The position numbers were made by a program, and so were the translations under genes. From assembly GCA_019914995.1 (NCBI GenBank), contig CM034126.1, positions 1,245,001 to 1,309,000 of the forward strand: a stretch of DNA of 64,000 nt, in the 5' to 3' direction. Positions within the stretch are counted from its first letter, which is position 1; each line of letters starts with the position of its first letter. The DNA is from Acanthochlamys bracteata. Lineage: Eukaryota; Streptophyta; Magnoliopsida; Pandanales; Velloziaceae. Of the stretch, positions 1-64,000 are shown in pieces. A model generated the notes under the pieces. That model had not been told where the DNA came from. It saw only the letters and a program-made list of their open reading frames with translations, and searched no databases.

Positions 1-3000
1 GTCCAAGTACCTCTTAGGAGGATCTACAAAGAGTTTATTGAGTCACAAGAAAGTTTCCAATAAGTATTTAATGGGTTTATTGAGTTAAGTTATAATTATT
101 TTAGATTGCAGATACTAACTAATGGGTTCTGCTATCTAAGAAGTCCAATATTTCCTACAACCATAATTCTAATAAAAAATAACTAAGAGATGCACTACGA
201 GCACAAACATGATATAGAGTCCTCAAAGCATAACTGGAAGAAAAGGACATGTAGCTTACTGGAGTTCTTTCTGAGCGTGTTTCCATATATTAGAGGGCAT
301 ACCAGCATCTTGCATCTTTCTTTCCAAGGCAGCTATATCATCCTCATCATCGTCGTTGTCTCCCAGTTCTTCTTTTATAGCTCTCATCTAAAAGAAACAC
401 AAGCAAATGTAAGTTCTGAAAAACAGACTTAACCAACAATGTTCTAAATACAATGAACAAAGTTTTCATGGAGTGGATCACAAACATTAAAAAATAAAAC
501 ACTTTATGACAGAAAACTATAGTCACTAGAAACTATAGTCACTATAAAGTGCTGGATCTATCAGAGAATATCTAAAAGTTCAAATGATAAAAAATATCTT
601 TAGATTTCAGAATTCATGATTCAGCATGTGAGTTTCTAACTCCTTGGCACCAAAGAACTAAAATCAAACAATATAATCCAAAAGCAACAGAATGTTATGA
701 ATAAAAGTAAAAAGTGATGTAAGTAGTCCAAATTTCAACAGGAAATTAGAAGTAAATCACAAAGCATCTTCACATCCTAACAAACATCATAGGGAAACAA
801 CAAATAGCATAGTGCAAATCCAAAAGGGATAATGGAAAGAGGGGACTGCAATTCCCAATTGAACCTTTTTTTGCTATATTCTCAGTTCAATGAGTTAGTG
901 AATCAAAGCAATTAAACGAACATTCAACTATATGTACATCTAGAGATATGGAGCAAATACCTTCCAGAATATTTGGGTGCTCAAACCTAGTTGATCTATC
1001 ATAGATAAGATTCTAAACTTGTTTCTCTTCAAAGAACTAGGAGGAAAGGAAAGGCAACTAAAGCTGTTTTGCGACGTGTAGGTGGTAATAAGTTACAACA
1101 CAGTGGATCTATATGGATCATTGGACATCTCTCAATCTCAAGAATAACTTGTACATTATATTTATTTGGCTTATTTGAGAAGCTTAAGCTTGCAATATGA
1201 TAGAATGACAGTATAAGGGAAGCTTTCATCAATATAATATTCTAGAATCAAAAAATTTTGGTATTACCATGCTATGAAGGTCCAAAACTTCTCAATAAGT
1301 CAAATGTAAGAAAGAGTCCTATGATGGCGATAACATTTTGCATAAGGAAACTGCTGAATCTCCTATTATAACCCAAAAGAGTCAAAACAAACCTGCTGTC
1401 GCAGAAGGAATTCTTTCTGAGACTTCGATAGCTGTCCCTCAACCTTTTGCGTGATCTTCTCTGCTACACGGATTGACTGTCAATGGCAAAATATATTCGA
1501 TTCAAAACTACATGGAAATTTTGTCCCAGTTATTATTCACATAAGATGACGGATCAAAGAACATGGTCTACCAAGCTTACCTGCAAATGTCTATCAACCA
1601 GTTCTGTAGCCTTTAGAAGCCTGACCTTCAAGTCAACTGAATCTAACACAGATAGTTGCTCCTCAAAGCTGATTTCAAAACTTGCAACAAAAATGTCTGC
1701 AAGCCTGTGAACTGGGACTGTATCAAGAAGCACTTTGGCCCTACCCACAGTTTTTTGCTTCTGTAACGATAACCAAAGTAAAATAAGCTCATTACAACAT
1801 AAAAATTATGACAAATGCTCTGATGAAAATATTTTAAGCTTCTGCACCAATTTCTAAAGAAGGCCCCATGTGAAGTAACAGAATCCTGCAACTTGCATTT
1901 GCCTAGAGCATGTTAGTTATACAGGGGCATGAATATGGTAACCTATGTCTCAGAAGCACAGTAATAAGCAACAAATATACATACGGTGTGTGACAAACAA
2001 TTGTTTCATAGAGTGAGACATCTTGAAAAAGATGCATTTATTATTCCCGCTTTCTTTTTGTCTAATGAAGACCTTAACGGAAATATAAAGCATGTTAGGC
2101 GCTGCTTCAGTTTCCTGTAAGTGTTAAGTTACTATTGACCAACACAAAGTTCTTCAAATCTGAACAAACATTAAAATAGTTACAGAACCTGTCACTTATC
2201 TGCAGGTACTGCATAGAGATACATACAAATTCAGCTTTAATATGACAGTTTTGTGCTTTTGAATTCCAGAACTTAATAAGAGACAAAACCCAGACTAGGA
2301 AGCTCTACCTGCTCAAGAACAGAGATCAGCTCCATTGCAGTAGCTTTAAATTGGCGAGATAACAAAACAAGATCCTGGTCTTGTTCCGCTTGCTCCAACT
2401 CTAAAGGGAAGGACATATTTCATACACATCAGTGTCAATAATAACTCTAATTAAACAAACTAAAATAAAAGGAAATATGATTACCTCCAGAAAGCTTACA
2501 AAAATCATAAGATATCTCTGAATTGTATATAGTTAATAGCTGTATGCTTGTACTAACTTCCAATATGAGGTGAGTTCTAATGCATACCGTTTACAATTTA
2601 GGGAATATTTACCAACTAACAAAAAATAAGCAAACAATATGGAGACTTGAAGACCATACAAGAAGGAAGGTTAAGTCAGCAGTCTTTTCTGCTTTTGTCA
2701 ACCGAGGATACCACCATGAATTGCATAAGTACCATGGTGGAGATAATATATAAAGCTCAAAATCCCCTATTTGGTACATAATTCTTTTTAATAAGTGGCA
2801 TTTAAACAAAATCATTGGAATTGTGTGCAGATTATTCCTGAACATTCAGATAGTGTAACTGAACAATGAATTCTACTTTCCTTTCAAATAAAGCTTTTCA
2901 TTCACTTTCATCCAATAGCAATCTTAGCCTAGATAAAACTCATAGTGTGCATGTATGAACGTTAATGTTAGATATAGTTCTTTTGAAAAACTTGCAACGC

Positions 3001-4904
3001 ATTATTCCATGTGTCACAGTACGCGAAGATGACTTCTAATTCCAAAACTAGGGAAGGACTTGCGCTGACCAGTACGCATGGCATTTTACAAAAGTTTTTT
3101 TCTTGCTCTAAACTTTTGGCCTTTCAAAGCAAAAGGAGAAAGGTTAGCAATTATGCAAAAGAAGCTGCCAATGAAGAAGCAAGGAAGGAGGTCTTACCAG
3201 CCTTTGTCATGTCGAGACGTGAAGTTCGAGCAAGAAAATACGTCCCTCTCGAACTAAGCTCCTTGATACTAAACCTGCACAAGCCTTCAAGCACCACTAT
3301 GTATGTGACTCTGCCACTTGGCTTCTCAACTCCTCTTGAAAGATGTAAAGCTCTAGCAGCAACTCCCCTGAATATGATGATGTATGGAGAATTTAATAGT
3401 TAGTATGTCCATAGGATGAAATGAACAACAACACAGAATAACAATTAGAATTCAGGAAATGCCCCCATTACAACTGTATGCCAAACATTTTTTCAAGAAA
3501 CATCATCTTGATGATGACTTTTGGTGCGTTCTATGCATAAACTTTTGCATCATTCTCATAGTTTCTCTTTTCATTGACAAGCTTTTGTATCATAGCAAAA
3601 CAACCATATCATCAGTATGCGTATGGTTGCCTGAATCCTTTCACACCATTGTGTTGCCCTTAAATACATTTCTTTTGGAAAATCATTGATTTGCAAAATT
3701 TCAATTTTCAGTGACAATCTTTATTAGCCTTCCTCTACTGGCTAGATATGTAGCTTTTTCCAACATACTAAATCTTCTAATAGGTACTATATAAATCAGT
3801 ACCTCACATGCCCAAAAGCAATTACGCATGCTTCGCTAGCCCACTGAAGTTGAAAATAAACAACAAGACAACACTCGAATGGCTGTTCTAGTCCGACTTC
3901 CTACTGTGTGTCCAGGTGAGGGGAAGAATGAAAGCAAGCTACAGCTTTTTGCAGTCTAGACCACCCACATTTCTCGTGAATATGCACAAACGCATTTGCC
4001 TAGTCTTTCACAGGGACCCTGAATGATTGACGTAGATCTCCAACTAAATACAATAAGCTCCAAAAATTGTATAAACATTTCAAACTTTAGGAAAAAAAAA
4101 GTAATTTAATTAATGTCTATTCATAAGGAAAATTTCAACAATTGTCAACCTGTTGTGCCAGTGAATCACCTCCTGCTCGGCCTTAGCGTCCTGCTTCTGA
4201 GAATCTCCAGCAGCATCAGCTTGAGCCTTCTGGCCATTCTCCCCAAAATTACTCCGTGCACCTTCCAATAAGAAAACCAAATAAACGCTAGCTCTCCTTA
4301 ATTTCATTCAACATCAAACTAAGCAACCTCTGCAAAAATTTGTGAAACTAAATCATCAACTAGTGATCACCTGAAGATGACATAACGAAGCCACCTGATG
4401 AACCCTCATTGTCCCTCACAGGGACAACACCAATCAATCCTTTCTCCTCTCTCTGCCAAAGCTCTTGCTCAACCAGCTTTACACTAAATATAAGCAACCA
4501 AAAGTAGCATTAATAATCTCAAATTTCTCTAGACATATAATCCAGATTATCATATATTATTAAACGCAAAGGAACTGTAAATTCAATTACGTAGCGAAAA
4601 TTCTTAGCTTCACTAAGCAGCAGTGTCTGATATATACCAACTTAAAGCAGAAACTCGAAATCAAACTTTCCACCAACTCCAGCTAGATTAACCGAACAGA
4701 ATTTAAAGCTAAATTTAACCAAATTGTAATAAAATCAATGATAAAAAAGCATTAAAAAAAGTAACTACAGCAATTCAAATTAAGTAATCAAAATTACCTA
4801 GAAGCAGATGTACAACGAATTCGAATTATAGCGCCAGGAAGCAACACCTTGTTTCTGAAAGGAAGGATTGCGAGTCGACTCGGTAGCTCGACCGTTTCCG
4901 CCAT
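1..4904 (-). CDS. LON2: Lon protease homolog 2, peroxisomal (5' part, continues beyond left edge)
   Basis: ATP-dependent serine protease of the peroxisomal matrix, involved in matrix protein processing and quality control. Eight exons are visible on the minus strand: 4904-4798, 4483-4371, 4261-4150, 3367-3198, 2400-2309, 1760-1581, 1476-1393 and 387-260. All junctions fit GT-AG and keep frame, giving about 328 codons. The start MAETVELPSRLAILPF and the block GVAARALHLSRGVEKPSGRV match plant LON2 from memory; this is the LON substrate-binding domain. Exons 6-8 carry the helical region with LLRQQMRAIKEELGDNDDDE. The AAA+ and Ser-Lys protease domains should lie left of base 1; bases 1-180 show no obvious next exon. 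No stop or frameshift is seen in the visible exons. The divergent segment is the linker around residues 60-105 (exons 2-3). Family identity is very secure. Confidence 0.95.
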
Positions 4905-5060
4905 GATTAATCCAACTCCACCGAGTTCAGAACTCGGAAGGATTCCTTCGATTTGTTTTTTGTTTTCTTTGTGAAGCAAACGAGCACAGGAGAGAGATCG
5001 AAGAGAGAAGAGCACAAGACGGGAGGGGAATTTTTACAAATTGTTATATACGCAAAGTCC
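4905..5060 (-). promoter_or_regulatory. LON2 5' leader and core promoter region
   Basis: The stretch upstream of the LON2 ATG is less AT-rich than the flanking DNA and rich in purines on the plus strand, as expected for a pyrimidine-rich plant 5' leader read on the minus strand. The transcription start cannot be fixed from sequence. A TATA-like string on the plus strand near 5043 is not convincingly placed. Confidence 0.4.
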
Positions 5061-7238
5061 GCAACTACGCGCGAGGTTAATTAGCCCGCAAAAGATGATA
5101 ACAATTACTTTGAAACAGTAACGGTTTCGGTTTTTGTTTCAATGATTTTGGCCGAATATTTTTGTCCCGACAAAATATCTCATTAGGTAATTAGCAAAAG
5201 CGGTCCAAGAAATAATTATTGGGATTACTGAGCCACTTCAAATCTCCTATATTTCCATCTCGATATAGCGTATATCCAAATCACATGTTGGTGTTCGTAC
5301 GAAAGTTTCAACTGTATAAAAATCAACAGTATACTAATTTTTGCCAAACTAATTTTTTATGGTACTATAAATGCAATAGTGTATACGTTAGTCAGACAGG
5401 TTTCGGTCAAACGTATCGAACTGTCAACATTTTCCGAAAAATTGAAGCGGGTCCTAACAATTCGATGGCGGGAGGTTAATAAACAGCAGAAGGAGCAGGT
5501 TGGACTCATCGGAGCAACTACTTCATCAAAATACAACCAGTCGAATTAAGCCACGTCATTTATAAAACAATCTTAATGGACCTATTGGTAGAATTTTCTG
5601 TTTGAGATATAGAACCGTTACATTGAATCCTTTCACGTACCAATATCTACATGTTTCCGGGAAGTCCTCGCTTCTCACCGGCCGTTTACTATTGGCGATT
5701 CGCCTCCGCCTACTGACTGACTATAATATAATAAAGCTGCGTTTGGAAGATTTTCTAAAAAAATACTTATTAATTTTTTAACTTTATATATTTTAATAAA
5801 TATTATAATATTTTAAAATTTTTAAAAATTATAAATTTATATAAATTTATATAAATTTTTATTATAATTTTAAAATATAGCTTATTTTTTGAACTAAAAT
5901 TAAGTATATTTATTCTAAAAAACATTTTTATAAATATTTTTTATATAAAGAATATTTTATAGATATTTTTAAATATTCTCTATCACAGTCACGATCTAGA
6001 GTAGAATTATATTCTAGTCACCTAAGTATGATTTATTTTAGAGTTTCTGAAAAGTCGCCCATCATCTAGAAGGCAATATTTTATAGTGCTGTACTGAAAA
6101 ATTTAATCTTAGTTTAAAAAATGTTCGCATTAGTAGGTGTTATTGAAAAGGAAAATATGAGATGCTGGTTTGAATATAGGCATAGTTAGGACTTAGGAGG
6201 TTGTGGTATATATTATTATAATAATATATAATAAAAAATGTATATGAATAAAGTGTCGCTTTCTCAAGATTAGCTAAATAAAACATCACCGTCTTGAAAA
6301 GAGATTACGAAAATTAAATGTAACTATTTTTTGACTACGTTCTACATGTAACTTCAAATATTTTTTGCTTTATAAAAATATTTACAACTCTATTAACTAG
6401 ATTATGAATTAGCTAATAATGACATATTATAATTGAAATATATGACGTCAGCTGGCATGGTGCGCGCAGAAGTACCGGTTTCGAGTCAGAGCCTAAATTT
6501 TCAGACTCGTTTAAACTTCGACCGAACCAGCAATGCCATCGCTGTAAGACAATCAATACTCGCTCAATGTTCATTGTATGTTCAAACTTAAGCTGTTTTT
6601 GAATTGCTTATGAAAAAAAATTTTAAAAAAAAAAATTTTTTGAGAAATAAAAATAAAGAATTTTTCTGAAATAGTATTTAGTAATACTTTTGAATAAGGT
6701 ACTTTTTAAGTGAAAAAATATATAAATTACTGAATTATTCTTTGATATTTTGTATTAATTATTGATATATATTTACTAAACTATTGATTCTATTTTGAAT
6801 AAAATACTTATTTTAAAAATATTATATTTAATAAAGTGATTTTTTATTATTTTTTCTTTTAAAATAGAAATACTTAAATTAATTATTTTATATAAATATA
6901 TATTTAAATTAAAATTATTATTATTTTGTAAAATAATTTATTAAATAATTGATAATTAAATAATTTATTAAACATTGAATAAGTTGTTAGATATTTAATA
7001 ATTTATTAAATAATTTGTTAAAATTATTTTAGATAATATTTGTTCTCTTTACATAATTATTTTAGATAATATTTATTCTGAGGTTAAAGTTATAATTTAG
7101 ATAGAGTAGCGTTTTGATTAAAAATAGTGGTTCAGATAAGCTGCGTTTCAACCAAACACTTTTAAACAAGTACTTTTACTGTGTATTGCGTTCGGAGAAC
7201 AAAAATTTTTCCAAACACACCTCGCTTAATAAACTTTA
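5061..7238. other. AT-rich intergenic DNA with decayed repeat remnants
   Basis: No gene is seen. Two long AT-rich stretches (about 5740-5970 and 6590-7130) start with transposon-end-like words: GCTGCGTTTGGAAG near 5740 and a related GCTGCGTTTCAACC near 7140. These resemble the MITE termini found elsewhere in the window but lack clear partner ends. A short direct repeat of a TAATTATTTTAGATAATATTT-type word occurs at about 7020-7080. Confidence 0.5.
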
Positions 7239-7465
7239 AAAGTGCGTTTGAAAATATTTATAAAATAAAACTTTTTTGTAATAAAAACTATTTTTAATTT
7301 TTAAAAAATTAGTTTTATTTTTTTTATTTATAAATAATAAAAATAAAAAATTTTAGTATAAAAATTTTTTATATTTTTGAAATTTCAAATAAATTTTTTA
7401 TATAAAAATTATGAAATAAAAAAAATAAAGATCCACATGTTGAAAACGTTTTTCCAAACACACCT
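7239..7465. repeat. AT-rich MITE-like element (family A)
   Basis: About 227 bp bounded by an imperfect inverted repeat: AGTGCGTTTGAAAA on the left and TTTTTCCAAACACACCTT on the right. The interior is nearly all A and T with the family words TATAAAATAAAA and AAATTTCAAATAAATTTTTT. It is one of many dispersed copies in this window. The target duplication is not clear. Confidence 0.65.
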
Positions 7466-7614
7466 TAAATTGGATTTATAAAGTTGCAATGATAGAAAAC
7501 TTTCGATTTTTAATTAGTTTTTAGGATTATTTTTCCGACATTTCAAATAAATATTTTTATTTTACATATTTTAATAATTTTTTTTAAATATTTATAATTA
7601 ATTTAAAAAATATA

Positions 7615-7930
7615 AAAGAAGATTATGTAGAATGAGGATGAGAAGTGCTGATGAAGGACGCCTTAAGGCTGTATGAGGACGTGAAAAGAGCCCAGATGAC
7701 ATTTTTGCTTCTCTAGAAGGATGCTGAAAAAAGTTGGGCCTTTTATAAGGATCCACTCCGGATACACGTGTCACTGTTCTGTGTGGAGTTTCAGAAGTCG
7801 ATTCCTGTTGAGATGCTTGCGCTCGAACTTTTTGTGTCGATTTACGCCAACTTCTTAACTGGAATGACATCTGCTTACGATCGTTGCCAGAACGAATGTC
7901 TCAGATTGTCATCATCTCCTGTTGGTTAGA
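7615..7930. other. GC-richer island of unknown origin, possibly a decayed exon
   Basis: About 315 bp of balanced base composition sits between AT-rich repeats. The minus strand holds a 90-codon open frame (7598-7870). The plus strand holds a near-continuous frame with one stop, starting MKDALRLYEDVKRAQM and containing KDAEKSWAFYKDPLRIHVSL. Neither is recognised and no splice structure supports either. It could be a gene fragment carried by a transposon or a relict exon. Confidence 0.3.
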
Positions 7931-9901
7931 ACATTTAAATCAACTATGAAAAGTAAACTTTTAAAATAAAAAATATTTTTATTTTATTTTATTTTATTTT
8001 TATTTCAATAAAATAAAATAAATAAATAATATTTTATAACATAAAAGTTTTTTATATTTTTAATTTTAAATAAATTTTATAAAATATTATTAAAAAAGTT
8101 ATTACAAAATATAATATTAAAATATTAAAAAATATTTTTTAAAAAGTAATATCAACCGTACCCTTATGTTGGTGGATCTGTTCTTTCAGATTAAAATAGG
8201 GCAGCTGTGTGTAGATCACAGACTTGTCTTGCAAGCTGTGAATTGACGTCGCTTCTTAAATTCTCATCATTTGCTTATGTAAAATGTTGCAATCTGGAAT
8301 CAATAGAAAATTCCTCTAGCCATTGTTCAAAACTTATTTTAAAAGGGTCCGTAGGAGGAATAAAAGGGAATGGACTTCAATTCTATTTGGTGATATTTAA
8401 GGCAGGTAGGACAGAAGTAGCTGTCTATTTTGTGTATGGCTCTCGTATTTAAAGGTCCAACAATGAGTAGATGTTTAGATGAGTGTTAATTTCTTCAACA
8501 AATCTAGCTTGCTAACGAGAACTTGCACGCCTCTGCTACTTTTTCTTAATAGTGCCCTTAATAATATCCGCTCTTTTATGGCGCCTCCTTTGTGGATTGC
8601 TGCAGATTTTTAATTCCCACTACAATCAAAATTGTACCAAAAGTAACCAAAGGATTTCATGATAAAAGAGATCTCCAGATTTGACCAACTTTAAAAGTTG
8701 CTTTCATTTGCCACTACGCATTGGTGGTGTTTATCTGGTTTAATTGCTTTGTATTCTCCACATCGCTTCAGTTGCGTGTTTTTTCTTTTGTTGTATATTA
8801 GTAGGCTTTCTCGTATATGGGGCTGGATTCCCGAGTAGGATTTAGGTAGGACTCTTCGATAATGTCATAGAAAAAACAACTCCATTTTCAAGCAAATAGA
8901 CAAAAGCAAGGGAAGTAATGCCAACTCTTGCTTTGTCAAGATTGAGAAGTGAAATTTTTTTTTTCTAATCGAGTCATTCATTTTTTTGTTCTCTTTACTT
9001 TTAGCTTATTAGACTTCTATTAAAAAGCTATACTCACGAAAGAACATAGAAAATATCGAAAAACAACAAAAGCCTACTTGGACATGACAGATAAAACATT
9101 TTTGATAAGGTTAAAAACTTGAAAGCACTCCTACAAAAGCGAGAGGAAAAAATAACATATAATAATAATAGCATAGTTGAGATCTCTAAAAAAATACAAT
9201 ATGCCAAAAGAAAAGTTGCATCAATGTATCTTGTTTAAAATTGTTTCCCTATTTTTTAAAGCAATAGAAATTGTGTGAAACTCGGTTTTTCGTAAGGACA
9301 AATTTTTTTTTTTCTCACCAAGTGGTAAACGGATTGAAGCTTCACATATAATTATCATCTTATCCGAAGTGTGAAACATTCTATTATTTCATAAAAGAGA
9401 AAACAAATGGGTTATAAGAAGATATCCATAGGAGTACGAAGTTATAAAAAAAAATTTCCAATGCCGGATGCGAAGCGTAGATGTAATTGGACCTATTCCG
9501 GATTGCGAAGATCATAATCTTGACGAATTTTTTTGCTTTCACAGCCATATTAATTATTCAATGATATCTGTTTTTTTCTACCTAGCTAGCTACAACAATA
9601 ATTCAAATTTGGTGGAAGCATTTAGTGGTAATTAAAGGAGCCAATATTGAACAAACACAATGCTAAAGTTGGCATGATTATTCTTTCTACTAATAAAAAG
9701 TTGGGGGAAAATGAATTACCAACTCGAGAGGGTTGCTTCCCATTTTCTAAGAAATTAATTAATAAACCAAAAATTCAAAAGAAAGCATTCACACATATGA
9801 CTGTTAATCTAACGCCAATAATTCTCTACTAAAAGAATCCACATCGATCTCTATAGGAAAAATGAGACTCGTACAATTCATTGTTAACATTGTTGATAGA
9901 G
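7931..9901. other. Intergenic DNA, no gene seen
   Basis: The left part (7940-8160) is an AT-rich block ending in a word like ATATCAACCGTACCC, probably a decayed MITE. From 8160 to 9900 composition is mixed with poly-T runs; short open frames such as 8207-8452 show no recognisable domain and no splice context. Confidence 0.5.
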
Positions 9902-10142
9902 TGAACGTTTGATAGTGCTTATAAAATAAAATTTTTATAAAATAAAAAATATTTTTATTTTTTTATTTTTAAAAAAATAATAATAATATATAATAAAAAA
10001 ATTTTATTTCGTAAAATTTTTTTATATTTTTTAAAATTTTAAATAAATTTTTTATATATTTTAAAATATGTATTAAAAATATAAAATAAAAAAAGTTGAT
10101 AAACGGTGTTTGAAAAGCTGCAAAGCTGCACCAAACGCTCCC
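9902..10142. repeat. AT-rich MITE-like element (family A)
   Basis: About 241 bp running from TGAACGTTTGATAGTGCTTA to GCACCAAACGCTCCC, an imperfect terminal inverted repeat. It shares the family-A starting word TAGTGCTTATAAAAT with the copy at 47936 and an interior of AT-rich words. Non-coding; the open frame within it is a composition artefact. Confidence 0.7.
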
Positions 10143-10957
10143 AGAGGACCATACTTTGCTCCTCCATTTGATTAAATAAATCTGCACCGTTTCACTTTCA
10201 TGATCATTGACATTGAAGTTGTTTCAGTTTCACTGTTGTTTCAGGCAAGAACAAGACCTTTTTCTCTCTGTTTTTGGTTGGTTACCATTGTCAACTAGTG
10301 TAGTTATGATCAATACATCATGTCAAAAATTATTAAAAACGTATTTTAATTATATAAGAATAAATTTTATAAGAATAAATTTTGATAAAAATTGAAAATT
10401 TGTAGAAATAAAATTTGAATTTATAATTGAAAAAATAACATTTTAGTTTAGATTGATAATTAAAAAGATGAAGGAACAGAGCTCAAAATAATAGAAAAAA
10501 GGTGAAGTTATTTGTAGTTTAAAAATACCCTAAAATAACAATTAAGAAACAGGCAAGGGCACAACTCATCAGCAAGACCACTTTGATGATTTTATCATGG
10601 ACCCGAAAAACAAAAGGAAAAAGAGAACAAAACAGAGCAGAAGTAATCAAACATGTTCTATATATTTATATCAGATCTCAAAATGTCCGTGACGGAAGTA
10701 ACGAAATTAATCAAACCAATTTCAAAGCAGCAGCAGTGCGCAAGAGAGTAATGATCAGGTCAGGGATGGAGGAGCAGTTCCTATGGGCACGAGTACATCG
10801 GCCAAGATCATCACGCACAACATTCATGTCCAAGTTTTGAAATCTTAGCTAGCTCTTCCTGCTGCTTCACCTGATGCAATATATTACTAGTCATGCATAT
10901 TTTGCTTGCTTAGAACTAGCTAGTTTCAAAATATTTAACAACTTCAACAATAAAAAC
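10143..10957. other. Intergenic DNA, no gene seen
   Basis: Mixed composition with no supported gene. Short open frames at 10207-10395 and 10583-10840 have no recognisable domain or splice signals. Confidence 0.45.
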
Positions 10958-11230
10958 GTATTTCAAACGTATGTAATTTTATTTTTTTTAATCAAAATTT
11001 AAATTTTAAATAGCTTATATATTTTATTTACACAATTTATAATTTTATTTTTACATACAAAATTTTAATTATAATTTTTTTATTTACAATTTCATAATAC
11101 AATTATATCTTTTAATTTTTAATATATTTTAAAAAATTATTGAAATATAAATATTGAACTTTAATTTTACTTTATTTTCAAAAATATTATTTCTTATTTT
11201 TTATTTTTACAAAACTAAATTACGAAGACA
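10958..11230. repeat. AT-rich dispersed repeat, family B
   Basis: About 270 bp of AT-rich sequence collinear with the repeat at 59588-59857. Shared ordered words include TTTTTTTATTTACA, ATAATTATAT/ACAATTATAT, TTTTTAATTTTTAA and TTTTTAAAAATTATT-type strings, followed by TTTACAAAAC near the right end. It looks like an old non-autonomous DNA element; the termini are not certain. Confidence 0.5.
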
Positions 11231-11507
11231 TTTTTCTAAGAATCTAATCACATATAAAACAGAAAAGGTTTTTAATTATTTACCAATATTTTTGGTAACG
11301 AAATAAAATAAAATAAATTCATATATGTAACAACAGAATAAAAAGCGCGGCAAACCATCAAGCGTAGAGCGTCTATTGCACCGCGAGTACAACCTAACAA
11401 AAAGTAATCCAATCACCCTCGACTCCGTGCGCAGCTTTCGTTGGATGGAACAACCCAACGGCTAAGGTTATTTTCTTTAACGCCATCGATTAATTATAAC
11501 AGGTTTA

Positions 11508-11720
11508 AGAGCGCGTTTGGTATAGCGTTTTAAAAGTAATTTTTTAATTTTTTTTAAATTTTATATTTTTTAATATATATTTTATAAATATTTAGAAATT
11601 TTATTTAAAAATTTAATAAATTAGAAAAATTTTATGTAATAAAAATTTTTTATTATATATTTTTACTATTTTTTAAAAATAAAAAAATTATTTAAAAAAA
11701 TACTTTATATTTCAGAAAAT
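11508..11720. repeat. Probable family-A MITE-like element, one end clear
   Basis: The left end GAGCGCGTTTGGTATAGCGT matches the family-A terminus. The interior is AT-rich with a family-like order of words. The right end is not defined, so the extent is approximate. Confidence 0.45.
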
Positions 11721-12640
11721 TTATTTCATAAAAATTTTAAATCCTGAAATGAAGCGGCGTCAAAGCGCGGGAAAGAAAAAGGTGATAGAGAGAAAACGTT
11801 GTTTTGGTTAGGTTGCTGATGAACTACGTAAAGCACGCTGTACGGTTCCCTGCAGTTTGGTTAGCTTAACCGCACCGCACGTATTCATAAACGTTCCCTC
11901 TCTTTCTCTCTCATTTCAATAAGAGACAAGGAACACCAGTGCACTACATTAACCGGCAAGCCACGCTACTTGCGTGCAGACATCAATGCACCATCGCATT
12001 CTAATAAGGCCGTATTTTGAAAAGTTTAAACAGTAGAGTTATTTTGAAGATATTCTTATAAATTAATTATAATGTATATTTTATTCAAAATATTTAAATT
12101 TTAAGAGTTTAAATATTATACTGATTTTTGAATTGCTCTTAACTTGTCTCTTATATATCACAAAATCAAAAATTTTAATCGATTGTTTCTAAAGTTTAAT
12201 CAAAAATTTCTAAATAAATTACGTAAAACTTAGTCTTTAGGATTAGTCGAGCTCTAACGCAGCAGACACTATACAAATACTCCAAGGAGATATTCGAAAG
12301 TATTTTAAAAAATATATTTTCTAAAAAATGGTTTAACATTTTTAAATAAAATTTATTTTTATATGTACAAAAAGAATAATTATAAATAATAATTTCATTA
12401 CATAATATTTATAAATAAAATTTTTTTAATATATTATAAAAAAATTATTAAAATTATATTAAAAATTAAATAAGGAAGAGTAAAAATTGAATTAAACATT
12501 ACCCAATACCAATCGACAATGATACAATATCCTCCGGTGCAAATGTCACAATACAATTTTTAAATATCCATAAAGAAATAAAAGGAACCGTTTCTTCGAG
12601 TTCATGTAAAATTTTAATTTTTACTACGGAATTATTTACT
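11721..12640. other. Intergenic DNA downstream of the RING ligase gene
   Basis: No gene is seen. 11750-12000 is GC-richer with several CGT/ACG words and a TC-rich tract near 11900. About 12290-12480 is another AT-rich, family-A-like block without clear ends. Confidence 0.45.
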
Positions 12641-12670
12641 GGCGGTGACCGGACTTCACTCATTCTCCAA

Positions 12671-14037
12671 TCAAGATAGAAAAGCTAGAACGCTGCCGGT
12701 GCGCGGGCACCGGCAAACGGGGCAAACCACTTGTTGTTTAAAGGCGTCAGAATTAACGGCGTCAGCATCACAAGCTGCACAGAGACACAGGTGTCTGCAC
12801 GGCAGCAGCACCGCGGCAACTCGTCCGACTCCGCACCGGCGACAAACCGCTCTCGTATCGCTCCACGTCATCACCCGGTGATCCGGTTCAATTCGTCCCG
12901 GATCAACGTGCGCCGATTCCGCATCCTCCGCCGTCGGTTCGAAACATTCTTCATCTCCTACGAAAGATCTCAGCCGTTTATTTTGCTGCTGCTGCTGTTG
13001 CTGTTGCTGTTGTTGAATTTGGGAGTGAAGGCTTGATGCGGTTGTTTGGTTTTCGATTGCTTTGGTTTGCCAAGCGATTGACTGGGTTTTAAGTCGGGAG
13101 ATTTTTTCTTCTAGCTCGGCGCTCCGACGGATTGCCCGGTCTAACTCGGCTTCTTTCTCCCCTAGTCTTCTAGCTGCTGATTCTTCTGCTGCTCGGTAAA
13201 CTCGCCGGCGCTGCTCCGCCACTACTCGCCGCAGCTGCTCTCCCTTTTAATTTTCATTTTTGAAACAAAAAAAAAATAATAAGCAGAGCCGAAATGAATC
13301 ATTGAATATTTTAGAAGCTAATTATTTGGTTGGTTGACTGATACCTGGGATTGGAGTAAGGCGTCGATCTCGTTACGGTAGTGGGAAATCTCGCTGGAGA
13401 AATCTTCGGACAGAATTGAAGCATGCGAATTAGTTTCCTCAACGGCGAGCCGGAGACCTGTGGAGACTGTTGTCGCCGGCGTCGGCAAGGACGGTGGATG
13501 GTGTAGAGGGTATACTGCTTCTCTTCCCCTTTTCTTCGCATTGTTACCGATAACTAAACAGAAACAAGTAACAAGAACGGCAACAGCAAAGAAATTTTCA
13601 TCAATAAAAGTTTTTTGTCATATGTTGAATAACAACAAATAGGAATCAGTGGTTCTCACCATTGGGGGAGAAGAAGAATGCAGAAGGCGATGATTGCTCG
13701 AGGAAACCAAATTGTTGCTGCTGCTGGTGCTGTTGTCGTAGTTGTTGTTGTTGCCAACTCATGGGCGGCGGCGGCGGCGGTGGTGGAAGGAGTGTGTAGT
13801 TCATGGCTCTGGTCTCCTTCTCAACTCTGCATTCAATCAATCATTCAATAGCAACAGCCTAGAAATGTTCATCGCTGTTTTTCTAGATTCAATTAAACAT
13901 TTCTCTTATCTCTTATCATGCATGTTAATATTTGAAAATTTCTTGGAGCAGGATTGAGAGAGAAGAGAAGAGACGGACCTGTTGTTGGAAGGCAGCAACA
14001 GCAGGTTGGAATGTCACTGCTGCGCCTGTACCGCCAT
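12671..14037 (-). CDS. BOI-related RING-type E3 ubiquitin ligase, with in-frame TGA at codon 8
   Basis: Plant-specific RING E3 ligase related to BOTRYTIS SUSCEPTIBLE1 INTERACTOR and the BRG proteins, which act in cell-death suppression, defence and DELLA-linked gibberellin responses. Four exons: 14037-13979, 13826-13660, 13553-13345, 13243-12671. Frame is kept at every junction, for 335 residues. The N-terminus MAVQAQQ is typical of the family; next come poly-Pro and Gln-rich tracts, then NEIDALLQSQGEQLRRVVAE, a coiled coil with AAEESAARRLGEKEAELDRA, a poly-Gln run and a C-terminal C3HC4 RING (CRRCG, PCRHLCLC, CPVCRCPRTGSVLAF). Oddity: codon 8 reads TGA although the frame is otherwise intact from the usual ATG. 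Translation may begin at the in-frame ATG at 13804 (MNYTLL), which leaves the coiled coil and RING whole. It could also be a sequence error or a young null allele. Confidence 0.85.
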
Positions 14038-14265
14038 CGTTGTTCTGTAAAAACATCAACAACAGATGAATCTTTCTTTCTTTCGATCGATCAATCTTCT
14101 TGTTCCTTTTCTAATGGAGAAATATTTGTTGTTGTTGTTGTTGAAGGAATGAAAGAGAGAACAGATGCAGAGAAGAAAAAGGAAAAGAGGTGTTAATAAT
14201 ATTCGATCGTTGTTGTGTTCTTCCTCTCGATCGCGTCGCTTCGGTTGTTGGGCTTCTTCTTGTGT
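14038..14265 (-). promoter_or_regulatory. 5' leader of the RING ligase gene
   Basis: Sequence upstream of the MAVQAQ start. On the minus strand it is rich in CAA/CAAC and CTTTCTTT-type tracts, typical of a plant 5' leader. No TATA box is assigned. Confidence 0.35.
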
Positions 14266-17200
14266 TAAGTGAGTGTCTGGCCTTATTAATTTTCCTTATT
14301 TATTATTTTATTACATATATGTTCATATTTTACATTTTCTTTTTTACGTTCTTTTGAATTGAAGAAAATAATATTGTAGTTCTTAATTTCTAATGGAGAT
14401 TTTTTCTTGTAGTTTGGTTTTGAAAATGGTGTGTTCTAGATTAATGTGATGTAATCTAATGGTAAATAATAATCATGTTTACATTTCTTCAAAGTGTTCT
14501 CCCTCTCTCTTTCTTTCTTTCACGAGCCCACACCAAAGCCATGCATCATAACTTTCTTTTTTTTTCTGGAACAAGTTTTATTTCCAAAAAGAAAGACTAG
14601 ATAATCATAAGATTGTTGTATGTTTGTTTTCATTCGAAATCTGTCTTAGGTCCCAATTTACCCATAAATTAAAAATTTTATGTACATGTTACAAATTATC
14701 ATTTTGAGTATGCTAAATGCGTAATAGCTCGTTATAATATTTTCATTTTTTAGGAGGAAAAGTAAATTCTTTTTAATCTTATTAATATTAACAATTGTTT
14801 GTGTATGAAAGCCAGAGGTCATGGGAATGCGAGTCCCGGCTCGTGGCGTGTTGGAGAAAGACCAGGGATTCCCTATGGCTTTCTTTCATTCAAATTTTAT
14901 GCTCTTTTTTTCTTCTTTTTCTTACTTCATCTGCATTGGAATTTTTCCATACTTTGCATCAACGATTCCTTATCTTAGCCTTCAAGTAGTAATCACTTAT
15001 TAAAAGAATCATTATGTTTTTTCCCAAGTAATTAAAGATAAGATAGTGCAATAATATATCATGAAAGAAGATAAACAGAAGATATCATCAAAGAAAAGAT
15101 AAAATGCCTGTTGATCTTGTTATCATCTTTGATCAAACTTTGAATTATTTTTCTTTTTTAGTTTGGTAGGAGAACTAATGACTAACACCTAAGCCCTGCT
15201 TTGTTTCGATGATGACGGTGAATTTATTTATACATATATGATTACGGTGAAACTTTTTTTGTTTTTTGGGAGAATGGCTATTACTAAAAGATGATTACGA
15301 ACGTTGAGCATTCTGGAATGCTCAAATGTTTTTTTTTCTTCTTTTAAATTTTTCGGGTCCCAAATTGGTGATCTTTCGACGAGTGTTCATCTAATAGCTA
15401 CCCTTTTTTTTCATTTTAATTAGATAAGATTTTTCTACGCTTCATTACAATTTAGCTCATTCGCGATAAGAATAAACTTTATATTTTTATTTTTCTTCTT
15501 TTTCTTTTTGGTTTTGGATTGGTCAATTCTGAAACGTTGGTTACGTTCTCGACTTAATTAGAAATCTTATGCTAAATGACAACCATTTGCTTTGTTATTA
15601 TTTCAGTCATGGATGTAGATAGTATTTTCTTTAATATATAAAACTTTGATATTTCGAGAAAGGAAAAGTAACTCAATGTTTCTAATTGGATGCAAATTTG
15701 AAAGTTAATATATCGCTATATTTTGAAACCATGACATATTCACTTGTGCTTCCATTCACATTCATGACAAGACAGGGACAAAAAGAAAATTGAAGGAAAT
15801 AAATAATTGTGTAGCATACATGTTTAGACTTCGAGGATTAAGCTGGTGATCGTTGTTTTTAAATTTGTTATTTTAATTTTAATTTTAATTTTATAATAAT
15901 TTTTAAAAGTATTATAACTTTTCTAAGTTTTTGGAAAGTAACTGAAATTTTTTATGTCATAAAATCTTACTACTTATTTATTTTTATTATATTTTGAAAT
16001 ACAAAATAAACTCATTTTATAAAAAATGTTAAAATATCTTTGGTTTTATAAAAATTTCTTTCAATAGCATTCCAATTTTCCAAACATCTCCTAAAACATG
16101 TTAAGCAGAAACATATGTTTTGCTAGAGGAAGAAAAAAATGATCTCAATCTTTCGTGACCAAAATTGGTCATGAATGAGGTCAAGGCTCAAGCAACTATT
16201 AGATTGCATGATTAAGGGTGTATTTTAGCATTCTCCGAACTTACTTTTTTTAATCAAAATTTGACTTTTATACTCGTATCTAAATATAACTGAAAAGAAA
16301 AAACCATTTTTTGTCTATGTAAAGTTAAATTTAAATTAAAAAATGGAACTTATTTTTCAAACATACTTTTAAAATTTTATTTAAGAATTTTTTTTTGTTG
16401 CAACCAAATGAGTCTTAGGTGAGTAATACTTCCAAAAAAAGGTTATTTTTCGTGTAGATAATGTGACAACTCTAATCTTCTTCGTACCAAAAATGTTATA
16501 AAGAATAGCGATCTTGTATCTAGTTTCTGATTGATGTGAGAAGAATGGATCGTGTGGAAAATGGAAACAGGTCTTCTACAAAGTATCAATGAAAGCAGTA
16601 GGTATAACTGTTATAATTGTTTTCACAAATAAATATAAGTGTATCTCTTTAAACGGACTAGTAATCGGGAAAAAAAAATTTAATTTTATTTACCTATTTC
16701 AAAATTTTGTTTCTTGAATAATGAAAAAGAAAGATAGTGAAAAAATTGGAGAACATACGTTCAATGTTTTTGGACATTTTTGTTTTTAATTTTGTCCCCA
16801 CTTCTTATGAGATGCTAAATCACATTAATAAAAGAATATATAGACGTATGTATATATATATATATATGCGTACGTGCTGTAATGAAAAAAATGTATATAA
16901 AAAGATGGCTCAATGAAGGATTAGTTACATGATTACACCATTGCTTACGAGATTTAAGATTATATAATTTTTTAAAGTAAAAGAACATTCTGATAAAACA
17001 GAAGAAGTAGATGTTTTTTGGTCATTTAATTTGGTTAGTCTTAACATTACTTGGTCTAAACCTTGTGGTTTGTGATATGCTTAATTTTTTTTCCTAGGGG
17101 CATGAAAATGATATGATCCGTATTCTTCATGCCGTCCAGAATTCGCATCATTTATTTCAACAAAGTCGGTGTAGAAATGCGTAATCATAATAATTGATAA

Positions 17201-19292
17201 TTTCTTTCTTCAAACTTGTCTGCATTCCTTTTATATTTCCCTAAAGAAAGCTTTACAAGTGATGGATTGAGACTGGTTTGAACTAGATACCAAAATTCTC
17301 ATGCTAATGTTTTGCAGCACTTTGTGCATATTTTGGAATTCGATTTTTTCTCTTTAGATTTTGAAGTCGATCATTTAATATATATTTTAACAAAAAACTA
17401 TTTTTATTAATTTTATTTTTATTTTCATATAAAATTTTATTTTTTGATAAAATTTAATTTCAAATTTTTACTTCACGTAATTTATCTATAACATTGAATT
17501 AATTTTTTTACCAAATTTAATTATTATCGAATTTTCATAAAATATATTTTTCGTAAAACTCTGATTCATATAATTAAAATACATTTTGGAACATATTTTA
17601 GTTTACCTGAATTTGGTTTGTTCTATAAAAAAAAGATAAATTTAGTGTTTTTTTATAATTTATTTTCACAATTTTACTTTTAATAACTTGATTTAAAATT
17701 TTTTTTGAAATTCGTCACTTTTTTGACAAATAAATAAAATTTTATGAAAAAGTTGTGTCAGGTTAAGATGCATTCTTCTAATGCTGGCTGACTAGATTAG
17801 TTTCTGAGCATTCTCATTAGAGCCACGTTATATTATTACTAACCAAAAGAAAAAAAAATATCCAGCTGAAGCACTATAGGCAAAAAAGGATCCAATTCCA
17901 ATTCCAATGCAATTGAAAGATTTTGAATAGTATAAAGGTATACTATTATTATTATCCCCACAGGCCACGCTTGTCTTGTGAGAAGGATTGCTGCATTTTT
18001 ATTTTGACAAAAATAATATTTGAAAGTATTTTTAAAATATTTTATAAAATAAGTTTAAAATTTTTAAAAATAAAAAAAGTTTATGTCATAAATATTATTT
18101 ATTACTTTTAAATAAAAAATTATCTATCAAAATATAATTTTATTTTAGAATTATTTTTTTCATAAGTATTTTGAAAAATCAAAGAAGTCTTTTCATGAAT
18201 GATTCTCTTTCTTGTATAACAGCAATGGAGTGTGAAGCCTCACAACAGCAAAAACACATTGCAGCAAGAAAAATCAAGGCTCCTGTTTTCAAATCAATCT
18301 CTAGAAACAAGATCTTCGTAGGATTTTTTATTTTTAATTCTTTTTAACAAAATTATAAATTACTTAAAATTTTATAAAAAATATAAAATAAAAATTGGAA
18401 TAAAAAAAAATTGAAAAGCCATTTCAAACACTAACTTCGTGTTGTATATGTAATAAGAAAATCTAACTTAATGTAAAATTCGTAGTCTTTTGAGACAGAA
18501 GACTTGCAAAAGAGAAACAAACAAAAAACCTTTCCAGTGTACTGGTAAAATAGCAACAGTTGCTTCCGCATCAAAATCTGATAATACAGCTCCAACTCTG
18601 AACGTATTCAATCACCATTGTCGTGGAGGTATCCATGATAACTTTAGCTATAAATAATTGACAAAGAAGTTCGAACTATCTTTTCTTTTTCTTTTTGTTT
18701 TTAAGTTCTTTTTTTTTTATGAATCAAATAAGCAACAACAATTAGTCCTACTACTTCAACAACAACAGTTGCTAAAAATCACAATAAATAGCTATGCTTA
18801 ATCAGGGTGTTTTATGGTGGGTTCTTTAGACCGAAAGTTAAATTTTTTAAAAACAAATTATTATAAATAGTATTATTAAACATGAATTTAATTTTTGTGT
18901 TATTTTGTAAGAAGAAAGTAGTTGCAACTAATGTTTTGTACTCATTTGTACAGTTAAAAATAAATAAAAAATAATTTTTTAGTTGAAAGAAAAGTGTCAA
19001 AATAATACACTCTCAATGTAAATATCTCATGGATGACTAATGCCGACTTTCCATAATAAAATAAAAAAATTAAGAATTTGTCTCAAATACACCGAACTTT
19101 AATTTTTTTAGATTTTAAGTTTAATTACTTTATATGTTTTAATTATCACTCCGAATTTTAATTTTATTTTCACAACTGACTTTATTTTTATCAAAATATA
19201 ATTTTATGTTTTACTTTATTTATTTCAAATATCACTTCTGATTTTGCTTTTACTGAATTTTATTTTATAAAATTTAGTTTCACGAAATTCAG
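14266..19292. other. Long intergenic region, no gene seen
   Basis: About 5 kb of AT-rich DNA. It contains an alternating AT microsatellite at about 16850-16867, poly-T runs, and decayed AT-rich blocks at about 15850-16090, 16210-16420, 17350-17740, 18000-18180, 18320-18420 and 19075-19310. Some of these have transposon-end-like borders such as CAACCAAATGAGTCTTA near 16405. Open frames near 14795-15003 have no domain or splice support. Confidence 0.5.
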
Positions 19293-19496
19293 TTAGGTTC
19301 GTTTTAAACACGTCATAAAAAAAAAAAAATCATTTACAGTGAATAGAGACTTGGATTGAATTGAATCAACCTGCTGTTGGCCACCAGTCCTTCTGATCAG
19401 AAGTATTGCATCATTGATTTGAACGCGTCTGGAGGAAGCCAAAAGTTGATCCACCAACTTTTCAGTGGACGCATTAGAATAGAACGCACAGTACAA
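19293..19496 (-). other. Isolated exon-like open frame, unidentified
   Basis: A GC-richer patch in AT-rich DNA. The minus strand is open for 67 codons and reads like protein over NASTEKLVDQLLASSRRVQ and INDAILLIRRTGGQQQ. No start context, partner exon or known domain is recognised. It may be an exon remnant of a displaced gene. Confidence 0.25.
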
Positions 19497-20884
19497 AAAC
19501 TAGAAAGCTGCCTCGGTCCATCGCGTGCGCCATTAGACGTTTCTGCTTGAATGCCATTATTGTCAATGAACTAGAAATTCTGACCGACGAAACTTTTTCA
19601 TGAATATATAATAGTACATATATGAAAAAGACTCGAAGAAATTAAGTAATGTGTAATGTTTTGTAATATAATACTGTTAAGTTAGGTGAGTTTCTGAAAA
19701 ATAAGTAGAAAAAGTGAAAATATGAGAAAAGATGTATAAAAATAAACATACAAAGTTATCAAATAGTAACTTTTTGTGAAGCTGCATGAACCATAGGCTT
19801 ATGTACCTTTTTTGGTTCCTGTTCAGTATTGGTTCTACCAGTGAAAGTGGTAACAGTTTATCAACTAAAGAAACCAATCAAGTGACCTATGAATCTACTG
19901 ACTTCTACCAATAAGAGATAATGCGGGAGTGTCCAAGGCAATAATTATAACATCAAATGCAACAGCAGCATGATCACGATGTGCACAAGACTTAAGGAAA
20001 GAAGGGAAATAGATTACCAAGTAATTTCATTTTAGGAGAAAGCAACTTATTCCATATTAGCGGTTTGACAAAAATAACTAAGAGGTACCCAGCCAGGTAG
20101 TCAACCCAGTTAGCAATACAGGAGAATTGTTCATAGGGAAATAATATTGTTCCTAGAATTTTAAAGTCACTACTACACAGAGGAAAGTTTTCAGGTCGAT
20201 ATGATAAAAAGAACAGCTCCCTTTACGTTGGCAGATTTGCAGCTGGAAAACAATTTGCAGGTTCCTAGTTAAAAGGACTTGCATCTTCCTAAATTGCATC
20301 TTTGCTCTCTCTGGATTATCCTAAAATTAGACATGCCCAGAAAACCTGTAATTTCTATAGGACTGTTCCTGGTAATTTTTAAAAGAAGTTAGACATGGTG
20401 TACCTCCAAAACTGAGAATTAGGCCAAAGCTGTTGGCTTTCATCTGTATCCAAAACATAGCATGATGCACCATACATGTGAACGATATGAAACATAATGA
20501 ATTAAGGATCGAACCAAACAAAACAAAATCAAGAGTCAAAATGGAAGAAATAATATCTGAAATTTATAATGTAATCACTGAAAAAACCCTATCTCTCTCT
20601 CTCTCTATCCGATCTTCTCTTCATTAACGCAAAAAAGGAAGAAAGGAAAAAAAAAAAAACCAGAGTACTCAAAACTTTGTGTATTTAGAAAATTTCACTC
20701 GATATTTTACTAGTTATAAAAATATCAATCTTTATAAATTTCAAAAATTTGAAGTTTGCATCCTAAAAGTTTGTTTGGGTCCTTTTTGATAGATATCTTT
20801 ACCTTCCGTGTTGGCATCAGATAGCACCATTGATCATGACTGCTAGGAATTTACCGGGCAAGCAAAAGAATTGCAAGAAGCTGA
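19497..20884. other. Intergenic DNA, no gene seen
   Basis: Mixed composition without a supported gene. A short CT microsatellite lies at about 20591-20608. Confidence 0.45.
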
Positions 20885-21010
20885 TGAGTGTTTAGAAGTA
20901 CTTATAAAATAAAATTTTTAAATAATTTTTTTAATATTTATCAAATATATTTAAAAATATAAAATTAAAAATTAAAAAAAAGTGTTTAAAAAACGCTAAG
21001 CCAAACAGCC
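20885..21010. repeat. Short family-A MITE-like element
   Basis: About 126 bp, left end GAGTGTTTAGAAGTACTTAT, right end AACGCTAAGCCAAACAGCC. The start word CTTATAAAATAAAATTTTTA is shared with longer family-A copies; this copy seems internally shortened. Confidence 0.55.
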
Positions 21011-21204
21011 GCGTAAGTAAAGAATAACTTCATCTAATATTTGCAAGAAAGTTACAGCTGTCGCCAAGGTTGCCCTGCTTGGAGGTAATCAAGTGCAAAC
21101 AACAAATAAACCACCTCATTACTCGAAGCAACAATATCTTAGGCCCATACTCTCTTCCTTAGCAAAAGATCTAGTGTTTTAATGTGATCTATTTTAGCAG
21201 CAAC

Positions 21205-21451
21205 AACGGTTAGTTTGGAATTACTTATAAAATAAAATTTTTTAAAAATAGAATATATTTTTATTCATTTTAAAATATAAGTTTTTTTAATTCTAAAAAA
21301 ATAATAAAAATATACAATTAAAAAATTTTATTACCTCAAAGTTTTTTACACTATCTAAATTTTTAAATAAATTTTTTAAATACTTATAAAATATATTTTA
21401 AAAAATATGAAATAAAAAAAATTAAAAAGTGGCATTCCGAAAGCACTCTTA
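21205..21451. repeat. Family-A MITE-like element, well preserved
   Basis: About 247 bp with left end GGTTAGTTTGGAATTACTTA and right end GGCATTCCGAAAGCACTC. Its right interior shares a stretch of about 45 nearly identical bases with the copy at 29704-29950, beginning CACTATCTAAATTTTTAAAT, which shows that the two descend from one source element. Confidence 0.75.
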
Positions 21452-21885
21452 GTCATTCAAACTTTAAACCACCTGCAGATGGAAAACTTCATTTGTACAT
21501 TACTTTTCAAATCAAGAAGGCAACTGCAAATCCAAAATTCTAATAAATGAATAACATACTAGAAGTAACAACTGAACTCAAGGTGTTTCCATACATCGTT
21601 TCTGTAGTAGAATTCAATGATTAATCCTAAATCTTTGTTCTACCAAGACATTTCTTTTTGCTCTTGTGCTCATAATTTCATAGAGATGAAGGTTCTTCTG
21701 TGTTAAAATTTTTATCATTAAGTGGATCTTACTATTCTGTCAAGTTTTATGAAGCAAACATAGATGCTATTATTTTCTCTTCAGGATTATCTCCATATAT
21801 ACAAGAAAAGTGAGAAAACTCAAAAAAGAATCACATAAAATACAGAGATAGAAGGGCAAAGTAAGGCTGCTCACCTATAATGGTA

Positions 21886-22083
21886 AGCATTTCAACCAAA
21901 CCTTACATTAACTAAGATATTAAAATAAAATAAAACTTACAGTCATTACTAACTTTTAATACATCTACTAACTCTTTTAAGTAACATATATCCCTACTAT
22001 TAGCATTATTTATCTACTTTTTATCTTCAATGCTTTGAGAAACTCTAAAATGAATGCATATGTTTTAATTTGGTATTCCAACA
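21886..22083 (-). repeat. Copia terminal repeat, left (3' side of element)
   Basis: About 198 bp collinear with the left-oriented part of the right terminal repeat, sharing TTACATTAACTAAGA and GTTTTAATTTGGTATTCC and ending in the terminal CCAACA. It is shorter than its partner at 26161-26492. Confidence 0.85.
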
Positions 22084-22203
22084 CGTCTCCTCAAATCAAA
22101 ACGTTTTTATACCAAGCATTTTTCTTAGCCTTCCGAAATGTTCAATTGGCAACGACTTAGTAAAAATATCTGCTACTTGCTCCATAGTATAACAATATTC
22201 TAT

Positions 22204-22700
22204 CTACACAGTATTCTGCTTTATATGGTTTCTGAGAAAGTGGAATCGAGTATCGATGTGTTTGCTTCTTTTATAGTGTACTGGGTTCTTTACAAGTTGT
22301 ATAGCTGATTGATTATCAACAAATATTTTTATTGGTTTTTTTTGTGGATGATGCAGTTCTTTTAGCATATTTTTTAGCCAAATTATTTCACACACTATAA
22401 ATGCAGCTGCGACATATTCTGCTTCACATGAAGATAAAGCCACAATATTTTGCTTCTTTGATGTCCATAAAAATGCAGCTGATTCAAAATAAAAGATATA
22501 GCTTGTGGTATTTTTTTTTTCATCTTGGTCATCACCCCAATCACTATCTGAATAGTCCACTAATTCTACAGGTTCACCATAAATATAAAATTGACCAAAA
22601 TTAAGTGAGCCTTTGATATACCTTAAAATTCTCTTCGGAGCCAGCCAATGAGATTCTTTTGGTGTCTCCATGTAGCGACTTACAAGTCCGACTGTATAAA
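22204..22700 (-). mobile_element. RNase H region of the copia fossil
   Basis: Translation on the minus strand shows the copia RNase H signature words LSSCEAEYVAAA, FVDNQSAIQLVKNPV and KRSKHIDTRFHFLR. Fossil part of the element at 21886-26492. Confidence 0.85.
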
Positions 22701-23680
22701 TAATATCTGGCCTTGTGATTGTCAGGTACCTCAAACTACCAACAAGACTCTTCAAAAGAGTTGAGTCAACTAAATCTCCATTTCCTTCTTTTGATAGCTT
22801 TGTTCCTATGGCAATTGGAATGTTCACCGGATTACAATTACTCATCTTGAATTTCTCCAATATGTCCTTCGTGTACTTCTTTTGAGATATAAAGATCCCA
22901 TCTTGTTGTTGTTTCACTTCGATGCCAAGAAAGTAGGACATTAAACTATTATCCGTCATTTCGAATTTCTTAAACATCATCACCTTGAATTCTTCAAGCA
23001 TCTCAAGGCTATTGCCTGTGTACAACAAATCATCAACATAAAGATAAATTATCAGAAACTCGCCTTTATGATTCCTCTTCATATAGATGGCATGCTCATA
23101 AGGACATTTGGTGAAGCCATTTTGTTGAAGATAGCCATCAATAGGAGTATTCCACGCTCGTGGTGCTTACTTCAATCCGTACAAAGCTTTCTTTAATCGA
23201 TAAAATTTGTTTTGTTGCCCTTTCACCTGAAAACCTTCTGGCTGCTATACGTATACCTCTTCTTCAAGAATACCATTGAGAAATGCTGACTTGACATCTA
23301 GATGATATATCTTTCATCTATGATGAGCTGTAAGAGATATTATTAGTTCTACCGTATTAAGTCGAGCAACAGATGCAAAGACTTCTTCATAGTCGATGCC
23401 GTATTTTTGTTTGTAGCGTTTTGCTACAAGTCTAGCCTTGTACCGATCAACATCGCCATCAGCAGTGCGCTTAATTTTGTATACCCATTTGACACCTATT
23501 GTTTTGTGATTTTGTGGAAGTGTTGTCAACTCCCAGGTGTCATTCTTCTCTATAGCTTGGATCTCCTCCTCCATTACTAGTCGCCAACAGTTTTCTTTTA
23601 CAGCTTGTTGGAATGTGAGAGGTTCATGATCAGCATAGAAGATTAGACTAACCTTCTTCATTCGTCTGCTCATAGATCTC
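22700..23680 (-). mobile_element. Reverse transcriptase region of the copia fossil
   Basis: Minus-strand translation shows copia reverse-transcriptase words [20 protein letters not shown] and the catalytic YVDDLL box, followed by SQKKYTKDILEKFKM. Part of the broken element at 21886-26492. Confidence 0.88.
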
Positions 23681-23899
23681 CTTGAGACTTCTTATTTTGA
23701 TAGCGCTCCGTTGCGTAGATGATCCGTTACTACTACTTTTTTCAGAAGATGGAGAATCTCTAATAGGAAAGAGTGTAGTATGTTGAGGAGATAGTGGTGT
23801 TGTTAGTGGTGGTACCTCATGTGAGGGATCATCAGATTCATCCACCACTGGATGCTCTTTGGAAGTCTCTTCATTCCAGTTCCATGCGTCTTCTTTGCT

Positions 23900-25000
23900 A
23901 AACGAAACGTCTCTACTAATCATTAATTTCTTGGTTGGTGGATTGTAGAGCTTGTATGCTTTTGACTCATCGCTGTATCCGATGAAGATGCATTTTTCAC
24001 CACGATCATCATGCTTCTTCCTTTTGTCTTCAGTTACTTGGGTATAGACAATGCACCCAAAAATTCGTAAGTGTGCAATACTTGACTTGTATTCGCTCCA
24101 CGCCTCTTGAGGTGTTTTATTTTTCACCATCTTTGTGGGGCATCGATTAAGCAAATAAGCTGAGCATGCCACGGCTTCTGCCTAGAATTGCTTCGTTCTT
24201 TGAACATGGTTCTTATCATGTTGAGGATGGTTCTATTCTTTCTTTCTGCGATGCCATTTTGCTGTGGTGTGTAGGCAGTAGTCAACTATCTTTTTATACC
24301 TTGTTTCCTGCAATATTTTTGAAATATATTTGAGGTGTACTCACCACCTCTGTCAGATCGGAGAATTTTTATTTTGTGGCCACTTTCCGCTTCAACAAGA
24401 GCTCTAAAATACTTGAAAGTGATAAAGGCAGCAGACTTTTCTTTAAAAAAATATACCCACAACTTTCTACTGAAGTCATCAGCGAAGGTAATAAAATATT
24501 TGTTACCTCCCAAAGAGACTGGATCAAATGGCCCATAGATATCGGTATGAACAATTTGCAATGGTGCCTCTGCTCTCCATAATTTTCCATTAGGAAAAAG
24601 AAGTCGTGGTTGCTTGCCAATTACACATCCTTCGCATATATGATTTTGTGGTTCAATTATGGGTAAGCCTCGAACCATACTAGTCGTAGATAATAACTTC
24701 AAACCATTAAAGTTCAAATGGCCAAAACGAAGATGCCATCTCCTTGACTCATTCTGCACAAGTCCTTGAAAATATTTGTCAACTCTCATGTTTAGATGCA
24801 AAGGAAACATACGGTTGCTTGTCATCTTAACACAAGCTATAAGGCCTCCATTTGAATTTTTCAACCAAAGAAGGTTGTTTTCCATATGAACTTTGTATCC
24901 TTTTCCGAGTAATTGGCCGATGCTAAGAATATTACTTTTCATGTTAGAATTACAATAAACATTGGAAATATACTCGAACTTTATCATCCTTTTGATAGAT
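23900..25000 (-). mobile_element. Integrase region of the copia fossil
   Basis: Minus-strand translation shows the GAG-pre-integrase block (WHLRFGHLNFNGLKLL, CEGCVIGKQ) and core integrase words (VHTDIYGPF, FADDFSRKLWVYF, LRSDRGGEY). Further on is FGCIVYTQV typical of the copia integrase C-terminal region. Confidence 0.88.
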
Positions 25001-25523
25001 TTTGATCTTCCCTTTGCCTTCAATGGAAAGTTTTGAAGAATCTCCCAAGCTCACGCTTCCATGAATACCTTCTATGAGTTCCATAAAAAGTTCTCTCTTT
25101 CCACCCATGTGGTTACTAGCACCCCAATCCAAATACTATGCATCATTGTGAACACTTGAATCATCATTAGCAAGAAGAAGAGTAGAAGTATTACCCACAT
25201 CTTTTGTTGCTTCGACAAGATTGGTAAGATTTTTATTTTTGTACCAGTATTTCGAGACTTAATGTCCAAATTTATGACAGTTGTAAAATTGGACATTTTT
25301 ATTATTTCCACGGCCAGATGTGGATCTTCCTCAATTGTTTTGTCCCTGACCTCTAAAGTTTGAAACTTTCGTTTGATTTTGAGTGGTTTGTTATTGGGAT
25401 CCACGTCCCCTACCTTGACCACGACCACGACCTCTACTATTTGATCCTTGATCATTTAGAGTCAATTTCGACTCCAACGCTTGTTCCACAAATGTAGAAC
25501 TAGTCTTCTTTCACATCCGTTGT

Positions 25524-26159
25524 TCATGTACTTGAAGAGATCCTACGAGCTTTTCGATTGAAATCTCCTCCATATTTTTTCTCTTCAATTGCCGCCATCA
25601 CATGCTCGAACTTTGATGTGAGTGATCGGAGCAACTTCTCCATCACTTGGATGTCTTCAATATCTTCTCCATTTCTCCTCATTTTATTCACAATTAAAAT
25701 TAATCGTGAATAATAATCGGAGATTTTTTCTTCATCTTTCATTTGAGCGGCTTCAAACTCGCCCCTCAAAATTTGGAGACGAATTCGCTGCACCCTTTCA
25801 ACTCCCTTGTAGATAGTAGCAAGAATTTTCCATGCTTCCTTGCATGTAGTTGCTTCGGCAACTCTCTCGAAGGTAGACTCGTCTAACCCTTGATAGAGTA
25901 GAAAACGAGCCTTACTGTCCTTTCTTCTTTGCTCTCTAAGAATCTTCTTCTCTTCATTTGTATAGGCAGCTTCTTCCTCCGGTGTGGGTTCCTTAAACCC
26001 ATCACTAATAAGCTCCCACAAATTTTGAGAACTAAATAAAGCTCTTATTTGAATTGACCAACTGTCATAGTTATCTTTCGATAATTTTGGAACTTGAGAA
26101 TTTACAAGATTGTTGGTGGAAGCCATAAGAAATTTGGATCGACTTGGCTCTGGTACCAC
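25524..26159 (-). mobile_element. gag-like region of the copia fossil
   Basis: Minus-strand translation resembles the plant copia gag (UBN2-type) domain: PKLSKDNYDSWSIQIRALF, EAWKILATIYKG and MEKLLRSLTSKFEHVMAAIE. It lies directly after the primer-binding site and right terminal repeat. Confidence 0.85.
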
Positions 26160-26160
26160 T

Positions 26161-26492
26161 TGTTGGTTCTAAGTTTACGAACTTAGAACTTTTATGACTA
26201 GAAGAATTTGAAGCTATCTTTGGAGGAGAACTTTTCTTTAGAAGACTCTTTTTTCACTTGATGCAAAACAATATATTACAAGCCTTTTTATATAGGCATT
26301 ACAACCAAACCTTACATTAACTAAGACATTAAAATAAAATAAAACTTATAATTATTACTAACCTTTAACACACCCACTAACTCTTTTAAATAACATATAT
26401 CCCCACTAGTAGCATTACTTATCCATTTTTTTTCTTCAATGCTTTAAGAAACTCTAAAATAAATGCATACGTTTTAATTTGGTATTCCAACA
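26161..26492 (-). repeat. Copia terminal repeat, right (5' side of element)
   Basis: About 332 bp, beginning TGTTGG and ending CCAACA on the plus strand, the standard short inverted termini. The primer-binding site starts immediately to its left. Confidence 0.85.
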
Positions 26493-28317
26493 TGCCCTAC
26501 ATCTTTTGTAGCCTTATTAATACGATTAACAAGCTCCTCTCCACTTGCATAATCTCTCACTTTCCAAAGGCATTGCAATTTTGTCACTCATTATCCTCTA
26601 AGGAACAAAAGAATGAAATAATAAGGATTGAGAATGCTTGAAAATTTTTTTTTTAAAATAAAAAATATTTAACAAAAACGAGCTTAAAAATTTTTTATTT
26701 TAATTTTAAATAATAATTTTATAATATATATATATATTTTTACTTTCAAAATGTTAATAAAATTTTATAAAATATTATAAAAGTTTATTAAAAAGAAAAA
26801 CATTATTTAAAATGATAAGCATTTTAAAATCTCAAACAAACATCCGCTTAAAATTGCAAAAATAATAGTTTGCGTGGAATGGCTTCAGTGATAGCAGGCC
26901 CACCACATTTCCAAACTTGTGGACTTTGTTCATGGGCTGGATTCTCTAGCAAGTGGTTTTCACAAACTAATGAGTGGTGGAGATCATATCACAAACCAAG
27001 TCGTTTTCTTACTTCTCATATTTCGCTTTTTTTTTTTTTCAATTTTGCATGCTCCTATGTTTTGTTAGTTTTACAAGCACTGAATGTTTAATCTTCTATT
27101 ATTCCAACCTATCTAACTAAGGAGATAATAAGAACTCTTTTATAGAACACTTCCGCGCACTCTCGTTTACAAATGGCAAATGGGTTCTGTAGTTTAAAGC
27201 GTTATGGGCACATACGGGCAAGAATTTTTGGACCGAATATTTATTAGCGTCAGCATTAAACTTGATTAAAGATTTATTTTAATAACAAGAGAATTCGTAA
27301 GATTTTGAATTCGAATTTACTTTTTAAGTTTAAATTTATTCTAAACTCATCGACTTTTTATCGAACTCAACTCCAGAGAGCTGAATGAAACTCATTTTTT
27401 ACAGATTAAACACACCATACATTTATGAAATTGCCAATATTTTTTATATTCTCAGTGCATATTTCCATATTTTAGGACCGTAATCGTAAAAATATAAATA
27501 CATGAACTGATTATGCAATATATGTCTATATAGACTTTTTATATTTTGGATAAAGGAGTGCTTCATTTTATAAAATAAATTTCGTAAAATTATATTTCGC
27601 GTATGTGAAATTTCATAAAAATACAGTTCGATAAAAATAAAATTTTAAAATAATAATTGAAATACATAAAGTTTGAAATTATAAATTTAATATAAAAATA
27701 ATTATAGAGTTTTGAGTGATAACTATAACATATAAATTAACCAAACTCAAGAATTAGAAAAAGAAAGTGAATTTATTTATAATTAAAATATGCCCTAACA
27801 CAAGTCCATTGAAAATAAAATACATTGGCTGTTTATACAAACGGCTTACATTGTTTGCTGTATACTTAAATATTTCTCTCTGTAGTCAACTTTAAGTGAT
27901 TCTAGCTTTAAAGAAAAAAGCTTGATATGTGTATTCACAGTAACTTATAAGAAAGAGAAATTCAAAGCTTCTTAGGCTCTTTAAAAGAAGGTCTACTTAA
28001 ATTATGGGAGTCACATGGAATACAGAGCAGCTAGTAAAGCCAGCAAACAACAACATGGCTTCAGTAACCAAATCAAAATAATTTTTTGGTTGTCCAAAAA
28101 CTTTATGTTGATGAATTATTGGTAACCAAAATTGAGGCAAGGCAAAACATTCAACAAACTTGTTCTTAAACAAAAAAATCAAATCTGCAATAATTTTTTT
28201 TTCCGACAACGAAATTAATTTCTTCATAAAAAAAATTCCACATGTGTCCAAAAGGGATACATGCCATATGATACAAACATTACCCAAGTACGGATTTGTT
28301 TAGGTAGCAGTTTCAAT
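26493..28317. other. Intergenic DNA with one AT-rich repeat block
   Basis: No gene is seen. About 26625-26850 is an AT-rich, family-A-like block ending TCTCAAACAAACATCCGC. 26865-27100 is GC-richer with an unconvincing open frame. The rest is AT-rich and unremarkable. Confidence 0.45.
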
Positions 28318-28389
28318 ATAGGCTCTATTTGAAAGTGCCGAAATTTTTATGCTTTTGAAATAAAGCTGTTTTATAGTGCTGTAAGCAGC

Positions 28390-29310
28390 TGTAGAGCTTT
28401 TGCTATAAAAATATCTTTATGCTGAAAAATATTTGGATAAATTTTTACTGTATCATGTTTTTTAATGTTAAAAGCTGAATGAAATGTTTGGCTAAGCTTA
28501 TATTTATTTCTGTATAAGATATATAATGATTGAAATGTCTCACAGTAATTAATATATTATAAAATTTTTAATTCTTTTTGATATATTATTTTTTTAATTT
28601 AATAATTTTATTATGTAAAAATTATATAAATAATTACTTATATCAATATTTATAAATTTATTAACAAATTATATTATTGATATCAATCAATAACTAATTT
28701 GAATAATATTGATTATATAATAATTATTATAATATTAAATTTAGAAAGTATATTTAAATAATTATTAAAAGTATTTTATATTATTTTGTAAATTTAGTAT
28801 TATTACGATAAATTAGTAAATAATTTTGATATGTATTTAAATTTGTATAAATTATAAATTTATTTTTATAGTGTAAAAATATTAAATAAATATTGAACAA
28901 TTAATAGAGTCAATTGTTAACAATATAGTCAATTATTAATAATATTATCAATATCAAATAATATTTAACAAATAAGTATTTAATAAATAGTAAACAAATA
29001 ATATAGTCAATTATTAATAATATTATTAATATCAAGCTTTAATATCAAACAAGCATGTTGTAGTCTTAAACGGTAGCTGCGAAGATTTTGTTAAAAAAAT
29101 AACTTTCTAATGAAAAACAGTTCTTATATTAAAAAAATTTTGAATAAATTTTGACTATATTGTACTATTATTTTTGGCCGACGTATATAACGATCAAAAT
29201 ATTTTGAATATATAATAATAACATATTATCAAATTTTTACATCTTTTTAATAAATTATTTTATTTTTTGAACTTAGTAATGGTTATTACATATTACAGTT
29301 ATTAATATTT
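28390..29310. repeat. Two diverged direct copies of an AT-rich subterminal sequence
   Basis: About 28390-28640 and 29065-29300 are collinear and similar: each runs from a CTG-TAGAG/CTGCGAAG word through GATAAATTTTTACT/GAATAAATTTTGACT and ATAATGATTGAAATGT/ATAACGATCAAAATAT to a TTTTTGATATATTATTTT-type tract. Between them a shorter unit (TATAGTCAATTATTAATAAT) is repeated at about 28924 and 29001. Confidence 0.5.
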
Positions 29311-29703
29311 TTTTACAATAATGATTAAATTTAGTAGATTAAATTTATTATTATTGTAGTTTTTAACGATAAACTTTGCCAATCCATCATATCTTCTAAC
29401 TTAATTTCCTATTGAACTCCTAGAAAAGTTTTAGATATATTAAAAATTTTATAATATATTATTTACTTGTTTATATTTTAAGATATTATTTTACTACATA
29501 ATAAATTTACAAATATTTCTTTCAAAGATAATAGATTATTGTATTTCTTTTGTAGATTTCTGAAACAATCTCTTTTTGTTTGCAAAAACTAATAAGAAAT
29601 CTAATGGAAGACTTTCATTCTTTCTAAACATATTTGCTTAATCTCATTATACAAACGTAAAAGTTATTACAATAATAGTTGAGGTTTATTTGGGTACTAT
29701 AAG

Positions 29704-29950
29704 AATGCGTTTGGAATTGCTTATAAAATAAAGTTTTTTTAAAATAGAGAATATTTTTGTCTTTTTTGAAAAACGAACTTTATTTTTTGTACTTTCAAAA
29801 AAATAATAAAAAGATCTCATTATATAAAATTTTTCTACACTATCTAAATTTTTAAATAAATTTTTTAAATACTTATAAAATATGTATTGAAAAATATAAA
29901 ATGAGGAAAATTGAAAAATGGCTTTTGGTATGCACTACCAAACGCACCCT
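29704..29950. repeat. Family-A MITE-like element nested in the candidate Pack element
   Basis: About 247 bp with the clearest termini of the family: left AATGCGTTTGGAATTGCTTA and right TGCACTACCAAACGCACCCT. Very similar inside to the copy at 21205-21451. Confidence 0.75.
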
Positions 29951-30039
29951 AAAGACGCTTTGCTAAAATAGTTAAGAGGTCTATTTCTGCCAGTTTTCCT
30001 CATTATAAATAGCCTTCCATCAATATTCAAACTTACAAG

Positions 30040-30181
30040 ATTCTCCGTCTGATTTTCATTAGCAGTAGCTTCAAATGTCTCTCCAGGCACAAGCATTGGG
30101 ACATCGTCATCATTCTCAGCCTGGACAGTGACATCACCTGCTGATGCCTGCTTCTGGAACTGTTCTGCAAGACCCTTTCCT
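30040..30181 (-). pseudogene. Fragment of NAC-beta / BTF3 (C-terminal exon)
   Basis: The minus-strand translation KGLAEQFQKQASAGDVTVQ followed by AENDDDVPMLVPGETFEAT closely resembles the C-terminus of plant nascent polypeptide-associated complex subunit beta (BTF3), which binds ribosomes at the tunnel exit. Only this acidic tail is present; the conserved NAC domain is absent, so it cannot encode a working NAC-beta. It is joined directly to the oxidoreductase fragment on its right, in one apparent exon. Confidence 0.75.
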
Positions 30182-30474
30182 TTAGTTTATTTGTTTACAA
30201 GAGTAATAAAATCTTCAGTTTGTAAGCTTTAGCCTGGGCAGTGGCACCATCTGGACTAAGATGCTTGCAGGTAATCGGATTTTCTTCACTTTCTATTAAT
30301 AAATATCTTAACATTCATGAATAGGACATAACAGTCTAAAGTGTTGATATACAAATTCAATATCATTATCAATTTATCATACCTGCTGTATTGAACACTT
30401 CTACTCCAAGATGTTTAGCAAATAGCAATCAGGATAGCAATTATGCCAGTGCCACTAGAACCTCCATAAACCAT
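30182..30474 (-). pseudogene. Fragment of PIG3-like quinone oxidoreductase
   Basis: Two exon pieces on the minus strand, about 30474-30383 and 30292-30200, separated by a short intron with GT at its start. They translate in pieces to MVYGGSSGTG, AKHLGVEVFNTA, SEENPITCKHLSPDGA and TEDFITLV. These parallel the Rossmann-fold part of PIG3-type NADPH:quinone oxidoreductases (HGGSSGIGT, AKHLGVKVFVTAG, SEEKLAACKDLGAD, YKTEDFV, from memory). Frames shift between pieces and a stop is present, so it is a pseudogene fragment. Intron retention shows it came from genomic DNA rather than mRNA. Confidence 0.65.
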
Positions 30475-30481
30475 ATGTCAA

Positions 30482-31937
30482 CTTAAAAAATAACTTCACT
30501 TTTTCACGAGTTACGCCAAACTAGTAGGCTTAATTATTTTTTCTATAAGTATATTGTTTTGCTAATACAACTATACAAGTGAATCCTTAGACAAAACAAA
30601 TATTTCAAAAACATCTATTCTTTCATTACCATCAATACAAACATCAACAAATTTTCTGATGATAGAGACAAGTTTTCACATAAGCAAGGTCGCAAATCAA
30701 GGATCCTTCTGACAGTAACACAGTAAAGCAAGTGTATTTAATTAAAAAGCTAGAGAATTTAACAAAAACACAAAGTACAACTCAAGTTATTATTTAGGCA
30801 AAACTTGCTTATATGAGCACTTGGTTCTAGTTAAGTTTGACATAAATCTAATTATGTTTTATCAAAGGACAATAGCACTCAATTCTCAACCGCACAAATT
30901 AACTTGCAGATACATATGTGTGAAAAATGCTTGTTGCACACGCAAATGATAAAGCATTTAAAGATGCTCAGACAAGATCATGGTCTTAAAACCTAGATAG
31001 AATAGCCATATCCAAAACTTACAAGGACCAGAGGCAGAACCATCATACATAAGCACTGAGGCAGAAACATCATGAACTGCCAATTGGGTCAAACCTCTAA
31101 AATCCAGCATGACTCAGATGATAGGCACTTTCTGGCATTATAGAACAGTAGTTAAATACATCAAAATGTCAAAATAAAGACAAGCAAGCTTATATAGAGA
31201 AAGATTTGAGGAAACAATCAAACCATATACTAAGTAATTATTATTAACGCGAAGCAAGTGCTACGAAACTAAACGTGACAAAATGGTGATAAAAAATTCT
31301 TCTTCAAACAAATAAACATAACAATAGTACAACATGGAGAAAAACTTATCTTTTATATGCCGCATTGAACAAGATGGGAATCTATTAAAAAATAATTTAG
31401 TAGAAAAATATGTAAGAAAAACTCTAACCCCATAAGGATAAAATCAAAATTCAATTATCATCTCCTTAACAAGTCAGAACAGCACGAAGTTGATCTAAAT
31501 TTCTTTAATGCTAAAACTCACTTTAAGCCAACGCTACATACTCTAATTTCCCACCATATGACAATAACGCCATTAACACCCTCTTCCGCAAAAGTAAAAC
31601 AAAAAGCCAGTGGACAAAAATCACAACAAAAACTGAGAAAAAATAAAAATCACTATGGTCAAAACAGATTATTAAGAGGTTAATATATGACTGAAAATGC
31701 CATAGTCAACCATAGAGATCAATCAGAAACACTAAAAATCAACTTAAATTAAAAAGAAGCAAACAAACAAACAGTAATAACACTACAAAAAAAACTATCC
31801 TGCCTAAAAAAAATCAGTCATAGACACCCCAAATCTACTCCTAACTAAATTCAGGAATACTTAATTGAAAAAGCAAAATTTATTAACATGATCCAAGCTA
31901 CAACTAGAGCTAAAAGCTACATGATTGAGATGCTTAC
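30482..31937. other. Interior of the candidate element, no further gene recognised
   Basis: If the leader exon at 31938 is spliced, this would be its intron. No coding similarity was recognised on either strand; composition is typical plant intron or intergenic DNA. Confidence 0.4.
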
Positions 31938-32305
31938 CCTGATTCGAAACCTCGGGTCATTTCTTTGCGCTGACAGAATTATAAATCAGTCCAAATCCAA
32001 TTGATTTTCCACCACGAAAATGCATGCGAGAGATTAAGAGAAAATACGATGGGAAGAGCTGTAGTGAAAATCAAAGGCAACGACGAGATCGAAATAAAGG
32101 CCGGACGAAGAGGTCGAGATTAAGACCGGTGTCGGACACGAAGATGTTTGGCTGTCGGAGATGAAGATGGGTGTCGGAGATCAAGATCGGTGTGGAGATT
32201 CGAGATCGAGACCGAGAGAGATAGGGTTTGAGAGCAGAGTGGAGCCGCAGAGAAGAATGAAGAAAAGGAGATCGGGTAAAAGAGATCCGGTAAAATATTT
32301 TATAT
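31938..32305 (-). promoter_or_regulatory. TATA box and leader-like first exon inside the candidate element
   Basis: On the minus strand a TATATAAA box lies at about 32299-32306. It is followed by a pyrimidine-rich, GC-richer stretch typical of a plant 5' leader, ending at a good splice donor (GGTAAGC) after base 31938. Within it, GATCTCGA- and TCCGACAC-type words recur several times (32100-32220), a small imperfect internal repeat. The fragments of two host genes lie downstream on the same strand, so a chimeric spliced transcript is possible. Confidence 0.45.
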
Positions 32306-32531
32306 AGCATGATAAATTTACAAATTTATCGTGAGCAGAATCATCTTTTTGTAGAGGATGGAGAAAAGCAGCCGCGCTGCTTTTCTTTGAAAGCATTTAT
32401 CAGATACTTTTTAAAATTCACTGTTAAAAGCACCACAAAGCAGCTTACGGCTACATTATCCAAACATCTTAATTCCTGTTTTGTGCTTTTTTCGAACTTT
32501 AAGCTCAATAAAAGTACAGCCAAACAGAGCC

Positions 32532-35030
32532 ATAATCATGGAGAAACATAAAAGTGATAGCTGCTTTAACGACTTTATTATTAGTTAGACCAGATTCATA
32601 ACGCACAGCTTTAACATAACCTTCGAAAGAAGATGACTGCAAATTAAGAACACACCCTAAACAAGAAAGCTTAGAAATTACTCAATTAGATAAAAACATA
32701 GAAGTGCTTAAATTCATATAAATAATCATTCAGTTTGATAAAAAGTATACAAAATAATTTAATATTCTTCTCATGCGTAGGGTGTAAGATTGAATACAAT
32801 CTCTTTTATGAAGCTAATATCTACACTTGGCCTATTATGGCACGATATTAGATAGAATATAATTTTAAAAATTAGAATCAAAATGAATGGATGCAATAAT
32901 AAGTTATTTCTTGGAGTCACATTCAATAGTTGTTTAAGAAGAAATTGGTGTTGATGCAAGAATAAGTACATTCAAGAAGATTTTTTTTCTTTCCCTTAAC
33001 ATCTTTGATGATTAAATTATCCCCCATATAATGGAGGAATACCTCATTGTGGTCGGTCGTTCAAGTTTTACATTTAGGTATATAAAAGTTAATGTGAAAG
33101 TGAACTATTTAAAAAAATATATAGCTAACTCAAATAATTTAGGTGTAGACGTTAAATGATGAATCGTAAAATTGACTTATGAATGAAAAGGAAAAGGCTA
33201 GCATTTTTTCTCCGTGAACAGAGGAATACTTTAGTAATCTAATTATATATATATATATAATAGAGATGGACATATATATAAGGTCGGTTATTTTTGTATA
33301 AAATTTCAAATTTTGATTTTTATTGTTGGATATAAAAAAATATAAATTGAAAATATGTTGACAATATTTTAATTCAATCAGATCGCAAATCAATTTTCAT
33401 CCGACTTTTTAATTAAGATGATAAAAATAACACAATATATATTTTTTGATTTTTTTATTATGTAATCACACAAGAAGTTGGATGAAGATTGATTCAATGT
33501 TTGATGAAATAAATTTTGTCAGTATATTCTCAAATCATTTTTTTTATTCAACGGTATAAATTAAAGTTAAAATGTTGTACTAATATAATCGAACTGATGT
33601 GCGCGAACGTGTAAAAAATAATTTACCCTCCTATTTCCGAACCAGAGGTTCAAATATTTGTATATTGATCTAAATGCAGCACACGCATAAGAGACTTTTA
33701 ATTGTAAGTTAAAAACAAGTATATACGAGTGGATCTACTCTTCATTACACTAATTGTTTTTGGTGTATCTATGAAACTGTAGGTGATAATAAATACTTAA
33801 AATTGCAAGTGAAAGGGTGACCAAGTCCAAGTCAAGACACTGTAGACTTTGATGAGTTGGGAATTGCCATCAAAACCCAAAGTTGCAAGTCTTTGATTTA
33901 ATAGTTCTCTTCTAGAGATAGATGGAAATTGTGAAGACCAAATTATTGCAATGTTTTACGGAAAAGTTTAGAAATATTTATAAATAAATTTTTTAAAAAT
34001 ATTTTAGATACTTAAAAAATAATAATAAATTTTTACATATAAATTTTTTTATATTTAAAAAATTTACTAAAAAATCTGTAAGATAAACAAAAAAATTTGA
34101 AAAGCTCTCAAACGATCATCCAAATATGACAATATACATAATGCATACGAGTGCTTAAGAATTTTTAAAAGTTTAACTGACAAATAGATTAAAATGTTGA
34201 TGACATTAATTGACAACTACATAATATTAAAAAGTCATTATCTCTCCAATAAAGAAATTTAGTAAAGTAGGACCTTTAAGTCAAGAGAAAGTAGATGTTA
34301 AGAAGTTGCCTGGGAACAAAGGGCAAAGACTTTTTAAAGCACTCTTCTTTTTCTTTTTTCATTGTAGATCCTAAGTTGCTCTCCCTAATTAATTTTAATC
34401 ACTTGATGAATGCTTTATTCCACTTGATTTCCTTTTAGAAATTTTTTTTTTTTTTCATTTCACATGTCATTGCTTTGCTATTCATATACCACAAATTGCT
34501 GATATATAATAATTATTATATATTCTTCAGTTAGACAAATTAGTTTTCACGAGCAATCAATTATGTAAGAAACGAGTGAGCAGTCACTAGTGTGCAAATG
34601 TATTCCGGCAATGCTGGCATTGCAACCAAGCTCTAGATAGCTACTATTACATTTTCTGAAAATAATTTTTAATTTTTTAATTTACTTTTTTTAATAATTT
34701 TTTAAAATTAAAAATTTTACGTTATTTATTATTATTATTTTAGATAAAGTAGTATAACTCGTTTATAGAAATAGAATAAAAATATTTTTAGCTCTAAAAA
34801 AATACTTTTCAACGTCTATTCTATTATGTATTATAGTGATATTTGACTGTACTTATCGATATTTATTAAAATTTTATTTTATTTTTAATAAATACTTTTT
34901 AGAGTATTAAATTTTTTTAAAATTTAAAAATACAGATAAATTATATGACCACATAAAAACTTTTTATTTTAAAGAGTCTCAAATGATTTTTCCTATTTTT
35001 AACATTGCCCACTACATTCACGTCTCGGTC
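32532..35030. other. Intergenic DNA between candidate element and FLZ array
   Basis: No gene is seen. An AT microsatellite lies at about 33246-33259. About 33957-34130 is a decayed family-A-like block (from GAAAAGTTTAGAAATATTTA to GAAAAGCTCTCAAACGATC). Another AT-rich block is at about 34650-34990. Confidence 0.5.
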
Positions 35031-35041
35031 TCATCTCTTCT

Positions 35042-35048
35042 TATAAAA
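35042..35048 (+). promoter_or_regulatory. TATA box of FLZ locus 1
   Basis: TATAAAA about 94 bases before the ATG, followed by a CT-rich stretch. The spacing suits a start of transcription near 35075. Confidence 0.55.
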
Positions 35049-35141
35049 CTCCTCTTCTCTTCAACTTTAAAAGCCTCTCAATTCTTCATCAATCAATCGA
35101 GAGACTAACAAATAACATAAACAAGAAGAACTGAAAGATCG

Positions 35142-35559
35142 ATGGGCTCCAATGGATTGAGATTGTTCTACGTTAGCAACGCCGGCGACGAGAAGCCAAG
35201 CCATGACTTCTTAGACACTTGCAGCTTCTGCTATAAACGTCTCCGTCCTGATCGAGACATCTTCATGTACAGGTAAATATTGATCACCGATCAATCCTTG
35301 AATCTCTTGATCAGATGTAATGATCGTGTTAAATTAAATGTTTTGTGATTAATTTATCTGCAGAGGTGATACACCGTTCTGCAGCGAAGAGTGTAGGCAA
35401 GAACGGATCACCATGGACGAAACAGCAGCAGCAGCAGAGATCATGAAGGCACGGAAGCTGTCTAGAACTAGTGGTAGCGTTCCGTCTTCCTCCAGTAGTG
35501 TTAAGAATCAACAGAAGAAAAAGGAACGATTTAGAACCGGCGCTGTTATTGCCGGTTAG
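35142..35559 (+). CDS. FCS-like zinc finger protein, array member 1 (two exons)
   Basis: Plant FLZ (DUF581) protein, 108 residues. Family members bind SnRK1 kinase subunits through the FLZ domain and act as scaffolds or adaptors in energy and stress signalling. Exons 35142-35272 and 35364-35559. The phase-2 intron splits the domain just after FMY, the usual FLZ intron place. The zinc finger has both pairs of cysteines: CSFC and, after DIFMYRGDTPF, CSEEC, followed by RQERITMDE. A short N-terminus (MGSNGLRLFYVSNAGDEK) precedes it and a basic tail ending TGAVIAG follows. The tail resembles that of member 6 (TGAVVAG), grouping these two. Intact; start fixed by the only upstream in-frame ATG in good context (GATCGATGGG). 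Confidence 0.93.
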
Positions 35560-36820
35560 AAATAATAGAGGCTTTTGATCAGTTCATCACCAAAGCAAAA
35601 AGCTTTAGAGAAAATATATAGGAGAAATTAAAGTACATAGACAAGCTGCTGCTGCTGCTGCTGAGGTCTTGTTTTTTGTTCATCGGCATTGTATGACTCT
35701 TTGGTAAGCCGATTCTCTTGTTGAGGAGAGCAACAAACAAACAAAAAAAAAATGCTCACTGCCATTTTCTCTCTGCTATATGTATATCTAAAATTTTTTT
35801 AAAAATAACTAGAAGGTGATGAGCAGCAACTCATTGAAAAATTATGCTTACATTAGTAAATATTTAGGAATGCTTAAAACAAAATTTTTTCTTAAAGAAT
35901 TTATTTTAATTTTTTCAAAAAATTTTATTTTAATAAAAAATTAAAATTATTTATATTTTAATTTATTATGTATAATTTATTTATATGTGTTTTAGAATTT
36001 TATAAAATTATCTATAAAAAACTTATTAAAATATAAAAATTAAATAAATAATAATTAATTATAAGCGTTCGTTTCCTAAATATTGTCAGGACTAAAGAAG
36101 ACTATCAGGTCTACCATGACTAACATTGCTCTACAGGTTAATTTTTCAAATGTTTGATATTTGATATATATATTAACACCTAGAAAAAAAGCGACAATAT
36201 TTTTCTCCATTAACTTTTCTCAATAAGTTAGTAATAAATAAGAAAATAAACAACTAGCAATACCGATGGCAATGAATTATAAAAAAAAGTTTAGTTTATT
36301 TCTGCAAAATTATGTCATTATACATTATGAAACTTGGAAAATCCAAAGTTTGAAACAGTCAACTTAATTTTGAAGAAGCAGAGAACGCTATCTTGCATTA
36401 CCGTGGAGACTCAAAACAGAACAAACGATAAAGAATAAATAAACCCTTGTTGCGTGTTCATCTGATTGTTGTATCGTAAGCAGGTGATCAGATCACTTCC
36501 ATAAAAACAAAACAACGGATTTGAAATGAACAAATTGCATAGAAAAAGTACCATACTTTGGTGATTCCTTTTTATTTATTTAGGTAAAAAAAGAAAAAAA
36601 AGAGAAGAATATGAAATAATTGTTCCTGGTCCCCAATCAAGAGCCTTTATGTCATGGTCATGTAGCTATTTGGCAAGTGACAGCAACACCCATGACTCAT
36701 CACCACTGACCAGGTTCATTTCATTCAATTGAATCTCCTACCTGCTTGCCAATGTGCTTCCCCATAGTTCATGGTTTTGCTCCCAACTGTTCCCAGTCCC
36801 CCTGTTTGTTTATTTTCCAA
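35560..36820. other. Spacer between FLZ 1 and FLZ 2
   Basis: Contains the probable 3' untranslated region of member 1 (to about 35760, with a CTG run near 35650), a family-A-like AT-rich block (about 35868-36075, ending AAGCGTTCGTTTCCTAAA), and the upstream region of member 2. Confidence 0.5.
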
Positions 36821-36826
36821 TCTCCC

Positions 36827-36833
36827 TATATAT
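36827..36833 (+). promoter_or_regulatory. TATA-like box of FLZ locus 2
   Basis: TATATAT about 90 bases before the chosen ATG. It lies inside the longer upstream open frame, which argues that the frame before 36923 is not translated. Confidence 0.5.
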
Positions 36834-36922
36834 GTGTGACCCAATCTTCCATATCACAGTACTCAACCAAAACTCCAACTACCATCAACAAGAAAACAAT
36901 TATTCATTCAGCACTTCGAACA

Positions 36923-37288
36923 ATGGCTGCAAACAACAGCTGCTGCTCATCATCATCATCTTCTTCTTCTACAAATCCCAGAAACACTCTGCGTAGGAAG
37001 CCAACATTGAGACATATTCTTGTTTCAGAAACCTTAATCTTCATCGACCATGATGAAGTAGAGATGAAGCCTCCACATTTCTTGGACACGTGTGCTCGTT
37101 GTTTCAAGCAGCTGTTACCAGACTCAGATATATTCATGTATAGAGGAGATACTCCATTCTGTAGTGAAGAGTGCAGGCAAGAACAGATTGATTTAGACGA
37201 AGCCACGGAGAAGAGCAGGAAGATGTGCTTTGGGTCCGTGAAGAAGATGTGCTTTTCTGTCCGGCACGATGCTGTTGTCAGAGTGTGA
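36923..37288 (+). CDS. FCS-like zinc finger protein, array member 2 (intronless)
   Basis: 121 residues in one exon. N-terminus MAANNSCCSS with a serine run, then RRKPTLRHILVSETLIFIDH and the FLZ finger: CARC, then DIFMYRGDTPF, CSEEC and RQEQIDLDEATEKSRK. The frame is open back to 36746, but I start at 36923 because member 4 begins with the homologous MAAKSNSCCSS and the upstream part contains a TATA-like box. The family's usual intron after FMY is absent. Likely nuclear/cytosolic SnRK1-interacting adaptor by family. Confidence 0.92.
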   Translation: MAANNSCCSSSSSSSSTNPRNTLRRKPTLRHILVSETLIFIDHDEVEMKPPHFLDTCARCFKQLLPDSDIFMYRGDTPFCSEECRQEQIDLDEATEKSRKMCFGSVKKMCFSVRHDAVVRV

Positions 37289-38960
37289 ATATGGGATGGT
37301 GTTCACTTTCATATAGATCAAAAGATCCAGCGTGGAAATCAAGAAGAACTCAACTACCAATTAAAGCAATGGCAAAATAACCAATTGCCAGTTTTTGTAA
37401 CAAGTATTTTGATCCTTCAAAAGGGAAGAAAAGTTTCTGTAAATTGTTGTACTGGAATTTCATTTTGTTTTTGGCATGGAAATTCTAGTTCCCATAATGA
37501 AAATTTTCTAAATTTAGTTCAATTTGACATGGATGCCTTTGAATTGATGAATAATCATTAATGAATATAACCAATTAGCATTGCATCCCATTGAGCAGGA
37601 ATGCCTCAGTATAATGTCAAGAAAACAATATATACCATATGCATATAATAAAAAAACATTAAAACTTATCAAGATGCCAAGAGCGTATTTTTCTTGATAC
37701 AAACTCATTTTTATAAAATGAATTTATAAAAAAAGAGTTTAAAATTAAATGTGATTCGGATAAAAAATAAATTATTATGTTTATTTTTTAAGTGAGTTTT
37801 AGAATAAAATTTTAATTTTAAAAATTGAATTTTAAAAGTAAGTTTTTGACAGAAAAATGGTAGTTTAAAATTTGCGTTTGCTTTAGATTAAGAATGAATA
37901 AAAATTAAAGCTGTGTTCAGAAAAGTGAGTTTAAAGTATAGATAAATAAATTAAAGCCTGCACATAATATTGCTGCTCCCTCCATGCCTCCCAACCCCCC
38001 TTCAATCCTTCAACACAAGGAAAGAATACAACTACTCACACAAACTATAATCATGTCCTTATTTAAGTGGACCAATAAGCTCATTACACAATCTAGTAAA
38101 GAAAAAAAACTGAAGTTTTTGTACTACATGCACATGAACTCCACTCTTTCCCTGCTATCCTTTGCATATAAAGAAAGAAAGAACGCTGCAGATAAATAAT
38201 TGTTGTAGCTAATGAATCATGGTGATGCACGCACGGTCTGGCCATTGAAGCTAAAGCACATGTAGCTCATAGCACAAAGCATTCCGAAGTAGTTTGTTAA
38301 GATTCCTTCTAGCTTAAAACTTATGCTTTAGTGAAGTACTGCGATAAAACCGGAGGAAGGAAAATTCTAATTCAAGTTAATTAAACTGAGATCTATGTTA
38401 TTCTGTGAAATTTAAGATAAGGCAAGTAAGAATTAGTAAAATTAAGCATAATTAAACAATGGCGAGAATAAAGCAATAGAAAGTGTGTGGGTGTGTGTGT
38501 GAGAGAGAGAGAGAAAGATCGAGCGAGAGAGACCCTAAAAGGTTGACTACAGCGGGGACAGATGCGAGATCGACGGCGAACGGTATCCGACCACGGCACA
38601 GAGGACGAAGGAAAGCGTTAACTACTGATTTTAATTGGTTTTTGAGTAAAGAATTTATTTACCTACATTCCAAAGTTATGTTTTCAAATTTATTTTTAAA
38701 GTTTAATTCACTTTTAAATTAAAATATACATAATGTTTAAATTAATTTTTCTCACCAAAAAATTGTTTTAATATTTAAAATTTGAAACTAAAATATTTAT
38801 TTTCAAACTCATTTTTAATAAAAAAATAAATATAAAAATTTATCTTTTATCAAATTTAATTTTAATTTATATTTTATAAATATATTTTAAAAATAAATTT
38901 AATACAAAGTTAGCAACCATCGATCGCATACACAACAAGCTAGCAACCATCACCACGGCT
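37289..38960. other. Spacer between FLZ 2 and FLZ 3
   Basis: Holds the 3' region of member 2 (to about 37500), an AT-rich block at about 37690-37955 resembling one at 46400-46645, a stretch shared with the spacer before member 4 (about 38125-38270), a GT then GA microsatellite (about 38481-38516) followed by a GC-rich leader-like patch to 38620, and another AT-rich block (38640-38900). Confidence 0.5.
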
Positions 38961-38969
38961 ACCTGCTTA

Positions 38970-39318
38970 ACTTCTTCTTCTTCTTTCTTCTACAAACACT
39001 ATTTCTGCGTAGAAAACTAAGACTGATGAACTAGAAATGAAGCCTCCACACTTCTTGGACTCATCTGCACTATGTTTCAAACGGCTAGTACCAGACTCGG
39101 ATATCTTCATGTACAGAGGAGATACGCCGTTTTGTAGTGAAGAGTGCAGGCAAGAACAGATTGATATAGACGAAGCAATGGAGAAGAGAGGGAAGATATC
39201 TTTAGCTTCCATGAAGAATAAGAACAACAAGAAGTCTTCTTTGTTACTGAAGAGCCGTGTTGCTGTCGCTGGGCTTGATGGTTTTGTCCGACATGATCAC
39301 GCTGCTGTCAGTGTATGA
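38970..39318 (+). pseudogene. FCS-like zinc finger, array member 3, degenerate
   Basis: The C-terminal two-thirds is open from ATG 39037 (93 codons) and very like members 2 and 4: EMKPPHFLDSSALCFKR, DIFMYRGDTPF, CSEECRQEQIDIDEAMEK. Upstream, 38970-39036 still resembles their N-terminal coding sequence (TTCTTCTACAAACAC, CTGCGTAGAAAACTAAGACT), but the VSETxIFIDH segment is missing and the frame is interrupted. The first zinc ligand Cys is Ser (DSSALC rather than DSCALC), so the CxxC pair is broken. The tail differs from its relatives (MKNKNNKKSSLLLKS). It is either a pseudogene or a truncated protein without a complete zinc site. Confidence 0.8.
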
Positions 39319-41230
39319 AGTTACTGAACCATGGGATTCACAGGCAATGAAGAAAAATTCAAGAAGAATTCATCAGCTGATTAGGATAGATGGATGGAGA
39401 TGGGTGCAACGCACCAAGGCACAAGAATTTTCGAACACTTTTTTTCCTGCTGCAATTAAGTTGAGAGCAAACTGGGGACATACAAAGATGGGCTACCCAC
39501 CTCTTCTATACTTGGTCCTACTAAAAGGAAGAAAACAAAGTTTTGATTGTGAAAATTTTCATACGGCTGGAATTTTGTCTTAAATTTGGAAACTAATTAG
39601 TATTGAAAAATGCTTGCTTGTGTATCAAGGTCAATATTGTTCTTGATATGGTCTAATTAGGCATTGAATTCATTTGATTATTGTATCTACAGTCAAAAAT
39701 AGAGATAGCAATATATATCTCGATCCGCAATCAAATTCGACATTGAATTATTTATATAATTAAATAGGTTCAAGTTGATCCCAATTAATCTATATAATTC
39801 ATATAATTATAGTAACATTAGCTAATAATTAAAATTATTTAAATAATAATATTAAATATTAATTTAGCTTTTTTCTTAATTTATCTTATATTGGATAATA
39901 TTTTATTTAATTTATAAATTTTATTAAGATTAATCTTTTTGTCTTAAAAATAGAGTATATAATAATTTTTACTATTTATTTGTGGAAGTTAATTTTTGAC
40001 TATATAAATATATGAATCGAATTAAAATTAAACAATTTTGATCGAATTATCAAAATAAGTAGATTTGAATTTAAATTATTAATCCATATTATAACTCCTA
40101 ATGACGCATGCATTCACACCATAACCCATATCAATTTTCTCATATTATTGATATACGCTCTGATGCTAGCTTATACATTGCTGCATATGAACTCTGTTCC
40201 TATATCGGTAAAATTCATAAAAATTATGATGCAAGTACCGTTGCGGTTTCCTCATGTCACAAAATATCATCAGACCAACTTGGAATATGATTCCAAATAT
40301 AACAGTGTGTTTGCAAGTAACAATATCAATTAGAGACAAAGCAAAATTAAACCATCAGAATTTTCCTATATTATCAGAAGAGTGCCGAATAAATGGAAGC
40401 CAGCACCAAATATATATTTTGCCCCAGTTCTTCTCCACCTTAATTCTTGCCTCCCAACTCTTCATTCATCTTTCTAGTAAGTATACTGATTAATGTTTAT
40501 TAATATATTTAAGGTAAAAACTATTTGTTTTCAACAACCCATGCACATGAATCTTCCACTCTTTCCAAAACAAAAACAAAATAAAGCGATAAATGTTGTG
40601 TGTAACATAACTCGATTATCCTTGAAGTTGTAGTAGCTGGTGATCATGGCGATGCACCCATGGTACGTGCTGTTCTTCATTCGCATGGGAGATCCTTATA
40701 CAGTGAACGTGGCACAGAGCACAAGACCTCTCCTCTGTGTCAGCAATACAAAAAACAAACCGTTGCAGTGTTTATCTTCACATTCCACTTCCACTGCTGA
40801 AATCTCGCGAGTTAAAAATATTTAAAAAAGCAAACAAGAATTCAGAGGAAAGGAAAATTCTTAATTTACTTAACTTCTGTCGCTTCTGTCCAGTTTAGTT
40901 TTAATCGAGTGGAGTAGAACGAGTAGTCAGCAGAGCAGAAAAGGACAAAAGTAGATGACTAATTAAGCTTCCATCTGCGTCCCGACATATTGAATGGGTC
41001 CTGTTTTCTAGCAAAGCAAATAATTGTTAGTTGTTAAAGATGAAAACAAGGTGCGATCATGGGTTTGATTTGAATACCGTGACTTGATTCTGTCTCGTAT
41101 AATAGAAAATACCCGAAAGTACCAAGGGGTTGGTTTTCTTAATATTATTGTTCTGGTTTTGGGAATGACATCCTAGTTTAAGTTCAAGCCCCTAGTTTGT
41201 TTCTGTTTCCTCACTGTTTACTCAACTGTT
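39319..41230. other. Spacer between FLZ 3 and FLZ 4
   Basis: Contains AT-rich DNA at 39680-40090 and, at about 40530-40740, sequence collinear with about 38125-38270 upstream of member 3 (ATGCACATGAA...CCACTCTTTCC, then GATCATGGCGATGCACCCA versus AATCATGGTGATGCACGCA). Short open frames here have no domain support. Confidence 0.5.
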
Positions 41231-41258
41231 TATAAAACCAGTCTCTCCAACTACTTCC

Positions 41259-41266
41259 TATATAAA
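41259..41266 (+). promoter_or_regulatory. TATA box of FLZ locus 4
   Basis: TATATAAAA-type box about 72 bases before the ATG; a second TATAAAA lies at 41231. Either could serve; the nearer one would give a leader of about 40 bases. Confidence 0.55.
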
Positions 41267-41331
41267 ACAGCATCTCTACCACGATCTCAAAGCACAAGCT
41301 AGCCAAAGGAGGAAGAAACCAAGATCAATTC

Positions 41332-41742
41332 ATGGCCGCAAAAAGCAACAGCTGTTGCTCATCGTCATCTTCTTCTCCAACAACGAAACCTATGAATACT
41401 CTACGAAGAAAACCAACACTGAGATCTTTCCCGGTTTCAGAAACCATAATCTTCATAGACCATGATGAACCAGAGATGAAGCCTCCCCATTTCTTGGATT
41501 CTTGTGCTCTCTGTTTCAAGCAGCTATTACCAGACTCGGATATCTTCATGTACAAAGGAAACATGCCGTTTTGTAGTGAAGAGTGCAGGCAAGAACAGAT
41601 TGATTTAGATGAAGCCATGGAAAGGAGCAGAAAGATATCCAAGATGAACAAGTCTAGTAATATTCAAACTATCGGCGGAAATTGCCCGGGAACTGCTGCT
41701 AATTCTGTTCATGTTCGCGTAAACGCTGCTCTTATAGTGTGA
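41332..41742 (+). CDS. FCS-like zinc finger protein, array member 4 (intronless)
   Basis: 136 residues, one exon. N-terminus MAAKSNSCCSSSSSSPTTKP, then NTLRRKPTLRSFPVSETIIF and the FLZ finger: CALC, DIFMYKGNMPF, CSEEC, RQEQIDLDEAMERSRK. All four cysteines are kept, but the otherwise constant YRGDTPF is YKGNMPF. The tail (SSNIQTIGGNCPGTAANS) is unlike members 2 and 3. The usual FLZ intron is absent. Closest relative in the window is member 2. By family, a SnRK1-binding adaptor. Confidence 0.92.
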   Translation: MAAKSNSCCSSSSSSPTTKPMNTLRRKPTLRSFPVSETIIFIDHDEPEMKPPHFLDSCALCFKQLLPDSDIFMYKGNMPFCSEECRQEQIDLDEAMERSRKISKMNKSSNIQTIGGNCPGTAANSVHVRVNAALIV

Positions 41743-44322
41743 ATTTTTGTGATTAGTTAGTTCTTTCTTTGCTGGGTTTGGAGAAAAAAAAAAGAGAGCT
41801 CTTAACGAAGAGAAAAGCATGGGTTTTGAACTGATTCTGAACATATACATAAATGAGAAAATTTTTGAAACAAATTTAAGGTTTTGGGTTGTCTGTTTAC
41901 TGATGGCTTTTTGAATACTCCCGATGCCAAAATGGTTCCACAGTCTTTTCATTGTTTCTTTCCCAGTAGAAAGAAAGTTCCCATTTCATTCGAATTTCTA
42001 AATACATCGTTCATCAACTGTCGTCCCAAACGAAAATCTAAATTCTCAAAAAAAATTAAGTCTTAATTTAAAAAAACAGAGCAAGAACAGAATCCAATTA
42101 ATATTCTCACAGTCAGTGTCCTACCTAACCAATAAAAATAGATCATAAATTGCAGTTCAATTCGAAGTTGCTCTGAAATTATGTGAAAGCAATAAGGCGA
42201 GAGATACAGCCTCGAAGTAATTAATTATGAATTGTCACCTGGGAGAGTTTCTCTATTAATTAATCAAATGGAAAATAATATGTCCAGAAAGTGCCACCAA
42301 ATTCACACAAATAAAGACACCTACTGTTTGGCACGGTAATATCATGAATTCAAATTTAGTAAATACGTAGGAGTGCTTAGTAAATTTATATAACTAAACT
42401 ATTTTAAATTTTTTGAAAAGTAAATTTTATTTTGTATTAAAAAAAATAATTTTTTATTACGTAAATTATTTTATATAAAAATTTTAATTTTATAAACTAT
42501 TTAAAGTTTTATAAAAATATATATAATTATAATTTAAACAAAATAAAACAAAACAAAGATGGAATCGACGCCAAACATCACTTTAATCAACAGACCTCTT
42601 CACTAGCTACAACAACAAAAAAAATATTAAGAGAAAACGATTTATAAGAAGGTGACGCGAAGTTTACCCGTTTCTTCAAGTAAACTCCATGACCTTTTTA
42701 TTACGAAAGATTCAGATTTTGTTTTCTTTCCAGGATTTCTGCCATGTTTTTGTGCCATGATGTGTGAATAAAAAATCTTCCACATTAATCACAGTGATCT
42801 AAAAAGTTTGATTTTATGCCTTCTTTAAACAATAATGCCAATCTTATCAGAGAACAAAAGATGCAGACAATAGTTAATTATTCTGTACATTACGGTTCAA
42901 TTATCTGCTAATTAAAGTTCAACAAATAAGTCTTACAAACTTTCCGCCCACTCACGAGGTTATTTATACACATTTTTTATTTTTATGATGGTGAATGGAA
43001 TATTTTCTTAGTTAATTTCGTAACTAAAAAGTTGCAGAATCCCCAACAAAGCAAAAGTTCTCACTATTATCAACTGATTCATTTTCTTTTTTTATGTTTC
43101 TTTGTTTTCTCTTTTTTTTTATTTTAAGTTTGAAGCGAGTGAATTCATCATGACCGCACTCGTAACGATCCTTCACGGAGCTCTATAGATTCTCTAAGTT
43201 GTTTAATAAATATTTTGAATGGTAAGTAACGTGAACTGTGAACACAAACACAAGAAGGTGATGCCAAACTTTGCTTGTAACTTTTTTTTAATTAATTAAA
43301 AGTTTCTAGCTAAAGCTAGTGATTGTAATAATTGGTACTGTGTTGTTTGATTTCTTTTATAAATATGATTTCATTTGATTAAGATATAGTTTTCATAGGT
43401 TTTTTGCCATGTTCTTAGCTAGTACTTAGCTATAGTGAAAAGCTTGAATTAATTAAAAGAGAGATTCAAGAGGTTGGTGTGATGAACATAGACATGTTGG
43501 CGATAGATCAGACAAGTAAATTCTTAAATAAGTCATTTACGTTTTTAAATAAGCAAATTTAGATTTATTTGTTTTAACTAGGAAGCTTATTTAATAATTA
43601 CATTTGGTAAACAATATTTATTTTAGAATAAACTGATAATGATATTTAAATAAATATGTATTTATAAATTGAAAAAAATATAAATAACTGAAATATTATT
43701 AATATGATGTGTGTATAGAGATTAACTCAAATATACTTTTTTAAAACTTATTTTTGATATAAATCAATAAAAAATTTAAATAATATTTATAAAAAAATTT
43801 TAAAAAAATACTTAATATAACTAAACATATATAAACTTTATTTTTTATTAAGTATTTTAATTTTTAATTATTTAAAAATTAATTTTCATAAAATTGAGTT
43901 TATAGATAAACGCGCTCGTAGTTGAAATTTTGTTAATAGAAATGAAGTCGATACGTATTGTTTATACAACGCTCTACTTAATTAAAATTCCAAAATTTAT
44001 CTATTGCTTCGTTTTTCAATTCCAAAAGGAGTTCTTTGGTAATTAAGTTGTCGAATGATTTGGCTTATAAATTATTATTAAATTTTATTTTTATTTTTTA
44101 TTTTTTATAAATGTTTTTTATATTTTAAAAAAGATTATTTTGAAACGTTTAGATAATTGTAACTTTATAAGTTTAATTTTTTTAGATACAATAAATTAAG
44201 TTTTTTTAATTTTTTCTGTAAAACTTTTTGTTTTAAGTTCCCAGAAGTTTATACATAGGTAATTTGTTTCTATTGCTATTGTATTTGGGGTAAGATTTTA
44301 ATAAGTTCATCAAGATGTTAAG

Positions 44323-44534
44323 GTAGCGTTTATAATATATTTTTAAAAATAGTTTTATTTTACTTTAATAAATAAATTATATTATTTTGATGTAAAAAAT
44401 AATAAAAAAATTTTATTACGTAAATTTTTTTACATTTAAAAAAATTTCATATAAATTTTATTAGAAAATTATTACAAAATATAAAATAAAAATTATTAAA
44501 GTTTTTTTATAGAATCAAATGCCAAACCATTCCT
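44323..44534. repeat. Family-A MITE-like element
   Basis: About 212 bp. Left end AAGGTAGCGTTTATAATA, right end AAATGCCAAACCATTCCT, AT-rich interior with TTACGTAAATTTTTTTACAT, a word also seen in the copy at 51049. Confidence 0.55.
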
Positions 44535-44576
44535 AATTAGTCAACGAGAATAATCTTCTTCTTCTTACATTAATAA

Positions 44577-44755
44577 GGTCCGATTTGGCATTGCTTACGG
44601 GATAAATAATTTTTAATTTTTCAATTTATATTTGTTAATATATATTTTGCAAGTATATAAAAAATTTATTTAAAAATTTAAAAAATATAGAAAAATTTAT
44701 AAATATTTTTTATTTTAAAAAAAAATTATTTTATAAGTAATTCTAAACGCACCCT
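44577..44755. repeat. Family-A MITE-like element, inverted
   Basis: About 179 bp, left end GGTCCGATTTGGCATTGCTTA, right end TAAGTAATTCTAAACGCACCC. The right end matches the reverse complement of the left end of other copies (GCGTTTGGAATTGCTTATAA), so this copy lies in the opposite orientation. Confidence 0.6.
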
Positions 44756-45006
44756 AATTTGTGTTTTAGTGTTACCATTTCAATTAAGTTCCTTCTCTCT
44801 CTAATAAGCTCCCTTCAATTGTCTACTAGTCCCACAAGCAACACCAACATTCACCAAAATCCCCCATTTTCTGCAGCAATCTAATCAAACTTCTACACTC
44901 AATCATTTACTAATGATTGCATCATAACTTCCTTCTCTTCTTCTTCTTCTTCTTCTTGTTTCATCCGAGAGGAAAGAGCGAGATACATCAATAGAGAGAT
45001 AAACAA

Positions 45007-45399
45007 ATGCACTGCATGCTGGGGTTTCATATGCAGGAAATCGCCGGAGATGATCGAGAACAGAAACATTTCCTCGACGCTTGCGCAAGATGCAACAAAT
45101 CTCTCAAACCCAATAGAGACATCTATATGTACAGGTCTCGTATTTATTTGTTTCTAAATTTCCTTTGTTTTTCTTCTTTAAATGTTGAATTGCTTATTTA
45201 TGTGCAATGCAGAGGGAACGTTCCGTTCTGTAGCAAAGAATGTCGTTTAGAGCAGATCATAACCGATGAAGCTGCAGAGAGAAGTCGGCGCCGGAGATCA
45301 CTAAGAGCCATCGCCTCCGCAGAGCAGAAACATTCATCTGGTCCTGCTAAATCAAGTGAGATCAGAACAAGACCTGAGAGGACTGTTGTTGTTAGCTAG
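45007..45399 (+). CDS. FCS-like zinc finger protein, array member 5 (two exons)
   Basis: 104 residues spliced. Exons 45007-45134 and 45213-45399; phase-2 intron right after IYMY in the finger, as in members 1 and 6. N-terminus MHCMLGFHMQEIAGDDREQK, finger CARC, RGNVPF, CSKEC, then RLEQIITDEAAERSRRRR and a basic tail. Translation could also start at the internal Met (MQEIAGDD). The 78-base intron is a multiple of three and has no stop in frame, so an unspliced mRNA would encode a 130-residue form with 26 extra hydrophobic residues between the two cysteine pairs. A TTC-rich leader precedes it (44930-44957). Confidence 0.92.
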   Translation: MHCMLGFHMQEIAGDDREQKHFLDACARCNKSLKPNRDIYMYRSRIYLFLNFLCFSSLNVELLIYVQCRGNVPFCSKECRLEQIITDEAAERSRRRRSLRAIASAEQKHSSGPAKSSEIRTRPERTVVVS

Positions 45400-47935
45400 C
45401 TAATAAACGTTTGCAGCACTGTTTCTGTATGTAGAACTAGAACGAAGGAAGTCGTCTCTAATATTAAAATAAAATTTAGTTGCTGCTGCGTGAGACTCAT
45501 CTGTGTCTTGAAGCTGGCCAAATCGCTACATTTGCAGCAGGAAATCTTTAAGAAAATGTTCTTCTGTTTTAATTTGCTGTGCTCTTTTTTTTTTCACCTC
45601 TTGATTTTTGTTTGAATTTTTCTGAGGGTGATTATATATTTCAGAATTACTGTTGCATCTTCTTGATTCATTACCGATGATTTCCAGAATTCAAGTAGGT
45701 TATATATCTTGTAAACAATAACCAAATATTTGGGAGTGATTTTGACAAAAATATTTTTTTAAGATAAAAAATATTAAAATTTTTGTAAATAAAATTTATT
45801 TTTATCTTAAATATAATAAAAATAAGTATAAGCAAATAAAATTTTACGAAATATAAATTTATTTATTTTAGATTCTTTCTAAAATTAAAAGATTATTAAA
45901 TATAAAAATACAAAAATTTACTAGAAAATAAAATATGAGAGCATGAATTGAAAAGTATTTTAATCTCCACCAAAATTTATTATAAAATATTATTAAACAT
46001 CGTTAAAAAAAGTTAAAATAATAATGAGTTGAAAATTATTTAAAAAAATTACCAAAGTCTAAACCAAAAAAAATGTAAAAAAGAAAAGAGAGCGGGGATC
46101 AGTTTCTTTGTATTCATATTTTTATGTTCTTCGATTCTTAGCTGCTTCCACTCTTCCGACCAACTGTCAGAAGCTTTTTTTAATGCCGAAGGTGAAGTAA
46201 TTAAAGCGGAACTCTGTTTCTTGACAATCTCGTGAAAACCATTATTGACCTGAGACATTTTGCTCTTTATGTCGCCGCCCATTTATGTCTACAGTTAATA
46301 ATCATGAAAAGCAAATTATTATTTTTTTGAGTAATTTTGCGGTCCTTCTTAAAACTAAATGTAAATTGTTTTAAGAAATCAATAGCATTTGCAAAAAAAT
46401 TGTTTACCTTACTTTTAAATATATTTTTGAAATTAAATTTATAAAATAAATTTAAAACTAAAAGTAAATTTGATAATTTTTTTTATATTTAGTTTGTATT
46501 AAAAGTGAGTTTGAATTGAAGGTAAATTAGTTTTAGAAATTTGAATTTTATTAGTTTAAATTTTATATTTATTTTTAATTTAAAAGTGATTAAAAAATGA
46601 AAATAATTTTTAAAAAAGTGAATTTAAAATATAGAAAAATAAACCGAGTCACTGATTAACGTGCTCTTCGCTACAAGGACCGGCAAATAGTTCGAAAAAT
46701 CGAAACTTAGAAACCAAGCAACTGTTGTGAAAAAATTATAATATTTTGCGTCTTCTTTATTTATTAGATTTTCCAATTTGATCTAGTGAGATGCCAGCCA
46801 GTTGGTCGTACCGTGTGTTATTTATTTAAATTAATAATAATTTTTTTCAATTATTTATGATTCTAAGCTTATTTCAAAATTATGTTAAAGATGCTTTTAA
46901 AATCAATTGAAATAAAACTTGGATGAAAAAACAACTGAATAAGAATATAAATTAATTGAATGTGTGATATATATACTAAACTATGGATCCTTTTCATATA
47001 TAAAAAAATTTGTACTTTAATATGTATTTTTAAAACATATTTCAAACTAATTCTTACGAAATTCGGATGAAATTACGAATGCATTTCAGATAATCCATCA
47101 TAATTTTGTTCAAAATTTAAGAGATATTGAACCTTCAAATTAGATTAGATCCGAATTAATAATATATAAAATTTAGTGAATCTGAATAAAAAATAGACTA
47201 ATTTAATAGTCTAATACCGAATTAGTAGTATAAAATTTAAGATTATTATTAGATAAAAAATAAATTAGCTAATTTGATAGTAGGTCAATAATTTGTTTTG
47301 AGTTAAATCAAGTGAATTATAATTTGGTGGATTTATAGCTCACATTTTTTAATAGTACCATCTGACTGAATACTAGAATATATATGTATTTATAAATAAA
47401 AAATATTAATTATTAAAAAATTGGCTAATTTTAGTATAGAAAAATTAATTTTAACATCAATAATCGACTCATTTATAAGTAATGCTAACTTTATTTATAG
47501 AAAGTTCCAATAAATTTATTTAAAACTCATCCAAATATATAAAAATACTATTTTAGATAATATTTAGCTAAATTTATCAACTCTTTTTTATTCTAAGTAT
47601 TTATTTTTCTAGCTCATCCAAAGACCTATATAATACCTTCTGTTACTTGAGCTGCTCTTAAGAATTACAACAGCAATTGTCTTTTCTGGAACTAGTAGAC
47701 CAATCAACAGGAAAAAAATTGTTGCATGAAACCTTCAAGATTATTTTAATTATATAAAATAAGTTTACAAAAAATATAATCTATGAAAATAAAATTTAAT
47801 AATAAATAGAATAAATATAGTAGTAATTAAAATGCATAAAGTAAATTTTAATAAATATTTGAAATAATAAAGAAAACACCTAAAATAGTTGAATTTAAAA
47901 TCTGAAAAAAAGATTAAAATTTAGTAGGATTGAGT
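45400..47935. other. Spacer downstream of FLZ 5
   Basis: 3' region of member 5 to about 45720, then AT-rich blocks (45730-45980, 46370-46645, 46820-47560, 47740-47930). Apart from the small open frame at 46049-46282 no gene is seen. Confidence 0.5.
46049..46282 (-). other. Isolated exon-like open frame, unidentified
   Basis: A GC-richer patch in AT-rich DNA. On the minus strand a possible acceptor (CTGTAG) is followed by a frame reading MGGDIKSKMSQVNNGFHEIV then KKQSSALITSPSALKKASDS, WSEEWKQLRIEEHKN. It reads like real protein with helical, charged character, but I do not recognise the family. No partner exon is found nearby. Confidence 0.3.
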
Positions 47936-48149
47936 GGGCGTTGGTAGTGCTTATAAAATTAAAATTTTTTAAAATAAAAAATAATTTTATTTTTTTTAAA
48001 AAATAAGCTATATTTTTTTAATTCAATATAAATAATAAAAATATATAATAAAAAAATTTTATTAATTTTTTTTAAATACTTATAAAATATATATTAAAAA
48101 ATAAAAAATAAAAAATTTATTTTTTTTTATAAGCAAAACTAAACAGCCC
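47936..48149. repeat. Family-A MITE-like element
   Basis: About 214 bp, left end GGGCGTTGGTAGTGCTTATA, right end AAGCAAAACTAAACAGCCCG, AT-rich interior with TATAAAATATATATTAAAAA. Good match to the copies at 9902 and 29704. Confidence 0.65.
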
Positions 48150-49300
48150 GACATAAACTGCATAATACTTATTATTACATTCTTAATTCCTTTGCTGTTC
48201 AATAAGGATCAATTCAAAAATCAAACTTTCTTCTTTCAAAGTTGCGTTAGTCTTCGTGCATCATCGGAGAAGGGCAACGGAGCAGTTGAACGTCTCCCTT
48301 GACCTCCTCATACTTTACTTTTTTTTGATTCAGTCACTAATAATTAACAATTATTTGTGCAACTATTTCTCAGTCAATTCAACCAAAAAATTAAAAATTA
48401 CAAAATTAAGTTTAGGGACTTGGTAATACGAAAGCAAACTATTTCGTCCGTATTTGCAAACACGTCGACTTTGGTTTGCTAAATCTATAAATGGTATCGT
48501 TATTCAAAACTTCTAAATAAAAATCAAACCGTCGATTGTGACGGACTGCAAAATATACACAACTTTTCTAACTCGCGGACCATCAGGGGCCGTTCATAAA
48601 CGAGCGGCTAAGATTTTGTTTTGTATATCCCGACGCAATCGAACGGTGCAAGAGTTCGAATAGTATCAATTGTGCACTCGCTCGCGTGCATACGCGACGA
48701 GGTGATGATGGTGGGTGCTACACGAGTGCAAGTGGGGCCAAAAGCGGGAGCAAAGAAAACGACAAATGAAAGCAGCTGTCCGAGTTCATTACTAATTACT
48801 AATTTGCCCCAAGTGGGTCCCGCAATTGATCGTGACGTCACCCGGAACGGGCGTGTTTGTAGCAGCTGGGACCATACCACTGCGGTAATAATAAGTGATT
48901 CATAATTTCGTTCACCACGCTAATAAATCCCTTATTGTGAATATACCCTGGTGTCGTTGTTATTTGCATGAGTGCCATTCAACAAGCAAATATTGTGACG
49001 GTGTAATTCATAGGTGGTTTTTAAGTCGATATGAAAACTAATTCTTAAAATTTTGTTTTATTGTGGAGGTGGTACTGTTATAGAGAGAGAATCATTAGTT
49101 GAGAATCAAGAGATTTTAATGTTGATAGCTCTTTGCTGTTGAGTATTCTAAGCATAATAATAAATGTGTATTTAAAAGCAAATACTAACTAGTGATACTA
49201 TGGTAATTCAGTAAACATATAAAGTGGTACTTTGGCCAATAAAAATAATTTCTCAACTATTTTTTAAAAACCCAACTCTTCAGTTGGGTTCTTCCCAAAC
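48150..49300 (+). promoter_or_regulatory. Upstream region of FLZ 6 with a GC-richer island
   Basis: 48540-48900 is noticeably GC-richer than the surroundings and holds CG words, a TGACGTCA site and no supported gene. It lies about 0.6-0.9 kb before the FLZ 6 start and may be a distal promoter or an old first exon. Confidence 0.35.
48833..48840. promoter_or_regulatory. TGACGTCA palindrome (bZIP/TGA-type site)
   Basis: A perfect 8-base CRE-like palindrome, known in plants as a strong bZIP binding core. It sits about 620 bases before the FLZ 6 ATG. Function is inferred only. Confidence 0.4.
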
Positions 49301-49455
49301 TACCCCTGAGTTTTTCTTCTTCTTCCTGCTCATCTGCTCACATCAACTGCCATTATTAATCCCCCACCACCACAGCCATCACGCACCACTCTCCCCAATT
49401 CCCACTTCCCTCAAAAATTAGATTTCTAAAAAGCTCAGATTTTTAAGTTTTGTCT

Positions 49456-50384
49456 ATGGCGGAGATGGGTTGCGGTGCCCGGATTACTACGACAGAGATC
49501 GAGACTTCTGAATTTGTTGGCTCTGGTGTAGTGGGGAGGATCGGATTACCGCCGGCACCGGTTGTTCCTTCTCCGGCACCGAGATTTGAAGGGTTTTTCC
49601 TGGATGATTTTGTTTGTGAAGAACAGAAGCATTTCTTGGATGCCTGCGCTCTTTGTAATAAACCGTTGGGATCTAATCGTGATATATATATGTACAGGTA
49701 AATTTCCCTCTTGTTTTGTGATCTAGCTTGTGTTTGGGTTTTGGGGCTAGTTTCATCGATTTGTGGGCGTGTTGATCTCCATTTTATCATTAAGTTTTTA
49801 ATGAATGAACGGAATCTTAATGATATGGTTTAATAAACTCGGTTTCCTGATTATAATTTCTGCGAATGAATTCATCTTTTAGCTTCAATTTCCCTGATTT
49901 TGTTTGATATCTGTGATTGGAGATGTCTTTATTTTCTGTTCAGTTCATTGATCGAGAAGTCCCTTACGAACACGGGTTTCGATTCTCACGGGTGGTCAAG
50001 AAACTTCGCTGTTTTTTCTGATTTTTTCTCTTCTTTTTTTCTTTCCTCCCCTCCTTTCCCTCCTTAGATCATCTAAATGCTGCTCCATGTTAAGAAAAGG
50101 AAAAAAAACGGCCTTTCGATTATTGTTAAGAAATAGGAAATCTTTTCTTTGAATTTCTTCCCTAACACGTTGATTGATCTGTTCTTTGGATCAGGGGTGA
50201 TACACCGTTCTGCAGTGAAGAGTGCCGGCAAGAACGGATCGACACGGACGAAGCAGCAGAGAAAGCTCGGAAGCTCTCCTTCAAACAAGCTTCTGCTTCT
50301 TCTACAATCATCAAAGAAACGAATACTAGTTCTCCAAAATCCCAAGCTATCGGCGTGAGAACAGGTGCTGTTGTTGCCGGATAA
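49456..50384 (+). CDS. FCS-like zinc finger protein, array member 6 (two exons)
   Basis: 143 residues. Exons 49456-49697 and 50195-50384; phase-2 intron (497 bases) after IYMY. The longest N-terminus of the array: MAEMGCGARITTTEIETSEF, then a Pro-rich part (GLPPAPVVPSPAPRFEGFFL), then EEQKHFLDACALC. The finger continues RGDTPF, CSEEC, RQERIDTDEAAEKARK and ends TGAVVAG, like member 1. All four cysteines are present. Intact; ATG context CTATGGCG is good. Family role: SnRK1-interacting scaffold. Confidence 0.93.
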
Positions 50385-51048
50385 AAAAAAATTTAATGAA
50401 AAGAGGAAATCTTCTTTCTTTCTAAATTACAAGAGTGAAAAAAAAGGCAGCAACAATCAAAACAAGCCAGAAAGAAAACAAAAGGTAGAAGGAATATGGG
50501 TAATCTTGGCTTGTTAGTATAGAAGAGCTCTGTTTTTTCGGTTTTTGTTGAGCTTTTTCTGTAAGATTTTGGGTTCTTGTCGAGTTTTTTTTTTTCACTA
50601 GTATGTAGTTTGGTATCCTGAAATTAAAAGGAGAAAAGCTAGTTAATGGTGGTTGTGGGATTTTCTTTCTCCTATGTAATGAACTCTTTGAAAAGAAAAG
50701 AAAAAAAAAGGAAAAGGAAAATCCTTTTTCTTCTATATGTGTAGAGTTATATTATTTCCTTCTCGTGTTCTTTTGTTTATCTGTTCATTCATAGATAGTG
50801 TGCTAACTGCAGAGTAGTGCGAACGCAAATTGGGTTCTCTTAACTACCAGGTGCATGTTCTGGAAATCATTTAAAATCAGTTCTAGCTTTTTTAGGAAAG
50901 AAGATAGAAATTACGTTTATGGTTGCTTTTTGATTAGCTGCTTTTAGCTTCTGGAAAATCCTGAAAACAAAAATCTGATGAAGCTTCTAGCTCTTACGGA
51001 ACCCAACAACTCCTTCAAGGCTCGAACTTAAATGAGCAGCAGCTTCTG
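50385..51048. other. 3' region of FLZ 6 and spacer
   Basis: Probable 3' untranslated region with A- and T-rich tracts to about 50760, then unremarkable intergenic DNA. Confidence 0.45.
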
Positions 51049-51261
51049 CGTACGTTTGAAATTGATTATAAAATAAAATTTTTTTAAAATAAAAAGTATT
51101 TTTATTTTTAGAAAAAATAAGAATATATAATATAAAAATTATTACGTAAATTTTTTTATATTATTTAAATTTTTAAATAAATTTTTTAAAAATATTTATA
51201 AAATATATATTAAAAATATGAAAATAAAAAAAAATTAAATAGTTGATTTTGAAACGCTCTA
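51049..51261. repeat. Family-A MITE-like element
   Basis: About 213 bp, left end TGCGTACGTTTGAAATTGATT, right end TTTTGAAACGCTCTAGC. The interior keeps TATAAAATAAAATTTTTTTA and TTTTTAAATAAATTTTTTAA. Confidence 0.6.
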
Positions 51262-51289
51262 GCTCGTCATTAACATGGGCAGCACTGTA

Positions 51290-51605
51290 TTAGGCCGGGC
51301 CCAAATAGAGGGAGCTGAAATGACCCAACCTCGAGTGGCCTTTTCTCATAAAGGCGCCTTGAAAGTGTAATTTACCTAAAACCCATCGTTTGTAAATACA
51401 GTCGAATCAGGTTTTTTTCCTTATTACCCTCTCTCTATTCTCCGACGACCGAACGCGGCGGCTGTCGGTGATCAGTAATCAAAATTCTTTTCGTTTACAA
51501 ATCCATCCCAATTTCCTTCTCTAGCGCAAATCTGCAATACTTCTGAATATTTATCTAAATTAGTGGTCTCTCTTACTTCTACCGGTGACAATCCGCGAAT
51601 TCCAG
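51290..51605 (+). promoter_or_regulatory. Promoter and non-coding first exon of the composite pseudogene
   Basis: A GGGCCCAAAT word (site II-like, TCP type) near 51296 precedes a TC-rich leader (51410-51600) that ends at a donor-like CAG|GTATGA after 51605. The MUSTANG-like coding remnant follows about 500 bases later, consistent with a leader intron. Whether it is still transcribed is unknown. Confidence 0.4.
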
Positions 51606-52121
51606 GTATGATTATGAAGTTTTTCTTTTAAGTTTATTTTTTTCATATGCATTATTATGACTCAGATGTTGTTCTAAAAGAAGAAATTGCGAAGCCATTA
51701 GGAATTTCTTTCGTTGTGCATTTATGTCGATTTAATGTTTTAGGAAGGTCGTCGAGTTTCTATATTTGATTTTAGGGATACTGTGAGAATTCTTATAACG
51801 TGTTTGTAGATTTTATCTTGTTGTAACAGCCATAGTAGTTCTGTTAAAGGTGGCATTTTCTTCCTTCAATTTTCTTGATATCTGCAATTTTGTGTGATAA
51901 GTTATGCAGTAAACCTTTTCTTTTCTTCAAAATTTCTTCTTTTCTAACTTTAGGAGATTTCAGCTAGCTAACTGTCTCCCGGTACTCATAAACTATAAAT
52001 AAACTGATTCCGGTAAGATTTTGAAATTCATGTGCAGGAGATGTGCAGTTGCAATATGATTTGCGGTACTTTTTTTTTTCTCTAGTGTTACTTCTCAGAT
52101 TGTTGCGTTCAAAGTGGAAAA

Positions 52122-52430
52122 ATGCTAGAAGGGGAAGTTGTGGCTATCTGCCACTATGGTGGAGAATTTATTTACAATGCTGATGGGTCTTGCTTTGCAC
52201 TGGTGGAGGTGCTCATGCGATAGATATTGGACATGAAATGACCTTTCAGGATTTTAAAGTTTCCAGTTTGTTTAACAGCGACCTAGCAAATATGTCTGTC
52301 AAGTATTTTCTACCAAGCAACAGGACCCTTATCTCAATCTCGACTGCTTAGGATCTGAAACGCATGGTTTAGTTTAATATTAGTACCATGACTACTGATG
52401 TTTATATTCTTAGCAAGGTTGACGTAGAAT
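52122..52430 (+). pseudogene. 5' fragment of a MUSTANG-like (MULE-derived) gene, PB1 region
   Basis: From ATG 52122 the translation MLEGEVVAICHYGGEFIYNA, then in a shifted frame GGDAHAIDIGHEMTFQDFK, ANMSVKYFLPSN, RTLISIST and DLKRMV, then TTDVYIL. This parallels the N-terminal PB1 domain of plant MUSTANG/MuDR-type domesticated transposases (AICQSGGEF, GGDAHAIDID, SIKYFLPGNKKTLITIS, DLKRM, from memory). At least one frameshift and two stops break it. The zinc-finger and transposase domains are missing; VPS13-like exons follow instead. Confidence 0.75.
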
Positions 52431-52622
52431 AATTCTACAAAATTTGTTTCTGTTAGTTTTTTTTTTTGGGAGATATGTGATAGGATAGGTGTTCTTTACA
52501 CTGGTCCAGCTACCTGTTTCTTTTTAGCATCCCTGAGATTACTGCATGCAAGGAATTGTTTCCTAGAGAGCAATTTAACTGATATTTTCCTCACTATTTA
52601 TGCATCTTAATAGATGTTTCAG

Positions 52623-54312
52623 GTGTAAGGTTGAAAATATCATTGGAGACTGCACCTGCAGAAAGGCCACATGGTATTCTTGAGATTTAGAGTTCCATAT
52701 TGTCGGCCAAAAGAAATGCTTTTAGAATTCAGGTCAGTTAATCGATTTAGTGTAGCCATGTCATTATGGTAGCAAGCTACTGAGGATTTATTTGGTCTCT
52801 AAAGCTTCAATTCATTTCTTTATAGACTTTTATAGAAAAGTTAATGCATGAAATTAGGCCTATCATATTGGAATAAAGCCTCATAAACTTGATGGAAGAT
52901 TTTGAAAAACTGGTGAAGCCTTCCATGCTATTGGAAAATCATGGGTATATGTGTTGCGAAATCAAACATTACATTCAAAGAACAACCAAGTCTCTCTCTA
53001 AACTTGTACGATCTTGGCAGTGACAGCAACTTAATGTGCTTTGACAACCATGCACAAGGCTTATGGTATCCAAGCTAAATAATACTTGGATTTTTTAAAA
53101 TGAACCATTTCGTAGTAGGTTTCTTTTTTGCTCTGCTTACTGGACAACACCGCAAGATAGGATTTTAGCAAATAAACTGCTTGCTTAAATGTTTACTTTT
53201 TTTTTTTCAAAGGTATGTCTTAGGACGGTCATGTGCAAGAGCCGGTTCATGAAAAAGCTTGATTGCTCCAGCTATTACAATCACATTAAATGAGATCTTA
53301 TACACAATATTTACATCTTATATCCTCAGTGGAGATATTTGTATGACAAAGTCAACATTTGCCTCTCTGAGTAAAGGACTTGTGGATTATCTATGGATGG
53401 ACAGTTTTTACAGCACCGGTCGAATCAGGTCTCTCTCTCTCTCTCTCCCCCACACTGTCTCTCTCTATCTTATATATTAATTTATTAGTTGTTATTATTC
53501 CATAACCTCAGTTTGGTCAAGGCGATACCAGTGTAAGTGATGTTTTCTCCAAGGAACAGAAGCATTTGCACAAGGCATTGCTTTTGGTGTTTCTGGAGTT
53601 CTCACCAAGCCCGTTGGCAGTGCCAGACAGCATGGTCTTCTATGGTTTGCACATGGAATTGAGCGTGGCATTTTAGGTTTTGTTGTTCAGCCATTCAGTG
53701 GAGCATTGGATTATGTTTCATTAACCGTAGTGGTGCTATTTTTCCTAGATGCTTAGAAATTCTAAACAACATATTTACTACCCAAAGAAAGAGGAACTCC
53801 TGCGCTATTTATGAAATTTCATAGTAAATTGCTAATCATGACATCCCTTTCAGTTTTTGTACCTCTTCTTCAATTCATTTAGGTTTTTATGATAAGCTTA
53901 AACCTAGTCTAACCTAAACGAATACTATTAGGTTTGGAGGAACTATGTTGACGATCATGCTGCTCCTGTCTCAATTTGGCAGCCTAGACCACTAGATGGG
54001 TTTTGTTGCCATCGGATGTGTAGCAGTGGCTGACTTCGATGTACCCACCAACTGAATTGTGCTTTTATTGTGTGAGGACCAGATATGGAGGTGGACACGC
54101 TTTTTGAGGAGCAAACGCCATGGGCTGCGCCAAATGCCTATCTGTGGTCATGTTACATGTATCAATTTCAAAGCGAAGCATTGCAGTTTGTCACCCTAAG
54201 GCAGTTAACAAGTAGGAAGCCTAAGAAAGTCTTAGATAGTCAGCATCCACAAATAACAGAGGTTCCAAAGAGGTCAGGAACTCATGATGAAAGAAACATC
54301 AGACTTATATAA
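52623..54312 (+). pseudogene. C-terminal part of a VPS13-like lipid-transfer protein gene, degenerate
   Basis: Four exon remnants with introns: 52623-52732 (SLETAPAERPHGILEI), 53213-53428 (VMCKSRFMKKL, DLIHN, DGQFLQ), about 53510-53790 (GIAFGVSGVLTKPVGSARQH, FVVQPFSGALDYVS, RCLEILNN) and about 53935-54312 (VWRNYVDDHAAPVSIWQPR, then FEEQTPWAAPNAYLW and SEALQFVTLRQ). Each matches, in order, the C-terminal region of plant VPS13-type bridge-like lipid transfer proteins as I remember them, which act at membrane contact sites. In-frame stops and frame shifts occur in exons 1, 2 and the last, so it is not functional. Conserved splice borders mean it arose by DNA duplication, not from mRNA. The N-terminal tube-forming region is absent. 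Confidence 0.85.
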
Positions 54313-55076
54313 GTAAGTGACATAACAATGCACAACTTCCAATTGCAAGCATTCAATGCGAGTAGGAAACTGCAGATATTTCCTGGTGATATAATTTTCA
54401 AGGTATTTTCTGCACCTTTTGCTTAGGGCTTACAAGATTATTGGGATCACCTGATATTCGGTCTGTTGTGAAGTAAGCAGATCTGCACCTGTAATTTCAT
54501 AGCAAGTTACGTATTTTTCTGTACACCAAACAACATGAAGGTCTTCGGTCTTGCTTGGAAATCATACGTATTATACAACTTGTAAATCCTACAAATGAAA
54601 TTGATATATACATGTATATTGTTTCATTGTGGAACCAAGGATATGATTGTAACTATTTATCTTTGTATCTTCAATACTCGTAGACGATTGATTCTTTCTT
54701 GAGTTTGCAAATATTTTCTATGCATTTGTTTCGTAAATATAAGCATGTAAAGTGATTCGCATCAGTATCTGCAGATGTCTCCTTCTGATTCCATTTTGTT
54801 CGTTCATGTAATCGTTGTTTGTGTATGTGCTTTTATTCTCATGGTAATGAACGACGTTTTCTCGTTGAAGGTAAACGTCAACTGCTACCGACAACGTTGT
54901 AATCGTTCGTAACTCAGCAATTATTAATTGATGTGATTCAATGCGGTCGATCTTATCTCTCTCTCTTTCTCGTGAGAATTAGTCAAAAGCCAAATCCAAA
55001 AAAATATAATTAATCAAGAACAGGGAAGGAAGGATCCATTAATCAAGAAAAAAGTGGAAGATTGTAGTCCTGTTTG
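54313..55076 (+). promoter_or_regulatory. Spacer and promoter region of the EndoU gene
   Basis: The left half may be the 3' end of the VPS13-like pseudogene. The right half contains ACGACGTTTTC near 54850, a CT-rich tract near 54956, and the leader before ATG 55077. No TATA box is assigned. Confidence 0.4.
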
Positions 55077-58000
55077 ATGGAGGGACTCATCAAGGGCTTG
55101 ATCGACGTTGCTCTCGGCGGTGGCGGTGGGGACAACGATGGTGATGATAATCGCAGGGGTAGAGAAGAAGAACAGCAGAGATCCAGATCCTCTTGGGCTG
55201 AGGTGAGAAAAACTTATCTCAAAACCACTATCACTTGCTTGTTCTGAAAGAGTTTCCCATGGTGGAGTTTCGAAGTTGGTTGTGCGAATTTTTCACTAGG
55301 GGAAGGATGCATTTTGTTGAATTTTGCCGCTTAATTGCACGCACTGTTCGGGGACGCATTGCATTTAGTTACTTTTATAAATGTGTCTCTGCACAGATGA
55401 TAAATTCTTCAGAAATGCTTGTGCTTTTATTCCGTGGAATTAATTTATGCAAATCTTTGTTGTTTTGCTCTTTTACTGAGATAATTGTTTGGTTTTTCTT
55501 GTGTCTTATTTTATTTTTTCTCTTCCTGTTTCTTCTTGGAGCAGCAGAATGAAGAGGAACAGAGGAGACGCGAAAGCTACAGTCGACCAAACGCCTGGAA
55601 TTCGGAGAAGGTAATCGCCATTATTTGGCTAGCATGCAGACGCAAATTACTTTTATCTTTATTTTTTGGATTAACCGAAGATTTCTTCTTACAGCAGTAC
55701 GAGAGGACACAGCAGGATGATGAGGAGCTGCGATGGCAACAGCATGAAAGGTACTCTAATAGCATGGTTGGATATGATAGTTGTTGCAGCATTGGAATGT
55801 GAATTGCAATCCTAGGCATTGAGCAAAATACTAGTAACACTTGAAAAATAATCTTTCCTTATATTCAATTGTTTTGAATGATCACACTTAATATGAGCAG
55901 CACTCATCTAACCAGACTGCAATCCCAAATGGGCACAAGCCACCAACCTAGTGCCTGGTCTTCAGAGAAGGTGGGACTTGTTAATTTATCAAAGTTTTAA
56001 TCATCCTACTTGCTTTTTTTCTTTTCGTTTTTCCCCATTGTATGTTGATTAATGTTCGCTTGTAGGAAGACAATGATGGTCAATATGAGGGACAGTGGGA
56101 GGTTGTTGGCCAGAAAAAGAAGCACCATCCTATGCCACAAAGACTGCAAAAGGTTCGTCACTCGATATTCTTATTCAATCATGGCTCTGAATTTACTTTT
56201 GATGTTGGCTTACTAGCAATGCAGAGAAATTGCTTCTCCATTTCTTGGCTGTTTTTCAACCATTTTCGTAGTTAGCTGGCTATAATAATTATCAATAGGA
56301 TCAAATTTGTTTATCACATGCTACATCGTCTAGACTTAAAGAGGAACTGCTGAGTAGTGTGCTTTTGTTACTGTGTCACATATATTTCTGAGAAACATAA
56401 ACACATCATGTATCAGCAACTTTGCTACTTCTTTCACGATTTTGTGTCAGTGAGTGAATAATATGCAGAGATTTCCGCCTGACATTTCAGTGGTTTCACA
56501 TTTCTAATAATCATGCGCAATGCTTGGGTGATTTATTCACATCGCTTCATTGGCACTTTCTGCAGGTGCAAGTCGATACTTGGAATGACTACAAAAGGAA
56601 TCCAAGCGAGCAGAATTATATGGAGGATTCTTACCATCATACAGAGACAGAAACGTCAGATATGGAGATTGACAATCTGTCCAAAGCTTGCAGCAGGCTA
56701 TGGAAGCTTGATCTCAACAGATTGGTTCCAGGGAAAGACTATGAAATTGATTGTGGTGAAGGTAAAAAGGTTTATCAGAAAGGGGATATGGCTGATGGAA
56801 GCCTATTCCAGTGGGTCAATGATGATGTGTTCAGACGTCCCACTTATGCTCGGTTTTGCTCTCTTTTGGATAACTACAATCCACAAGAAGGGTATAAAGA
56901 AGTCATTACTACTCCGGAGAAGAATGAGCAGGCAGCTTTTATAGAGGAAATTAGTAGGACTGCACCAATCAAGTATCTTCACAAATATCTTGTTGCAAAG
57001 GGCATTGGATCCCAAGACTATGAGGAATTCAAGGAAATGTTGAAGAGTCTTTGGTTTGATCTGTATGGCAGGGGTGGTAGTTCAGGTAGCTCGTCTGCTT
57101 TTGAACATGTTTTTGTAGGGGAAATCAAAGGGCGGGGAGAAAACGAGGTATCTGGCTTTCACAACTGGATTCAGGTACACTTATCTTCAGTCTCTTGCAT
57201 TTTATTGCGATGCATAAGTTAAAGTAGGAACAGAGTCATTTAGAAGCTGCAACACTGAACTGGCTAATAGTGACACCAACTACATGCATTCGACTAGAAT
57301 CAGTAGTAATATGCATCAAAGCGTGCAATGGCAAAGTTAAGATGCTTGTAAAGTCTTAAGCCATCACTTCTCGTTAGTGCGTACTGTCAATTACTGGCAG
57401 CAGTTCTTAGTGAGCATTTTGTGTCATGCAAGCTACATGAGAACATACTCATTTCTTCTAAGGACTTCGTGTTTTGATTTTGTGTTACCTTTTTTTATGC
57501 AAGAATTCCTCCATCTAAATTTGTCTTCTAACAGTTTTACTTGGAAGAAGCCAAAGGGAGAGTGGACTACCAAGGTTACATTTTTCCTAGGAGGCATCAA
57601 GAGATTGTAAGCAATTGAGTTCCATTTATACCTAATGTTATCTTGAGCAGGCAAAAGTACCATTATAACTTTCATGCTGAATGCATACATAAATGGCTGT
57701 TGCATACCATTCTGATCAAGCTTTGTGCGTTGATACAAAACAGTAGGTTATACATGATCTGCTTCTTTTATGTGTGAAGTTAAACTGACTAGGATTTTAG
57801 AATTGTAAACATGTTTTATGGCTGATCTTTTCTATAAAATGGTTATGCCGGTACTTATGGCAAATAATGACGAATACCTTTTTATACAATGATTGTGCCA
57901 GTGCTTACGACAAATAAATTTGCTATCACCTGAGAACATATGCAGCACTTCCAACTACGAGTAATTGTTACTTGTTGTCCCCACTTCTTTGCAACGTTTA

Positions 58001-58296
58001 ATTACCATTGCATCACCATTGCATCGCTGCTAGTAACATGTTTATTGTTTGCATTGCAGCCTAATTCAGACTCTCAATTGCTGACAATTCAATTTGAATG
58101 GAATGGTATACTAAAATCTGTCTCGAGCACTTTAATTGGGGTGAGCCCAGAGTTTGAAGTTGCCCTCTACACATTGTGTTTCTTCGTCGGTCAAGAAGAC
58201 AACCGTGTTTGTCTAGGTCCATATCCTGTGAACATCAAATGCTATCGCTTTGGTCGGGGCAGAATGGGATCTGTTTTTCCTATAGCTGAATGTTAA
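55077..58296 (+). CDS. EndoU (XendoU-type) poly(U)-specific endoribonuclease family protein
   Basis: 440 residues in eight exons: 55077-55202, 55545-55610, 55695-55750, 55901-55970, 56066-56152, 56566-57174, 57535-57606, 58060-58296; all junctions keep frame. Residues 1-135 are low-complexity, starting MEGLIKGLIDVALGGGGG and rich in Gln, Glu and Arg. The EndoU domain fills about 150-440 (ACSRLWKLDLNRLVPGKDYE, then FEHVFVGEIKGRGENEVSGF, and YPVNIKCYRFGRGRMGSVFP). Catalytic triad candidates are H316, H334 and K381; their spacing fits XendoU (His-His-Lys). Animal homologues cleave RNA at uridines with manganese; plant roles are poorly known. No signal peptide or membrane segment is seen. Intact. 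Start is supported by an ATG just before the exon and by the MEGLIKGLIDVAL N-terminus remembered from plant homologues. Confidence 0.93.
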
Positions 58297-59587
58297 TATC
58301 TACTGTATAACCGAAGAAGGTGAAAATATTAGTCTTTCTTGTAATACATGTGAAAATCTGGAGTTTGTATTTTCTAATCAATAGCCTACTGATGTTACCA
58401 ATGATGTCTATTCTAGATCATAAACTCAATATATCTGTTTTCTGATTTTTGGGTTTCTATTGATTGAATCATGAACTTATTTGTCTACTACATTTGGATA
58501 TCAAGCTTGATAGCATGACCTGTAGATATTTCTACAGTTACATGTTATCTTTTTTGTTATGATTTTAAGAAGGGCGGGTCTAACAATTCCACATGTTTTA
58601 GGTTTCTGCTTTTGTTTCTTTGCAGAAAAAAAAAATGTAGTGATTTTTTGAAAAAACAAGACCTTTAAATGACAGCCACCAAAACAAAAAGAAACAACAA
58701 AAGTTCCAGCCAAGAAAATGAATTTAAGAAGAAAACAAACATGCAAAAACTTTTCCTTATACCTAAAATGCTAGAAAATAGATTCTCATCAAAATTAATT
58801 TCCACCAAGGATTCCAGCTATGTAAGAAGCAATATGGATAAGGCCTTAAAACTCAACAACATAAAATTCTCTTGGTTGATTTTAGTAGTGTCTGTCTAGT
58901 GCCTACCACCACAAATTAATTGATTCATTCGTTAATAATCACTATCTTACTTAGTTTGCAAAACTTTGTGTTTGCATATCCTTACAATATTAAACATTTA
59001 GATTCATGTTTATCTTTTCCACATGCAACAGTCCTCTAAAAGCTTAAGCTGTGTTCTTGTCCTCACCAGTTGTAGCTTCTGAAGCTTTGTTCTCGTTGAA
59101 AAGAAACTAGCTACAGAGTTATATCAACAAGTTGTTGCTTGTGGGGATAATCCCAAAAACATGGGAAGAATGAAAATTGTTTGTAGCCACACTAGCTTTC
59201 GTGGTTCTAATCTCCAAAATCTTAGTAAGGTACGTTACGCAAACTTTGCTTATTTTACACCACAAGCAAGCAAAGAGAAATAACAAGTAGCGTATCTGCA
59301 AAAATCTATCATAATTTTCAGATTACTTGGTATTTATTTGATCTTAAAAACTTCAAATATTAAAACTTAAAAGCTGCTGTAATCTTTAAAAACGTAAAAG
59401 AAGTTTCCGTAGTAGTCCAACGTTAGAAAGAATGAACATTGTAAATGTTTACCAAGTCTACCCTTTTCATGCTTCAACCTGCCATGCATCACTTTCTACC
59501 AACAAAAGGGTAAAACTGTCATTTACATCACCGTAAGCATGTTATATTTGACGATGAACATTGATTTGAAATCTTAGATTTCAATAA
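58297..59587. other. 3' region of the EndoU gene and intergenic DNA
   Basis: Probable 3' untranslated region to about 58400. No other gene is seen; open frames at 58501-58746, 58669-58899 and 59119-59301 lack domains. Confidence 0.45.
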
Positions 59588-62270
<2,683 letters not shown>

Positions 62271-62878
62271 TTAAAATTAGTAAAGCAAAACATTTTATGT
62301 TTATACAGTTTGTTAATTTGTTAAAAAAACGCAAATGAATGAATAGAAACGGAGAACAATTGATAAATACGCCCCTTTTTGTTTTATATTTATATATTTT
62401 GTCATAAATTCCACAATCTCATATAAGATCTATTCGATAATTTATTCTTCATTGAATTAATTTACATTATAATACTCAAAATATTTTAAGATAGTAGTAT
62501 AAATAACTTTAATATAGATTTTGTAATACACAAATGGTACATTGTAAATTTTATAATTTTAAGTCAAGTAAAATTTCCTGGATTTGTGGAAGCATAACTC
62601 CTATAAGTATTATAAATTTTAGTATTATTCTACAAGAAAGACTTTTTTATGACAAAAGGCCCATTAAGACGTTAGCTTACGTCGTCTTACACTTTGGGCC
62701 ACTGGCCCAAGTTGATGACAAAACGCGTTCGTGTCATTTTTCTTCTACACCTATACCCGTTTTTGTAAAGCAAGCTACACATACCCGCTCTGCTCCACTT
62801 TCCCCGCTTCTTTCTTCAACGCCGCAGATTAACACTCTCAGTCACACCGCCGTCCGTTGCCGCCGTGTTAACAATCTC
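62271..62878 (+). promoter_or_regulatory. 3' region of BAM3 and promoter of the next gene
   Basis: To about 62400, the 3' end of BAM3. From 62658 the DNA changes to GGCCCATTAAGACG, GGGCCACTGGCCCAAG, site II-like motifs of housekeeping genes, and then a CT-rich leader (62730-62860). Confidence 0.45.
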
Positions 62879-63130
62879 ATGTCCCACCGTCGATCAGGTA
62901 ACTCCACCCTCTTTATGCACTGCTCTTTCTTCTGCTTCTAATTCTGCGTATAATTTGATTTGTTGCATTTTTTTTCTTTCTTCGTCTGAAACAGTTTGGG
63001 TTAAACCCTTGCCACCTATAAGTTCCCCGGCGAGAGAGAAGTTGATGAGTAAAGGGCAAACGAAAGTCGCCGCAACTCTGCCCCTCTACCGTGTTCGTCT
63101 CCAACATTTCTACTGCTCACTAATGGTGAT
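62879..63130 (+). CDS. Possible 5' end of an unidentified gene (two short exons, continues right)
   Basis: ATG 62879 starts MSHRRS, followed by a donor after 62897. An acceptor after 62994 continues in frame as VWVKPLPPISSPAREKLMSK and then GQTKVAATLPLYRVRLQHF. A strong donor (GTAAGT) follows base 63130; without splicing there it would stop two bases later, giving a 52-residue product. Another exon-like piece may be at about 63263-63300 (CTTCATGAGGACCTTTGCTT, then GGTAAGG). The family is not recognised. It may be a real gene running out of the window or a short non-coding leader. Confidence 0.4.
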
Positions 63131-64000
63131 GTAAGTTTCCCTGCAGCGAATTCTTATAGGAAGACTGGTTCTTGCAACTTTTCAGTTGTTTAGTTGTATT
63201 ATTAGTTTCTTAAACATTTTTTAATATTTTACGGTGATTCTTTTTCTTTTTTGCTTTTGGAGGTCTTCATGAGGACCTTTGCTTCACTGTCACACCCAAG
63301 GGTAAGGTGTTTATTTGATGACAGTAAAGCTATGAATTTTAATGAATTTTGCTACAATTCCACTTTCTGAAACATGAGAAGCTACATCATGCTAGCTTAA
63401 GTTTGTTACTTCAGTGCATTCTCTTTGTTTTCGTTTTGATTTCATTGCCAGAAAAATACTCTATATGTGCAAGCTGATGGTGTTTAAGTTTGCCCCTTGT
63501 TATTTATTTTTTTAAAATAGTATGTTCTTATTGGTTTGAGCTGCAACTGATTAACTTCATTGGGTTTCCCTTGTGTGACTTAAATGAATATTGAGCCCAA
63601 TTTTCGTACTCAGTCTTTTCAGTTAATTCACGGTAAATGATACGATGAGTTCTTTCTCCCCTGAATTATATTTGTATCGGCAGAAAGGATGATGAGAAAT
63701 TGTGTTAAAGAACAAGTAGTGTGAGGCTTTTTTAGAGCCATGTAGTAGACATAGACACTGCCACTGCATTCTTGAAATTTCTTCTATGTTGTTACTTCTC
63801 AAGTTAATTCAGAGTTAAGGGGTTGTTTCGGAGTGCTTTAAATAAGAAGGTTTTTTGAAAAAGAGCTTAGTTTGGAGCTTTTTGAAAATGATTTGATTTT
63901 TTTGACCTAGAAAATTTAAATAAAACTTCTACATATAAAGATTCTACGACATACAGTTTATCTGTACTTTTTGAATTAAAATTTTTTAAATACTGTAGAA
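63131..64000 (+). other. Probable intron or intergenic DNA at right edge, with a transposon end
   Basis: No further exon is secure. From about 63822 the sequence GGGGTTGTTTCGGAGTGCTT and AT-rich DNA after it look like the left end of another TIR element that continues outside the window. Confidence 0.35.

Follow-up and report, generated by a model that had tools for sequence, protein, structure and literature searches.

A PIG3 gene fragment patched with a foreign coding piece in a candidate Pack-type TIR transposon of Acanthochlamys bracteata

In Acanthochlamys bracteata (GCA_019914995.1, contig CM034126.1), a fragment of a PIG3-family quinone oxidoreductase gene appears to carry a foreign coding piece inside one of its exons. 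We analysed a 64-kb window of this contig and studied in it a stretch of about 4.2 kb (28318-32534). With moderate confidence, we read positions 28321-32531 as an old, immobile, non-autonomous Pack-type TIR transposon with a PIG3 piece, into which one or more NAC-beta patches would have been brought by template switching, followed by decay and the insertion of a MITE. How plant TIR transposons come to capture pieces of unlinked genes is a matter of continuing debate, and a 2026 review, in the excerpt consulted, allows that an undiscovered capture mechanism may exist (PMC13317346). With one gene patched into an exon of another, such an element would keep the switch points, so that, given the parent genes, the repair model would become legible base by base.

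Results

PIG3 fragment and its patch

The features of the gene fragment are listed in the order of reading.
30383-30471, minus strand: first exon of PIG3 part A, reading VYGGSSGTGIIAILIA and KHLGVEVFNTA, the two separated by a frameshift (profile match and reading)
30293-30382, minus strand: retained GT-AG intron, 90 nt (placed from the two exon readings)
30254-30292, minus strand: PIG3 part A, start of the second exon, SEENPITCKHLS (profile match and reading)
30231-30253, minus strand: short tail-like stretch, 23 nt (19/23, no gaps, 4 transitions)
30172-30219, minus strand: PIG3 part B, TEDFITLVNK*TKGKG, interrupted by a single TAA stop codon at 30189-30187 (reading and profile)
30049-30171, minus strand: NAC-beta/BTF3-like tail, 41 codons or 123 nt (reading; family name presumed)
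29953-30048, minus strand: PIG3 part C, NLVSLNIDGRLFI, then a frameshift, then AEIDLLTILAKRL (alignment and profile)

The oxidoreductase fragment proposed in the initial annotation was borne out as PIG3 family by its match to TIGR02824 (E 2.5e-6). The score rose from 26.7 bits for part A to 39.9 for A+B and 49.9 for A+B+C, the last with the patch masked and covering positions 145-257 of 325; as expected for a fragment, 49.9 bits lies far under the full-length cut-off of 296.8. Hand-made controls (n = 3 for each kind) gave 24.2, 27.9 and 24.6 bits with B and C shuffled, and 38.8, 38.8 and 38.9 bits with only C shuffled. Parts A+C without B brought no gain (24.0 and 24.1 bits), and B+C without A found no family match. 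By these profile scores, the main fragment is assigned to the PIG3-family quinone oxidoreductases and is colinear on both sides of the patch, above chance. Matches of part A in the PDB were weak, the best being a polyketide synthase (0.008) and a quinone oxidoreductase (0.028). The patch-masked read matched 211 plasmid records by tblastn, with a best identity of 38.3%, and in 132 of these the match covered 80% or more of the read; five of the 20 listed plasmid genes were aligned, and the replaced segment is visible in them. A search of bacterial genomes with the decayed PIG3 read returned 116 pattern stretches, among which no relative was confirmed, and TIGR02824 had no match in the one viral record searched.

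The retention of an intron in the oxidoreductase part, also proposed earlier, agrees with the 90-nt GT-AG intron at 30382-30293. The PIG3 copy is dead as a gene, given its frameshifts and stop codon, which makes a functional role of the PIG3 chimera as a gene unlikely.

The foreign tail (30171-30049, minus strand) contains the reading LAEQFQKQASAGDVTVQAENDDDVPMLVPGETFEATANENQ, which we take to be a plant NAC-beta/BTF3 tail. It is set inside the second PIG3 exon, where it takes the place of about 15 PIG3 codons and keeps the phase at either border, and part C resumes behind it. Both gene fragments that had been placed in one exon are present, the NAC-beta name being presumed, but the proposed order of oxidoreductase then tail does not hold, as PIG3 lies on both sides; the first junction falls at about 30172/30171 instead of the proposed fusion point at 30181. 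The fusion is, as we read it, a replacement within a PIG3 exon and no end-to-end join. The tail had no relevant match in NCBIfam, PDB or Pfam, motifs of such tails matched no paper in a literature text search, and a longer DNA pattern had no match in viral contigs. A shorter DNA pattern, for the LAEQFQKQ word, picked out 31 stretches in prokaryotes and 3 in viruses; in comparisons of all 34 with the tail the best E was 0.098, and in none does the resemblance extend past the searched word.

The 23-nt stretch resembles the tail as well as was seen in 1 of 2000 shuffles and in none of 1062 window segments, with its borders set post hoc, and may hint at repeated template switching. Two NAC-beta patches, one of 123 nt and one of 23 nt, with PIG3 between them in one exon would then record repeated switching between two unlinked genes, during one repair event in a plant transposon, and perhaps a once translated chimera; we consider this extended reading unlikely. 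The suggestion of past translation comes from the patch borders, three of four of which are in reading phase (chance of at least three of four about 0.11).

Inverted ends and inner arms

The ends and the sequences adjoining them are as follows.
28318-28320, no strand: left candidate target-site duplication ATA, 3 bp (flank comparison)
28321-28331, plus strand: left terminal inverted repeat (TIR), 11 bp, GGCTCTATTTG (pattern search)
28321-28520, plus strand: left inner arm, AGC/GCT-rich, 17 in 200 bp (trinucleotide count)
29025-29384, plus strand: AT-rich diverged direct repeat of 28343-28705 (alignment score 196)
32332-32531, minus strand: right inner arm, AGC/GCT-rich, 16 in 200 bp (trinucleotide count)
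32521-32531, minus strand: right TIR, 11 bp, GGCTCTGTTTG (pattern search)
32532-32534, no strand: right candidate target-site duplication ATA, 3 bp (flank comparison)

The inverted ends GGCTCTRTTTG described in the initial annotation were recovered on opposite strands, and these two ends are the only exact matches in the 64-kb window. When flanking duplication lengths of 2-11 bp were compared, a full match was found only at 3 bp (ATA). Five inverted pairs with a 3-bp repeat occur in the window and 7.1 on average (sd 3.2) in 20 shuffled versions; the ends and the ATA repeat alone are no rarer than chance. The pair of 11-bp ends stands out once the AGC-rich inner arms count, being the best of the five pairs with a 3-bp repeat and, by the same arms, third of 486 inverted pairs across all trinucleotide classes.

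The count of 17 in the left arm compares with a mean of 4.4 and a maximum of 18 across the window (0.13% of counting windows equal or higher) and with 1 in the 200 bp outside the left end; the 16 of the right arm is reached by 0.28% of counting windows, with 8 in the adjoining 200 bp outside. Two of the 13 AGC-rich peaks in the window (at least 13 per 200 bp) lie at the arms. Their alignment with each other is weak, equalled by 7/500 shuffles (3/500 without the TIR). Of 2354 other segments of the window, 167 equal or exceed the right arm in similarity to the left arm, and 62 equal or exceed the left arm in similarity to the right arm. The arms have a single 8-mer with at least three G/C in common, a level reached by 21% of random pairs, and no further arm copies were found in the window, where the best matches elsewhere, which are AT-rich, score 47 and 34 and shuffled segments reach 40 and 38. 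By alignment, the arms do not appear convincingly homologous. The direct repeat within the left part scored 196, against 133 +/- 11 in 200 shuffles (maximum 169).

The initial annotation had named two separate MITEs, each with its own duplication, as one of two outcomes that would refute its proposal. Between both ends, the only end-like word at up to two mismatches is 31901-31911 (minus strand, two mismatches). This word is oriented like the right end and is 3.6 kb away from the left end, so that neither end has a nearby partner and separate MITEs are disfavoured within the window. Both 11-bp ends likely bound one element. This is favoured by the AGC-rich inner arms and by the lack of partner ends; against it, the ends with their 3-bp repeat are at chance level and the arms align poorly. 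A 58-aa open frame (32681-32505, minus strand) spans the right end, so the TIR word there may belong to host sequence; this frame had no family match and hit one irrelevant PDB chain (E 1). A literature text search with the word GGCTCTGTTTGG returned three papers, whose titles do not concern transposons, and the at least 120 stretches with the TIR pattern in viral contigs were unspecific and were discarded.

Discussion

The initial proposal of DNA-level gene capture by a TIR element stands in part. The sequence supports DNA-level copying of a genomic PIG3 piece, its intron kept, with a foreign coding piece inside, and a single TIR element around it is favoured, with its ends plus the 3-bp repeat at chance level. 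From this arrangement we infer ends of one element, a template-switch route and an order of events, as follows. A TIR element would have taken up a piece of the genomic PIG3 gene along with its intron. While a break was being repaired by DNA synthesis, the growing strand may have jumped between PIG3 and NAC-beta templates, at least once and possibly twice, leaving the 123-nt patch, and perhaps the 23-nt patch too, within one PIG3 exon. The chimera would then have decayed, acquiring a stop codon as well as frameshifts, and the element would have received an insertion of a Tourist-like MITE.

A Helitron or retroelement could have carried the gene scraps, with the TIR words incidental, which we regard as highly improbable. 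Helitron captures keep introns, and the kept intron argues against a retroposed mRNA. In maize, Helitrons that carry captured host sequences are frequent, according to the excerpted review (PMC13317346). Somewhat unlikely, yet deserving of more weight, is a duplicated PIG3 pseudogene that was never in a transposon, in which a break was repaired with foreign coding filler and the 11-bp inverted words are coincidental. It would be consistent with the equal frequency, in shuffled sequence, of word pairs of this kind that have a 3-bp repeat, with the lack of convincing homology between the arms and with the open frame that spans the right end, and the MITE at 29703-29949, with its TAA repeats and more window copies, illustrates what a clear element of this genome looks like. 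This pseudogene would leave unexplained the absence of any other exact match to the end word in 64 kb and the AGC-rich inner arms (17 and 16, against 1 and 8 outside), yet there are 13 such peaks in the window.

The ends might also derive from two related elements that enclosed, rather than captured, the intervening DNA with its PIG3 pseudogene. Enclosure between neighbouring ends is known for Pack-CACTA (PMC13317346) and Ac/Ds (PMC3260210), both in excerpt, and would fit the difference between left and right arms, the diverged duplication of the left arm within the left part (28343-28705 and 29025-29384) and the degenerate right-end-like word at 31901-31911. With no additional internal end word at up to two mismatches and a 3-bp repeat common to the outermost ends, such a compound element seems improbable.

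If the stretch is one element, as preferred here, it would be a further Pack-type transposon of an already published kind. The patched gene scraps look like gene shuffling of a recognised type. Host gene fragments with introns, the mark of Pack-type elements, are represented by the PIG3 exons and the 90-nt intron. Assignment to the tested superfamilies failed on the termini. PIF/Harbinger elements are expected to have a TTA/TAA duplication, and ATA was found on both sides; for hAT (8 bp expected), 3/8 positions agree; for MULE and Pack-MULE, with 9-11 bp and usually long TIRs expected, 4/9, 1/10 and 4/11 agree and the TIR is 11 bp; CACTA ends start with CACTA, and these with GGCTC.

Comparisons with published systems refer to excerpts of the cited papers. 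The Pack-PIF and Pack-TYPE elements of maize and rice (PMC8903248) are, as proposed for the element here, non-autonomous TIR elements with host gene fragments, a short TIR and a 3-bp duplication, which is TTA/TAA in 52.4% (rice) and 81.2% (maize) of PIF elements, unlike the ATA found here; the pipeline of that study discards singletons. Two unrelated parents in one reading are also known from Pack-MULE chimeras, and about 5-10% of MULE-derived chimeric genes or Pack-MULEs use at least two parents (PMC4858842). Here, in contrast, the 9- to 11-bp duplication is absent, the TIR is just 11 bp and the second parent lies within the exon of the first. Template switching during repair, by gap filling or FoSTeST, has been proposed as the capture route of Pack-TIRs (PMC8277862), which that paper describes from animals, whereas ours is from a plant. 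Maize Ds2 and Ds-l4 (PMC3260210) have the same 11-bp TIR length, letters aside, and genic filler DNA with introns, but the 8-bp duplication is missing here. Transduplicating PIF and hAT elements of grapevine, which are dicot TIR elements, also carry host exons and introns (PMC2528002); Pifvine-3 and Hatvine-6 contain transposase-coding sequence, unlike the 10 ORFs scanned here.

Other sequences in the stretch

Those 10 ORFs, of 77 (at least 30 aa, overlapping 28200-32700), gave no transposase match, and one had two sub-threshold, unrelated matches (0.016 and 0.034). Seven other flanking readings gave a single sub-threshold Pfam match (0.095), and Rfam had nothing at gathering score in 28000-33000. 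Two further features were recognised.
29703-29949, no strand: Tourist-like MITE, 247 bp, ends GRRTGCGTTTGG, TAA on either side (sequence ends and window comparison)
31938-32290, minus strand: GC-richer stretch, possibly like a 5' leader exon (judged from sequence)
The MITE has additional copies within the window and adjoins the end of the recognisable PIG3 part, and the GC-richer stretch ends in a possible donor, GTAAGC.

Putatively captured gene fragment and exon-internal patch

Our profile searches revealed pieces of a decayed PIG3-type quinone oxidoreductase gene on the minus strand of the candidate Pack-type TIR transposon (28321-32531), interrupted by a foreign patch:

30471-30383 and 30292-30254, minus strand: PIG3 part A (TIGR02824, PIG3 family, 26.7 bits)
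30382-30293, minus strand: 90-nt GT-AG intron, splitting part A
30219-30172, minus strand: PIG3 part B (TIGR02824 score up to 39.9 bits when added to A)
30171-30049, minus strand: patch ("tail") of 41 codons, in phase with B before it and part C behind it

The initial annotation had proposed an oxidoreductase followed by a NAC-beta tail, an order that has to be revised, as PIG3 resumes behind the tail: the first half of part C raised the TIGR02824 score to 42.2 bits, and the second half, read past a frameshift, to 49.9 bits (profile positions 145-257). Hand-shuffled controls gave 24.2, 27.9 and 24.6 bits for B and C together and 38.8, 38.8 and 38.9 bits for C alone. Parts A and C without B scored 24.0 and 24.1 bits, and B and C without A had no match, so B and C are recognised in context only. 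Pfam ADH_zinc_N agreed weakly, below its cut-off (0.0051 for A, 0.00028 for A+B+C), and a PDB search with part A returned weak matches only. With the patch masked, the read matched 211 plasmid records, at least 80% of it being covered in 132, and in an alignment with five fetched records out of the 20 listed, the tail occupies the place of the bacterial PIG3 segment VDVILDMVGG.YFE.

The patch is putatively the tail of a plant NAC-beta/BTF3 gene, as in the initial annotation; the libraries searched gave no match confirming this identity. A second tail-like stretch (30253-30231) lies between parts A and B. In an ungapped comparison it agrees with the tail at 19 of 23 positions, and the four that differ are all transitions. 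Its score was equalled by 1 of 2000 shuffles and none of 1062 other window segments, figures that are optimistic because its borders were picked after the stretch was seen. The reading phase is kept on entry into this stretch and is one base off on exit.

The lesions comprise a TAA stop at 30189-30187 and frameshifts inside part A, between the second stretch and B, and in C; in its present state the chimera can encode neither PIG3 nor a fusion protein. A Tourist-like MITE adjoins the point where recognisable PIG3 sequence ends, and six more stretches of its family aligned in the window (scores 129 to 209 versus at most 56 in shuffled segments):

29703-29949: 247-bp Tourist-like MITE, TAA on either side, ends GRRTGCGTTTGG
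7243-7429, 9906-10142, 11513-11731, 21213-21447, 47938-48117 and 51053-51251: other stretches of the family

This MITE may have arrived after the PIG3 piece and cut it.

Evidence for and against a single element

Both inverted ends GGCTCTRTTTG of the initial annotation were recovered, exact and on opposite strands:

28321-28331, plus strand: left TIR, GGCTCTATTTG
32521-32531, minus strand: right TIR, GGCTCTGTTTG

Among 19 matches in the window at up to two mismatches, these two are the only exact ones, and ATA immediately flanks both on the outer side. As a chance control, inverted 11-mers spaced 200-6000 bp apart were counted, provided they had 5 or more G/C and no more than one mismatch: the window holds 561 pairs versus 288 +/- 32 in shuffles, and 5 with a flanking 3-bp repeat versus 7.1 +/- 3.2 (range 3 to 15; 20 dinucleotide shuffles). 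Since the latter count is not above the shuffles, the ends and 3-bp repeat alone are no evidence.

The composition of the arms (the inner sequence at each end) favours one element across both ends. Their inner 200 bp contain 17 (left) and 16 (right) AGC/GCT trinucleotides (window mean 4.4, sd 3.0, maximum 18), a richness reached by 0.13% and 0.28% of windows, respectively; the outer 200 bp contain 1 and 8. Among 486 inverted pairs with a spacing of 600 bp or more, the candidate pair ranked third over all 32 trinucleotide classes, in a test made after the AGC richness had been spotted by eye. The first-ranked pair is extreme at one side only, and of the 5 pairs with a 3-bp repeat the candidate is the best, with a 57-fold lead over the next. 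Caution is warranted by that prior sighting and by the 13 AGC peaks (13 or more per 200 bp) that the window contains, of which the arms account for two.

Other results argue against a single element. Alignment of the 300-bp arms scored 73 versus 51 +/- 8, equalled in 7 of 500 shuffles (3 of 500 without the TIR). Under stricter scoring of 200-bp arms, with the score of the arms against each other as yardstick, 167 of 2354 other window segments matched the left arm at least equally well and 62 of 2354 the right. No extra copies of either arm were found in the window, the top outside scores (47 and 34, in AT-rich sequence) comparing with 40 and 38 for shuffled segments. A 58-codon, exon-like open frame (32681-32505, minus strand), with an acceptor-like TTTGCAG inside and no match in a family search, extends through the right-hand ATA into the right TIR. 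Should this frame be a genuine exon, the element would lie within it, or else the right TIR word would belong to the host.

A diverged AT-rich direct duplication (28343-28705 and 29025-29384) lies within the left part of the candidate element.

Relation to known transposons and possible mechanism

If real, the candidate element belongs to an already known kind of transposon, and the exon-internal patch is its most unusual feature. Pack-TYPE elements are reported from the MULE, CACTA, hAT, PIF and Mariner superfamilies (PMC8903248), and transduplication is reported across the TIR superfamilies of grapevine (PMC2528002). Neither the hAT nor the MULE duplication rule fits the candidate's ends, nor does the TTA/TAA rule of PIF, from which some annotated PIF elements likewise deviate (PMC8903248). 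In most Oryza species, about 5-10% of the putative genes derived from MULEs have two or more parents (PMC4858842).

The intron that the initial annotation had read in the oxidoreductase part does lie there, within part A, and because it is retained, copying at the DNA level is indicated. Gap repair with template switching would swap an exon segment for that of another gene, the first gene then continuing downstream, and may have been the route here. Such switching is described for animal Pack-TIRs and proposed for Pack-MULEs (PMC8277862), and work on Ac/Ds suggests repair errors following excision as a capture route (PMC3260210).

Genomic setting

The analysis drew on the 64-kb window and on libraries of prokaryote, viral and plasmid sequences, PDB chains and profiles. 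Plant-type genes, such as those for FLZ zinc-finger proteins, are present in the window:

35121-45396, plus strand: five FCS-like zinc-finger (FLZ) open frames in tandem (PF04570 in 5 of 5 ORFs scanned)
21884-26492, minus strand: Copia-like retroelement carrying integrase and reverse transcriptase domains; its two LTR stretches of 200 bp are 90% identical
56458-57219 and 61386-62267, plus strand: open frames for an XendoU-type endoribonuclease and a glycosyl hydrolase family 14 protein (beta-amylase)
12674-13246, minus strand: open frame for a RING-finger protein (PF13920)
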